From: Corallium rubrum
Taxonomy: Eukaryota; Cnidaria; Anthozoa; Scleralcyonacea; Coralliidae
Reading direction: 5' to 3'
Assembly: GCA_964035015.1 (NCBI GenBank)
Contig: CAXIUP010000030.1
Span: forward strand, 12,501 to 76,500
Length of the DNA stretch: 64,000 nucleotides
Of this stretch, positions 1 to 64,000 are shown piece after piece. Position 1 is the first letter of the stretch, and the number at the start of each line of letters is the position of its first letter. The translations under genes and the position numbers were made by a program. Below the pieces are notes generated by a model. The model did no database searches, was not told where the DNA came from, and was given only the letters and a program-made list of their open reading frames with translations.

Positions 1-289
1 TTGTTTCGATAATATAATATTGTAATATAATCTAGTCGCGTAGTTTCGATTAATACTTGGTTTCTGCATGGGCGTTGTCTTCCACTCTTCGGCCTCTGTA
101 GTAGATATAATGCTGCATCAGTGGTACTTTTGGTTTCATTGGTTAATCAGGCATTATGGGCTTGTAAATTCGATGTTTGAGGTTGTCGATCATGCTTGCG
201 GCGGCGATTCGGCTTCGTTAATATTGATGAGGAAGGTATCTTCTCGCGTGTATATTGTTTGTTGTTTGTTGTAATGTTAGTCCTTGTTT

Positions 290-2040
290 GTTGTTGTGTC
301 AAATTTACTGTGGACTAGGATGTCCTTTATATTTCGGTTACGTTGATATGCCGTTATTGGCATGTCAGGGGATTTTCAACGTTGAGTCGTTTTCAATGAG
401 ACGCCAGTGTCGTTTAAGAATCTGTCCAATGTGAGTTGTGTTGTTGTTGTTGTACGGGACGACGAATGTCAGTGGCGAGGTTTTGTCGTTGTTTTTTTCC
501 TGGTAGAGAAGTTCTTGCTGTGTGTATTGTGTAGCATGGGTTATTGCTTCGTTGATAATGTCATTCTTGTATCCCCTGCTGCTCAGAATGATATTAAGTT
601 TTTCCAACTGGTTGTGGAGTTTTATATCGTTGGTGATTAGTCGTCTGTATCGTAGTGTTTGACTGTAGATCACTCCTCGTTTACACGAAGTTGGATGAAA
701 TGAAGTGTTGTGTAAGAGTAATGTTTTGTCGGTTGGTTTGATGTATAATTCAGATTCTAGTTGTAGTCTGTCATTAAGGTAAATAGTTGTGTCTAAAAAG
801 TGTACTGAATGTTCTGAGTATTCGTATTCAAATTTAATAGTCGGGTGGAAGTTGTTAAGGTAAGTTAAAAATATCTTAAGAGTTTCTATTCCATGGGGCC
901 ATATTGCAAAAATGTCATCGATGAATCTGATCCCCTCAAGTGGAGTCAGCCCACCAGGTGCATTTATTAGCATTTTATCTTCTAAGGCTGCCATGAATAG
1001 ATTGGCGTACGATGGTGCCATCAGTGTACCCATTGCTGTTCCGTGTGTTTGTAGGTAGTGGCCATTGAACTCGAAGTAGTTGTTGTTTAAAATTAGTTCG
1101 AACTGTTACGGATAACGTCGGTGTCTACATATGGCAACGTATTAAATTTGTTAAGAAGATTAATTGAGGCTGTTATGCCTTCCGCATTAGGTATATTAGT
1201 GTAAAGACTTTTTACGTCAATAGTGACAAGTATGATGTTGTTAGGAAGTGTATTGTTCAGTGCGAATAGTCGTTTTAAGAAATCAGTCGAGTCTTTAACG
1301 TAGGACTTGATGTTTTTCATCAAAGGTTTTAGATAGAAATCAGTATATTCAGATAACCTAACGGTGGGACCTCCGCAGCTGGATATAATTGGTCTTCCAG
1401 GCACGTCAGGCTTGTGTATTTTAGGTAACAGATAAAGTGTCGGTGTTCGGGTAGGTTTATCGATTAAGAGAAATTTGTATGTAGTAGAGTCGATCTTTCC
1501 GTTTTTGTATGTCGTAGTTACAAATTGATTAATGCTGGTAATTAGTTGTGGAAAGGGGTCGTTTGGTATGTGATTGTGGTGTAGATTGTTGTCAAGGTGT
1601 TTGTACGCCTCAGTTAAATAAGCGTCCTTTGGCCAAATTACAATTGCACCTCCTTTATTGGCTGGTTTAACAATTAGGTCGTCGTTGTCACGTAGAGATG
1701 TAAGTGCGTTATGTTGTTCATAAGAGATGTTGGGTCGTTGGTTGTTATGGTTGTTTGTCGTGGTTTTGAGATCGTGCAGTACCAGAGAGATGTACTGAGT
1801 TAGATTTTCATTGTCTGGTGGAGGTGGAGTGAATTTACTTTTTGTTTTAAATGGATGTCTATCTGTGTCAGGTTTGTCCCTAAAGAAGTATTTGAGATGC
1901 ATGTTTCGTCTGTAGTTGAGGAAGGATTGGTATATAGTTGTGTAGGTAGTCGGTTTCGGTTTAGGAATGAATTTTAAGCCTTTTGATAAAATTTTTTTTG
2001 GTCGTCGTTGGGATTGGCGTGTCCGATAAATTTACAATAC
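290..2040 (-). pseudogene. PLE reverse transcriptase pseudogene
   Basis: Reverse transcriptase core of a Penelope-like element, which would copy element RNA into DNA. Reading from 2040 down there is a LSKGLKFIPKP stretch, then LLPKIHKPDVPGRPIIS, TIDVKSLYTNIP, an AMGTLMAPSYANLFM block and the catalytic FIDDIF (the YADD equivalent). After these comes the PLE-typical PITAYQRNRNIKDILVHS at about 300-360. Reading is broken by a one-base frameshift near 1060-1095, just before the AMGT block, and by another near 365, so it cannot encode an active enzyme. The SLYTNIP, FIDDIF and RNIKDIL combination distinguishes it from LTR and LINE transcriptases. Confidence 0.88.
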
Positions 2041-2308
2041 TGTCGTTGGCGTTATTGTTACGGATTGTTTTGTATATTGTGGATATATTTTTATTTCTGT
2101 TGTTGTTGTTGTTGTTGTGGTTCCTTTTTGTGTTAAGATGTATACGTAGTCTGGTTTTGTTGGGTGTCGCTATTTTGGTTTGTTGTGTTTTCTCGTTTGT
2201 TTCCAGTATGTCCGTATGTGTGCTGGTGTTAGAAAATTCTGAATCTGTTGTTGAATGTTTTCTGTAACCAGGTTGTTGAGCGTTGTGCTGCTGTTACTTT
2301 GCCGAAAG

Positions 2309-3500
2309 TTAGGAGTGTGGGGATGGAACGTTGGTGTTGTAGGTCGAGTAGTTGTGTGGGTGGCAGTATGGTGTCGGTGGTGGACTATCGTTGGTTTTGG
2401 TCTTGTGATTGTGGCAGTAGCAGCAGGGGGTATTGGATGGAGTTGTCGTTGGTTCGAGAGTGTTTGTGTTCATTTCGTTTGGTGTTATTTTCCCGTTGTG
2501 TTGGTGTGGTAAATAGTCTTTTCGTAGTTGTGTTGTTATAGATTTTCCGTTCATTGTTAAGTCGTTTAAGGTACAGTTTGTTGGAACGTAATTTCGTGTT
2601 TTTAAGCAGGTGTTTGCCGCTGTATGTTGTGGAAATCCGGTCCGTTGTTGTGATAATGTCCTGTGCGAAGTCATCGGTAGTACTGTTGTTATGTATTCGT
2701 TCTGTTGAATGTTCTATCTTGCGTTCAGTCATTTGTAGGGTCCGTTGATGTTGTTCCAAAAGTATGTTAAGTTGTTCCGTGCAGGCGTTTTTTGATGCTT
2801 GTATCCATCGTGTTCGTAGGTCGTCGTCCAAGATTATGTCACATCTCGTTGTAGTATTTAGACCGTCGGGTAATGTTCCATCGACTTTGTGATGTGTCAG
2901 TTTTTCTATAGTTGTAGTTGTTCTATTTCGTTTGTATTTAAGTGTGTTTAGTGTCTGGAACGAGGCGTATAAGTGTGGTGGAATGTTTTTAATCATTCGT
3001 GTCTTATGTTGCGTGTTCGTTGGTCCGCTGTTCTGTTGGATGTCTGTCATTTATACAGTGTCATCAGTGGTGTCGGTGACGGTGAGGTCATTGAGATTTC
3101 TACGTCGGTTGGGTGTATATTGTGTTAGGCCTTCAAGTCCCGTGTCACTGTCATCGTCTAAAAGTCTGTTTTCTGTCTGAAATGAGGTGTATAAGTGTGG
3201 TGGAATGTTTATAATCATTTGTGTCGTGTGTTCGTAGGTATGCTGTTCTGTTGGATGTCTGTCATTTCTACAGTGTCATCTGTGGTGTCGGTGAGGTCAT
3301 GGAGTTTGCTTGGTTGGTTAGGTGTGTGTTGTGTTAGGCCTTCAAGTCCCGTGTCACTGTCACTGTCATCGTCTAAAAGTCTGTTTTCTTCAGTTTGGTT
3401 TAGTTGTTCTGTATTGTCCGTTTCGTTATTGTTAAGTAGCAGTTGTTTTTCCATTTTATTGTTGTTGTGCTCTTCCAAGATACTGTTCTCCACAGTGTCG
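2309..3500 (-). pseudogene. PLE N-terminal region
   Basis: Minus-strand open stretches upstream of the reverse transcriptase. The first (2385-3050) encodes about 220 residues rich in Thr, Asn, Arg and Lys, probably helical, with no catalytic motif that I recognise. A shorter one (3215-3493) is acidic, with a DDDSDSD run. Both carry the same MTDIQQNS phrase because of a local tandem duplication. Position and orientation suggest the N-terminal part of the PLE polyprotein, but that is inference. The plus-strand open frames here have long hydrophobic low-complexity translations and look like shadows. Confidence 0.5.
2959..3394 (-). repeat. Tandem duplication of about 220 bp in the PLE
   Basis: Two adjacent, diverged copies (about 2959-3178 and 3180-3394). 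Both begin with a GTATAAGTGTGGTGGAATGT phrase, both contain GTTGGATGTCTGTCATTT, and both end near GTCTAAAAGTCTGTTTTC. The second copy has small deletions relative to the first. Confidence 0.85.
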
Positions 3501-3779
3501 ACAGACTCTTTATAAGTTGTTTTGAATGGTACGGCTGTGGATAAAAGTGTGCATTTTTGGAATGATTACAATTGGTTGGAAATTCACCATATATAAAACA
3601 CACTACCCACAGATACATTTGTACCGCATATGCTGATATATAGATACACAAAGTGAATTCCTATAATATTTTATGCAAGTGGATTATCCAAGTGCAATTA
3701 TTCTGGTCCTTCCTGCAGTGTGCGTAATGTAGAGTAAAGAATGTTAAGTGTGTAGTACCATTAATGGTTTTATAACTGC

Positions 3780-4105
3780 CATATATGGAGGGAGACTTGG
3801 TTTAGCTCCAACCCTTTCCCTACAGAAGCTTCACAAATTTATATAATAAGGTAGGTAGTGGGACCTCCACCGGCGTTAATTTGTGGATAGGTTTTCGAGC
3901 ATATAATATACAAACAAACGAAATGTACTAATGCGTAAACTGCGGGGTTGTTTGCGGGTGGATGTATGTAAAATGGGTGTGGCCTGAAGTATGTTGGAAT
4001 GAAGAGGAGAAGTGTGGAAATTGTGTAAGTTTGTTCACTTTCCATTCACGCTTAACCCTCGACGCGTTTCGACCTTCCAGTCTTCTTCAGGAGGGATTTC
4101 TCAAG
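3780..4105 (-). repeat. PLE terminal-repeat copy next to the coding region
   Basis: Diverged copy of the repeat that recurs at 4330-4690, 6358-6790 and 7500-7860. Shared phrases are GAGACTTGGTTTAGCTC, the block around GGTAGTGGGACCTCCACCGG (a GTGAGACCTTCACTGG relative) and the hammerhead-like motif. It lies directly upstream of the minus-strand PLE, as expected for the LTR-like repeats of PLEs. Confidence 0.65.
4056..4095 (-). ncRNA. Hammerhead-ribozyme-like motif, copy 1
   Basis: On the minus strand, CCCTC, then CTGAAGA, a short GAC...GTC stem, CGAAAC, GCGTC and GAGGG. These correspond to stem I (CCCTC/GAGGG), the CUGANGA box, stem II, the GAAA box, a minimal stem III and a GUC cleavage triplet. 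One extra A sits between the CUGANGA box and stem II, so activity is uncertain. PLEs are known to carry hammerhead motifs in their terminal repeats. Confidence 0.55.
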
Positions 4106-4350
4106 TTAGTGTTTCAGTATGTTGGTATAAGAATATGTTGAGAGTCAGGATGTGAATGTGTGTAAAAAATTGCAATGAGTATGTTGGTGGTTGCCAGTAC
4201 GTTACGGACTACACCAAAACTACAAAGACATTCAGTAAGACTTGATTTTTATTTTATTTTTAACTTGTCTATTATACTTCAGTATTGCACGCGCATTCTA
4301 ATATCTGTAATTTCGTCTTAACATTACTGATTTCAACATAGACTCAAAAT

Positions 4351-4390
4351 CCCTCCTGAAGAAGACTGGAAGGTCGAAACGCGTCGAGGG
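4351..4390 (+). ncRNA. Hammerhead-ribozyme-like motif, copy 2
   Basis: Same 40-base motif as copy 1, on the plus strand: CCCTC, CTGAAGA, stem II, CGAAAC, GCGTC, GAGGG. The core is identical to copies 1 and 3. Confidence 0.55.
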
Positions 4391-4741
4391 TTATCCAAAG
4401 CACAGACCTACATTAATCCTTCTACGCTTCATTCTTCTCCCAAAACATATATCAAACCGCAGGCATGTTTTACAACCTATTGACTGAAACTAGACACTTC
4501 ACGTGAAACTCAACTGCTGTGGTCAAACGTAAAGTATTAGGCTTAAAAATGAGCGAAATGAACTGGCAAATTTATGTAACATACCACAAATAACAGTGCG
4601 TTGTCGCCGCCGTGGTAGAACACAAAGTATTATGCTCCAAATTAGTCCTCACTCAACGCCAGTGAAGGTCTCACTACCCACCATATCTTATAAAAATTAA
4701 CACCTCTTATGCAGAATGTGCAGAACGTATGCATGCTCAAA

Positions 4742-4798
4742 TATGTATATATGTGTGTGTATGTATGTATGTGTGTGTATATATGTATATATATATAT

Positions 4799-4846
<48 letters not shown>

Positions 4847-4853
4847 GTATATA
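4742..4853. repeat. (TA)n/(TG)n microsatellite
   Basis: Alternating TATG, TGTG and TATA runs. The open frames over it encode only Tyr/Ile/Val repeats and are not genes. Confidence 0.95.
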
Positions 4854-5318
4854 ACCTGACAATGACATATCTCATGTTCCTATTCACCTATACAAATATA
4901 ATCAATCAGTAAATGTAACCAAGACACCACAAATTTTTAAATACAACCTAGATATAACACAGGGAACAATGTGAGTCTGTGATATTGCCTTATTCCTAAC
5001 TACTCAAACGTACACTCGTACTTGCAACTTAACAGTAAAACGAGACCAATCCAATCAAACGTCTCAACGTATGACGTCACAAAACACAACTAGGACTATT
5101 AACACAACTAACTCAACAAAATTAAGCCTTTCCACTCCAACACCTGACCTGACAAGGATAGCGAGAAAATTTAGACAACACGGGAGTGAGTACAATGGCT
5201 TCAAGAAGATGCGGGCTGCCGAGGAACACAACTTTCAGTAAGATCACAATTCTTTCTTTTTTAATATTATTATTTTCATTATATATACTCTTATTATATC
5301 CTTTACTCTTCCGTGGTC

Positions 5319-7357
5319 GACTTTATAAATGGGTGAATTTCCCGCTCCTCTGTCCCGTGTCGATAGTTGGCGTAAACAGGTTTAGTTCTCGCGTGGTTTG
5401 TGGTTTTAGTTATGTCGCTGTTACGTCAGAAGTAAAAGGGTTATTGTGTAATCTGTCTAGTGGTGAGTGAGATGGTACGGCTACATGTCGGTTAGCGTTC
5501 GTTCCAGTTGTAGTTTAATTAAAAGTCAGTTTACAATTGACAATTGTAAATAAAATGTCGTAGATGTCAGTACTCGCATCAGTTGGTTGGAATGAGTTAA
5601 CAACTATAAGTAAACCGTCGTACGTCAGTAGGTGTGAGGTATATATAGTTATGATTGTGAGTAAAACGTCTATAGATGTAAGTGAAACGTCGTAGATGTC
5701 AGTTCAGTTAACCATTTTAACTGCTTAAATGTCGTGGACGTCGGTTAGCATTTGTAATAGTAAGTTTAGGCCAAATACAACAGTCATTGTGAAGGGAGAC
5801 TTGATTTAGCTCCAATGTTTTCCCATAAGTGAGTGAAACCTTCACTGGCGTTGTGTGAGGACTAATTTGTAGCATTTGTGTTCTACCACGGTGGCGACAA
5901 CGCACTGTAATTAGTGGTATATGTTCCTTAAAATTTGCCAGTTTCCGCTCATTTTCAGGCCTAATATTTTACGTTTGACCACAGCAGTTAAGTTTCACGT
6001 GAAGTGTCTAGTTTCATTCAAAGTCTTACAGAATATCTCTGTAGTAACGTACTGGCATCCGTGGTCGACTTCAGAAATTGGTAAATTCACCGCTCCTCTG
6101 TCCCGTGACGATAGTTGGCGTAAATTCGTATCAGTTGGTTTAAGTCAGTTAAAAACTATAAGTAAAACGTCGTAGGTCAGTAGGTGTCAGGTATATAGTT
6201 ATGATTGTGAGTAAAACGTCTAGATGTAAGTAAAACGTCGTAGATGCGAGTTAGTATTCGTTTCAGGTACTTTAAGTCAGTTAACCATTGTAAGTTAAAC
6301 GTCGTGGACGTTGGTTAGCATTTGTATTAGTTAGTTCATGTCAAATACAACTGCCGTTGTGAAATAAGACTTGGTTTAGCTCAAACCCTTTCCCCACAAG
6401 TGATTGACAATTTTATAAGATATGGTGGGTAGTGAGACCTTCACTGGCGTTGAGTGAGGACTAATTTGGAGCATAATACTTTGTGTTCTACCACGGCGGC
6501 GACAACGCACTGTTATTTGTGGTATGTTACATAAATTTGCCAGTTCATTTCGCTCATTTTTAAGCCTAATACTTTACGTTTGACCACAGCAGTTGAGTTT
6601 CACGTGAAGTGTCTAGTTTCAGTCAATAGGTTGTAAAATATGCCTGCGGTTTGATGTATGTTTTGGGAGAACAATGAAATAGTAGAAGGATTAATGTAGG
6701 TCTGTGCTTTGGATAACCCTCGACGCGTTTCGACCTTCCAGTCTTCTTCAGGAGGGATTTTGAGTCTATGTTGAAATCAGTAATGTTAGAACACAAATGC
6801 TCCAAATTAGTCCTCACACAACGCCAGTGAAGGTCTCACTCACTTATGGGAAAGCATTGGAGCTAAATCAAGTCTCCCTTCACAAGGACTGTTGTATTTG
6901 ACCTAAACTTACTATTACAAATGCTAACCGACGTCCACGACGTTTAACCAGTTACAATGGTTAACTGAACTGACATCTACAACGTTTCACTTACATCTAT
7001 AGACGTTTTACTCACAATCATAACTATATATACCTCACACCTACTGACGTACGACGGTTTACTTATAGTTGTTAACTGATTCCAACCAACTGATGCGAGT
7101 ACTGACATCTACGACATTTTATTTACAATTGTCAATTGTAAACTGACTTTTAATTAAACTACAACTGGAACGAACGCTAACCGACATGTAGCCGTACCAT
7201 CTCACTCACCACTAGACAGATTACACAATAACCCTTTTACTTCTGACGTAACAGCGACATAACTAAAACCACAAACCACGCGATAACTAAACCTGTTTAC
7301 GCCAACTATCGACACGGGACAGAGGAGCGGGAAATTCACCCATTTATAAAGTCGATG
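5319..7357. repeat. Large inverted repeat, arms about 570 bp
   Basis: The left arm (about 5319-5900) is mirrored by the right arm (about 6790-7357). For example GGTGAATTTCCCGCTCCTCT near 5330 is complemented near 7330, and the CTTCACTGGCGTTGTGTGAG phrase near 5840 is complemented near 6815. The spacer (5900-6790) holds two further diverged copies of the same unit and hammerhead-like copy 3. There is no coding content. It looks like rearranged PLE terminal repeats. Confidence 0.75.
6717..6756 (-). ncRNA. Hammerhead-ribozyme-like motif, copy 3
   Basis: Minus-strand copy with the same core as copies 1 and 2, including GCGTC and the 5 bp CCCTC/GAGGG stem. Confidence 0.5.
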
Positions 7358-7361
7358 CCAG

Positions 7362-7923
7362 TACGTTACGGGCTACACCAAAACTACAAAGACATTCAGT
7401 AAGACTTGATTTTTATTTTATTTTTAACTTGTCTATTATACTTCAGTATTGCACGCGCATTCTAATATCTGTAATTTCGTCTTCACATTACTGATTTCAA
7501 CATAGACTCAAAATCCCTCCTGAAGAAGACTGGAAGGTCGAAACACGTCGAGGGTTATCCAAAGCACAGACCTACATTAATCCTTCTACGCTTCATTCTT
7601 CTCCCAAAACATACATCAAACCGCAGGCATATTTTACAACCTATTGACTGAAACTAGACACTTCACGTGAAACTCAACTGCTGTGGTCAAACGTAAAGTA
7701 TGAGGCTTAAAAATGAGCGAAATGAACTGGCAAATTTATGTAACATACCACAAATAACAGTGCGTTGTCGCCGCCGTGGTAGAACACAAAGTATTATGCT
7801 TCAAATTAGTCCTCACTCAACGCCAGTGAAGGTCTCACTACCCACCATATCTTATAAAAATTAACACCTCTTATGCAGAATGTGCAGAACGTATGCATGC
7901 TCAAATATGTATATATGTGTGTG

Positions 7924-7974
<51 letters not shown>

Positions 7975-8288
7975 CCTGACAATGACATATCTCATGTTCC
8001 TATTCACCTATACAAATATAATCAATCGGTAAATGTAACCAAGACACCACAAATTTTTAAATACAACCTAGATATAACACAGGGAACAATGTGAGTCTGT
8101 GATATTGCCTTATTCCTAACTACTCAAACGTACACTCGTACTTGCAACTTAACAGTAAAACGAGACCAATCCAATCAAACGTCTCAACGTATGACGTCAC
8201 AAAACACAACTAGGACTATTAACACAACTAACTCAACAAAATTAAGCCTTTCTACTCTAACACCTGACCTGACAAGGATAGCGAGAAA
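7362..8288 (+). repeat. PLE-related block, direct copy of 4192-5165
   Basis: Second copy of the 950 bp block, with a shorter TA microsatellite (7905-7972). The high similarity to the first copy suggests a recent segmental duplication. Confidence 0.85.
7515..7554 (+). ncRNA. Hammerhead-ribozyme-like motif, copy 4 (variant)
   Basis: As copy 2, but the segment before the cleavage triplet is ACGTC instead of GCGTC, which weakens the minimal stem III. Confidence 0.45.
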
Positions 8289-8518
8289 ATGTATTTTACA
8301 ACCTATTGACTGAAACTAGACACTTCACGTGAAACGCAACTGCTGTGGTCAAACGTAAAGTATTAGGCTTAAAAATGAGCGAAATGAACTGGCAAATTTA
8401 TGTAACATACCACAAATAACAGTGCGTTGTCGCCGCCGTGGTAGAACACAAAGTATTATGCTCCAAATTAGTCCTCACTCAACGCCAGTGAAGGTCTCAC
8501 TACCCACCATATCTCATA
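8289..8518 (+). repeat. Third partial copy of the PLE-related repeat
   Basis: Repeats 4455-4690 (TTTTACAACCTATTGACTGA through CCCACCATATCT). It abuts the alpha-kinase fragment, whose C-terminal coding is cut at this junction. Confidence 0.8.
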
Positions 8519-9437
8519 AAATTGTAAAGAAAGGTTTCCAGTGCAAAAAAGATATTCATCATCATCAGAGAGCAACTCTGCAGAAGCTATCTCTGGATCA
8601 AAGAGTGTAAATCCTGCACCCTGAATATCTAGAAGCATCAACTTGCGGGCACTTTTTTCAAAAGAAAAGTGAACTAGACATTCTGCCTTTTGACACATGG
8701 CAGTTTTGTCTTGTGAAATGGACCCATCATTGTTGACATATTATGTAAAATTGCCAACAACAAACTCTTCTATTGTGACATATTCCCCTGTCTCCTCGAT
8801 TTTCCCCATGAAAATGTTGTTGTAGGTGAAGAATTGTGTGCGGAATCTTCTGACAAAGCTTCAATAAATTTTGCTTGGAGCTGTTGGGCAAGACTCTTTC
8901 CCACCACATGCGTTTGCACAGTTTTCTTTGTATAATCATCTATAGATTGGTTGGTCTTCTCAACACAATCAAGAGTGCTTGGCAGACTTAGTTGTTCCCT
9001 TGCTTTCCACCGAAATGCTGTCCACGAACTTCGGAGGTACGGAACGCACTACTGACTTTTCAATGTCGATTACTCGTGGAATGATCCTAACATGTACGAG
9101 TTTTAGGTCGGGAATCTGATGCAGTGCGTTACAAGTCGGTCCACGTTCACCTGCTAATATCCACCTCCACTCCCTTACTGATGCATCCTTTGCTCTCAAA
9201 ATGGTCTAGAGAAAGGTCCGACCTCTTGTAAGGAATAAATTCACGGGCCCCAATCCTTGAATATTGTTGAGCTTTCCCCTGAACCGATGGTGACAGGCGT
9301 TGTACGATCAGTTCGTCGGACTGCAACCGCATGTTTTTTCCACCCGAGCCTTTTGATGACGCCGCTGTTTTTCGTTTTGTGTTTACATCTCTCTTTGCCT
9401 TTATCTTTGCTTCGAAATTTTTCCACGAACTAGACAT
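8519..9437 (-). pseudogene. Alpha-kinase family pseudogene, deleted and truncated
   Basis: Minus-strand remains of an alpha-kinase (MHCK/eEF2K fold) protein. The N-terminal part (9147-9437) has a Lys-rich start and a REFIPYKRSDLSLDH phrase. A linker follows (GPTCNALHQIPDLKLVHVR, 8969-9199). The catalytic C-lobe is at 8519-8950, with DDYTKKTVQTHVVGKSLAQQ, VTIEEFVVGNFT, CQKAECLVHFSFEKS, LMLLDIQGAGFTLFDPEIAS and FCTGNLS. The DIQG and FCTGNL signatures identify the fold. The ATP-binding N-lobe is missing between the linker and DDYTKK, and frames change several times. Coding ends abruptly at the repeat at 8518. No introns are seen, so a retrocopy is possible. Such kinases form large families in cnidarians as far as I know. 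Confidence 0.75.
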
Positions 9438-9439
9438 CC

Positions 9440-10856
9440 TCTGGCAATATTAAGACTATATATTACTAAATCTGTGATGAAGGGACCTTGGCCCCCCAGG
9501 ACCCAAAATAATTATTGCGATTCGCAGCGCAATGCACTATGTTATATACCATGGTATTTTTTTTAAAATTTTTTTTGTTTTTTAATTTTTTTTTATAAAA
9601 ATATTAAAAATATAATAATAAAAAATAAATAAAAAAGAAAAGCATTTAAGAAAAACGGGAAAAATTTGTGAAAATTCATTAAAAGTAAATGGCAATCCTG
9701 GGCCACGATACACCTGATTTTATGCGTTGTAAAGAACTATTTGCACAGATCAAAAGCTACATTCATGAAAACAACGTTGCTTGGCAAAACTGCCCGGATC
9801 CAGAATTGATGGTGTGGGAATCTTTTCTTCAAGTTACAGACGAAGAAATAAGAAACTAGATTAACCATGCTGATTTCACTTGAACAATTTAAATAAATAA
9901 TAAACATTTTTTATTACAAATTTGACAGTTCACACAATAGTTTTCCTTTTTGTTCATCAAATTGGTCGGTTGTCAACACTCCAGTTTCAGGGGCGGATTT
10001 ACTATATGTCGAACACGTCAAGCGAGTATGAATCCTGAAGAAGCAGAGGATGATTTCGAGCTGTAGGATGATATTATGGATGTCAGACTTCAAGGTTATA
10101 AAATTGTTATAACACGCGAGCAAAGAGGTGGGAGTGGGCCGAGAAAGAGCAGATTGAAGGCTGAATGTGGTGCAGGACTATCCTAGGAATTCAGGATTAT
10201 CCTGAAGCTTAGGGGACTATCCGTCCCACATGTGGGATGTTAAACTAAAAGGCATATAACAAAAAAACAGGGGTTTTCTGTGTGTGTGTGGGGGGGGGGG
10301 GGGGGGGGGCTATTGGGCATGGGCAATGGGGGAGGAGGACATGTTAGAAAACTAGTTAGAAAGCACACTCACTTGACTACTATTAGAAACTTACATGCAT
10401 GGACAACCTAGATTGGGACAACATAGAATTCATATACTGAAAGCCATCATGACATTGCTTTAATTACATCTCGAACTATATGTACGGTATTGTGACATTT
10501 TGTGCACATATTACACTTCAATATTTTTAGTTATTGTTAATAAACTGTTTAGATGGTGTTCACAGATCTCACATGACGATATCTTAAGCCATTCATTTTA
10601 AAGGCCACAACAGCATTATCAACAGCACTGCTCATGCTATAATATCAAGTTGGCATCACCATGTTCAATTGTACATACTATTGGCATTCTTACATATAAC
10701 TTTGGTGTTGACATATACTGTATAACTTTGGCATTGATACATATACTTTTAGCATTTATAAATATACTTTTGGTATTCATATACATTGGTATTCATATTG
10801 GCATTAATTGGGGTTGATTTTTTTTAATACCAGTTACAGTATGTCAATTAATTTTA
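9440..10856. other. Non-coding stretch
   Basis: No gene seen. It holds a T/A-rich low-complexity zone (9548-9660), an unremarkable 45-codon frame at 9722-9859, a (GT)n run followed by about 18 G at 10281-10309, and a loosely repeated ATAACTTTGGCATT-like phrase at 10674-10810. A related phrase is found at 49745-49840. Confidence 0.6.
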
Positions 10857-11345
10857 ATACCAGAGTAATAAATTTGTGGTTGACAGTTTCATAGTCCAAC
10901 TCCAACTGTGTGGTCCTAGAAGCCCTTTAGTTCAGACGCCATTGTTAATTTGTTTGCTCTTTCATTAATACCAGATATGTCAATGTTGTAAAGTGATTTA
11001 ATACCAGAGTACTAAATTTGTGGTTGACGGTTTAATAGTCCAACTCACAACTCCAACTGTGTGATCGTAGAAGCAATTTACTTCAGACGCCACTGTTAAT
11101 TTGTTTGCTCCTTCATTAATACCAGATATATCAGTGTTATAAAGTCATTTAATACCAGAGTAATAAATTGGTGGTTGATGGTTTAATAGTCCAACTCACA
11201 ACTCCAACTGTGTGGTCGTAGAAGCCATTTACTTCAGACGCCAGTGTTAATTTGTTTGCTCCTTCATTAATACCAGATACAGTATATCAATGTTATAAAG
11301 TCATTTAATATATATACCAGAGTAATAAATTGGTGGTTGGTGCTG
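10857..11345 (+). repeat. Minisatellite, unit about 140-165 bp
   Basis: Three full units and the start of a fourth, each beginning ATACCAGAGTAATAAATT (near 10860, 11002, 11152 and 11314). They contain GTCCAACTC, AACTCCAACTGTGTGGTC, TCAGACGCCA and GTTAATTTGTTTGCTC phrases. Units differ by small indels. It lies beyond the 3' end of the Helentron coding region and may belong to its 3' non-coding part. Confidence 0.85.
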
Positions 11346-12049
11346 TAATGGTCCAACTCACAACTTCAACAGCATCTCAATATTGCTGAGGCTTCTCATG
11401 ATTCTACCAGATGTTTAGTTTTATCTAAAATATGAAACAGAAAGAAAATAAGTGGGTTAAAAAGCAATTAAGCTAAGGATGCATGGGAACTTTGCAATAT
11501 TAAAGGACATTTACACAGAGATTCAGTATACTTTTTTACTTACATTAATTTGTTGTCCGATGGTTCAGGTTGTCCAGGTGTTCAAGTCCTTTTCAGGACA
11601 GAGGCACCGAGTATAGGTGCACCATCCCAAGTACAAGTGTAGTGTAACTGCACTAATTCAGGGGTAGACCATTAAAAATCTTGGGAGGGGGTAAAAAAAT
11701 ATTTCTAAGCCTGAAATTTTTTGTCCTGTGTAACCTCTGCAGGATTTGTTTTTGGACAATGAAGGCGTTATTTATTAAAGTTAAACAGTTTGACAGTATT
11801 CTCTGTATATTCCCTGCAGAACTTTTTGATCACTTTCCCTTGCACCGGTATTGTCACCCCCTCCCTGCAAGATTTCCAATGGCCCACCCCTTATTGACAA
11901 ATATGGTTTGTGAATATGGATCCGTGGATCTCTGAGGAGACTATATACATGGTGTAAGATAAACTTGCTTGATAACAATTTTATTGCCAGAAATTAATTA
12001 ATATAATATTTCAATAATTTACCGTAATGTGACAGATATAATTATTTTC
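11346..12049. other. Non-coding stretch next to the Helentron
   Basis: No supportable gene. The 11660-11900 part (GGGTAGACCATTAAAAATCT onward, with C-rich patches) resembles an interspersed repeat, but no copy was found in the window. The Helentron 3' end should lie here or in the minisatellite. I could not identify its terminal hairpin. Confidence 0.4.
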
Positions 12050-13330
12050 TAGTTGCAGTATTGTACTACTATTTTGATAGCATCATGATCAGAATAACAC
12101 ACATTGACTACATAAGTGTCAATTATTTGAAATACTGTGGATCTAACACATACATGGTCTAATAAGCTACCAGAAGAAATAAATGTAGGTTTTGTTACAA
12201 TCTGAGTGTAATTGAGAGATTGCATTAAAGATTTTAGTGGTTCAACTTGATTGTCATTCAAGTAATTAATATTAAAATCACCAAGAATCATGTCAATTGT
12301 ATAACTATTTAACACGTATCCCAAACAATCTACATATTGTAGGATGTTGGAGGCTTGCTTTCGATACAAGAAAAGAAAAGTTTTTTCTTGAGATTGACTA
12401 TTAACCAGGTCAAATTTTAGTGGATTTAGTGAAGAAAAAAATTCACACTGATTTCTGCAGTATTTCTTGTGCAAAGTGCCATACTAGAATATTTATCAGT
12501 ATCATGATCTTGACGGTGGAGTTTGAAAGGACTGAGATTATTTAAAATTTCATTGTCAAAATCCTGAGGTAGTAGTTGGGTTTCAGTAAGAGCTATGACA
12601 TCACTCTTGAAAACTCTTAAATCAAATTTAATATCGATGCTATGTTTTTTGAGAGGTCTTATATTTAAAAGTGATATGGTCAAAACATTGAAATTGTCTT
12701 GCAGTACAGTTGTTGAATGTGGAACCATACATTCATTTCGTAGTCTTTGGTATTCATCAAGAACTTTAGGATTTGCTTTAATATGTTTACTCTCAATTTG
12801 TCCTAAAATATACAGACCGTGGAAAGAAGTTGCACGGCTTAAGGCAACATAAATTTGTCCATAGTTAAACAAACGCTCTCTGTTTTATCAAGGCAGAACT
12901 GATTACAACTTTTTCAAGTGTTAGACCTTGAACCTTATGTACAGTACATACCCAAGCAAGTGTGATAGGAAATTGTACTCTGTATTTCTGGAGAAGATGC
13001 TTTACCTGGTCTTATTTTTGATCTTTGCTAATACAGGCTCAATGGGTACTACATTGTTTTCTCTTGCAAAAGGGTTGCCACAAGTGTTAGTTAAGTCTTT
13101 ACCAGCATTTGAGTCATCAAATTTGATATAGAGAACAGTTGGTTTTTGGTTATTTTGACTGACATCAATTTTAAAGGCAATCCCCATTTGTCCATTGATG
13201 AGTCTATCTGGAATACTAAGATTTGTTGTAAGCATTACTCTAGCGCCTTCTTTAATCAGAATTTCATAATCAAGTCCACCTGTTTCAGACCGTCCTCTTG
13301 CTAATACTCTATCACTATCTTGTTTCCTTA
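12050..13330 (-). pseudogene. Helentron: PIF1 helicase C-part and endonuclease
   Basis: From 13330 downward: the second helicase domain (EGARVMLTTNLSIPDRLING, then GIAFKIDV), a gap, the helicase terminal motif QIYVALSRATSFHGLYILG at about 12830, then an exonuclease-endonuclease-phosphatase domain. That domain includes LLNIRPLKKHSIDIKFDLR, VIALTETQL, LGDFNINYLN at about 12280 and a terminal SDHDAI. LTETQL, GDFN and DHD correspond to catalytic residues of this nuclease fold. Frameshifts lie near 12470 and 12900. The open frame at 13002-13460 runs past 13330 only by reading into the Harbinger terminus; the true Helentron part ends at the TTA duplication. Confidence 0.85.
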
Positions 13331-13371
13331 AGGTACGTTTACACACAGTGATTTGTCGGGCCGATTTTGAC
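13328..13371. repeat. Harbinger left end: TTA duplication and terminal inverted repeat
   Basis: TTA at 13328-13330, then AGGTACGTTTACACACAGTG and ATTTGTCGGGCCGATTTT. The same sequence with minor changes is inverted at the right end. A second CGACAAATCGTAGTGT motif follows at about 13418. Confidence 0.93.
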
Positions 13372-13493
13372 GAAACATTACGTGATTCGCGGACTAATGC
13401 GGTAATTCGGCATCCCCGACAAATCGTAGTGTATAAACGGCAACTCCAATTTTCCTTCACGATTTTTATTAAATATTTTAAAATTACTATATA

Positions 13494-13766
13494 ATGGCGC
13501 GAAATGGCGAAAAATGGCGTAAGCTTAAAAAAATGTCGGAAAACGAAAGAGATGTGTCTTTGGCTCTGGCAGCCGCGGGTTCAATGTTTTTATTAATGGC
13601 GGCAATATTAAAAACCAAGGGAAAAAAGAGAAAAAGGTCTATTTGGGTAAAGAAGATGTTGAGAGAAAGAGAAAAGGGGCAGTTTGCACAACTTGCCAGC
13701 CATTTGCAACTGAACAACGAAAACGACTACCGACGGTATATGCGAATGGATTTTGAGCAATTTCAG
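13494..13766 (+). CDS. HARBI1-like transposase, exon 1
   Basis: First exon of the Harbinger nuclease, 91 codons from ATG at 13494 to a clean donor CAG|GTAAGC at 13766/13767. It encodes the family's N-terminal helical region: SIWVKKMLREREKGQFAQLA, then DYRRYMRMDFEQFQ, typical of HARBI1-like proteins just before the helix-turn-helix. The reading frame is open. The next part of the family (the helix-turn-helix region before the CQAI motif) was not found downstream, and the rest of the gene now lies 19 kb away. This exon is therefore probably not expressed as a complete protein. Confidence 0.8.
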
Positions 13767-14557
13767 GTAAGCAAAATAAAAAGCATTTTATTACTATTTA
13801 GATCTATTTAGTTTTCCAAACAACAGGACCGATCAAAAACGATGATAGAAAATGTTTGCTACATGACACTGACAACTTTGATCTTGTCTACTCACCGACA
13901 TTTATTTTGTTGTGATGGCGCTTCATCTCTTCTAGCTATGTCTAGATATGATTCTGTTATTCTTCATGTAGTATTTAATTGTAATAACTCGTATACAATA
14001 TTGGAGCAGTTTGTAATTCATTGATCTTCATTCACTGACATTGTTTACTTTGAGGCGGCCAAGCCATTTCAGACTGACTCCCAGACACACAGGCGATATG
14101 CAAACAGCGTCATTTGTTCTTAAGTTAATATTTCAGCCAATCAGGAAAGGAAACCAATAAATGCAAGTTTTAATGAAGCCAGATAAATTGTTTGACATTA
14201 CAGTTCTCGTCGGCATTCCTGAGCCGGGAATCCCACCCCCTCCCCCTCCCCCAAGTGGTCAGGGGGTGGGTGGGGTAGGGTTCTACCCCACAAAAATTTA
14301 ATACCATATTCTAGTGAGTGGCAATTCTTGCAAGGGATAGAATATTTTCTTCAAAGCAAACAGGCCCCTTCTGCATTATAAACCAAAAATTCAACATTTA
14401 AAACCCTCTAACCCTCTCCCCGCCCCGAGATAGATTAAAAATAGGTACGCAATGCGTACATGTGAGTACCGCGGCTAAGCACAGAAAGAGATATAGACTT
14501 AAGAAGCAAGGCATGACAATGCGTGAAAAGCACACACAAAAAAAACTGATAGTTATT
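13767..14557 (+). other. Harbinger transposase intron, left part
   Basis: Non-coding. It includes C-rich and G-rich patches (14230-14280), a copy of the 32703-32875 segment at 14255-14400, and the GTTATT target site of the palindromic element at 14552-14557. Confidence 0.6.
14255..14400 (+). repeat. Duplicated intron segment (left copy)
   Basis: Direct copy of 32703-32875. Shared phrases include TGGTCAGGGGGTGGGTGGGG, TTTAATACCATAT, AGTGAGTGGCAA and TTTTCTTCAAAGCAAACAGG. The right copy has a short extra segment. Confidence 0.9.
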
Positions 14558-14567
14558 AGTAGTGATA
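14552..14567. repeat. Left target duplication and terminus of the palindrome
   Basis: GTTATT (14552-14557) followed by AGTAGTGATA. The mirror-image terminus and the same GTTATT lie at 24926-24941. Confidence 0.92.
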
Positions 14568-14639
14568 CCCCCCCATATGGCGGATTCATAATTAATTAGG
14601 TAAATTGAATTTTTAATGAGCTCTGTCAATATCCTCCTC

Positions 14640-15075
14640 AGGCTCCTTTGGGACCCTCTAACCCTAATCTCATTATGCATACGTCATTATTTCTCATGCT
14701 CCTTTGGGACATAGTAACCCTAACTTTCCCCCCTAAATCCTGGCTGTTACTTAACCCCCCTGGTATTCACTACGTCATATATTCAACTTATTATTTATTC
14801 ATTCTCAGGCTCCTTTGGGACGTCGTAACCCTAATTTTCCCCCCTAAACCCTAGTTGTTACTCAACCCCCCTAGTATTCACTACGTCATACCGATTATTA
14901 TTTATTCATTCTCAGACTCCTTTGGGACCTCCTAACCCTAACTTCACCCCTAACCCTAGCCGTCACTCAACCCCCCGGTTTTCATACGTCATACCGACTT
15001 ATTATTTATTCATTCTCAGACTCCTTTGGGACGTAGTAACCCTAACTTTCCCCCCTAACCCTAGGTGTAACCCCC
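14640..15075 (+). repeat. Telomere-like subterminal repeats, left arm
   Basis: Five units (near 14640, 14698, 14809, 14918 and 15019) starting CTCCTTTGGGAC, followed by TAACCCTAACTTTCCCCCCT-type text and then, in most, ACGTCAT and a TTATTTATTCATTCTCAG spacer. The longer units are about 100-110 bp. CCCTAA matches the metazoan telomere hexamer but is not a uniform array. A sixth CTCCTTTGGGACC lies at about 16098. Confidence 0.85.
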
Positions 15076-16969
15076 GTCATTCCCGATTGGTCTCCGACTG
15101 ATTTCCGAAGTTACGTCATTATCAAAAGACGCTAGACTTATTTCTTTATAACTAATAGAAACCAACTTTCATTTAAACCCTTAACCCTACTTATAGCCAA
15201 CACTTGTGGGACACGTAAACGCACGGGGCATGCGTACAGCAAACTTTAACAAAATAGACGTTCTTCACAAGGAACTAAAGAGAAATTGATAGAGGCACTT
15301 TATATTTTTTATCTGAAACCTTGTCTGGAGGATTATAGAGAGTTCTGAACAGCGTAAGTGTCTGAATTGGCAGAGATAACTGCTCTGGTCAAACCTGAAT
15401 ATTATTTGAATAATATGGAGACTTTGAATATTATATTAGTCAGAACCTAAATGACCAAACAGTCTTATACACGTTTGGTGGCAATAAGTGTTAACAATTT
15501 TAGAGAGTTATCGTTTACTTTGGCCTAGTTTGTAGAGGAACGAAACAGAAATGGATAGAGGCACTTTATATTTTTTGTCTTAAACTTGGTTTGGAGGAAT
15601 ATAGCGGGTTTTTGGTTAAGTAATCCGAGTGTTATTTTCGAAGAGATGAATGTTGACAGTTTTGGTCGAATTATTGCCTATCTAACCTACTAGTGATTCC
15701 TTGGATGAAGAAACAGTTCGAGAAGTCGTAAGAAGACACAAATCAATTCGAAAAGCGAAGAGCAAAGACTTGTCCATATATGACTGAGATACATCATGGT
15801 TACTAGGCTTTCTCTTTATAAGTGAGGAAATTGTAGGAAGATAGAATGAAGAATCACTTCGAGAAATCGTGAAAAGAACGATTTTAAGTGTCGATATATA
15901 AAGGCAAAGCAGTTTATTACTTTGAAAGCGTTGCTACGCTTTCTGTTACTAAGTGTGATATTTGCATATTTATCCTCAGTGCACGTGCAGGAGACAAAAG
16001 AAAAAACTCATTAGGGGTCATTGAGAGTATAAAGCGCTTAGGCAAGTCTAGGCGATGTCATTAGCAGTGTTACCATAGCGTCCTTCATTCGTCTCAGGCT
16101 CCTTTGGGACCCTCTACTATTACTCAGACCCCCGTGTAATACGTCATAACCGATAGCTCTCCGATTAATTCCCGAAGTTCCAAATGTTTGACAAACGGTG
16201 TCTTTCATGTGTGGGGTCTCTGGAGTATACACCTCCTATTTTAAGTCTTTAGGCATTATGAGAATATTTCGTTTGTATTCTTTCAATGACTTGGTGGCTC
16301 TTAAAAGCTTGTAATTTTTAAAATGTGATTTGTTTAAAGAAACATGTTTTTATAATAAGACTAAATAACGAAATAAAGTTTCAAAAATATATAATTTCAT
16401 ATTTACCATCACACAAAGCTCCTAATATTTACAAACAACGCAAAAGTTAAAATCCATAAGTATCGGAATTATTTACAATCACTCGCTATCTATTACGGTT
16501 GTATATCCAATATATGTTAAATATCTCACAGTGTACATAAAAATCCATTACCTGTCAGTAGGACAAAGTGAATAAATCAAAATTGATTACTAATACTTAG
16601 ATTGAGGAGATGTCTTTGGGAGTCCAAAACCGTTGTGTGAACACGGAACGGTTTGCCGTACTCGTAAGTCAAACGAGAAGTCGCGCGAGTACGAGGAATC
16701 GAATCGAGAAACTGTAAGAACGTAAGATACAGACGAAATATTATTTGTCTATGGAATGGTTGAGTGCAATGTTGCCATATTTGTATAAGTCCATGTACAC
16801 TAATGATGTTAATGGATCATTAGCAATTTAAACAAAAGAACGAGTCTGGGCGAGTCTGAGCGACGTCAGAGCTTAGACAAATAAATCCTAATTAATATGC
16901 TTATTCACGGCGTCGGTTTTCTCGGCGTATCATTTGCTTACTATTTGCTGTTGGAGAAAGACCGCAGAG
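15076..16969 (+). other. Non-coding outer arm (left)
   Basis: No supportable gene. It holds a diverged direct repeat of about 65 bp (around 15282-15350 and 15548-15615, sharing GATAGAGGCACTTTATATTT) and recurring GAGAAATCGTGA-like phrases. It is mirrored at 22519-24417. Confidence 0.6.
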
Positions 16970-17473
16970 ATGGAGGGTTTATATGAAAAATTGTTTTCAA
17001 TGTTCGAAGATATTTACAATGAAACTTTGTGGGAAGAATATTCGAAGCTTTGTCGTGAAAAGTGCAATGGTTGTAGGACTAACCATCCTAGTCAGAAGCA
17101 ACATAGTTGCCTAACAGATGATGAGCAACGGAGATGGTGCCATGAAGAGACCAGGACAAACGTCGACGAACGAATCTGGATAGAGTTCAACGAAGCGGGA
17201 GAGGCGTTGAAATTACGAAATCAAAGAGACTCTCAAAAAACTTCAGAGACAATGGTCGAGTCGAAGGAAATTGACGACTCGCCAAATATTCTTTCTATAT
17301 CTGTTCTGTTTAGCTGTCCATTAAAGTATCTGTACGAAGTAAAAGACACAGGTGTAAAATTTACGAGTGCGATAAAGAATCCTCGGGAGGCTTACGAGGA
17401 GTATCTTCTTGAAAAGTCTAGATCGAAACTTAACGACGAAAAGCAATCTGAACTAATGCTATATGTGTTGTGA
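16970..17473 (+). CDS. Cys-rich protein of the palindromic element (left copy)
   Basis: 167 residues from the first ATG (16970); the frame is open further upstream, but only through a TTG. The N-terminal half is helical and acidic, followed by a Cys/His cluster, CREKCNGCRTNHPSQKQHSC, with further Cys and His in LTDDEQRRWCHEE, which could bind zinc. The middle is charged and low in complexity (SQKTSETMVESKEIDDS). The C-terminal part has a VLFSCPLKYLYEV strand and a Lys/Glu-rich tail. I do not know a characterised family. Similar Cys-cluster proteins are, from memory, common beside virus-like genes in cnidarian genomes. It faces the C2H2 gene at 17701-18147 convergently. The mirror copy is at 22015-22518. 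Confidence 0.7.
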   Translation: MEGLYEKLFSMFEDIYNETLWEEYSKLCREKCNGCRTNHPSQKQHSCLTDDEQRRWCHEETRTNVDERIWIEFNEAGEALKLRNQRDSQKTSETMVESKEIDDSPNILSISVLFSCPLKYLYEVKDTGVKFTSAIKNPREAYEEYLLEKSRSKLNDEKQSELMLYVL

Positions 17474-17700
17474 GAACATTATCGAGTTAATCCAAAGCTA
17501 AATTATGTTTTAAGTTAAAAAAATTACTTGAACTATATAGTGTGTAAGAAAGATGTGTAATTTTATCTGAAGAAAAATTCATAAAGACATACGAGCAACA
17601 TTATAGTTCTTTGTAGTTTATTTTCATATTTATAACAAATTACAGTGTGCAAATTGACAGCTAATTGTTTACATAAACTGTCCTGCGTTTACGATTTCTT

Positions 17701-18147
17701 CTAGCGCACCCACTTCTTAGGGATATCGTTTGTTTCTCTGTTGTCAAAGCACTGCTCGCTCTTTATGGGGAATTTTGATATTTTCCGGGTTTTTTTGCGT
17801 TGTTTATTATTTACGGACTCCCCATGCTGCTCTCTTAGATAATTATTGAAGTTTGTTGCCATTTCCTCTTGTCTCTTTATAATGCTTTTCAAAGTTTTCT
17901 CCATATTTAGTTCTGTGCTGTCTGCGATAGGTTCTTTACTCCGTAAAGGAACACATATTCCACTTTTACTCCATTTTAGCCATTTAGCGCGTTCTTTGAT
18001 ATCCATGTGATGTACTTGGTCAAGATGATTTGCTAGCCTTGCAAGATTAGTGCTTCCGCACCCGAAGACAGGACAGTTTCTACGTGTGCGACCCATGTTT
18101 AGTTGTTTACTCGAGCAATAACAGAAAGCATTTGACATTTTTGGCAT
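17701..18147 (-). CDS. Small C2H2 zinc-finger protein (left copy)
   Basis: 148 residues starting at ATG 18147; a second in-frame Met lies just before GRTRRNCPV. One C2H2-like finger is visible: CPVFGCGSTNLARLANHLDQ, followed by VHHMD. A WLKWSKSGICVPL segment and a Lys-rich C-terminal half follow (NNKQRKKTRKISK). Probably nuclear and nucleic-acid binding; this is inference. It is co-oriented with the ATPase, which lies closer to the palindrome centre, and may be transcribed with it. The mirror copy is at 21341-21787 with the same predicted protein. Confidence 0.7.
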   Translation of the reverse strand: MPKMSNAFCYCSSKQLNMGRTRRNCPVFGCGSTNLARLANHLDQVHHMDIKERAKWLKWSKSGICVPLRSKEPIADSTELNMEKTLKSIIKRQEEMATNFNNYLREQHGESVNNKQRKKTRKISKFPIKSEQCFDNRETNDIPKKWVR

Positions 18148-18632
18148 GTTAGATGCTTTTATTAGGCCCTTTTAGGCCTTATTTGGCCTATTTTGGCCCG
18201 TTTAGGCCTTTTTGGCCCGTTCAAAGATACCCCCATCATCCCTGGGGCACCCCCCCCCAAAGATACTACCAATACCCCTAGGGTGCCCCCAAAGATGTCC
18301 CCATCACCCCTGGTAACTTATACATTTAACCTGTACCAAAGGAATATCAGAAAGACATATACATTATTTGTAAATACTTTATTGAACTTCAGCATAGTAC
18401 AGAAGATAATGTGTCAACGATTCACCAGTAACTTTAATTCTTATAATTGGTGTCATTCCAATTCTATGGCGTTTAGATTGATTGTAGGAGTACACTAGTT
18501 TTTTGTAATAATGGTTTCTTTCGTTTGATGAAATCTAAACATATATTCAAAATGCACCGTCCTGTATAGCCTTTAATAAACCATTATCAGTATGTTTCAA
18601 TGTCGCTTTTCTCAGGTATTCAGCACTTATTT
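18148..18632 (-). other. Spacer between the two minus genes of the left arm
   Basis: It contains a run of GGCCTATTTTGGCCC-like words (18165-18225), a C-rich tract (18248-18258) and repeated CCCC-AAAGAT phrases. No gene seen: the open frame at 18193-18498 is of low complexity. One of the few arm differences is the length of the C/G tract here, 18250 against 21230. Confidence 0.5.
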
Positions 18633-19445
18633 TCATACCCGGGGTTGATATACATAATGTGTATCAGTCGGAAATATCCCTGATCTTACTCGGATTTCAT
18701 CGGGACATGTCGGCGTGAGATCGACAAACAGGTAAGAATACGGGTCTTTGGTTACCATCTGGTAGGCTTGCTGGAAAAACTTTGTGTTGTCGGGATACAA
18801 CTGTTTGGCTAGATGAGTTACTTGACTTGCATCACGAACATTTTTTGTTAGGACAAAGTAACTAGCGTTGAGAGAGATGGTACGATGGTCTTTGCTTTGA
18901 TGAAATAAGTTTTGCACAATATAAATCACGCTGAGATTACCATGGTGCGATTTCTTCGTGAACAGCTTGGCAATAATCGTATCTTTTTCTCCCATCATGT
19001 CATCAATGATAAATAGATTTCTTATTTGGGGATTAATACTATCCAATATAGATTCGGATAAACCTTGCACAAACTGAATCCCAGGAATAAGAAGTTCCAT
19101 TTTAGCAAACGTGTCTTGGTACTCAGAATAAAAATAAATTATATTTTCTGGGACAGGGTCGATCATGATTTGGGCGTTGGCTAACAATTCCTTGACAAAG
19201 GTTGTCTTCCCAGTCTTGGTCCCCCCAGAGACCAAGAGCCCAAAGGGATGTGTTAATTGTATGGAGTATGTCTTTTTGTTGTCTTGGTAATTCGATGCGG
19301 TTCCATCAAATGGCGAATGCTTAAATGTAGAATCAGTAGACATCGTTTGAATTGGCCGCTCTGCCCCATGCAGGACCTTTATGTGGCGTTGTAAATTAAA
19401 TTGTCTTGAAAAGCTCTTTCCGCAAATATTACAAGCGCTAGGCAT
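18633..19445 (-). CDS. C2H2 finger / A32-like packaging ATPase (left copy)
   Basis: 270 residues from ATG at 19445 (MPSACNICGKSF). Residues about 4-27 form a classical C2H2 finger (CNICGKSFSRQFNLQRHIKV, then LH). An ATPase of the FtsK/HerA-like A32 group follows, with Walker A SGGTKTGKTTFVKELL at about residue 75 and Walker B NLFIIDDMM at about 150. Next come a YIVQNLFHQ sensor-like region and a C-terminal VDLTPTCPDEIRVRSGIF block. In viruses and Polintons such ATPases pump DNA into capsids. Here no capsid gene is nearby. The mirror copy differs by a single residue, Ala against Gly, after VLHG. Confidence 0.85.
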   Translation of the reverse strand: MPSACNICGKSFSRQFNLQRHIKVLHGAERPIQTMSTDSTFKHSPFDGTASNYQDNKKTYSIQLTHPFGLLVSGGTKTGKTTFVKELLANAQIMIDPVPENIIYFYSEYQDTFAKMELLIPGIQFVQGLSESILDSINPQIRNLFIIDDMMGEKDTIIAKLFTKKSHHGNLSVIYIVQNLFHQSKDHRTISLNASYFVLTKNVRDASQVTHLAKQLYPDNTKFFQQAYQMVTKDPYSYLFVDLTPTCPDEIRVRSGIFPTDTHYVYQPRV

Positions 19446-20040
19446 GTTCACACAACAACTCTCAAATTACTTGTGAAAATGTCCGGGAGAAAAGTACGAT
19501 TATATCCTTGAGTTTCTTCTCTAATGCATGCGGGATATCAAAACGAACCAACTCGCAGCTGAACGTCACTTGGACGTTACTTAGACGCCGCCTCTAAATG
19601 AATAACTCATGAGTTACTCATGAGTAAATGAGTAACTCATGAGTAAATGAGTAACTCACGAGTTACTCATGAGTAAATGAGTAACTCATGAGTAAATGAG
19701 TAACTCACGAGTTACTCATGAGTAAATGAGTAACTCGTGAGTTACTCATTTACTCACGAGTTACTCATTTACTCATGAGTAAATGAGCAACTCACGAGTT
19801 ACTCATTTACTCATGAGTAACTCGTGAGTTACTCATTTACTCATGAGTTACTCATTTACTCATGAGTAAATGAGCAACTCACGAGTTACTAGAGGCGGCG
19901 TCTAAGTAACGTCCAAGTGACGTTCAGCTGCGAGTTGGTTCGTTTTGATATCCCGCATGCATTAGAGAAGAAACTCAAGGATATAATCGTACTTTTCTCC
20001 CGGACATTTTCACAAGTAATTTGAGAGTTGTTGTGTGAAC
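19446..20040. promoter_or_regulatory. Palindrome centre and divergent promoter region
   Basis: Separates the two head-to-head ATPase starts. The flanks are unique inverted sequence (AACTCGCAGCTGAACGTCAC at about 19549 and its complement at about 19918). The middle (19596-19889) is an array of ATGAGTAA/GAGTTACTC words, itself full of small palindromes; one symmetry point is at 19737/19738 with a 2 nt spacer. Since both ATPases start here, their promoters must lie within. No clear TATA box was identified. Confidence 0.6.
19596..19889. repeat. ATGAGTAA inverted and tandem array
   Basis: Repeated GAGTAAATGAGTAACTCATG and its complement, with occasional CACGAG variants. It can fold into many alternative hairpins. 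Confidence 0.95.
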
Positions 20041-20853
20041 ATGCCTAGCGCTTGTAATATTTGCGGAAAGAGCTTTTCAAGACAATTTAATTTACAACGC
20101 CACATAAAGGTCCTGCATGGGGGAGAGCGGCCAATTCAAACGATGTCTACTGATTCTACATTTAAGCATTCGCCATTTGATGGAACCGCATCGAATTACC
20201 AAGACAACAAAAAGACATACTCCATACAATTAACACATCCCTTTGGGCTCTTGGTCTCTGGGGGGACCAAGACTGGGAAGACAACCTTTGTCAAGGAATT
20301 GTTAGCCAACGCCCAAATCATGATCGACCCTGTCCCAGAAAATATAATTTATTTTTATTCTGAGTACCAAGACACGTTTGCTAAAATGGAACTTCTTATT
20401 CCTGGGATTCAGTTTGTGCAAGGTTTATCCGAATCTATATTGGATAGTATTAATCCCCAAATAAGAAATCTATTTATCATTGATGACATGATGGGAGAAA
20501 AAGATACGATTATTGCCAAGCTGTTCACGAAGAAATCGCACCATGGTAATCTCAGCGTGATTTATATTGTGCAAAACTTATTTCATCAAAGCAAAGACCA
20601 TCGTACCATCTCTCTCAACGCTAGTTACTTTGTCCTAACAAAAAATGTTCGTGATGCAAGTCAAGTAACTCATCTAGCCAAACAGTTGTATCCCGACAAC
20701 ACAAAGTTTTTCCAGCAAGCCTACCAGATGGTAACCAAAGACCCGTATTCTTACCTGTTTGTCGATCTCACGCCGACATGTCCCGATGAAATCCGAGTAA
20801 GATCAGGGATATTTCCGACTGATACACATTATGTATATCAACCCCGGGTATGA
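20041..20853 (+). CDS. C2H2 finger / A32-like packaging ATPase (right copy)
   Basis: Mirror of 18633-19445, 270 residues from ATG at 20041; a GTG two codons upstream is not a credible eukaryotic start. It has the same C2H2 finger, Walker A (GGTKTGKTT) and Walker B (FIIDDMM). The one visible difference is Gly in VLHGGERP where the left copy has Ala. Both copies are uninterrupted, so both could be functional. Confidence 0.85.
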   Translation: MPSACNICGKSFSRQFNLQRHIKVLHGGERPIQTMSTDSTFKHSPFDGTASNYQDNKKTYSIQLTHPFGLLVSGGTKTGKTTFVKELLANAQIMIDPVPENIIYFYSEYQDTFAKMELLIPGIQFVQGLSESILDSINPQIRNLFIIDDMMGEKDTIIAKLFTKKSHHGNLSVIYIVQNLFHQSKDHRTISLNASYFVLTKNVRDASQVTHLAKQLYPDNTKFFQQAYQMVTKDPYSYLFVDLTPTCPDEIRVRSGIFPTDTHYVYQPRV

Positions 20854-21340
20854 AAATAAGTGCTGAATACCTGAGAAAAGCGACATTGAAACATACTGAT
20901 AATGGTTTATTAAAGGCTATACAGGACGGTGCATTTTGAATATATGTTTAGATTTCATCAAACGAAAGAAACCATTATTACAAAAAACTAGTGTACTCCT
21001 ACAATCAATCTAAACGCCATAGAATTGGAATGACACCAATTATAAGAATTAAAGTTACTGGTGAATCGTTGACACATTATCTTCTGTACTATGCTGAAGT
21101 TCAATAAAGTATTTACAAATAATGTATATGTCTTTCTGATATTCCTTTGGTACAGGTTAAATGTATAAGTTACCAGGGGTGATGGGGACATCTTTGGGGG
21201 CACCCTAGGGGTATTGGTAGTATCTTTGGGGGGGGGGGTGCCCCAGGGATGATGGGGGTATCTTTGAACGGGCCAAAAAGGCCTAAACGGGCCAAAATAG
21301 GCCAAATAAGGCCTAAAAGGGCCTAATAAAAGCATCTAAC
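20854..21340 (+). other. Spacer between the two plus genes of the right arm
   Basis: Mirror of 18148-18632, including GGCCAAAATAGGCCAAATAA words and a 10 G tract at about 21229-21238. No gene. Confidence 0.5.
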
Positions 21341-21787
21341 ATGCCAAAAATGTCAAATGCTTTCTGTTATTGCTCGAGTAAACAACTAAACATGGGTCGC
21401 ACACGTAGAAACTGTCCTGTCTTCGGGTGCGGAAGCACTAATCTTGCAAGGCTAGCAAATCATCTTGACCAAGTACATCACATGGATATCAAAGAACGCG
21501 CTAAATGGCTAAAATGGAGTAAAAGTGGAATATGTGTTCCTTTACGGAGTAAAGAACCTATCGCAGACAGCACAGAACTAAATATGGAGAAAACTTTGAA
21601 AAGCATTATAAAGAGACAAGAGGAAATGGCAACAAACTTCAATAATTATCTAAGAGAGCAGCATGGGGAGTCCGTAAATAATAAACAACGCAAAAAAACC
21701 CGGAAAATATCAAAATTCCCCATAAAGAGCGAGCAGTGCTTTGACAACAGAGAAACAAACGATATCCCTAAGAAGTGGGTGCGCTAG
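21341..21787 (+). CDS. Small C2H2 zinc-finger protein (right copy)
   Basis: Mirror of 17701-18147: 148 residues, one C2H2-like finger (CPVFGC...HLDQVH) and a basic C-terminal half. The predicted protein appears identical to the left copy. It is co-directional with and downstream of the right ATPase. Confidence 0.7.
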   Translation: MPKMSNAFCYCSSKQLNMGRTRRNCPVFGCGSTNLARLANHLDQVHHMDIKERAKWLKWSKSGICVPLRSKEPIADSTELNMEKTLKSIIKRQEEMATNFNNYLREQHGESVNNKQRKKTRKISKFPIKSEQCFDNRETNDIPKKWVR

Positions 21788-22014
21788 AAGAAATCGTAAA
21801 CGCAGGACAGTTTATGTAAACAATTAGCTGTCAATTTGCACACTGTAATTTGTTATAAATATGAAAATAAACTACAAAGAACTATAATGTTGCTCGTATG
21901 TCTTTATGAATTTTTCTTCAGATAAAATTACACATCTTTCTTACACACTATATAGTTCAAGTAATTTTTTTAACTTAAAACATAATTTAGCTTTGGATTA
22001 ACTCGATAATGTTC

Positions 22015-22518
22015 TCACAACACATATAGCATTAGTTCAGATTGCTTTTCGTCGTTAAGTTTCGATCTAGACTTTTCAAGAAGATACTCCTCGTAAGCCT
22101 CCCGAGGATTCTTTATCGCACTCGTAAATTTTACACCTGTGTCTTTTACTTCGTACAGATACTTTAATGGACAGCTAAACAGAACAGATATAGAAAGAAT
22201 ATTTGGCGAGTCGTCAATTTCCTTCGACTCGACCATTGTCTCTGAAGTTTTTTGAGAGTCTCTTTGATTTCGTAATTTCAACGCCTCTCCCGCTTCGTTG
22301 AACTCTATCCAGATTCGTTCGTCGACGTTTGTCCTGGTCTCTTCATGGCACCATCTCCGTTGCTCATCATCTGTTAGGCAACTATGTTGCTTCTGACTAG
22401 GATGGTTAGTCCTACAACCATTGCACTTTTCACGACAAAGCTTCGAATATTCTTCCCACAAAGTTTCATTGTAAATATCTTCGAACATTGAAAACAATTT
22501 TTCATATAAACCCTCCAT
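22015..22518 (-). CDS. Cys-rich protein of the palindromic element (right copy)
   Basis: Mirror of 16970-17473: 167 residues with the CREKCNGCRTNH cluster. The protein appears identical to the left copy. It is convergent with the C2H2 gene. Confidence 0.7.
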   Translation of the reverse strand: MEGLYEKLFSMFEDIYNETLWEEYSKLCREKCNGCRTNHPSQKQHSCLTDDEQRRWCHEETRTNVDERIWIEFNEAGEALKLRNQRDSQKTSETMVESKEIDDSPNILSISVLFSCPLKYLYEVKDTGVKFTSAIKNPREAYEEYLLEKSRSKLNDEKQSELMLYVL

Positions 22519-24417
22519 CTCTGCGGTCTTTCTCCAACAGCAAATAGTAAGCAAATGATACGCCGAGAAAACCGACGCCGTGAATAAGCATATTAATTAG
22601 GATTTATTTGTCTAAGCTCTGACGTCGCTCAGACTCGCCCAGACTCGTTCTTTTGTTTAAATTGCTAATGATCCATTAACATCATTAGTGTACATGGACT
22701 TATACAAATATGGCAACATTGCACTCAACCATTCCATAGACAAATAATATTTCGTCTGTATCTTACGTTCTTACAGTTTCTCGATTCGATTCCTCGTACT
22801 CGCGCGACTTCTCGTTTGACTTACGAGTACGGCAAACCGTTCCGTGTTCACACAACGGTTTTGGACTCCCAAAGACATCTCCTCAATCTAAGTATTAGTA
22901 ATCAATTTTGATTTATTCACTTTGTCCTACTGACAGGTAATGGATTTTTATGTACACTGTGAGATATTTAACATATATTGGATATACAACCGTAATAGAT
23001 AGCGAGTGATTGTAAATAATTCCGATACTTATGGATTTTAACTTTTGCGTTGTTTGTAAATATTAGGAGCTTTGTGTGATGGTAAATATGAAATTATATA
23101 TTTTTGAAACTTTATTTCGTTATTTAGTCTTATTATAAAAACATGTTTCTTTAAACAAATCACATTTTAAAAATTACAAGCTTTTAAGAGCCACCAAGTC
23201 ATTGAAAGAATACAAACGAAATATTCTCATAATGCCTAAAGACTTAAAATAGGAGGTGTATACTCCAGAGACCCCACACATGAAAGACACCGTTTGTCAA
23301 ACATTTGGAACTTCGGGAATTAATCGGAGAGCTATCGGTTATGACGTATTACACGGGGGTCTGAGTAATAGTAGAGGGTCCCAAAGGAGCCTGAGACGAA
23401 TGAAGGACGCTATGGTAACACTGCTAATGACATCGCCTAGACTTGCCTAAGCGCTTTATACTCTCAATGACCCCTAATGAGTTTTTTCTTTTGTCTCCTG
23501 CACGTGCACTGAGGATAAATATGCAAATATCACACTTAGTAACAGAAAGCGTAGCAACGCTTTCAAAGTAATAAACTGCTTTGCCTTTATATATCGACAC
23601 TTAAAATCGTTCTTTTCACGATTTCTCGAAGTGATTCTTCATTCTATCTTCCTACAATTTCCTCACTTATAAAGAGAAAGCCTAGTAACCATGATGTATC
23701 TCAGTTATATATGGACAAGTCTTTGCTCTTCGCTTTTCGAATTGATTTGTGTCTTCTTACGACTTCTCGAACTGTTTCTTCATCCAAGGAATCACTAGTA
23801 GGTTAGATAGGCAATAATTCGACCAAAACTGTCAACATTCATCTCTTCGAAAATAACACTCGGATTACTTAACCAAAAACCCGCTATATTCCTCCAAACC
23901 AAGTTTAAGACAAAAAATATAAAGTGCCTCTATCCATTTCTGTTTCGTTCCTCTACAAACTAGGCCAAAGTAAACGATAACTCTCTAAAATTGTTAACAC
24001 TTATTGCCACCAAACGTGTATAAGACTGTTTGGTCATTTAGGTTCTGACTAATATAATATTCAAAGTCTCCATATTATTCAAATAATATTCAGGTTTGAC
24101 CAGAGCAGTTATCTCTGCCAATTCAGACACTTACGCTGTTCAGAACTCTCTATAATCCTCCAGACAAGGTTTCAGATAAAAAATATAAAGTGCCTCTATC
24201 AATTTCTCTTTAGTTCCTTGTGAAGAACGTCTATTTTGTTAAAGTTTGCTGTACGCATGCCCCGTGCGTTTACGTGTCCCACAAGTGTTGGCTATAAGTA
24301 GGGTTAAGGGTTTAAATGAAAGTTGGTTTCTATTAGTTATAAAGAAATAAGTCTAGCGTCTTTTGATAATGACGTAACTTCGGAAATCAGTCGGAGACCA
24401 ATCGGGAATGACGGGGG
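22519..24417 (-). other. Non-coding outer arm (right)
   Basis: Mirror of 15076-16969. A few substitutions are visible, for example CAGTTATATATGGACAAG near 23703 against the complement of CTTGTCCATATATGACTGAG on the left. No gene. Confidence 0.6.
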
Positions 24418-24850
24418 TTAAGTAACACCTAGGGTTAGGGGGGAAAGTTAGGGTTACTACGTCCCAAAGGAGTCTGAGAATGAATAAATAATAAGTCGGT
24501 ATGACGTATGAAAACCGGGGGGTTGAGTGACGGCTAGGGTTAGGGGTGAAGTTAGGGTTAGGAGGTCCCAAAGGAGTCTGAGAATGAATAAATAATAATC
24601 GGTATGACGTAGTGAATACTAGGGGGGTTGAGTAACAACTAGGGTTTAGGGGGGAAAATTAGGGTTACGACGTCCCAAAGGAGCCTGAGAATGAATAAAT
24701 AATAAGTTGAATATATGACGTAGTGAATACCAGGGGGGTTAAGTAACAGCCAGGATTTAGGGGGGAAAGTTAGGGTTACTATGTCCCAAAGGAGCATGAG
24801 AAATAATGACGTATGCATAATGAGATTAGGGTTAGAGGGTCCCAAAGGAG
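24418..24850 (-). repeat. Telomere-like subterminal repeats, right arm
   Basis: Mirror of 14640-15075: GTCCCAAAGGAG units preceded by TTAGGGTTA-type words. Confidence 0.85.
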
Positions 24851-24941
24851 CCTGAGGAGGATATTGACAGAGCTCATTAAAAATTCAATTTACCTAATTA
24901 ATTATGAATCCGCCATATGGGGGGGTATCACTACTGTTATT

Positions 24942-25101
24942 TTAAATCATTTTATAGATGAATTGCTATTTTGAACATGGCACATACTATACATACATCT
25001 TTACTGGCTGTTTCCAAAACATAAGATTGCTACCATATTATATTAGCATTATAAACATGCCCCCAAGTTTGACATGAAGTGAACTTGTAAAATTCAGATT
25101 T
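24942..25101. other. Intron DNA right of the palindrome
   Basis: Nothing recognisable. It is the continuation of the sequence interrupted at 14557. Confidence 0.4.
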
Positions 25102-25330
25102 TTGTACAAAGCCCAGATAGCTTATCTGGTGGATAAATCCTAGCTAGAGAACCACTATAGTCGTGCTTTGAACAACCCAATTTAACTTTTATCCACTAAA
25201 CAGCACTATCAGATACTGTACATAAATAAATATTCAGTGGATAAAATTTTATATTAGGTTCAAAGCATGATTAGTGCTGTTCTTTAGCTAGAACTTATCA
25301 ACTAGATAAGCTATCTTGGCTTTGTACAAC
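25102..25330. repeat. Foldback MITE
   Basis: Imperfect inverted repeat with arms of about 75 bp: TTGTACAAAGCCCAGATAGC at the left against the complement of GCTATCTTGGCTTTGTACAA at the right. Inner matches include CTAGCTAGAGAAC and TGCTTTGAAC. It has no coding capacity. The target duplication is not clear. Confidence 0.75.
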
Positions 25331-26004
25331 TCACCCCCAATCATATACATCATGTAGATTATTTTTGTGGAAACACCATGTAAAATATTTATTTGCTAAG
25401 CTTTCAGCCTGTTGACTCAGGAATTATCTATACTACATTATCATCATGAAAACTTTCATAGAATTAATCACCCCAGATAATCAACATTGTGTTCCAAAAC
25501 AACATTTTACCTGCCATAAATATGCTATCAGTGGCATTCAAGTGTAATGCACATGTATCACTAATATTTTGTGATTCTGCTAGTGTTTTAAGTAACACAG
25601 TACAACAATACTCAGTATTGTAGTGTAAACAGATATATTTCTTCATTTCAAGGCTTTCAACATATTCAAGGCTTTAAGTTTCCCAACAGTTCACAATAGC
25701 TTTACAACAATTTATCAAAATATACAATTGGCGGCACTTAGACACTAGATTATAGAATGTTTTAGTACTTTCACAAGAGTCAGGCTTCAGGTGTATCTAC
25801 TATTCTATGGTCAGACCATTGTACCAGCTCTGGTGTGCACAAACTTTGGTTTCTTAATTTCAGTATACAGGATATTGAACAAGACCTAAAACAAGTAAAC
25901 AAAGCACCAAGTCAAGGTTTTGTAATGTCTATGTAACAGCCAACATATTTTGTTTAAATTGAACTACATTAAACTAACCTTATTTATACTGGATAACTCT
26001 ATCA
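25331..26004. other. Non-coding stretch
   Basis: No gene or repeat recognised. The short open frame at 25464-25646 has no family features. Confidence 0.4.
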
Positions 26005-26275
26005 GTTATATCTAAACTGTTATTCCTCAGAGGTCCAGTAAGGGCTCACCCACATTGGTCCAGTGTTAATACAGGAGGAAACCAGAGTACAGAGTACCCA
26101 GAGGAAACCTGTGGTGTTTGGTAGAGTCAAACTGGAAGCACTCCTCACATGCGGCCGAGGTGAATTATTTTATTTTATTTATTATTTTAATCAGATAACT
26201 GCACTGTGCAGTATCGAACCCAGCTCGCAGAGGTGAAAGGCACGTGCACTAACCACTGTGCTACCAACACCCCAT
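26005..26275 (-). mobile_element. tRNA-headed SINE with Nin-DC-like domain
   Basis: On the minus strand it starts GGTGTTGGTAGCACAGTGGT (box A-like), with GAGCTGGGTTCGATACTGCA (box B-like) about 45 bases further on. That is the split pol III promoter of a tRNA-derived SINE. Downstream are GGTTTCCTCTGGGTACTC and CTGGTTTCCTCCTGTATT, then ACACTGGACCAATGTGGGTG and GCCCTTACTGGACCTC. This resembles the Nin-DC domain that I recall from animal SINEs. Poly-T-like AT-rich sequence separates the head and body. Confidence 0.7.
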
Positions 26276-26793
26276 AGCATAAAGCATAAATTTCTTATAG
26301 ACGAAATTGGAGTTTCGACTGTGCATACAATCTGAGTCAGGATAAAATGTAGTTCATTTATAACATGAGGCTGAAGCAGCCGTAGTAAACATAACATTTC
26401 TGATTTCAGAAACTTTTTAATGTTTAGGTATTCGATAAGGATAAACTTTGCTTATCAATTATCCTTGACAATAATCCTAAACGTAGTGTCTAAAAATAAT
26501 GAACTCAAAACATGAAAAAACAGTCCCAGCCTATGTTATCTTCCCGTTATGCTTTAATAGACATGATGTAATTTGCATAGGGGCCCAAATTGAATAGGAA
26601 AGTAATTTGCATGTGGGCCTAAATGAAACTACGATTTGGTGTATAAAATGTACATGTATAGTGTAAATACAGGGCACTGTGATATATACTTCTCAAGCTC
26701 ATTAATAATTCATAAACCAAACACATAGGAAAACATAAGCGAGACAAAGGTTTGATATGTGATTAATAAGCCAACTCTTACATCAAACTTATC
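26276..26793. other. Non-coding stretch
   Basis: No gene. A short doubled phrase (TAATTTGCATAGGGGCCCAA and TAATTTGCATGTGGGCCTAA) lies at 26570-26625. Confidence 0.4.
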
Positions 26794-26811
26794 TTAAACA
26801 CGGAGGGACGC

Positions 26812-26820
26812 TATAAAAGG
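26812..26820 (+). promoter_or_regulatory. TATA box in the transposon terminus
   Basis: TATAAAAGG, 14 bp inside the left end and upstream of the transposase. The same TATAAAAGGG lies at the same distance in the relative at 59740, which supports function as a promoter. Confidence 0.6.
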
Positions 26821-27263
26821 GCAGGTCCCTCCCCCTTTCTGGCTTCGCTCGGCGGTTGGAAATTTCATAATGGCGGGTACTCCGAAGCGTGATTGAACTG
26901 GACATAGCTTGGTGGTCCACAGAGGACCACAAGCGCTTCTTAGGTTCTAAAGTTTACGGAAATACGTTTAGATTGTATTGTTAGATTACGCCTAAACTAT
27001 ATGTAATGCAATAAATGTCAGAATACCCACGATATTTACTGATTTTCTGGTTATTAGACATCATAATATATTCGTGATGCTCGACGCATCTTGATTCACG
27101 TATGATCACGCTGACCATCGCGTTGTATGGGCACAATTCACATTTCTATAACGTCCGCAATGTGTTATAGTCATCTATATTCTTTTTGGCGCATGCTTGA
27201 AGCCTTCAATATTAAAATATAAACAAAAAAGTGGCGCCACTTTCAAATTCAGTTGCAGCAGCT

Positions 27264-30200
27264 ATGCTCGGTTGTTCGACTTCGATGTCCGCTCACACGC
27301 AAAGCACAATTCCACAGAATTCCACAGAATTAAACAAGCACGATCGTAATAAAGCATACTACCAGAAGAATAAAACTACAATCAAAGAAAACAAAGCGCA
27401 GTACGGCTTCAAAATCGAAGTAAACAAGGATGAGGAATGTCGCTTGGCAGAAATACGCAAACAAGTCAACATCGTCAGAAATCAGCTACTGTCCAATGGC
27501 AAATCGGGAGGAAATGTTGATGTGATGGAAGCGCTTTTGGATTGCTGGAATAGTCGGAGCCAGAACAGTTCTTCTGCCCAACCAGCTAGGTTGTTTCAAA
27601 AACAAATATTTCGACACGTACATTCTCCTCTCTTGATCGTGATATTCGACCACCGGAAATAATGTGTCAACCTAAACCGCAGCTACACAGTTCATGTAAC
27701 GAGAAAGATGACATTTATTTGGCTTGCGGTTCTGCTCTTCACCGATTGTTCGGATACTTTTTTGACGGGAATGTTCGTTGCAAATGTGGTGAAAACTTTG
27801 ACTTGTCGACGCTGAACATCAATAGGATTACCAAAAATAACCACTGTGTAAAAGTAGAATGGAAATGTAATCGCAATGGTCATAGAATTGAGTGGTTCTC
27901 TTCCTCAATAATTTCTGGAAAATACTATGTCAATATGAGGTAAATGTTATTAGTATTTGCAAAGTATATCAGCAGTGAAAGTAGCATTGGTAACTAACAT
28001 ACAAACATGCATTTTTATAGAATGGTTCATGGATTTACTTCTGCTGGTCTTCTCGAGTCTCAGTATGAAAGTTTTTGTCAAGGTGCTAGACTTGGTCACT
28101 TGAGCGATCATTACATAGCAAGAGGTACAGTTATACAATGATATTATTACTAAAAACCAACCCATTCACTCTAAAGAAAGTCTGGTTAAAATTTATCTAC
28201 AGTACAGTGGAAATGAGGACACGGAGTCTGTCAAGGAGGTTAAATTCCACCTGCATGGATCTGGGACCATACACATGGGACCTACAGTACATAATCCTGG
28301 TTACATGTATAAATGTAACAAAAGTTGCGGTTAAGAGTCTTCTATTTAATTTGATGGAATGTATTGGCTTTACCAGTAAATTTGCTAAATGTAATGGCTG
28401 GGATTATGTACATGTAATTGGCAAATTGACCCAGAGCCTGGTGGAATATAACACCAAAAAATATTAAATCAGTCTTTTAGAATGTTTTATTGGACATCAA
28501 ACATTTCCATCAATTATTTAGTTTATGGTGAAATGAAATACAAGGAAGCCATCACAACACTGACACAGTACAACTTCTCGGGATTGATCCAAACAATTAA
28601 GGAAGATCCTGACTACTTGGAAAAAGGAGCGGTATAAAAATGATACTATTACTTATCCTAAAAAATAACAGCTTTGGACAGATCCCCATTCCCTGTGATA
28701 ATTGCAAAACTTCATCATGTTTTCTTACATATGCATACAATTATTCTCTATAGGGAGTAATGATAGATGCAAGATATGATTCTGTGCGACAAGCTTACCA
28801 TACAACAGTGACTGCTATTAGTATGATGTAAGTTAGTGTATATAGATATTTATGTAATTATAATTATAGTATTTACATTATTCTTTGTAGTAAGTTGTAT
28901 TATTTTTCTAAGATATATCTGTTTTTATGATATGTTCAGCAACCACAAAGTAATATCAGTAAAGAACTGTGCAAGAAAAGAAATTGCCAGCTCAGCAGCA
29001 AGAGAAAAGCCAATGACAATTGACCTGATAAACTCCTTGATTGACCAAGAAGGTAAAACTTTGAAGCATTCACTCATCATAGATAAAATCAATTGTTGTA
29101 AACACTATGCTAAAATTATGAATCTTCCATATATCTTAAGAAAATAGGTTTAAATCTAACTGAAGTCAGCCATGATTCTGTACTCAGCATCAAGAATGAC
29201 TTGCTCAATCGTGGAATTTCAAACTCTTTTGATACTTGGCATGGTGAGTTGAACCAGATTGATCTTGTGCATCAAACCCCTGTTACACAGTGCAATTATT
29301 CATGTAATCTGGATGCATGAATGTAACGTTGTGAGAAAAGAATTATGAATCACCATGTTGCTAGGCCATTCCTATAGTAGTTCTATAGCTGCAAAACAAA
29401 TTGCATCAACATTTTCACTGTGTAACTGAGCCTATGCTGTTGGCCTTGTGTATACAGTATCAGATGGTATCACCATCTAGACAATAATCAAGTAAACATA
29501 TATTAGTCATTTGTATATATTTTTAATTATAATTTAGGTGGTAAAGGTGTTAAGAAAGCAATGGCAAAAATCACCAGAGGGACTTTGAAATCTGAGGGAA
29601 AAGTCTGGTTCACAGAATTGTCTGACAAAGGTACATGTAAAGGGGGAAATAATATTTAATTCAAATTTCGCTGCTGATATACTGCAATATTATTTTTATG
29701 ACTTTACTGTTTATATTATTTTATATTTAGCCAAAAGCATCAAGACTCACTTCTATTACAGCATGAAAAATTGTAATGGTGACCCTGTGAAACTGCGTAA
29801 GCAGCTTCTAAATATAGTCGAGCACTATAAGGTACTGTATGTTATACCTATTTGAAAACATACATGTACTCTTCCTAAGCATTTTTCAACTTCAAAAAGT
29901 TTACATGCATATTCATTCACATAAGTGTTCATTCTTTACAGGGCAAACATGATAATTGCAATGTTGAGTCTCGGTGTAGAATACAAGACGATTATGTACC
30001 AACAAAGAGAATAATCAGAAGTATTGATGCAGCTAATGCACTAACAAAATCTATAACAGCAACAAACATTTACAAAAATGCAGAGGATTTTGCACAGGTA
30101 TTAATAAACACACATGCCTGCAGCTAGTCACATTTTATTAAATAAAACTGCCTATCAATTTAATACTCTTTTGTACTCAATGATTTTCTGTTCCAGTGTA

Positions 30201-30552
30201 GGGATACATACTACATTGAGAGTTTTCACAATGCGATACTGATTTATGCCCCCAAACGAATTCACTTTGGTGATGATGTTTACGACATGAGAGTCAATCT
30301 TGCTTGTCTAGACTGGGTATGTAAAATTAATTCAGCTGCATGAGTGCAACATAAAACTAATCAGTATAAATTTACTGACAGCAACACACTTGTCTTATAC
30401 AGAATGAGAATGTGGACAGAGATGTATATACGTAGAAGTACTACCAAAGCATCAAGAGACCCGATAGAGTGGCACCTTATCGAGTCCTAAAACCGAAGAC
30501 ATATCAGTTCAAGGATGATGTGTGGGCCATATTTTATTCATTGAATTGGTGA
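27264..30552 (+). CDS. Kolobok-type transposase gene, 11 exons
   Basis: First ATG 27264. Exons by clean GT-AG joints: 27264-27939, 28021-28124, 28522-28631, 28754-28827, 28940-29052, 29148-29243, 29538-29630, 29731-29831, 29942-30097, 30197-30316 and 30403-30552. Phases agree across the joints checked. The N-terminal part is basic with a Cys/His segment (VRCKCGENFDL, VEWKCNRNGH). Catalytic-type blocks are GVMIDARYDSVRQAYHTT, HDSVLSIKNDLL with SFDTWHGGKGVKKA, and YIESFHNAILIYAPKRIHFG, consistent with a DDE/D nuclease. Defects: a likely one-base frameshift near 27610 and an in-frame TAG in the last exon at about 30433. Near-complete but probably just inactivated; a missed short intron could explain the first defect. 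Confidence 0.75.
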
Positions 30553-30619
30553 TATTCAACAGCTGTAGATAGATCAAGAAAAATAATTGTATATACACTG
30601 TAGTACCTGTAAATAGTTT

Positions 30620-31456
30620 TCATGTCACTGTCATAGTGGGTACATGACCTTTGTATGGAATATCAGGTGGATTTGGCCATCGTTTCCTAACATCCCCAAC
30701 AACACAATTTGGCAGAACCTCCCTCACATCGTCGATGAATATACCCAGCTCGTGTTTTCGATTGATATATAGAGGGTTATGCCACAAGCGTTCCTTCTTC
30801 AGCATTTTATAGTATTCCTTGTAGTCTCGGAATCTTTTAGAAATGTTTTGGGGACGGGGAGGTCCATATGCACTTAGGAAAGTGGCTCTATGGTTATTGG
30901 ATGCAGTCACACATGGATTTTGTAAACAAAATTCACACTGTCGACTACATCCGGCTTCCTCTTCGTGTTCCCTGTTAGTGTTCATGCCAAGTTCTACGGC
31001 AGAGCCAATTGCGCCGAGGGTATAAGACGACTTTCTTTTATCTATTAAACGTAAACAAAATCGAATATTTAACAAACTATCACGTATGAAAAACACGCAG
31101 GAACAAGGTTATTTGTCAAGCCCAGCTGGCCTAGCAGTTTATGATTATACGGAACATATGCTAATAATTTGCGTCAAATGAATCTTTACCTGGCGTCACA
31201 TCTGTATTTTCGGTCCCAACTTCAACGTTGTCTACATGCTTTCTTTTCCTCACTCTGGACTCTTTTATTACTTGTCCATCTGACTGATTGATGAACGAGC
31301 GAAGACTTTCGAGTTCCGAAGATGGAATAGTTAGAACTACCTAGAAACGCAGGAAATTTGTATTAAATGTCTGGGATCTTTCGTCACGAATTCCACATAC
31401 AAAACCATTCATAAAACAACATAACTGCTTACCTTGGTCAAGTTTTCAGACGACAT
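30620..31456 (-). CDS. P2X7 C-terminal-like (ballast) domain protein, 3 exons
   Basis: Minus-strand gene: exon 1 31433-31456 (MSSENLTK), exon 2 31190-31340, exon 3 30620-31041. Splice sites are AAG|GTAAGC, CCAG|GTAAAG, TTTCTAG and TTAATAG. The spliced frame is open for 198 residues. Exon 2 has a basic VIKESRVRKRKH stretch, perhaps a nuclear signal. Exon 3 has CEFCLQNPCV and a C-terminal REVLPNCVVGDVRKRWPNPP motif followed by YKGH. This resembles the cytosolic Cys-rich domain of P2X7 receptors (RxxxPxCVV...R..FP.P...Y.GF). There is no membrane segment. It is carried inside the transposon with the transposase. The role is unknown; DNA binding or an accessory transposition function is possible. 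The family call rests on motif memory. Confidence 0.6.
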
Positions 31457-31650
31457 CGAATAAGATTTTGAAATCAATTTGCTCCAGCTAAAATATTTCA
31501 ATTGCCCTTTGTCTCACTGCGCGCTTTGGAATAGGCCACACTAGCTAAAATTAGTCTATACTCAATTAACCAATAGCCGCGCGTCCTTGTTAAGTGTAAC
31601 TGACAGGCTGAGTAACTCAGCCTCTACTTATGCGATCGCTCCGTGTTTAA

Positions 31651-31933
31651 AATACTGGTTCATTTGACAACTGATTCATTCCCTGATTTGTTTGATCGTG
31701 AAAAACTTGAAAGTTGTGTTGGATCTAATATCAAAACACCTAGCTCGAAGTTGGTTAAAACACACTTCTCACTCTTAGTGTATGCACTGGTGTATGATAT
31801 TATACATGTACATGCAGTAACCTGAGTCACTGCCAGTGAGCACAACACACAATTCAACCAAAATTAAACTTAAACTCATAAAGCGATTTTATCATTATAA
31901 ATAATTTATATCAAAGACTTTGGCGTATATTGG
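31651..31933. other. Non-coding stretch
   Basis: Harbinger intron DNA. The short overlapping open frames on both strands have no family features. Confidence 0.4.
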
Positions 31934-32210
31934 CAATTTCTTCGATAAAAGAAGAACTTTATAAAGTGAATATTTCTAGTAAGTGCTATAAGTACGAAGT
32001 ACGAGGTTAAGAGGTTCGGAGGTTGGCTTTGAAATATTAAATTTGTTTCCGATCAAGTATTTACGAAATCTATAAATACTTGATCGGAAACAAATTTAAT
32101 CTCTCAAAGCCAACCTCGTACTTCGTACTTATAGCACGTACTAGAAATATTCAGTTTATAAAGTTCGCTTATAAAGTTGGGCCTTCAACCTTCTTTTATC
32201 GAAGAAATTG
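31934..32210. repeat. Foldback MITE
   Basis: Imperfect palindrome centred near 32072. The outer arms are CAATTTCTTCGATAAAAGAA and its complement; inner matches are GTACGAAGTACGAGGTT and AAATTTGTTTCCGATCAAGT. A short asymmetric insertion lies in each arm. No coding content. Confidence 0.85.
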
Positions 32211-32702
32211 TCTATATATAGTATATAAGATAAACAACGTCACAGTTTTCAAACTATTTCTTACCTTGTATAAGCTGATCAAGGACAGAAACCGTTCCAA
32301 GAAGAAAAGATTTGCAAAGTAATAACTAACACTTTTCAAAAATCAAAACAGTCATCGAGAGAGCAACCAAAATGCAAAGACGAGATCACTTGATTCGCTT
32401 AGTATTCCTCGCGAAAACAACTCGAGTACTTCTCGAATACGTGGCGATCATCCCGACTATATGGCGATCGTGCCGAATATCTTGCGATGGCTGTCGAGTA
32501 TGACGTAGGGAGGTCCAAGACACTCACTCAAGCAAGCAAGCAAGATTTCGCCGACATTATGGCTACCGCTGACAGGTCAGCGGTAGTCACAAAAATCATT
32601 TAAGGCATTGTGCCATTGTCATCAAATTTAAGTTATTAAATCACTGTAATAAAATATACTATCTTTTATCTTAAGTTTTCCAACAAACACGAACAGCAAG
32701 GC
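32211..32702. other. Non-coding stretch with small hairpin
   Basis: CTACCGCTGACAGGTCAGCGGTAG at about 32564-32587 is a perfect small hairpin. No gene seen. Confidence 0.45.
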
Positions 32703-32875
32703 CTGGTGGTCAGGGGGTGGGTGGGGCAGGGTTCTACACCACGAAGCATTGTTTTGAAAATTTAATACCATATATAGTGAGTGGCAAATCTTGCAAGGGA
32801 TAGATAATATTTTCTTCAAAGCAAACAGGCCCCTTCTGTATTATAAACAAAAAACTTAGCATTTAAAATAAGGAG
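32703..32875 (+). repeat. Duplicated intron segment (right copy)
   Basis: Direct copy of 14255-14400. The two copies bracket all the nested insertions of the Harbinger intron. Confidence 0.9.
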
Positions 32876-32921
32876 AATAAACAATACATATAATTTTCAT
32901 TGTCCCACATTAACATTAGCA

Positions 32922-33867
32922 GTGAGTAAAATTATTGCACTAAAATCTCTTGAAGCTCAAGGCTTCAGGGTCCATTTGCATGCATCTGTCTGCCAGGCAA
33001 TTCACAAAGTACTGAGCAGGGATTACATGAGATGTCCGTCCACAGAGCAAGAATGGCTGAAGATTGCAGGTGATTTTGAAGAGAGATGGAACCTGCCTAA
33101 CTGCATTGGTACGGGTGATGGAAAACACATCAGACTGAAGTGCCCATCCAATACTGGATCAGACTTCTACAACTACAAGTCTTTTTCAGCAGTGTTTTAT
33201 TGGCATTTGTTGGCCCACAGTACCAGTTCCTGTACATCGATGTTGGTTGCCAAGGTAGTGCCAGTGATGCTGGTATTTTCAGGAAGTCAACCTTACGGAA
33301 TGCTATCAAACAAACGTGATCCATATTCCCCCACCAAGACCTTTGCCACAGTCTGAAGATCCAATATTTGAAGTATCTGATGCAGCCATTGACCATTTCT
33401 TTGTCTGTGATGATGCATTCCCACTGGGCAAACATCTGTTGAAACCTTATCCAAGCAAAAATTTATCTGAAGAAAAAAGAATTTTCAATTATCGCCTGTC
33501 ACGAGCCCGGAGAATAAGTGAAAATGCTTTTGGTCTGTTAGCTGCCCGATTCCGTATTTTTCACACTGTGATCAGCCTAAAGCCAGAGAGTGTAACCAGT
33601 GTTATCCTTGCTTGCTGTTCCTTACACAATTATTTGATGGCGAAATCCTCAACTTCATATGCACCTGTTGGTAGTATGGACACTGAGGTGAATGGTGAAA
33701 TCCTGAATGGCAGCTGGAGAAATTATGTTGGCTCGAGCAAATTACAGTCTCTACCAAAAAGCAAACAAAGGTGTCCACGTAATGTGGAGGAAATGCGAGA
33801 CATTATTTGCGAATACGTAAATGGACCAGGGGCAATTTCTTGGCAATGGAAGGTCTTGGTTGCATGA
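32922..33867 (+). pseudogene. HARBI1-like transposase, catalytic exon with frameshifts
   Basis: Main nuclease part of the Harbinger transposase. In order: CQAIHKVLSRDYMRCPS, EWLKIAGDFEERWNLPNCIG, GDGKHI (first Asp of the DDE triad), YNYKSF, then in another frame YIDVGCQGSASDAGIF (second Asp), then in a third frame IHIPPPRPLP, DDAFPLGKHLLKPYP and RRISENAFGLLAARFRIF (catalytic Glu). One-base frameshifts near 33195 and 33310 split it into three frames. The AG acceptor is near 32920. The end at 33867 is natural. The helix-turn-helix part between exon 1 and this exon is missing from the sequence I could read. Confidence 0.85.
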
Positions 33868-34901
33868 ACAAATGTTTTATTGTATCGAATATATTTTTGT
33901 ACGAGCTATATTTTTATATATATTTATACTAAATAAGATATTATAATAAAAACCAAGAAACTCCGCTGTTAGTTACTTTTTATAAATTATAAATATTAAA
34001 CAGAACTATCATATTTGTAACTTATATTTAATAATTTTAGTTTTGTATGGTATACATACATAGAAATATATTTCTTATTCTAACCTTGTTTGAAGCTTGA
34101 CCCAGTTTTGAGTTCTGAATACACGGTATATGCAACATAGTCTATACTTGACAATGTCCTCACAAGATTGTAAATAAACCAGTTTAATATACATTCATAG
34201 TACATCAATTATTTGAATGAGTCCACGAGTCGAACGACGTTTCAAAACTGCGCATGCCTTTTGAATACCACGTGGTTCAGTCGTTCGGTTCACGTGATAT
34301 GCTGCAAGCTGCCAAGCTTTTAAATCATTTGCATGTGCCTGTTGTCGGCGACTCGGCGTTGGTTGGCAAAAAGAAAACTAAAGGAATCTCCTTGATCGAT
34401 CTTGTTCCTAAGGCCTGTTAGCAAGTTAGGTGACCAATACTTTACTAGTTTTACTGCCCACTATGAAGTTTCAAAAACCAAAGTAGATACTTATTTGCCA
34501 AGCAAATAGATATTCTGGTGACATTTTTTTCGCTTTCGAGTTTTGGCAAGGGATGTTGGTAAGTGAACACTTTTTCTTTCAGTTTTTGTGTCTTGTTTAT
34601 ACCGTTACTTAGTTAAAACCTTATCATTCTCGATTATTTCTTTGTTTTTTTAAAGTATAACTATTTAATCACTACTTTAGTATTGGAATCAAATAAGAGG
34701 ACAATCAAAGAGAACATGAAAATGTTCTTCTGTTGACTTCGGCAGTGTTAGAAAATCGTGAAATGTTCTCTTCATATATTTCCCTGAGGAGGCCTCTGCA
34801 GTAAAAAAGGACAACATATGCATAAGAAATTAACAGGTTTTTTTTTGTCCAAACAGTGTAAATTAGTAACTGAAGAAATGTAATATGGATAAAGACGTAT
34901 A
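33868..34901. other. Non-coding stretch between convergent Harbinger genes
   Basis: AT-rich, with AATAAA signals near 33945 for the transposase. No gene recognised in the remainder. Confidence 0.45.
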
Positions 34902-35980
34902 TTATCTTAACAAGTGTTTGAAACGTTTAGAAAGTAAAAGCCCAGAAAAGGGCTGTTTGCCAGAGCTGTACGTAGCCTGCTTAATCATCAGTTGAATATT
35001 TAATTTTAAGTCTTCCTTTTCTTCACTTTCAGGAAGTTTGATTAGTTTTCTGGCAACAAGCTTCCCAAACAGTTCGTCGTCTGTAAGGGATGGCTTCGAT
35101 TCTGATGCCACAAATGCTGTTAGTTTGGCAACCATATCTTCTTCCGCCTTGATCAGCCTCTCCTCACCATCATTTTTGGCTCTCTTCCTGCATGGCCGGA
35201 TGGTTTCCTCGTGTTTCTCGGTATCACGTGCTCCATCAACCTCGACCTTGGGCACGATTGGTAAGTTCGAAGTGGAATCCTTGTAGGCAATATGGTCTTT
35301 AAGCCATGACAACTCTGTGTACCATGGCCAAGAAGATTTGAATGGGCTCTTCTGGCCAGAACCGGACTTCGGTTTCCATCCGTACTCCTTTCCACACTCC
35401 TTGCCAAAGTAGGTCCTCAAATTTCAATTTTTCTCTGGACATCTGAAGCTACACAAACGTCAATTTGCAATTTTTAATGACAAAGCAAATTTATAAGGAT
35501 CTAATAGTAATCAAACAAATTTCCTGACATTGAAGCTAGTCAAGGTACGTGTTATATTTTTCGATAGGATAAAGGAGGGAGTGTGACGATTTTTAACCTA
35601 GTTTAAAACTTAAAACTAGAGACTGTACCATTATGTATATTTGTTTAAATCACTACTAATAAAAACAAAGCCAACACAAATGCAATTTTTCACTTAACAG
35701 TTTCATTTCGCTGTGCAAAGGACAACTTCTTCAGTTATTCTCAATATTTTTATACCAGACTATACGTACCTCTAATTTGTTTTTCTTCGTTGTCCTCGTA
35801 TCCCATCGCTTGGTTTAGTGAAAAAGCCATTTGTTGACGGGCAATAACTCGTTTATCCCTATCATGGTACTCACTAGTTTTTTTGTTGTACAACTGTGGA
35901 TATTTAAACCATTCTGATATTAATAGTAGGGTTTCTTTTTCCGTGAATGCTCTGCTTTTCTTTTTACCCGCTTTTGGCAA
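34902..35980 (-). pseudogene. Harbinger MADF-type DNA-binding protein, 2 exons
   Basis: Accessory protein of PIF/Harbinger elements, which bind the terminal repeats and recruit the nuclease. Exon 1 (about 35757-35980): RAFTEKETLLLISEWFKYPQ, then NKKTSEYHDRDKR and NEEKQIR before a GTACGT donor, matching the start of a MADF/Myb-like trihelix. Exon 2 (34902-35436): RTYFGKECGKEYGWKPKSGS and SSWPWYTELSWLKDHI complete it, followed by an acidic/basic linker (RKRAKNDGEERL) and a C-terminal helical KLPESEEKEDLKLNIQLMIK segment like other MADF proteins. A one-base deletion near 35421 breaks the frame just inside exon 2, and no ATG is present at the exon 1 start. Confidence 0.75.
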
Positions 35981-36229
35981 AGGCTTTTCAATTACAACTA
36001 CCTATTTACTCATATTATTTTCCTTTGCAATGCACTCGTTTATATTCACAGTCGAAATCTTTTCTTTTTTGTTTTTATAAATATTTATACGCGAGTTTAA
36101 TACGCGCGTTAGTTCAGTAGTCATAGTTACCGAAAAAAATCGCTACGATTCTGGAGAAATCTGTGTCTGCTACAGATTTTTCTCCCGATTTTTAGTGTCG
36201 GAACTTGCTCACGCCAGCACTCACGACAT

Positions 36230-36325
36230 GAATCGGACGTCCATTTACACACTACGATTTGTCGGGACGACAAATTGTAGTGAAAATCGGCCCGACAAAT
36301 CGCGCAGTGTGTAAACGTACCTTTA
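36230..36325. repeat. Harbinger right end: terminal inverted repeat and TTA
   Basis: AAATCGGCCCGACAAATCGC, then GTGTGTAAACGTACCT, then TTA (36323-36325), the inverse of the left end. An inner CACACTACGATTTGTCGGGA copy precedes it. Confidence 0.93.
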
Positions 36326-37242
36326 CATTTGTTGGATATTGATCTTTAACTTTAAGAATAAATAAGGATCCAGACAGTTCTTCTAGTTTTTTCTTGTTAT
36401 GTTCATCAACAGGATTATTTGCAGCCCAGATATAAAGTACATCTGATGGATAATTAGGATCAGATGGGGTTATTGATCTTGATTGGATTATCTTAATGTC
36501 ATCTTCTGTTTGACTAGCAGTTCTTACTCCTGTTAAGAAGTTCAATAAATGCCTGGTCGTTTTTCTGTCTCATGATTTTATTAAGTTCCATCATTTTGAA
36601 GACTTTCCATGGGTGACAGATTATAAGAATCATTTTTGAAATTGTCAAATACAAATCTCTTACGTATTGGTGGAAGTTGGCATAGATCACCTACAACTAT
36701 AATAGTAATTCCAGCAAATAGCAGAGAACTGGTGGTGCCAAATATTTCTTTTAATCTTTGGTGGATATGTAGTAAGGTAGTGTTTCCAACCATAGAAATT
36801 TCATCTATTATTATTAGCTTTAGGTCAGATGATGGTCTTAATTGTGTTTTCTTTTGATCTGACAATGCACGTACATTATTACCAGTTTCTTTGGGAATTG
36901 CAAGACCAGTATTTATTGTTGTTCCATTAATGTTCATTGCAGCCACACCTGTTAGTGCCATGAGAAGAACTGTTGGTAATTCAGGGTTCATAGGAGGATG
37001 TCTAAAAGTTTTAACTGCTGTATGGTATATTGTTTTAATCAAGTGACTTTTGCCTGCACCTGCATATTGCCCTGATTAGATTTCAATACTTCAAGAGCCT
37101 CACTAACAGCATCTGCATCAGGTTCGAATATTGCTCTACTGTGTTCAACAATAGCTTGGTCATCAGGTTCATAGAACTTTGATGTACATGTTTGATCTGA
37201 TGCCATTAGTTTACTTTCATCACGCCATGGATAATAGAGCAC
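36326..37242 (-). pseudogene. Helentron: PIF1 helicase N-part
   Basis: Minus-strand start of the helicase, the motor that unwinds DNA in rolling-circle transposition. Walker A AGAGKSHLIKT is readable at about 37040-37070 in a frame shifted from its neighbours. Next come LMALTGVAAMNINGTTINTG, Walker B LIIIDEISMVG (about 36800) and VVGDLCQLPPI. Then VLYIWAANNPVDEHNKKKLE and KVKDQYPTNV run up to the Harbinger insertion. Frame breaks are at about 37045 and 36560. The piece continues at 13330. Confidence 0.87.
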
Positions 37243-37415
37243 GAGTAAATGGGTGAAAATAAGATTCTGGTTCTTTTCTTTTATTAGGTGTATGATATCT
37301 TAATACAGCCTTAACTTTTCTACATTTCATGTATTCATTGGTGTTAATTAATTTTTTTTTTTGGGAAGGCATTGTGTTGTATCACTTACTGTTTGTGATT
37401 CAACCAAGTAATCTG

Positions 37416-39434
37416 TTAGAACATCAGGTTGTGAATCTCTTGTTTCACTATAATCAATTTTATAATCTTTATAGTAACATGCAGCAAATTCTGCCAGACA
37501 TAATTATCAAAAACTGGAATTGATGTTGGTCTAATGCTGTAACGCTGAATTATATTTGACTTAAAGATATCTGTACTATCATTATCAAGTTCATCAAGCT
37601 CCACTTGTGCCTTAGTTACACGCACCCTTTTTCTGGGAAATCTTTACTAACAAAAATTGTTTTTGGAAATATTTTTCTCAACCAAAGTTCAGGCATTGAG
37701 CTGTAGACACATTCTTGTGAACTAACTTCTCTTGTAGAGAGAAAAGCAACACCAATTTTTTTAAGGCCATCTCTAATATTCATGTTAGCCGCTTTTGCTT
37801 CTTTTGCTGCATTTGTAATAGCTTGATAACATTCAGTTTCATCTTTAGTAAAGTATGAGCATACATATGTTATGCATTTGTAGTGACTGAATACAGGTTG
37901 CAAGTCAACATTTGCTGCAAATCCCTTAATACCAGCAATGAAGTCCTTTTAAGTTGCAACTCAAAATCAGAATCTGGTGAAATTGATAGAGCCCAGTGAT
38001 ATTCATCCTCAGTGATACCTACTGATTTTAGAATGTCTGCATCATTTAATGTTTCATTATAATCTGGCTTGGATGGGTTTAATACTTCATCTATTTTCTG
38101 TTTGACTGAGGTCAGAATATGTGTTCGCCGTCACGTATATTACTCTTGATTCCCTCATCTAGATATCATTAAGAGGTTCTGCTACTATTGTGCTTTTGGT
38201 AAAAAATTGACCAAAATTAAATCTACAACTGTTTTTGTATTTTCTGCAGGTTTTAGAATGATTGTGCTTTTGATAAGTTTTAACTATAACTCATGTAACT
38301 CTGGTTCTGTTTTCTTATCTGGAAGATGGGCCTGTACATTGTTATCTATAAATTGTATGTAAGCTTCTTTGTTGTCAGATGTAAGTTTTGGGCAATCAGA
38401 AGTCCATATTAATGCATGTAAATGAGGAGATCCTCTCATTTGAAATTCAACGCGGAGTGCCTAATAGATTATTTTACCTATTGTTTTTTTTTTGGCTAAG
38501 CAGAAGTTCAGTGAAAAATGTTTCAACTCTATATTGAAAATGCTTTGCAACAACAACAGGATTACCATTTAGCATTGAACATCTTTCATTGTAAGACAAA
38601 GCTTCAACTTGCTCGTCAGTCATGTTTTTTCCTTGTGTTCTAGCTATAATTTGAAACAACTCAGGCCATCTAAGATCAGCACATGATGTCATAAACCATG
38701 TTGGAATCCCAAGTTGTTTTACCATGGCTACCACTTCATACATAAGTTTTTGCCAGTAGGGCGGTGTGCCTGAAATTTGCCGTAAAAACAAATACACCTG
38801 GCCTTGACAAATTAAGTCTTTTAACTTGTTTACATCTGATTTTATTTGATGCAGTTACAGGTTGGTCATGAATTTTTTTTAAGGCTATATTAATGCTATC
38901 TGATACTCGTTTTTGTTCCATTATAAATTGTGCAAAGAAAAGACACTCTGGATTTGTTGCAAACGTTCCACTATAATGTAAAAGTCGAGCATTGAAGTAC
39001 TTCACTGATGACAATTTAATCTTTCTATCTTCAGTGAAGCCAAACTGTCCTTTTGGGAACAACACTGGAAAGGCAAGCTCTTCACATTTTATGTCTCTCA
39101 TTAGTGATACAGGGTGTTTGTTTTCTCCAGGTGCAATATTGTACACTTCATTCCCTAATGAACAATTTTCAGTACTTTGTATTGCTACAGGATAATCTGG
39201 TAATACAGACTGTAAACATGTCTCATTAGTTGCTTGTCTGTATTCATTCAATGGGTCATCTTTTTTCTCAGTATCATCATCATTCGTAACGTGTTGCTTG
39301 CAGTTTTCTGTTAAGGACTTCTCATTTTTATCAAAGTTGAAAAAGGAGAGTTCAAACGTCAGTTCAACTTGGTAGTCTGATGGAAAGATTTTTGTGAAAA
39401 GAAGTTCCGATGAGAGAAGGCTGAGAATCGTCAC
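37416..39434 (-). pseudogene. Helentron: Rep (HUH) nuclease region
   Basis: Rolling-circle replication initiator part. From 39434 down: CEELAFPVLFPKGQFGF (about 39080), the RCKQVKRLNLSRPGVFVF area, GTPPYWQKLMYEVVAMV, WFMTSCADLRWPELFQII (about 38700), then MRGSPHLHALIWTSDCPK at about 38400, which contains the HUH-type His-Leu-His. YVCSYFTKDE at about 37860 carries the catalytic Tyr-type motif. Frameshifts and stops near 38790, 38470, 37930 and 37620 show it is dead. Confidence 0.88.
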
Positions 39435-39601
39435 AATGGCTGATTTTGCTAAATATGAATTAATTTAATATTATTAGCGCCAACTCTACTTTCATATTTA
39501 TACATTTATAATTCCCTTAAGAGATATGTTTTCTTTTTGTGTGTTTAATACCTTTCATGTGCAGCACGAGGTAAGTTTTAATACTAATTTGTTTATGTTA
39601 G

Positions 39602-41995
39602 ATGATGGGGGTTAGTTTGTCAGCATATAGAGTGGCAATCGGGATGTTTAATTTGTGTAGAGTGATTACTAATAGTCTTAACAACATTGAGAGGTGTTTT
39701 AAATGTCCGTTTATTAGTTTAATTTTATTCGAATGTTTGGTAATATTTGTTTCTTATATCTAAAAGGTGGTGGTTTATAACTAAAAGTCTTTGGGGGTCA
39801 ACAAATGTTTCCCTGGTGCCAACAATAATAGAAAATGATGTTCCGGTGGTTGACTCTGGGGGAAAGGCGAGCATTTTTAATGACTATTTTGTAGCGCAGG
39901 GTCGGCTCCTTGGGGCTGACACTTTGCTACCATCCGTACAATTACATCCTTCTGCGCGGGATTTTTTTACTATTTCAGTGGAAGAGGAAGAAATTTTTGG
40001 ATTAATGAAAAATGTTGATATTACAAAGGCGAGTGGATGTGATGGTTTTGGAAATAGAATAATTAAATTGTGTGCAGAAGGCTCGTGTCCATCTTTTACT
40101 AAATTAATAAATCGGTCATTAGTGTTAGGAAAATACCCTTCGCAATGGAAATTGGCCAATGTTATTCCTTTATATAAAAAAGAAAATCGACAATTTAAAA
40201 CCAATTATCGTCCTGTTTCACTTTTGCCTTGTTTATCAAAATTATGTTAAAAAGTTGTTTTTAAAAGACTATATATGACTACTTGATAGAAATCGGTTTT
40301 CTTTATCGTTTTCAATCCGGATTCAGACCTGGAGATTCAACAGTAAATCAATTATTGTATTTAGTTCATCAGATTTATCTCGCCTTTGAGCAAGGAAAAC
40401 AAGTAAGAGTTGTGTATTTAGATATAAGTAAGGCGTTTGACCGTGTGTGGCATCGCGGATTGTTAAAAAAACTAGAACCGCTTGGTATTGGTGGTTCTTT
40501 ACTGCATTGGTTTGAAAGCTATTTGCAGGATAGAATGCAGCGTGTCGTTCTCGAGGGTCACTCATCGGAATGGAGAAAATTATATTCGGGTGTACCTCAA
40601 GGTTCAGTACTTGGGCCGCTTTTGTTCTTAATATATGTAAACGATATTACAGATGGTCTTTTGTTTATGCTGATGATACCACTCTATTTGAGGTCGTAGA
40701 TGATCCTGTTGTGTCAGTTGAAAATCTTAACAATGATTTAGCTAAGATTTCTGAGTGGTCAGATAAGTGGTTGGTTACTATGAACCCCTCAAAAACTCGA
40801 TCCATGTTGTGTTCATTGAAAAGAGACAACCGGAACTTATATTGAGAGGTACGGATATTGAAGAAGTTAATTCTCATACCCATCTGGGTCTTACATTTCA
40901 AAACAATATGTCTGGAATACGCATGTGTTGGAAATTTATGAAAAAGCCTCTAAAAGATTAAATGTGATGAAATCATTCAAATTCCATCTAGATAAATCTA
41001 CTCTTAGATGTTTGCATACAAGTTTGATACGCCCACTAATGGAATATGCTGATATTGTTTGGGATAATTGTACATCAGGGAATAGTGATTTACTAGCAAG
41101 CGTTCAATATGATGCTGCTAAAATTATTACAGGTGCAATTAAAGGCACCAGTGCTCGGAAATTACGTGAGGAACTAGCCTGGGTAAAGCTGAAAACCAGA
41201 AGAAAAATTCATAAAATAATATTTTTCTATAAATCTGTAAATGGAATGACTCCAGCTTATCTTAGTGATTTGGTGCCATTGACAGTAGGTGAGAGATCGA
41301 ATATTCGTTTGAGTCAGCTACTGAATTTTCAACTTTTCAGTGTAGAACGGAAATGTTTAAAACATCTTTCTTTCTTTCAGTTATAAATCTATGGAATAAC
41401 TTGTCTTTAGATATAAGACAGTTAGATTCATTACCTGTCTTTAAACATAGATTAAATAATTTATTGCATCATTTAAAGTACAACCGTTTCTTTGATTTTT
41501 CATTAACCAGACAAGCTTCTATTTTACATGCTAGATTACGATTAGGTTGTTGTGCTCTTAATGACTATTTATTTTCTATTAATTGTGCAGTCTCCTATTT
41601 GTGTGTGTAAACAAGGAAAAGAAACTGTAAAACATTATCTACTTGAATGTCCCCGTTATGCTACTCAATGTGTGACTTTGCTTACCTCTGCTGCACAGTT
41701 GTTTGGTCAATCTTGGTTGCGGTGCAGCGACACTGTAAAGTTAAACTGTGTTTTAAATGGATCTGAAGTTTTGAATTATGAAGAAAATTGTGCATTGTTT
41801 TCCATAGTTCAACAATTTATTTTAAATACATGTCGCTTTGCAGCATCCGCCTTTGATGTTTAATATTTTCTATATTAATATTTTATTTTGTGTGAGTGTG
41901 TGTATTTGTGTGTTGTGTATTCAAATGGTATATATGTATTGATGTAAGCCCCCCCGATAAGCAGTTTGCTTTTGGGGTAAAAATCAAATAATAAA
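39602..41995 (+). mobile_element. Non-LTR retrotransposon 1, endonuclease deleted
   Basis: Plus-strand LINE inserted into the Helentron. It opens with MMGVSLSAYRVAIGMFN, nearly the same start as ORF2 of element 2, but jumps to the reverse transcriptase within about 150 bases, so the endonuclease domain is lost. The reverse transcriptase (39747-40845) has GGKASIFNDYFVAQ, KASGCDGFGNRIIK, YRPVSLLPCLSK, LDISKAFDRVWHRGLLKKL, GVPQGSVLGPLLFLIYVNDI and YADDTTLF. The C-terminal part (to 41863) ends with a Cys/His cluster (CVCKQGKETVKHYLLECP). At least four frameshifts. The 3' end has a CCCCC/GGGG stem and AAATCAAATAATAAATAAG. Confidence 0.85.
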
Positions 41996-42455
41996 TAAGT
42001 TTTGCACTGATATTTTGAATATCAATTGTAATATTATTATACAATGGATTGTTTAACTTGAGCCAGTTAAGCGCATCAAGAATAAACTGAAGACGTACTG
42101 CTTGAAAATACACGTGACCTCTGAATTCAAGTTTTCGTTTAAGTTTCAACATTATAATACCTGATCTTACTGGTGGCCGAGGTAAAACTTTACATGTCAT
42201 GGTAACATACATGTTATTATAGATTACCTGGCAAGAAATTCTCCCCTTTGATAACTTTGAATGGCAGGTTTTACAAATGTATTCTTTTTCATCAAATAAA
42301 TGACTTTACATCCGTGAACAGAGTTTCAGGGGCATTTGTGTACTTATTTTGGTTGAGTGACACGACTGATTTTCTGTAGAGTAATCGGTTGCACACAGAA
42401 GAAACATAATAAGGACCTTCTTTTATTTTGTAATGAAATCTAGATATATAATGGT
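41996..42455 (-). pseudogene. Helentron: zinc-binding / DUF6570-like fragment
   Basis: Isolated Helentron piece between two LINEs. It reads, from 42440 down, FHYKIKEGPYYVSSVCNRLL, then KEYICKTCHSKLSKGRISC, then RGHVYFQAVRLQFILDALNW and KLNNPLYNNITID. The Cys-rich start and FRGHVYFQAVR...NPLY are typical of the region between the N-terminal part and Rep in Helentrons. One frameshift near 42300. Confidence 0.8.
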
Positions 42456-42490
42456 TTATACAGTATATATATATATATATATATATATTT
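42456..42490. repeat. (TA)n tail of non-LTR element 2
   Basis: TA dinucleotide run at the 3' end of the minus-strand LINE; likely its microsatellite tail. Confidence 0.8.
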
Positions 42491-42690
42491 AAACAATATT
42501 TGAGCTTTACATTTGCCCCAAGAGCTCGGGAGCTCATCATGGGGGCTCACGTAAACCATTTTATACAATTAAGTCGCCCACGAAGGAGCAAAAAAATATT
42601 ATAAATATACGCAAAAAAAAAATACACACAAAATAAGGAATCAAATAGTTACTGAAGTTAAAGTTACCAATTTGCTACCAGTGAGGCCTA

Positions 42691-45122
42691 TTAGTTAAAA
42701 CGTCCTGATTGATTTATAAAAATTTTTACAGCAGCAAAAATAGCTGCATTTGTTTCAAAATTCAAAGATGGTAAACCATTGAGTAAGGCATCAACTTGTC
42801 TAGATAGACTAAGTGTTAACCATATATTACCGGTATTCTGGATAACCGAAGCAAGCATAGAAGCGTGTAGAGTAGCAAAACGAGGGCATATCAATAAAAA
42901 GTGAAAAACATCTTCATTAGGCGCACCACAAGCGCAGGAAGGTGATGGAATACAATTCATGAGATATAAATAATTCAAGTCACAATTCTTCAATCTTAAT
43001 CTAGTATGCAATATAGATAAGTAACGATCCCCAAGCCTATATAGTTTATTAGGTGGAGGTGTATAAAATAAATTTTGCAGTAAATCATTTTTAAAAGAAG
43101 CAACAGAAGTACGCTCACGCGTTAATTCAGAAAGACTATTCCACGATTTAATAGTAGAATAAAGAAAAGCATTTTTCGATTTTTCCGTGGTTACAAAGGG
43201 TAGGCATAAGTTACTTCCGGTTCTTAATGCATAGGCAGTTCTCTGCGAAACATAAGAAGGAAAAAGTGTAGAGAGATAATTTGGTACTTGACCATTAATA
43301 ATTTTATACAACAAAATGAGTTTATGAATCTTTCTCCTAACACTAAGCCTATGGAAACCGGTATCTTTTAATAGACTCTCCCTGTGCGTACCCTTCATAG
43401 CACCAGTAATTAATCTTGCAGCATCAAACTGAACACTTTCAATTAAGTCAGACTCACCCTTAAAACACCCATCTCAGACAACATCAGCATATTCTAAATT
43501 GGAACAAACAAATGACTTATACATAATCTCTAGAGTTGATCTCGAAAATTTAAATTTAAAACCTTTAACCAAATTTAACTTTTTAGATGCCTTTTGATGA
43601 ATGTTAAGAATATGAAACCTCCAAGACATATTGTTTGAAAATAAGACGCCCAAATGCTTATGAGTGCTTAGTTCTTTAATTACTTTATCACCCAACTTTA
43701 AGACAGGATGATCTGGTTTATCTCTTTTAAGAGAAAACACCATACTTTCTGTTTTGTGCGCATTCATTGTTGCCAGCCATTTATTGGACCACAGATAAAT
43801 AGCGTTTAAATCATTATTTAAAGATCGAGCAGCTAATGTTGGAGTGTAAAAGTGCATCATCAGCAAATAGAAAACAGTCACTATTAATTTCAACATGAAT
43901 ATCATTGATATATATCAAAAACAATAGCGGCCCAAGAACAGACCCCTGAGGAACCCCAGCTTGAATTTCTTTCCACGATAAACACTGACCTTCAATGACG
44001 ACGCGTTGCTTCCGACCACTTAAATAACTTTCAAACCATTTCAGCACGGCACCTTCTATCCCTAAATGTTTCAATTTGGCTAAAAGACCTGGATGCCAAA
44101 CCTTATCAAATGCCTTAGATATATCCAAAAATACTACCCTTACTTCATTTCCTCTATCTAAAGCTTCATGAATTTTATGGACAATATAAACCAATTGCAT
44201 TACTGTTGAATCGCCAAGTCGAAAACCAGACTGAAAACGATAAAAGAAACCTGTACTCTCAAGAAATAAAATAATTTTCTAAAAACAACCCTTTCACATA
44301 TTTTGCTAAAACAGGAGAGAAGAGACACTGGTGGATAGTTGGACTTGAGCTGCCGACTGTCCATCTTAAATAAGGGTTAAACGTTTGCTAATTTCCATAA
44401 ATAAGGAAATTGACCAAGAGAAAGAGGTATTGATAAGACACGTTAGTGGCCCACAAATACCATACATACAATGTTTAATCATTCTATTACCAATTCCGTC
44501 AGCACAAGCTTTTACTATATTAACCTGACTAAGTAAATCGGCAACTTCTTCCTCAGAAGCAATAATACTACATAAAGAAGAGTGAGATGGGCAGGTAAGA
44601 ACAGGAACTACTGCATTGGCTGTAGGCAGATGGGTTTGGCTAATAAAAAAATAGTTAAAGATATCCGCTTTCTCTTTTGGATCAAAAACATACCTGTACC
44701 CTCATACAAAGGCGGTATAGAAATTTTAGCCTTAGAACCGTAAAAAGACTTAACAAGATTCCACCACTTTTTTGGCGATGTATTTGGATTCGACAACATT
44801 TCATTGGTTTTATAATCGTAATATAATTTTGCTTTACGAATAAGACTGACAACAAGATTCTTTGCACACGATATTTCTCCCAATTAAACAAGGATTTATT
44901 CTTACAAAAATTCTTCAAAAGTGGATTACGTTTATTCATAGCCCTACGAATGACTCCGTTCATCCACGGTTTATCCCTAGGGCGAATAATAACTATTTTA
45001 CTGGAAATAAAGCGTTCAACTATACTCAAAAACAAAGAAATCCAATTGTCATAAAGAATATCAATATTGATATTGACTAAATTCTCAAATTTCATTCCAA
45101 TCAGCCCCTGCCAATGCAGCAC
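42691..45122 (-). pseudogene. LINE 2 reverse transcriptase and C-terminal region
   Basis: From 45122 down: a linker with RPRDKPWMNGVIRRAMNKRN and KKWWNLVKSFYGSKAK, then reverse transcriptase VRVVFLDISKAFDKVWHPG, GVPQGSVLGPLLFLIYINDI and FLFADDALL, the thumb SLNNDLNAIYLWSNKWLATM, and the C-terminal part with LHTRLRLKNCDLNYLYL and CACGAPNEDVFHFLLICPRF (CCHC-like). Reading frames change near 44600-44200, 43830 and 43440. The segment 44200-44600 is the weakest, with several stops. Confidence 0.88.
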
Positions 45123-45217
45123 TCAATTCACTGTCGTCAACAGCACTGAAATTCCACACTTTCCTTTTATAACATTTAGGTTTATATATAGGAATGGATA
45201 ACGTATCAAAAATAACA

Positions 45218-46066
45218 TTATGATCGCAAATTTGATGGTGGACTTAACGTGCCTGTTGAAACAAACAGACTCGGAGAGTCAGAAATAATAAGATCCAAAA
45301 TAGAATCACCTGACTGAGTTATTCTAGTTGGTTCATTAAGAAGTTGGGACAGATTATTACATTCAAGAAAATGAAAAAGTTTACCACCATCATAAGTGCT
45401 GACCGATGACGAATCAGCAAAGTTATAATGAGCATTAAAATCGCCCATAAGGATAATAGAAGTATAATTTTTTATGCGAATTTGATCAAGGCAATTTTGT
45501 AATGATCGGAAAAAATTGTCTATTTCATTAGCGTCAGAACTAGGGCATCTATAACAAACACCACATAGAAATTTGGACTTATTCAAAATAATTTCAGCCC
45601 ACAACATTTCAATATCAACACATTCATATCCTGGTTTTCTTTTAAAAGGTATATAATTCGCAATGTAAAGTGCAACGCCACCACCTCTACCTGCTAGTCG
45701 GTCATTCCTCAGGGGACTGTTGTAGCCAGGAATAATCGGCTGATCGCTTGACATATTCACATTTAGCCAAGTCTCCGACACAGCAAAAATATCGAATTTT
45801 TGAAGTAAAACCAAAGCTGAAATTTCAGTAAATTTATCACGAACAGAAAGGTTACGAGCATTTAAATGTGCTAAAGATAAGCCTAGTTGTCTGGGACCAG
45901 GGTTAGGGTGTACATTGCCTGAAACCAATAGAAGAATTAATAATAACAAACAAAAGAATAATAAGATGGCTTGCGGTGAGCCTACTAGAAATCTGTAAAT
46001 AACAAGTAAAAAACATGCATTAAAAAGCCCAATTGCTGCCCTATACGAGTCTAGGTCAACCCCCAT
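45218..46066 (-). pseudogene. LINE 2 endonuclease domain (ORF2 start)
   Basis: ATG at 46066. It begins GVDLDSYRAAIGLFN, then a strongly hydrophobic segment (about residues 30-50, FFCLLLLILLLVSG) immediately followed by NVHPNPGP. The endonuclease follows: LSLAHLNARNLS, FDIFAVSETWL, GRGGGVALYI, LMGDFNAHYN and DLIISDSPS. The SETWL, GDFN and DLI motifs carry catalytic residues that nick the target. The frame is lost after 45218, before the final His block. Confidence 0.85.
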
Positions 46067-46329
46067 CAAACATTGAGTGAAATGAGAAAGAGCACTTACC
46101 TCCAGTCATGCCAAATACCGTAAAACCAATGCCATAATAAAACTGATAATTTATCTTAGGATTATATAATACCATCAACATAGTTAGCAAATTGGAAGGA
46201 AATAGAAAAAATTCACAAGAGAAAACCTAACAACTACGAAAACAATTAAATACAAAATACAAAGTAAGCTAAGGTAAAGTCGAGAACAAAACACTGTCAT
46301 ATATAATGGTGGGAGAGCAGTAGCGGGTC

Positions 46330-47063
46330 AACAACATTAAACGAAGCCCAACTTTTCCAAATCATCAACTCTTCTGATTCTTACTGGTGGTTTGTTATCT
46401 TTCCTGGCGATTATGTATCCATCTGCGGTGAAAAATTAAAGCTGAATCCATACAAAGTTCACGAACATTCTTCAAGAGCTTCTGGTTGAGCCATGTAAGG
46501 TCTTCATTAATAAAAACTTTCTTCCCTTTTAACCGCCGCTTGGCTCGCGTGACCTTTCGTTTGGATTCATAACCATGACACTTTACGATGAGAGCCCTTT
46601 GACCATCTTGATTTGGGCGACTGATGTGATGAGCTCGATCTATCTCATTGCGCTCCATCGTTATGCCCAACTCGTCAATGTACAAATCCATTACAGTTTT
46701 TGCACAATCTTCTTGTAATGCAACATTGCCTTCATTACCCTCATCAAGCGCTGGCTGGTCAACGCCGTATATGCAGATGTTATACCGTCTAGAGTATTGT
46801 TCATTATCGTTTGTCTTATCTTGTAGCACTTCCAATTTCTCTTTAAGTGCCGCTATTTCGTCCTTCAATGGCTTCACGACCTGCTGGATCATTTCAACCA
46901 TGCCTTCTTTAATGGAATTTTTCAGAATATTTTTAAAGTCTTCAGATTTTAAATACTTGCACAAATCTGTTTGAACGCCAGCCTGAATTACACTTGACTG
47001 TTCGCTTAGATTTTCAGGTGACGACCTTGTTTTCATTTTCGAAGGATTGTTAGAGGTAGCCAT
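46330..47063 (-). pseudogene. LINE 2 ORF1 (coiled coil / RRM-like nucleic-acid binding)
   Basis: First true ATG at 47063 (MATSNNPSK); the frame is open upstream only from a TTG. It has a coiled coil around LKDEIAALKEKLEVLQDKTN, then DNEQYSRRYNICIYGV, which starts the RRM-like domain of L1-type ORF1 proteins, and a basic KRKVTRAKRRLKGKKVF segment. This protein coats element RNA. A one-base frameshift near 46440 separates the last ~35 residues (ADGYIIARKDNKPPVRIRR), which continue to about 46330. Confidence 0.75.
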
Positions 47064-47280
47064 TACATCAACTCCTTGAACTAGCGTATACTCCTCCGAA
47101 TTCAGTAAATTCTTCACAAGAAGTTGCTTCCGATATTTCAAGTTAGCAAAATTAACAACTTACGACCCACTAACACTAATACAAGCTTACATTTGAGTAA
47201 ATAAGCCGTTTAACTGTAAAATAAGTGAAAAACTGAGAGAGCTCAAAAGACACATGTAGTGATTTATATACCTCCTATAT

Positions 47281-47718
47281 CTATGGAGGTAATGGTCTAT
47301 GATAATGGTCTATATCATATAATGGACCAGATAATGGTCTATCATATAACCCAAGATTCTTTTTTGTCCGTCTAGATTTTTGTGCCACTGTTTTACATTT
47401 ATCAAGTTCCTTTGTTTTTTTAAGTAGATCCATAGTCTGGTATTTTTGTTTTTTTCTTAGAAAGAATATCTTTCTTTTTGATAGGGTCCATTGATTTGTA
47501 TTTTTCATGATCTTTTTGAAGAAGATCTTTCTTTTTGATAGGGTCCATTGATTTGTATTTTTTTGTGTTTTTTGAAGAAGATCTTTCTTTTTCATAGGGT
47601 CCATTGATTTGTATTTTTCACAATCTTTTTGAAGTAGATCTCTCTTTTTTATACAATCCATATTTTTGTAATGTAAAGCAGCTTTCTGTAACCTAATTTT
47701 TTTCTCAGGAGGTTCCAT
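47281..47718 (-). pseudogene. Helentron: Lys-rich repeat region
   Basis: Begins EPPEKKIRLQKAALHYKNMD and repeats a 17-18 residue unit: KKRDLLQKDCEKYKSMDP, KKKDLLQKT, then NTNQWTLSKRKIFFKK in a shifted frame. Repeats of KKxxLLxK..KYKSMDP are usual near the N-terminus of Helitron/Helentron proteins. The frame shifts twice within the repeats. Confidence 0.7.
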
Positions 47719-49479
47719 TTAATTTTGTACTGTATTTCATCGCATTTCAGTTTTTCTGTGACAATATTACAAAATTTATTTATAAGAGAATCAGTAAATT
47801 TTTCAAATAAACTGATTGTTTGCATTTCATCACTTGCTACTAAAAAATATTTTGTTCCTTTTCGTCTTGTACGATTGTCATGCTGAAAAATGTAACTTAA
47901 GCAGTAGCTTGAAGTCCACAGCAAAAAACCAGTATTTTCAGCAGTATTGTCTAAAATTAATTTCTCAACAATCAGTTTACTTGAAATGGAGGTAGGATAG
48001 AATGTGCCCTGGTGTTTTGAGCCAAATACTACATTAACATTTGCACCATATATCTTAACTGTACTTGGTAATTTGTTACATGTAAATTGTTTACATCCAT
48101 CATTTAAGGTTCCCTGGTAAAATACATTGCCATGTTCTGCAATAGCATTTAATGTCAGATCATGCCAGTAGCTACGACTTGATAACAGAAAAACAGATAG
48201 TATAAAAACATATCGCACAACATTGAACAGAAGAATTTAAGTTGTCAATAAATGCCTGATTATCACTTGTTGATGAACATGACTGAGATAAAACTTATGA
48301 TGTTTTGGTATCCAAAGTTGTATTTTGTGTAAATTGTACAACACTAATTTCAACACCTTTAAGCTCAAATTAAACCACAGGTTTGTATAAACTCTGGAAA
48401 TATTGCAGCAGGTTATTTATTGAATTCACGTCTAACAAGACACATGTGCCCTGAGCATGGGCCATACCAAATGAACCTCTAGCGTGAGAATCAAATATTG
48501 TTAGTAGATCATTGGGTGTTGTATAAATAGCTACAGTAGTACATCCTATTGTCAGCAGAAATTAATTATAACTTTCTGGTATTAAAGTTTCTATAGCACA
48601 ATCTAAGGGCATGACATATGGGATGTTTTCATTCGAAGTAGTATTATGCAGCTGACTACCACTGAACTCGAGTTGATAATTTGTGTTTAGCACTGTAACC
48701 ATTGAGGGTAATTCTGTCAACAATAAAAAAGATTGAACTGACAATCTTGATAATGCAGAATATAATTCATTACCAATGTTCATAATTTGCACCAGGTGGC
48801 ATGGTTGAGTTATTGTCATTGATTTGTTTCAGAACTTATGTATCAAAGTACACAACCTCATAGCAACACATTGCTGTCCTGCATTAGGACCAAATATGTT
48901 GACTATAAGGAGCATTAATAGTTTTACTTAGATCAATTATGAAAGTAGGACCAGGATTTTTCTCTGTCTCTACAAAGGTTAAACTTGCAATAATTCATCC
49001 TGTGGTTTAAATTCTTGTAAGTAAGCTCTGCTTCTGAATTATTTAGTGCGTTTGTATAAGATTTGCAGCTCCTTTTAGTACTTTTTAAGTGAAATAAAGA
49101 ATTTTGCGATGTAGTCGTTTGTTTTTTACGCCGTCTTATATGATGTTGACGTTTCTCATTAATCTTTTTACTAAATTGGGGTAAAAATGTTACTCGATCA
49201 CTCAGGTACATTCTTTTTAATCTGCTTTCGAACTAGTTTTCTTAATTTTCAGTTTTATTCAAAACACGAGACAGTTTCATAGCTGGAATTCTACTAGGTT
49301 GACGATCACGTGGAACAACATGGCGGACATGTCTTACAATTAACACACTGAGTAATAAATTTTGCATAACTAGATGTGGACTCTGAATTATAAGACTCTG
49401 AGTTACTAGCAGTAGCTTTTACAGATAATTCCAGATTATTTGTTTTTTTCAAATAACTGTAAATTATCAAGGGAAACAT
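47700..49479 (-). pseudogene. Helentron: N-terminal Cys-rich and C76-like peptidase region
   Basis: ATG at 49479. The first piece ends in a Cys cluster (CVNCKTCPPCC at about 49330), then a basic linker (QHHIRRRKKQTTT). A peptidase-like region follows: HGNVFYQGTLNDGCKQ..., PCHLVQIMNIGNELYSALSR, YVMPLDCAIETL, then GCTTVAIYTTPNDLLTIFDS and HARGSFGMAHAQGTC at about 48440-48550, and NNLLQYFQSLYK. The FDSHARG...G..HA.GTC block resembles the Asp/His part of the deubiquitinase fold used by herpesvirus tegument proteins (peptidase C76), which is also known from mobile elements. It could be an OTU-like relative. Many frameshifts. Confidence 0.65.
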
Positions 49480-50363
49480 GGTTAATGGTTACTGGTATCT
49501 GTTACTATAAACATGTGCTCGAAAAAAATCTGTGAATAAACGATTGATGACAAATACATATAGCAGACAATAATGCACACACTTGATGAAACAATGAAAA
49601 CAAACATAATATTTACATGTTGTATGAATTGTCAGTTACTAACTTCAGGACTGGAAGACTTGGACATTCAGCTTCAAGGTACATGTAATACTTTCCAACA
49701 CAATACGTAGAGTATACGCAATTTGTTAAAGTGAACTTTGTATTGATATAACTTTGATGATTGTTTATAGTTTTGGCATTCATAGATATGTAACTTCGCA
49801 TACATAGGTAACTTGGCATACATAGATAACTTTGGATTCATTGGTGATCGCAGAAGAACCTGTGTCGAAATTGCTCATTTTTAAAGTGTAGATTCACTGC
49901 GATCGATAGTATCGGTGTGTGCAGTTGTAAGCTTTGTGAGCGTACTTATGACGAAAACAGTTGACAACAACATCACTGGCCAACTATTAGTACGGTAAAT
50001 TATCACTTGCAAAATCCAAAACAACTTGATCGAAGGCAAATTATTCTGTAGTTGTTGTCACAATGTCACTGTGTGAACTGATCAGAACCAGTCAAAACGT
50101 ACTCGTGTTTAGGAGTACGTTTGCAAAGGCTGACGGGGGATAACGCAATTTTGTGTGGCGAAAAAAAATAAAAAAATAAACGGAGCCGAAACCTAGACTC
50201 GGCCACCACGGGTAGCCCGAGTAACAACGCATATTTTTCTTTATACCAGTTTTATTTAAAAATCCGCTGACCAGAAATATTGCGGGTACATTCTGCACCT
50301 GGCCAGAAATGATGTCATCATAGGGACTTTTTCCACAAATATCAAACCAGAAGTGATGTCACC
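49480..50363. other. Non-coding stretch between Helentron and LTR element
   Basis: The Helentron 5' end should lie here but was not located. Short CATAGATAACTTTGG-like repeats occur at 49745-49840. No supportable gene. Confidence 0.4.
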
Positions 50364-51108
50364 TGTGACGAAGTAGAAAATTAGTAATTTAAATAGTATT
50401 TTAATTATATTTAAGTTTAGAAAAAGGCATGTAAATAAGTAAAATAATAATTAGGACAATCCCTTAGAGAGTTGTCAGACGTCAAGTTTATGTAAATGGC
50501 CAAGCCTTAGATAAAAAGGAGAGTCCGAAAGTGTCTTAAGGAGAGAGAGGTGATCGTTGTTAGGCGAAAAGAAGGTACGAGAGTTCTACTTGCTTGGAAA
50601 TCGCCAAGCTCGCAGATATCACAGGAAGATATTGACAGTAAAGACGGTTGGGGTAAGAGACAGCCTTATTCAAAGGTACACCAGACCAACGTCGTCATCG
50701 ATAATTATCTGAGTTCGTGAGCAAGTGGTGGTAGCAGTTACGTATAAAACGCTGAGCAGAATCTCGTACAGTTTGGAGTTGGCACCTCTGAAGCCAGCAA
50801 ACGTGAGTCGCTGAAAAGACCTCGTGTTCAGATAACTTATCTCGTGGAAGAAAGCGGAGCAAAGGAAGACTCTAGAGTGAATAAGAGGCCTATGCAGAAG
50901 CCGAAGAAGACGACTGACAACGGATTATTACTTAGTTAATTAAATACGACCGGTATATTTAGTAAGTTAGGAATTAACTTGAATAATAAAATCTTTGTAA
51001 GTTCATTGCCCTGGAGTTGCGTGAGTTGATGCAAGCTGTACGAAGGAGAAACCCTCAGTTTAGGGGCGGATTAAACGAACTACCCGAAGGTAGCGTGACT
51101 TCGCTACA
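50364..51108 (+). repeat. 5' LTR of Gmr1-like retrotransposon
   Basis: 745 bp from TGTGACGAAGTAGAAAATTA to TTCGCTACA (TG...CA). A tRNA-primer-site candidate, TGGTGGCAGCGGTGGGA, lies 5 bases downstream of the end. Confidence 0.88.
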
Positions 51109-51218
51109 GAAATTTGGTGGCAGCGGTGGGATTTTAATTTGCTCGAGGGATTTCTTCAGATATAGCTTGGGTAGACTCATTAAACGACAGTGATTAAACT
51201 CGTGTATAGGCTATAAGA

Positions 51219-52420
51219 ATGGCAACGAAGAACTCAGTTGATTACAATAGTTGTGAGTTAGAAGATTTGCGAAAGGAATGTGTACGACCTGAAACAGCAA
51301 TTAACTCCAAAGACGGAGTAAAAACCTTTGCCAGTAAACTTAGGGTGAGTGATTCTCAAAATATTGAGAAAGAAATAAGTAACCTCGTTCTGGGTGATGG
51401 GCTAGGATGTGATGTGGACTCGGAAAGGTTTGTAGAATTTGGGATGTATCGAAAGGGATGAAGAAGTTAAACAAGGGGAGGATAAATTGGGGTTAACTTT
51501 CCAGCAATGGATAGAGCTCCTGCAACTCGAGAGAGCCACGGTGAGAGAGCGGGAGGAAATGGCGCGATTAAAAGAGGAGAGGGAGATTAGACGTGAGGAG
51601 AGACAGAGAACTTTGAGAATGGAAGAGAGAGAGTATGAGCGAGAGCAGGACAAGAGTATATTACAACACACATTATACAAGCAAGATAATTCTAAACCTA
51701 TTCGATTCATTAGGATGAGGGAAATGCGCGAAAAGGAGGACATAGATGATTATTTTAGGATATTTGAGATGACCGCTAAAGCTCAGTTGATTCCTGTAGG
51801 GGAGTGGTTAGCCAGTTTAATACCTCGACTTACTGAGAAAGCAAAGGATATATATTTAGAAATAGAAGGCACTGAGGCACAAGATTTCTATGTAAGTAAA
51901 GAAATTATTTTGAAGGCGTACCAGCTTACGATTGATTATTTAGATATTGTTTTAGACATTCAGAGACAGAAGGAAACGAAGATTTTGTTAGTTGGGCACG
52001 CAGAACAAGACGGTATCTTAACAGATGGATGACTGTAGCTAACGCTAAGACTAGAAGTGAAGTTTTGGAACAGGTAACTATGGAAAGAATGTTAGAGGTA
52101 GTCAGTCCAGATTTACGTGTATGGCTCAAGGAGCGTAAATTAGAAACAGCTGAGGGCCTGGCCACTAAAGCAAATGAAAATATGCAAGCCAGGAAAGGTC
52201 CCCTGATAAAGGGTAAATATGTATATGCCCGTTCAAAATCTCGTGAGACAGAGAAACAGATCGAAACAGACAATAGTGAAAAGGGAAATCCAAATAATAG
52301 AGCTAGTGGAGCTAATACTAATAGCGTCGGCAATGTTAGGGGTAATGATCCGAAACAGGACATGTCGAAAGTGTTTCAATTGCTATGAGAAAGGACATTA
52401 TGCCAGTCGATGTAAAAAGG
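51219..52420 (+). pseudogene. gag of the LTR element
   Basis: Starts at ATG 51219 (MATKNSVDYNSCELEDLRKE), shifts frame near 51440, and continues with a highly charged coiled-coil-like stretch (EEREIRREERQRTLRMEERE). Next is the gag core: DIDDYFRIFEMTAKAQLIPV, EWLASLIPRLTEKAKDIYLE, and in another frame VVSPDLRVWLKERKLETAEG. It ends in a CCHC zinc knuckle, KCFNCYEKGHYASRCKKG, at about 52370-52425. Frame changes near 51440, 52030 and 52300. Confidence 0.82.
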
Positions 52421-53178
52421 GTCGGGGTAGAACTGGCCAAGTAGGGAGTGGTTTATTGTGTATGGAATTGTTGGATAATGAAAGGGGCTTTCCTAGTGCT
52501 AGCGTTTCGGGTGAGATTAATGAGCAAGTAGGAGATGGTTTATTGTGTATGAAACCGTTGGAGAATGAGAGTAGTTCCCCTAGTGTTAATATTTCGGGTG
52601 AGATTAACGGGCAACTAGTAAATATGGTTGTAGACTCGGGATGTACAAGGACGTTAGTTAATCGGAAGTTTGTTCCTAGGAGTAAAGATACTGATGAGAA
52701 GATGACTGTTATGATGGCAAATGGGGAACGAGTTGTTGTGCCTTTAGCTCAAGTAGAAGTAAAAAGTAAACATGGTACACATACAGAATTGGTGGGCGTG
52801 ATGAGTAGTTTACCAGTAGATTGTATATTGGGACGCTCGTCATATGGATGAACCCGGGAGGATTTATTTGAACATTGGGAGGGAGTTATAAAATTAGAGA
52901 GACTGGATAAGCAGCTTTTAGGTGGGGAGTTAGGTGAAGCTTTTATGATAACACGTGGTCGGGCTCTACGCCAAAAAGCGCAAGATCGAAGGGAAAAGTT
53001 AAGTGAACGAGAAAATCATATGCGGGTACCTTATTTAGCAACTAACAAACTTAACAATATATCTGAGATTGATGCGGAAGTGGGTTTGAGAGAATTGTTC
53101 GGAAATAATATTGAGCCTCAAACAACTGCAACAAGTCTGCAGGAGATTGGCGGGGAGCAAAAACATAAGCATAGTTGA
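52400..53178 (+). pseudogene. Protease region of pol
   Basis: Retropepsin-like segment: NGQLVNMVVDSGCTRTLVNR with the active-site Asp-Ser-Gly at about 52632, followed by MTVMMANGERVVVPLAQVEV and PVDCILGRSSYG. An upstream 20-25 residue phrase occurs twice (GLLCMELLDNERG and GLLCMKPLENESS), a small duplication. A stop at 52849 interrupts the frame before the linker to integrase. Confidence 0.8.
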
Positions 53179-53193
53179 CCTTTTGTAGGACAT

Positions 53194-54478
53194 GTGAGTG
53201 ACGAAGAAAGTTGTTATATAAAGGGGAATATATTAGATAGGAAAAGAGAACAATTGATACTCGATCAACAAACGGATGTTACTTTAGAAAAGATACGTAG
53301 AGGCGCAACGAAAGGAGCTCATTTGAATGATGACGGGTATTATATAGATAAAGGATTATTAATGCATCGGAAAAAATTTGAAGATGTTATTGTGGGAACT
53401 GAGTTTGTAGATAGGGTTGTTGTACCCGAGTCTTTCAGACCCGAAATTCTAAGACTTGGACACGACATTCCTTTAGCGGGTCACATGGGACAAGACAAGA
53501 CTAGGAATCGCATAGGGACACATTTCTTCTGGCAAAAACTTCATGAAGATGTTTCTAAATATTGTGCGACTTGTCCGGAATGTCAATTAGTTCCTCGAAA
53601 ACGAATTGCTAATAGAATACCCTTAACTCCTGTACCTGTTGTTTCTGAACCGTTCAGCAAAATTGCCATAGATTTAGTTGGGGAACTCCCAGTCACAAAA
53701 ACGGGATATAAGTATATTTTAACGACTGTTGATTATGCGACTAGGTATCCAGAGGCTTTTGTTTTACGGAAAATTCACTCCAAGGCAATAGCCGATGCCT
53801 TGATTAATCTGTTTGTCCGCGTTGGTATACTGAAAGAAATAGTTTCTGATCAAGGTGCAAATCTAATTAGTAAATTGATGTCACAGTTATAAGAGGAATT
53901 GGGAATAATAAGCATTAAAACTTCGGCATATAACCCACAAGCCAATGGTCTCGTTGAGAGATTTAATGGCACCTTGAAAACGATGTTAAGGAAATTTGCA
54001 AGTGACTCGGTGACTGATTGGGATAAGTATTTACCTTATTTATTGTTCGCGTATAGAGAGGTACCTTGTCCGACCACTGGATATTCGCCTTTTGAGTTGT
54101 TATATGGTAGAATGGTTAGGGGGCCCCTGGCTGTTGTTAAAGAAAGTTGGTTGGGACAGACCAGTTCCGATAAAAATTTGATCACACATGTAATAGATAT
54201 TCGAAGGCGAATGGGACAAATGAAGGAACTTGTTAAGAAGAATGTAGAAAAAGCCCAAGCTAAGCAGAAAAGTTTTTATGATAAGAAATCTAAGGAACGA
54301 TGGTTTCAGGTGGGTGATAAGGTGCTAGTATTATTACCGACACCAGGAAGTAAGATAGAGGCGAAATGATTTGGCCCATATCCAATGATACGAGTTGTGA
54401 ATAACGGAAAATCGTATGAATTGGACACAGGAAAAGTTAAGAAACAACTTAGGACATATAACATCAATTTACTGTCGT
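53194..54478 (+). pseudogene. Integrase of pol
   Basis: Zinc-binding HHCC domain (HDIPLAGHMG...CATCPECQ, about 53460-53590), then the catalytic core IAIDLVGELPVTKTGYKYIL, TTVDYATRYPEA, VSDQGANLIS and YNPQANGLVERFNGTLKTML, giving the D, D, E triad (IDLVG, SDQGAN, VERFN). The C-terminal part VGDKVLVLLPTPGSK and FGPYPMIRVV follow. Two in-frame stops, at 53890-53892 and 54367-54369, are the only breaks, and a third at 54478 separates it from the reverse transcriptase. Confidence 0.88.
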
Positions 54479-56028
54479 GATGGCAGAGCCGAGAAGAAGC
54501 TGCTATGTTTGTTATGCCAAGGGGTGTGAGAGATGAGTTCTTACCCCATGAAGTTAATTTGCCTGGGGTGAATAATAAGGAATCATGGAGGAATGTTGCA
54601 ATATCTAGTCATTTAGATTTGTTGCAACGAGCTGAAGTTGAGACTTTGTTAGAGAAATATAGCGATGTGTTTTCAGGGATCCCCAGTCGTACGCACGTTA
54701 TCTCCCATCAAATTAATACGGGTGAATCTTCGCCAATTCGCTCGAGACCTTACCAAGTGCCACAACGGTTAGAGATGGGTGTTAATGCCGAAATCGATAA
54801 CATGTTAGAGATGGGAATAATACGACCCTCTACCAGCCCGTGGGCCTCACCACTCGTGATAGTTCCGAAACCTGATGGTAGTATAAGATTTTGCGTGGAC
54901 TATCGACAATTAAATTCCGTAACAGAAATGGATGCTTACCCTATACCTCGTATGGATCGAATGCTAGATAAGATAGGCAAGGCAAAATATATTACCGCTT
55001 TAGATCTCACGAAAGGGTATTGGCAAATTCCCCTCGAGAATTCAACTATACCAAAATCGGCTTTTATTACAGCCAGAGGCTTATTTGAGTTTGTCGTTAT
55101 GCCATTTGGGATGAAGACAGCTCCGGCTACGTTTCAGAGAATGATGAAGGAAATAGTTTTGAAAAGTTTAGAGGATTTCGCAGACGCTTATATAGATGAT
55201 GTAGAGATTGATACAATTTCATCCTTTCCGCAGAATTTGAGAGAAGTTGAACAAGTGTTGCAACGATTACGGGAAGCTAACTTGCATGCAAAGCCGTCTA
55301 AGTGCAAGGTCGCCATGGCCGTAGCTCAGTTTGTTGGTCATAATGTTGGAGATGATGGTATTCGACCACGAGAAGCTTTAGTTAAAGCAATAGAGAATTT
55401 TCCTAGACTGGAAACTAAGAAGCAGGTGAGATCATTTTTAGGGTTAGTTGGTTATTATAGGAAGTTTATTCCAGCATTTTCGGAGAGAGCATTAGTTTTA
55501 ACTGATCTTACTAAGGGAAAGAAACCTACCAAAATAGAATGGAATAAAGCCTGTGAGGAAACTTTTAGAGATTTAAAGAGTGCCCTCCAGACAGCACCAG
55601 TGTTAAGGCCACCTCCTTGGGATGAGCCCTTTATTTTGCAAGTAGATGCTTCGGATCGAGGCTTAGGTGCTATTTTAATCAAGTCGATAGCAGTGGAGGA
55701 GGAGCATCCCATCGCTTATGCTAGTAGAAAATTAGTATTGCGAGAAGAAAGATTATCCACCACAGAGAAAGAGTATTTAGGAGTAGTTTGGGCAGTGGAG
55801 TTGTTCAGGTATTATTTATACGGTAGAAACTTTACCCTTCAGACAGATCATAATCCCTTAATTTGGTTACATGAAGCACGAGGAAATAGTAGAAAACTTC
55901 TTCGGTGGAGTTTAACCTTACAAGAGTATGACATCATCATGCAACACAAGAGAGGGAGTGAGCATGTGAATGTGGATGCCTTGAGTCGTGAGATAAAAAA
56001 AAGAGGAAAAAGGGGCTCGTATCCTTAG
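54479..56028 (+). CDS. Reverse transcriptase and RNase H of pol
   Basis: Open frame with first Met at 54505, in the same frame as integrase and downstream of it. The reverse transcriptase has SRPYQVPQRLEMGVNAEIDN, SPWASPLVIVPKPDGSIRFC, VDYRQLNSVTEMDAYPIP, ALDLTKGYWQIPL, FVVMPFGMKTAPATFQRMM and YIDDVEI (catalytic YIDD). The connection has VRSFLGLVGYYRKFIP. RNase H has PFILQVDASDRGLGAIL, TTEKEYLGVVWAVELFRYYL, TDHNPLIWL and VNVDALSRE. It is uninterrupted for 507 codons, so this half of pol is intact, but it has no own start in a normal element. Confidence 0.9.
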
Positions 56029-56211
56029 TTGGTTTGGGTAGGATAGAAATCTACCTTTCAATCCGTCCACTGTGTCTATAGGTCTTGGTCCGAAAGAGAA
56101 CATTTAAGAGATTTATTATTAAAGTAAAAAAAATTTTTTTTAAGCTATCGTTAATGCCGGAATAGGATTATTATATTCCTAACGTAATAATACTAGTCTT
56201 AACGGGGAAGA

Positions 56212-56480
56212 TGTGACGAAGTAGAAAATTAGTAATTTAAATAGTATTTTAATTATATTTAAGTTTAGAAAAAGGCATGTAAATAAGTAAAATAATAATT
56301 AGGACAATCCCTTAGAGAGTTGTCAGACGTCAAGTTTATGTAAATGGCCAACGCCTTAGATAAAAAGGAGAATCCGAAAGTGTCTTAAGGAGAGAGAGGT
56401 CATCGTTGTTAGGCGAAAAGAAGATACGAGAGTTCTACTTGCTTGGAAACCACCAAGCTCGCAGATATCACAGGAAGATA
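56212..56480 (+). repeat. 3' LTR, truncated
   Basis: First 269 bases of the LTR, starting TGTGACGAAG after a purine tract (AACGGGGAAGA). Cut at CACAGGAAGATA, where unrelated sequence starts. Confidence 0.88.
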
Positions 56481-56599
56481 CAATCTCGTTCCCAGACCCT
56501 TCTTACGCGGGCCGCGCCCGTCGACCGAAAGCTCTGGGATAATCCATTTCAAATCGACATTTCATTGGTTGAATAATTGACAGTGGCTCTTTCGAAAGC
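56481..56599. other. Unclassified segment at the LTR break
   Basis: GC-rich start (CGGGCCGCGCCCGTCGACC) with a CCCAGAC/GCTCTGGG near-complement; possibly a small MITE or SINE fragment. Confidence 0.35.
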
Positions 56600-58123
56600 C
56601 TTTATTTTTTTATTTTATTTACAAGCTTGCCAAAATGAAAGGGAAGTCCCGCAGAGCTTGTGGCTCCATTACGGGATCCCCAAAATACAAAATTAATATG
56701 AAAAACATTAAAACATAAATATTAAAAGTAACTTCTCACCTAAGACTCGTGAATATACATAAATTAACAGCACATTTTAACAAGAAGACCGGACAGAGGA
56801 CGGCAAGAGTGACATTTAACACAGACGCTTTTAAAAGTTTGTGGAGTTTCAACATTGTATATGTGTTCGGTTGCGTGTTGGTAGTATTCTAATAATTTAG
56901 ATTTAAATTGACTAGTAGAGAGGTTGACATTTCGCAAATGTGATGGCAAGGAGTTGAAAATTCGCGGTGCTCTACAATAAAAGTTGTTTTGAAAAGTTAG
57001 AGTGTTTACTTTAGGAATATTTAAAATAATTTCATTTTTTTGGTTAGAGTGCCTGGTTACACGGTTAGAGGACTTCACAGAAATGTAAGGGTCACTTGCA
57101 ATACATAAACGTTTAAAGAGGTATACTAAGTCAAGGTACTCTTGCCAGTAGGACAGAGGTAGAAGTCCTGTTTTTACGAGTCTATCCTGATAGGTGATGC
57201 CGGATCTAAATGGCAATGACAGAATAAACTTTATGGTGCGGCATTGGACTCTTTCAACGTTGAGAATTAACGACACAGACTGCGGCGACCAAACTTGGGA
57301 ACAACATGCAAAGTGACTCCTAACTAAAGCTGTGTATAGTGCAGTACGGACACGCTGGTCATGAATATCAATTAAAGATCTTCGAATAAAACCCAGCATC
57401 TTGTGGGCTTTAGTCAACACTGCAGATACATGCGAGTTCCATTTTAGATCAGGAGTAACTAGAACCCCAAGATCTCTTTGAACGCTGATCTACTAGGTAG
57501 TTCTCAAACCACTTCAGCAAATTTCCACAAATGCCGAAGTTGCGTAACTTTATGAGCAGCAGTTGGTGGTCGACCCTGTCAAAAGCTTTAGCAAAGTCTA
57601 GATAGATTGTATCCGTGTGCACTCTCTTGTCGAGCAATTCCCCAATTTCGTGTAGAACTAGTAGGAGCTGGGACGTGGTAGACTTTCCCTTAAGAAAACC
57701 AAACTGTACTTTGTGAAGTTGAGAGGAGACGTGATCAATCAACCTGTTGTAGACACAACGTTCAAGAACCTTCGACACGATGGGTAATAGTGAAATAGGC
57801 CTATAGTTAGAAACCTCTTTCGCAGAACCACGCTTGGGAATTGGAACGATGTTGGAAACTTTCCATGCTGCTGGAATCTTCCCTACGGCCAGGCATTTGT
57901 TGTAGAAGGCACAGAGAGATTAACATATGTAAGGTGCACAGTTTCTCAGTAACCTGGCTGGAATCTTGTCTGGACCAGTTGCTTTGTTAACATCCAGTGA
58001 AAGAAGAATACCACGTACTTCATCTGGTGAAAAAGATACACCACTTAGCTGCTCAGAGGAAACTGTATGAGTTGATAGATGGTCTTCGTATTCGTTTCTG
58101 GTGCATGCCTTGAAGGGTTTCAA
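56600..58123 (-). mobile_element. CR1-like LINE fragment, internally deleted
   Basis: Minus-strand reverse transcriptase remnant. From 58123: SFSPDEVRGILLSLDVNKAT and GPDKIPARLLRNC, then SKVLERCVYNRLIDHVSSQL, VQFGFLKGKSTTSQLLLVLH, TIYLDFAKAFDRVDHQLLLI and NLLKWFENYLVDQR. The frame then jumps to the C-terminal LTKAHKMLGFIRRSLIDIHD, with IFNSLPSHLRNVNLSTSQFK near the end. The catalytic YADD block (roughly 100 residues) is deleted at about 57470. The 3' end is A-rich with AATAAAATAAAAAAATAAAG near 56605. The 5' end is truncated near 58130. Confidence 0.85.
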
Positions 58124-58756
58124 ATTTTATCTGGTGACTGAAACTTGTCAAGAACCAAACCTCTGGAACCAAACAGCTGTTGAAGAGTTGAACAGCAATT
58201 ATTCAGTGGCTTATGTACGGTTTCGAAAGGGAAAGCGGTGACTCGGTGAGTACTGAAGTGGTGTGTTGCCCGCGGTGCGGTATCTTGTCAGTTGTGGAAC
58301 AAGATGGCTAGCAATTTCAGAACTACATATATCACTGAAGTATATTGTGTACGTATGTTGTTACGTGTTGAATGAGCTTTCATTTGATGTATCGTTCAAA
58401 ATTCTGCGTTTTATTAAACTTGTTAAAATGTCCAAAATGTGCAAACCACTGTTTGAAATAATATTACAAATAAACAGGAAATTGACTTCTCACAAGTGTT
58501 ACATTTGAAATATTTAACGCACAACATTGAGATATATATCATACAGAAGCTATTGAAAAATTATATTCGGGGTAGAAATTTCAAGCTTCTAGTTAAACGT
58601 AGTCTGTGTACAGCCGCTCACTCTCCCCAGTCCCCCAGCAGGAAAATAATTGGGAGAGAGAGCGTCTGAGTTCGAGGCGATAATCGTGTTCCAGGTCACG
58701 TGGATTTTTTTGAATAATTATGGTTTCTTGGAATAATTATGAAGCAGAAATAAACA
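58124..58756. other. Region upstream of RecQ
   Basis: No gene. Would hold the RecQ promoter if the gene is a genuine copy. No TATA box was recognised. Confidence 0.35.
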
Positions 58757-61616
58757 ATGGCGGATTTCCATCGAGCGTGCATGCGAGTCTATGAAGTTTT
58801 CAAACTTTCTTCTTTATATATCGAGCAGATTGAAGCTATACAAGCTATTGTTGAAGAAAAAAGTGTTTATGCTAGCTTGCCAACAGGATATGGAAAGTCT
58901 ATGATCTATTTTGCTCTTCCGATTGTGTACGATGTTCTACACAACAGAGAACAACCCACTTCAAAGGTTATCATCATATCTCCTCTGCAGAGTTTAATGG
59001 AGGACCAAGTTCGATACCTTCATTCTGTAGGGTTAAAACTGCAGTAGCTCTACACGATGAACAATCAGAGGATACTTTGAAGAACGTTGAACAAGGGAAA
59101 TATGCATACTTATTTGCCTCACCTGAGAAGATGCTAAACTCGAGTAGATGGAGAAAGCTATTGTCAAGTGAAGTTTATCGCAAGTCTCTTATCGCCGTAG
59201 TCATCGATGAAGCTCACTGCATAAGTCAATGGGGATTACCTGGCTCAGGCAAGTCTTCGTCTCTTCCTTTTAGAGAATGGTACTCAAACCTTGGTGAATT
59301 AAGCTCCCTAATTTCAAGCACTGTTCCATCCTTAGTGCTTACTGCAACTGCTTCGAATTCCACGAAAAGAGACATATTCAGAACCCTTAGCTTAAACAGG
59401 AACTCTATTGTTGTAATCGAAAGAAGCCTGGAGAAGTCGAACATTTGCTTTAATGTTCAGTACGTTGAAAAGAAAACTCCCCTTTCTACAATATTCAATA
59501 CAGTAATTCAGAGGTAAGAATAAAGAAAGCTCTATGTACTAGAACATTAATATTTTGCCAAACAAGAAAACAATGTGCTTTAGTATACAATGTTTTCCAA
59601 GAAATTCTTGGAACTGATTTTTATCTAAATGGAATGCCAAATCCTACGGAGAGGCTTGTTGAAATGTATCATGCAGGAACACCAATCTCTGTTAAGAAGC
59701 ATGTTATGGAAAACATATGTGTTGCTGAAGGTCACTTAAACACGGAGCGAGCGTATAAAAGGGAGCCCCCCCCCCGGCTACGCACTGACAGTTTGAAATG
59801 TCGACAGTCAAGTCAACAACGAGTCAGTGAGCTGGTGAAGTTTTGAGAATTATCTTTTATTTATAACCTTTTTACCTTTCAATACACCAGGTAAATTGTA
59901 AAGAGAAACATAAGAGTCTTAGATAAAAACAATTCTGAAGTGATTAAATTTGTTTGGTCAAATAATTTGTAAAATATTTAAGACCTTGCTTTCAAACGAT
60001 GTTTGAAGGTCACGTTGAGCTGCTTTGTCTTTCGCCGTTTTTTAAAATAGAGTTCCACATAAAAGACAAGACTTTGATATTTAACTAAAACAGCCCATTT
60101 AAACGAAGACAATAAATAGTTTATTATATTAACTTTGCAAGTCAATATATCACAAATTGAGAACTTTTTAGTAGTCATTTGTCTGGCTTTCCAGACAACA
60201 TGTACGGCGCCGCCGGTCGTGCAAAAACAAAGTTGTCGTCGTTGGAAAGTGAGATGATGTTCAGACATCTACATGGAGATATTCATTATCAACATTCTTG
60301 GTGTATATAAAAGGGTCTTAAAGTTATAATTACAAGGATGGAAGATATGAATGAATAAGCAAAGAATACAGACATCTGCATTCAACAAGAAAAATGGTGA
60401 GACGCTTGGTCTTTTTCGTACGGTTTTTCCTCACCTTAGTTTTGTTTCGACGTATTGGAAGCGTAATTTTTCCGTCTTTCTACTCAAAATGATGTGTTAC
60501 ACTTGAAAAAGACAAATTCGACGTTTGGAAAGCGGCAAGTTTAATTTAAAAACAGTAAACAAGTCTCACAAAAGCTCCACTCTTCAGTCTTAGCCAAAGT
60601 TCCTCTGTAAGACCGGAAGTAATTTTAGCTGTGTGGACCAATCAGATGCGTTTGGGCGGGATTGGCTGAGTACCTCAGCCAGTACTTATGCAGTCGCTCC
60701 GTGTTTAAGAGTGATAGCATGTACAGTGGCCTTTGGGATGGGGGTGGATATTAAAGGAGTTTCTCAAATAATCCATTTTGGACCATCTAAAAACATTGAG
60801 TCTTATGTTCAGGAATGTGGTAGAGCTGGGAGAGATGGACAACAAAGTATATGTGTGCTGCTTTATAATGGATTAATGGCAGCCAGAAGCAAAGATGACA
60901 TTAAAGATTATATTGAAACAGACACACAATGCAAAAGAAAACAAATTTTTCAACATTTCCCTGGAGACTTTACTGTGCATGAAGATTTACAAGGACATGA
61001 CTGCTGTGATGTGTGTGCCAAAATCTGCAGCTGTGGACACGATGGATGCACCAAAAGTAATGAAATGGAACTCTCAATGCCAAGTCAACCTGATACTCCA
61101 TTATTTTCTAGTGTCAGATCAGTGACTGATGAGCAGAAGAATAGTGTAAAGAATTGCCTCCAAACATACTTGAAGAAATGGGTTGTCAAATGTTCTACAG
61201 GTTCCATAGTGTTGCCAAGCATACTTTTGGAATTTTCACAATTTCAAATCCATCAGGTAATTGAGAATTGTGATAAGATCAGAACAATGATGCATGTAGA
61301 ACATTTTGTTGAAGTATGGAGAAAAGAACATGGTATAGCTATTCTCATGGCCTTAAATCATGTATTCAGTGACATAGATGGCAAAGAAATGCTAACGGAA
61401 GAAACATTTTCTGATGATAATGAGCTGGATACTATTCAACAAGAGTGGGAGGAGTTAAGGGATGACTCTGAACTCAATATCTTTTCCGAGAGTGATCTTA
61501 TGAACATTGATATTCAGTTGGATGAAACAGCTAAGTCAGGTAATGAGAACACAAGTGCTATTAATGATAGCTTGATTGAAAACCTTTTATATAAACAAAA
61601 TGACAATAGTGCATAG
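58757..61616 (+). pseudogene. RecQ-like DNA helicase, frameshifted and transposon-interrupted
   Basis: ATG at 58757. Helicase motifs in order: EQIEAIQAIVEEKSVY, Walker A LPTGYGKSMIYF, VIIISPLQSLMEDQ, YLFASPEKML, DEAHCISQWG (Walker B), PSLVLTATASNSTKRDI, LIFCQTRKQC, VIACTVAFGMGVDIKGVSQI and ECGRAGRDGQQS (arginine-finger motif). A Cys-rich zinc region follows (CCDVCAKICSCG), then an acidic C-terminal tail. One-base frameshifts near 59035 and 59510 break it. A 965 bp transposon sits in frame position 59740-60704; removing it with one TTAA restores CAC TTA AGA GTG across the junction. No introns are seen. 3'-5' unwinding would be the ancestral function. RecQ-like genes of this sort are, to my knowledge, multicopy in cnidarians. 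Confidence 0.85.
59736..60708. mobile_element. Non-autonomous TTAA transposon in RecQ (965 bp)
   Basis: Element 59740-60704 with TTAA duplications at 59736-59739 and 60705-60708. The ends ACACGGAGCGA are shared with the Kolobok-type element at 26798. Also shared are the TATAAAAGGG box near the left end and a GGCTGAGTACCTCAGCC hairpin near the right end. No transposase inside. It is an internally deleted or MITE-like derivative, presumably mobilised by the same transposase. Confidence 0.9.
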
Positions 61617-61702
61617 TTTTATAATATATATAAATATAATATAAACATGAAGAATTAACTTATTGTGTTAGAACTGCAGGACACACAAATTGTATTAGTT
61701 TA

Positions 61703-63411
61703 TTAACGTGCTTTCTTTCCTAGTGCAATGTTCTTTTTGTGTTTATTGATCCATTTAAAGAAGTCCTGAAGTTTAAAGTTTTCTAAAATACTTGATTTAC
61801 AATTATGGTAGTGTACATATTTACGACCTGGCATCCACTTAAATGCTTGTTGTGTCATAAGCTCTTCCAAAACCTTATACAAATCTGGAATAACAGATGT
61901 TTGACAGTGTTTGCCTGATCTGCGAATGACATAGCACTGTCTGTCAAAATTGTCCAGAACAGCTTTTGTTATGTCCAGAGCTTTACAGTAACGATCAATG
62001 GCCTTTGTATTTGTTGCATTAGGACCTAGTTTTCTTACAACTTCTTTTAACAGTCGGTTTATGAATTCTAGACTTAAGTCGAGGGGAATGTTGTTTCCTA
62101 AACCAGACTTAGTGCAAGCAAACCGATTCGATATTAATTGATGGGCATCTTGTGGTGATAACAATGCATTTATTTGTAAACACATATTCAATGCCTCAAG
62201 GGCATATTTGGGACTTCCAGGGTCATTCCATAGGTATGGCAATTGAAATTTCCAACACCATATGGCTCTTTTTCCATCACCCTCTTTTATGGCATCAAAG
62301 AAATTTACAATTATCATTGCAAATTCTAGAAATGCGCATTGGTAATTGTAAATATCATCATTCTCTGTTCCTTCTGGCTCCTTAGTTTGTGGGATTTTGT
62401 CAGATAGATCATTTCCTACAGCATTTATCTCTCCAGTATTGTGAGTACACATAGATTCATGGTTTCTCTTTACTATTCCATCATGGGCAAACGTCTTCTC
62501 ACAGCCATGGAATCTGCACTTGAATCTTTGCCTTTGTCCTGTTATCTGGAGTATCAGAAGTAGATTTCATTCCAAGAATTTCCATTGTACCAGCCATAAG
62601 CCTTGCATTCACCTCTAGTCCAAAGAACTTCCTACAAGGATTGGCAGCACCATCAACATCAGCCTTCACATTGCTGCGGTTTATGAAATTTCTGTCACTG
62701 TAGAGTGTACACTTGTCAGCAGATGAAGCACCACTGTAGAAGTTTTTGAAAGCTATCTTCAATGAGAATAAAAACAACTGGTTGATAAATACACTATGTA
62801 TATTACTGGTATGCAGTACAATTGGTATATTATCCCGTTACTGCCCAGATGGCCACCTCCCCTTGCATGGAGTGGGACCACCTTTTTCTTCAGAATGATT
62901 TACATTAAATGTTATACTTTCAGTATATAGCAAAATTAGTGTTGATACATGTAAAAATCCTAAGACAAATGAAACAAAAATACAGGGGGTCATTACTACT
63001 CTTAGTCTATCCTCCATTTCAGATTTTGTTCCACTGATCTAGGCATGACAAGTAAAGTCATCTGGAATTAGTCAGGGTAAAATTATAAGACTATAAGTAG
63101 GAATAGGTAAAAAAAACTTAACCCATTCCTACCACACACACACATTTTTTTCCACTTACCTTGAGAAATCTATTTCCTGCATGCTAGTCTGCAATCTCAA
63201 TATGTATCCCCTCCAGTCTCTCTTCTGCTGTAAAGCCATTTGAAATTTCGAATACAGCATTAACCCCTCCCTCAACTGAAAGTTGATCAGCAACAAGCCC
63301 TTGACTTGAATACACTCTTTCATCATTTCTGGTGTGGTATGGAACATACTTGTGTAATGCAATAAGTACTTCCTGAATGCCATCAGAATAATTTTCATTG
63401 TGGTATAGCAT
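61703..63411 (-). pseudogene. DUF6589 protein gene, at least three exon blocks
   Basis: Minus-strand gene running towards RecQ; it may continue upstream past 63411. The first block (63165-63411) has NENYSDGIQEVLIALHKYVP, GGVNAVFEISNGFTAEERLE and GIHIEIAD, then an in-frame TAG, HAGNRFLK and a GTAAGT donor. The second (about 62530-62782) has KNFYSGASSADKCTLYSDRN and GAANPCRKFFGLEVNARLMA. The third (61703-62530) starts with a C2H2 unit (CRFHGCEKTFAHDGIVKRNH), then AIWCWKFQLPYLWNDPGSPK, ALEALNMCLQINALLSP, NIPLDLSLEFINRLLKEVVR and a Lys-rich end. Blocks 2 and 3 are joined by a frameshift. DUF6589 has no assigned function; its copies behave like repeated genes. Confidence 0.75.
62783..63164 (-). 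other. Intron of the DUF6589 gene
   Basis: Bounded on the minus strand by the GTAAGT donor at 63164 and a TTGAAG acceptor near 62783. Contains a short (CA)n run near 63134. Confidence 0.5.
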
Positions 63412-63745
63412 ACCTAAGAAATTCTAATAAAAAAGGAATTCAGAGTGTGATAATGTAATGAGTATCCTTTTATAATAATCAGAGCCCAGACCTAAGTGGC
63501 CAATTATTTAGAATTCTTTTATGTACATAATAATAATAAATTAGCCCTTAAATAACCTAATTTTAGACTATGATTTCTTTTAAATTTCAAACATGAAAAC
63601 ATTAGTTCATATTAGGGCTAATTTAATGCTTATAAAGAATAGTAATTTGGCAGCCATTTATGAATAAGGTCTATGCCCCTCCCACTTTCTAACCAAATAT
63701 TTTCACAAAAACATTTTTTTAAAAGTATTACCCAGGTGAAAATCT
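63412..63745. other. Non-coding AT-rich stretch
   Basis: No gene recognised. Confidence 0.4.
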
Positions 63746-63822
63746 TGTCAAGATCTTACAAGATCTTGTAAGATCTTAAATAAGATCTTATAAGAAATTT
63801 CTTATAAGATCTTATAAGAATC
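63746..63822. repeat. AAGATCTTATAAG palindrome cluster
   Basis: Four or more overlapping copies of AAGATCTTA/TAAGATCTT with an AAGAAATTTCTT centre near 63795. Each copy is itself palindromic. Confidence 0.85.
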
Positions 63823-64000
63823 ACAAGTCTGGTAGCTAATATTGTGTGTGTTGTGTTGCTGAATTTCACCAAATAATATTATTCCAATAAAAAAAAAATT
63901 CACCAAGGACAAAAAAATACCAAATGATGTATATTAATTAAAAGATATATAAAAAAATACAACACATGGGGTTTTCTTATTGCATATTTCGAGTGCCGGG

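Follow-up and report, generated by a model that had tools for sequence, protein, structure and literature searches.

A multi-copy family of palindromic elements with Polinton-type ends in Corallium rubrum

Can a mobile element consist of mirror-image arms and very little else, and does it enter the chromosome already in that form? The replication and movement of Polintons have been inferred from their genes and ends, and the question is raised here by an element with ends of this type in a 64,000-nucleotide stretch of Corallium rubrum DNA (the window). Our analysis suggests that it belongs to a multi-copy, apparently non-autonomous family, likely derived from Polintons (Mavericks) and likely inserted in palindromic form, probably via protein-primed fold-back self-copying; taken as a whole, we consider this account reasonably probable.

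Anatomy of the window element

The palindrome spans positions 14558-24935 (10,378 bp), with mirror-image arms on either side of a 293-bp self-complementary center (Table 1). Three inverted blocks were reported as 100% complementary: 14558-15071/24422-24935 (outermost, 514 nt), 15068-18258/21230-24420 (3,191 nt) and 18250-19596/19890-21236 (innermost, 1,347 nt), the last of which has one mismatch inside. End-to-end alignment of the arms, with the center excluded, gave two substitutions, at 15782/23706 and 19363/20123, and two small indels, one of 5 nt at 15067 and one of 2 nt in a C run at 18249; the coordinates proposed in the first-pass annotation, and its description of arms that mirror each other almost base for base, are thus correct. 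The folding energy of 19590-19895 as single-stranded DNA is -137.4 kcal/mol, compared with -30.6 +/- 3.4 kcal/mol for 100 shuffles. The two 3-kb flanks of the element gave no blastn match to each other at E <= 1 on either strand.

The element terminates in AGTAGTGATA...TATCACTACT, that is, (AGT)2//(ACT)2, and is bounded by an exact 6-bp target duplication; the chance of two random 6-mers from the window being equal is p = 0.0004. In a study of intact vertebrate Mavericks (PMC8097293), 5'-(AGT)2//(ACT)2-3' is the commonest end motif and is accompanied by 6-bp duplications, which agrees with the earlier assignment of Polinton-type ends. The terminal repeats of those vertebrate elements measure 46-1,447 bp (same study), while the mirror arms here are about 5 kb long, in line with the contrast that the first-pass annotation drew.

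Table 1. Features of the window element, in window coordinates.
Feature	Position	Strand	Description and basis
Left GTTATT copy	14552..14557	.	6-bp target duplication; sequence
Left terminus	14558..14567	+	AGTAGTGATA, (AGT)2 end motif; sequence
Left arm	14558..19596	+	5,039 bp; inverted-repeat search, arm alignment
Subterminal tandem repeat, left arm	14691..15068	+	111-bp unit, 3.5 copies
orf193	16892..17473	+	193-codon open frame; sequence search, no relative
156-codon frame	17701..18171	-	conserved Cys/His-rich N-terminal stretch; open frame, 115 relatives in protein search
C2H2-ATPase frame	18633..19466	-	277 codons, C2H2 finger fused in frame to A32-type packaging ATPase; open frame, profile match, alignment
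Center with axis	19597..19889	.	array of self-complementary ACTCATGAGT-like units
Right arm	19890..24935	-	5,046 bp, mirror of left arm; inverted-repeat search, arm alignment
Mirror copy of C2H2-ATPase frame	20020..20853	+	277 codons; open frame
Mirror copy of 156-codon frame	21317..21787	+	open frame
Mirror copy of 193-codon frame	22015..22596	-	open frame
Subterminal tandem repeat, right arm	24413..24802	-	111-bp unit, 3.6 copies
Right terminus	24926..24935	-	(AGT)2 motif, inverted; sequence
Right GTTATT copy	24936..24941	.	6-bp target duplication; sequence

Palindromic relatives across the genome

With the first 1 kb of the element as query, the 40 candidates scored out of 1,741 comprised 15 inverted pairs, including the window, and 10 single places. 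The ATPase region (40 scored of 410 candidates) returned 14 full head-to-head pairs, again including the window, one further pair in which the mate is incomplete, and 11 single places; all 40 full-length matches to this region have at least 99% identity. Twenty other loci were fetched because their paired matches hinted at mirror arms, and they are therefore not an unbiased sample; outside it lie two further loci paired with the first-1-kb query (C1:26399210-26408723 and C23:13274355-13284354) and all of the single places.

Of the 20 fetched loci, 18 are palindromes; the aligned arms of 15 of them extend to within 23 nt of the point at which the two halves were divided. Divergence between arms ranges from 3/4,925 to 121/2,929 aligned bases across the 18. 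A perfect 6-bp duplication is present at 19 of the 20 loci (17 of the 18 palindromes), with 18 distinct sequences, and similar palindromes with different duplications sit in contigs of up to 96 Mb. The Polinton-type end motif was likewise found at 19 of 20 loci; at two of these 19, one end has an additional AGT, an imbalance that protein-primed initiation with slide-back would permit. The two loci that are not palindromes (L053/L054 and L055/L056) share the end motif and, at 94-95% identity, the outer 818 bp, but differ in having repeats of about 3 kb around a unique middle, which holds a single ATPase 43-46% identical to that of the window.

Further whole-element palindromes flanked by separate 6-bp duplications, the check proposed in the first-pass annotation, are thus present in the genome. 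The first-pass annotation had also argued from the exact duplication that the element inserted already as a palindrome. The duplication at a single locus is not proof, since an ordinary element could also have kept it through repair between its two ends. What makes insertion as a palindrome likely is the family: 18 more palindromes occupy separate sites, and 17 of these have a perfect duplication of their own. Judged from these sequences, the family elements most likely moved as palindromes. A literature search returned no described family of whole-element palindromes among the titles and abstract openings that it covered. The family would also provide naturally occurring examples of very long palindromes tolerated by animal or other eukaryotic chromosomes.

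Gene content and relation to Polintons

Apart from its ends and duplication, the window element shares with Polintons an A32-type packaging ATPase, and its presence in each arm strengthens the link. The Pox_A32 profile matches the window ATPase with E 0.00044 and 20.2 bits, under the cut-off of 22.8, and 14 of the 15 aligned ATPase members match at E <= 0.001. The protein is 45-47% identical to ATPases on the Escarpia contigs L001 and L002, the first of which carries its ATPase adjoining a polymerase. Its fusion to a C2H2 finger was found in none of the 14 aligned relatives; the finger itself has a weak link to the polymerase gene, a 20-residue match in each window arm with E 0.024. In relatives the ATPase is followed by a small gene; a search for its remnant in the window did not establish one, all matches having E > 0.3.

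Searched with Escarpia queries, the window arms, unlike Polintons, gave no integrase, capsid or protease gene and no polymerase body. Among these queries, those labeled capsid were so assigned by gene order and length (Pfam matches nothing in them). Even at E <= 10, the polymerase, integrase, MCP and protease queries found nothing in the arms except the finger and the ATPase, yet the same queries recover those genes across distant contigs. The 40 fetched halves of the other loci similarly gave no polymerase, integrase, capsid or protease match at E 1e-4. A Pfam scan of the three arm frames identified no transposase domain of the P or Mutator type; an enzyme acting from another location could move the element. 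With 10,378 bp and arms of about 5 kb, the element also does not match the size of Polintons, which are about 15-20 kb long and have terminal repeats in the hundreds of bases, and it is apparently a non-autonomous derivative, short of a complete Polinton.

Of 36 arms, 29 retain an open C2H2-ATPase frame. With the window's frames as the standard, 5 of 32 arms have an intact 156-codon frame, and orf193 is intact only in the two window arms (2 of 32). Distinct changes in the ATPase frame relative to the window copy number 15 non-synonymous and 5 synonymous, near the neutral expectation of 3.55 to 1, and therefore give no sign of purifying selection; a gene-bearing satellite maintained by selection on the ATPase is unsupported.

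Other searches added little. Sequence search found no relative of orf193, and its predicted model (mean pLDDT 43) led nowhere. The predicted ATPase model (mean pLDDT 65.7) gave no useful match to viral or PDB folds, and a PDB sequence search gave weak P-loop matches and nothing more. Phage records, Rfam, and viral contigs queried with the ATPase, the ATPase alignment and the 156-codon alignment returned nothing useful; the 16-base end matched three viral contigs, without wider similarity.

Arm similarity and the origin of the palindromes

Across 14 elements, mate arms differ by a mean of 0.092%, compared with 0.49% for random arm pairing, and none of 10,000 shuffles was as low. The window mates differ by 0.037%, and the nearest other arm by 0.628%. 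In 6 of the 14 elements no other arm is as close as the mate, in 4 the mate is tied, and in the other 4 (L027, L045, L047 and L051) an arm of another element is closer. When whole arms are compared, 23 of 38 have their mate as best match; in young copies, arms from other elements match as well as the mates do, or better. Gene conversion after insertion is an alternative way to equalize arms.

Most centers are self-complementary arrays that hold the axis. In L031/L032, the axis lies about 497 bp beyond the array, inside the mirrored ATPase; in L033/L034 it adjoins an inverted segment from the outer arm, and in L059/L060 it falls inside subterminal-type repeats.

We infer that these structures come from a linear genome that is replicated by protein priming and folds back to copy itself. 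A helper Polinton would provide the polymerase, terminal protein and integrase. DNA synthesis would start from one of the termini, and the nascent 3' end would stall within the self-complementary array, or elsewhere, anneal to its own strand and copy back to the start. The product would be a hairpin with one terminus, whose replication would yield a linear duplex identical at both ends; the integrase would then insert this duplex, generating the 6-bp duplication. Remaking both arms from one in each cycle would explain the agreement of mate arms even where elements differ. Neither a terminal protein nor an extrachromosomal form was seen. In adenovirus defective genomes and pGKL1-derived yeast plasmids, one end is mirrored, and these are thought to arise by fold-back copying. 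In AAV snap-back genomes too (PMC8235507), one end is duplicated as its own mirror and fold-back copying is thought responsible. The window element and its family show this feature of snap-back replicons, an inverted duplication of one end with both termini intact; the AAV, adenovirus and pGKL1 forms are free molecules, whereas the coral elements are chromosomal, occupy many sites and carry target duplications.

The palindrome might instead have originated once, by any route, and then spread as an ordinary foldback-type transposon, with chromosomal conversion between arms and no fold-back in each cycle. The common C2H2-ATPase junction and central array fit a single ancestral palindrome, as does the close match between arms of different young copies, and giant repeats have precedent among foldback-type elements: FB, Galileo and Tetris share long, internally repetitive terminal repeats with the family (PMC3573991 and PMC4079207). 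Galileo, however, is a member of the P superfamily (PMC4168063), while the ends, duplication length and genes of the window element are Polinton-like, and intact vertebrate Mavericks typically have terminal repeats of hundreds of bases (PMC8097293). The position of the axis, moreover, varies among elements, including a second-order axis in L031/L032, and new axes therefore arose more than once; we judge such a spread to be unlikely. In-place formation, in which a normal Polinton inserted and end-to-end repair then swapped one half for the mirror of the other, would preserve the ends and the duplication, and the roughly 3-kb repeats of L053-L056 could be partly converted elements. It would, however, need the same event and the same internal deletions repeatedly to account for 18 related palindromes at separate sites, the young ones near-identical, which makes it very improbable.

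It is extremely doubtful that the family is a complete or near-complete Polinton lineage whose terminal repeats turned giant and whose missing genes diverged past recognition: orf193 has no relative and the 156-codon frame has many, but most of the arm is already accounted for, and the queries that are blank in the arms succeed on distant contigs. Fold-back reads can yield mirror contigs, and the window contig measures only 99 kb; an artefact of this kind would, however, mirror the flanks too, and these are unrelated. Since the arms also bear private differences and similar palindromes with other duplications lie within very large contigs, we reject an assembly artefact as scarcely credible.

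Under the favored reading of fold-back copying, the elements may be palindromic Polinton satellites that replicate through hairpins, each transposition rebuilding both arms from one, so that the copies would be fossils of replication intermediates and arm divergence would date each insertion; we see the chances of this fuller version as evenly balanced. If it is true, chromosomal mirror dimers, each with intact Polinton ends and a separate target duplication, would be direct sequence evidence of fold-back self-copying before integration, and each insertion would be timed by the divergence between its arms, in the way that LTRs are used for retroviruses. More speculatively, hairpin RNA directed at the parent element may arise from the arms.

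Structure of the palindromic element and its relatives

The two arms of the element mirror each other almost exactly, as the first-pass annotation had claimed; the differences outside the centre amount to two substitutions and two indels, one of 5 nt and one of 2 nt, the latter in a run of C. Both element ends read AGTAGTGATA inwards, with 111-bp inner subterminal repeats close to each. The hexamer GTTATT, previously described as a direct repeat, is indeed present on either side of the element, and comparison of the left and right flanks found no relatedness between them. Self-complementary units resembling ACTCATGAGT make up the array at the centre, whose predicted folding is far stronger than that of shuffled sequences. 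Intact vertebrate Mavericks have terminal repeats of 46-1,447 bp (PMC8097293), whereas the arms here measure 5,039 and 5,046 bp.

Features of the window
Feature	Coordinates	Description
Palindrome	14558-24935	10,378 bp
Left arm	14558-19596	5,039 bp
Centre between arms		293 bp
Right arm	19890-24935	5,046 bp
Clustered inverted repeats	4319-8528	230-570 bp, 98-99% identity, several copies face-to-face; foldback-like
Self-complementary stretch	31954-32166	80% self-complementary
Endonuclease domain	45218-46069	Non-LTR retrotransposon type
Gypsy-like retrotransposon pieces	51439-56028	Aspartic protease, integrase and reverse transcriptase/RNase H frames, in unusual order
Helicase-related frame	60633-61616	Matches helicase C-terminal and RecQ zinc-binding
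DUF6589 frame	61703-62452	

The genome searched comprises 474 Mb in 312 contigs, with the window at C45:12501-76500. The element's first 1 kb as query gave 82 match pieces; 30 of the 40 places scored, from 1,741 candidates, form 15 inverted pairs (including the window) and 10 are single. With the ATPase end of the arm as query, 40 places were scored from 410 candidates; they comprise 14 complete head-to-head pairs, a further pair in which one mate is partial and 11 places that stand alone, and all 40 full-length matches reach at least 99% identity. Single places may possess mates among the unscored candidates, and C1:52690423, single in the search, was shown on fetching to have one.

Twenty other loci, chosen for paired matches hinting at mirror arms, were retrieved as separate halves. 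The first-pass annotation had proposed looking for other palindromes with 6-bp duplications of their own, and these exist: 18 of the 20 loci are palindromes, and an exact 6-bp duplication, in a test that tolerated additional AGT copies, lies next to AGTAGT[AG]ATA ends in 19 of the 20, with 18 distinct sequences. Three of these 19 (L039, L043 and L055) sit in simple-repeat or TA-rich targets, so that the duplication match is less informative there. One end of L035/L036 is damaged, and L029 and L051 have three AGT copies at one end versus two at the other; the jumping-back model of protein-primed starts relies on such end repetition (PMC8097293). In 15 of the 18 palindromes the aligned arms extend to no more than 23 nt from the point at which the halves were divided, the exceptions being L033, L049 and L059.

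Fifteen loci (L023-L052) share the window's build, with sequences of all three frames in the arms; in L049 the ATPase on the left is truncated, and L043 and L049 show asymmetric gains or losses. Two further palindromes, L059/L060 and L061/L062, carry the ATPase but lack both the 156-codon frame and the 193-codon frame (orf193), and the palindrome L057/L058 has no ATPase. In L053/L054 and L055/L056, repeats of about 3 kb flank a unique middle with a single ATPase. Together with L013, these two loci form a sister family that shares the outer 818 bp and has a pB-like match in the arms (27%, E about 1e-5) and one divergent ATPase.

Arm divergence, axes and mechanism

Homologous segments of the two arms, or mates, were compared in 14 elements, namely the 16 of the window's build minus L043 and L049, in each of which a segment is missing. 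Mates differ by 0.092% on average versus 0.49% for random pairs, a value as low as which appeared in none of 10,000 shuffles; for the window the figures are 0.037% to the mate and 0.628% to the closest other arm. In six of the 14 the mate was strictly nearest, in four it tied and in four (L027, L045, L047 and L051) it was beaten; by a whole-arm measure it was the best match for 23 of 38 arms. The young copies constitute a burst of nearly identical elements, and in the older or divergent elements (the window, L031, L041, L057, L059 and L061) the mate is far closer than any other arm. Such a pattern would follow if each cycle derived both arms from a single one; gene conversion would also produce it.

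For most elements the mirror axis lies in the array, and 241-1,529 bp separates the ATPase blocks in the pairs from the ATPase-end search. The axis of L031/L032 falls inside the mirrored ATPase, so that two of the ATPase copies are full and two are partial; here the strand apparently crossed the array and went 497 bp into the mirrored ATPase before it turned back, resulting in a second-order axis. The axis of L033/L034 adjoins an inverted piece of the outer arm, and that of L059/L060 is within subterminal-type repeats. The axis sites thus differ, and new axes therefore arose more than once.

That these elements are palindromes with characteristic ends and duplications, present in multiple copies, is evident from the genome. 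We favour fold-back copying, followed by integrase insertion of the mirror dimer, as their source: a protein-primed linear genome with a terminal protein would have been copied by fold-back, through a hairpin intermediate, in a cell that also contained a helper Polinton, and the mirror dimer would then have been inserted by integrase. Defective adenovirus genomes and pGKL1-derived plasmids provide parallels. Snap-back genomes of AAV are a further parallel (PMC8235507). No palindromic Polinton family appeared among the titles and abstract openings listed in our search of the openly available literature.

Gene content and the C2H2-ATPase frame

Each window arm contains three frames: one of 277 codons that joins a C2H2 finger to a Pox_A32-type ATPase downstream of it, one of 156 codons, and orf193. 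Protein searches returned 232 proteins at E <= 0.001 for the ATPase (best, 86% identity; names uninformative among the 120 matches listed of the 232), 115 relatives for the 156-codon frame and none for orf193. No match to an integrase, capsid or protease was found within the window arms, and from this gene content the element looks non-autonomous. In the ATPase, 15 non-synonymous changes were counted to 5 synonymous ones, near the 3.55 to 1 expected under neutrality, and the 156-codon frame and orf193, judged by the window's frame, are broken in most copies; the genes therefore need not matter to the family.

The finger is absent from all 14 aligned ATPase relatives (14 of the 232), so the C2H2-ATPase fusion looks derived. 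Of the contigs fetched, L001 alone holds a long polymerase cassette; its record is assigned to a bacterial symbiont of Escarpia, a tubeworm, and its DNA is probably that of the tubeworm host. Its cassette (1-11769) comprises a polymerase (DNA_pol_B_2), an ATPase, two small frames, an integrase (rve, chromo), two putative capsid frames, labelled from order and length with no Pfam matches, and an adenovirus-type protease match under the cut-off. C2H2-like fingers open the polymerase frame, which lies directly upstream of the ATPase, and the best matches of this polymerase in the whole window are to the finger in both arms (20 residues, 55%, E 0.024 and 0.025). A deletion fusing the start of a polymerase gene to the ATPase might conceivably have given rise to the C2H2-ATPase frame. 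Another Polinton gene cassette occupies 8500-15500 of L006, a contig whose record is assigned to a bacterial symbiont of a mussel; as for the Escarpia contig, the DNA is probably the host's.
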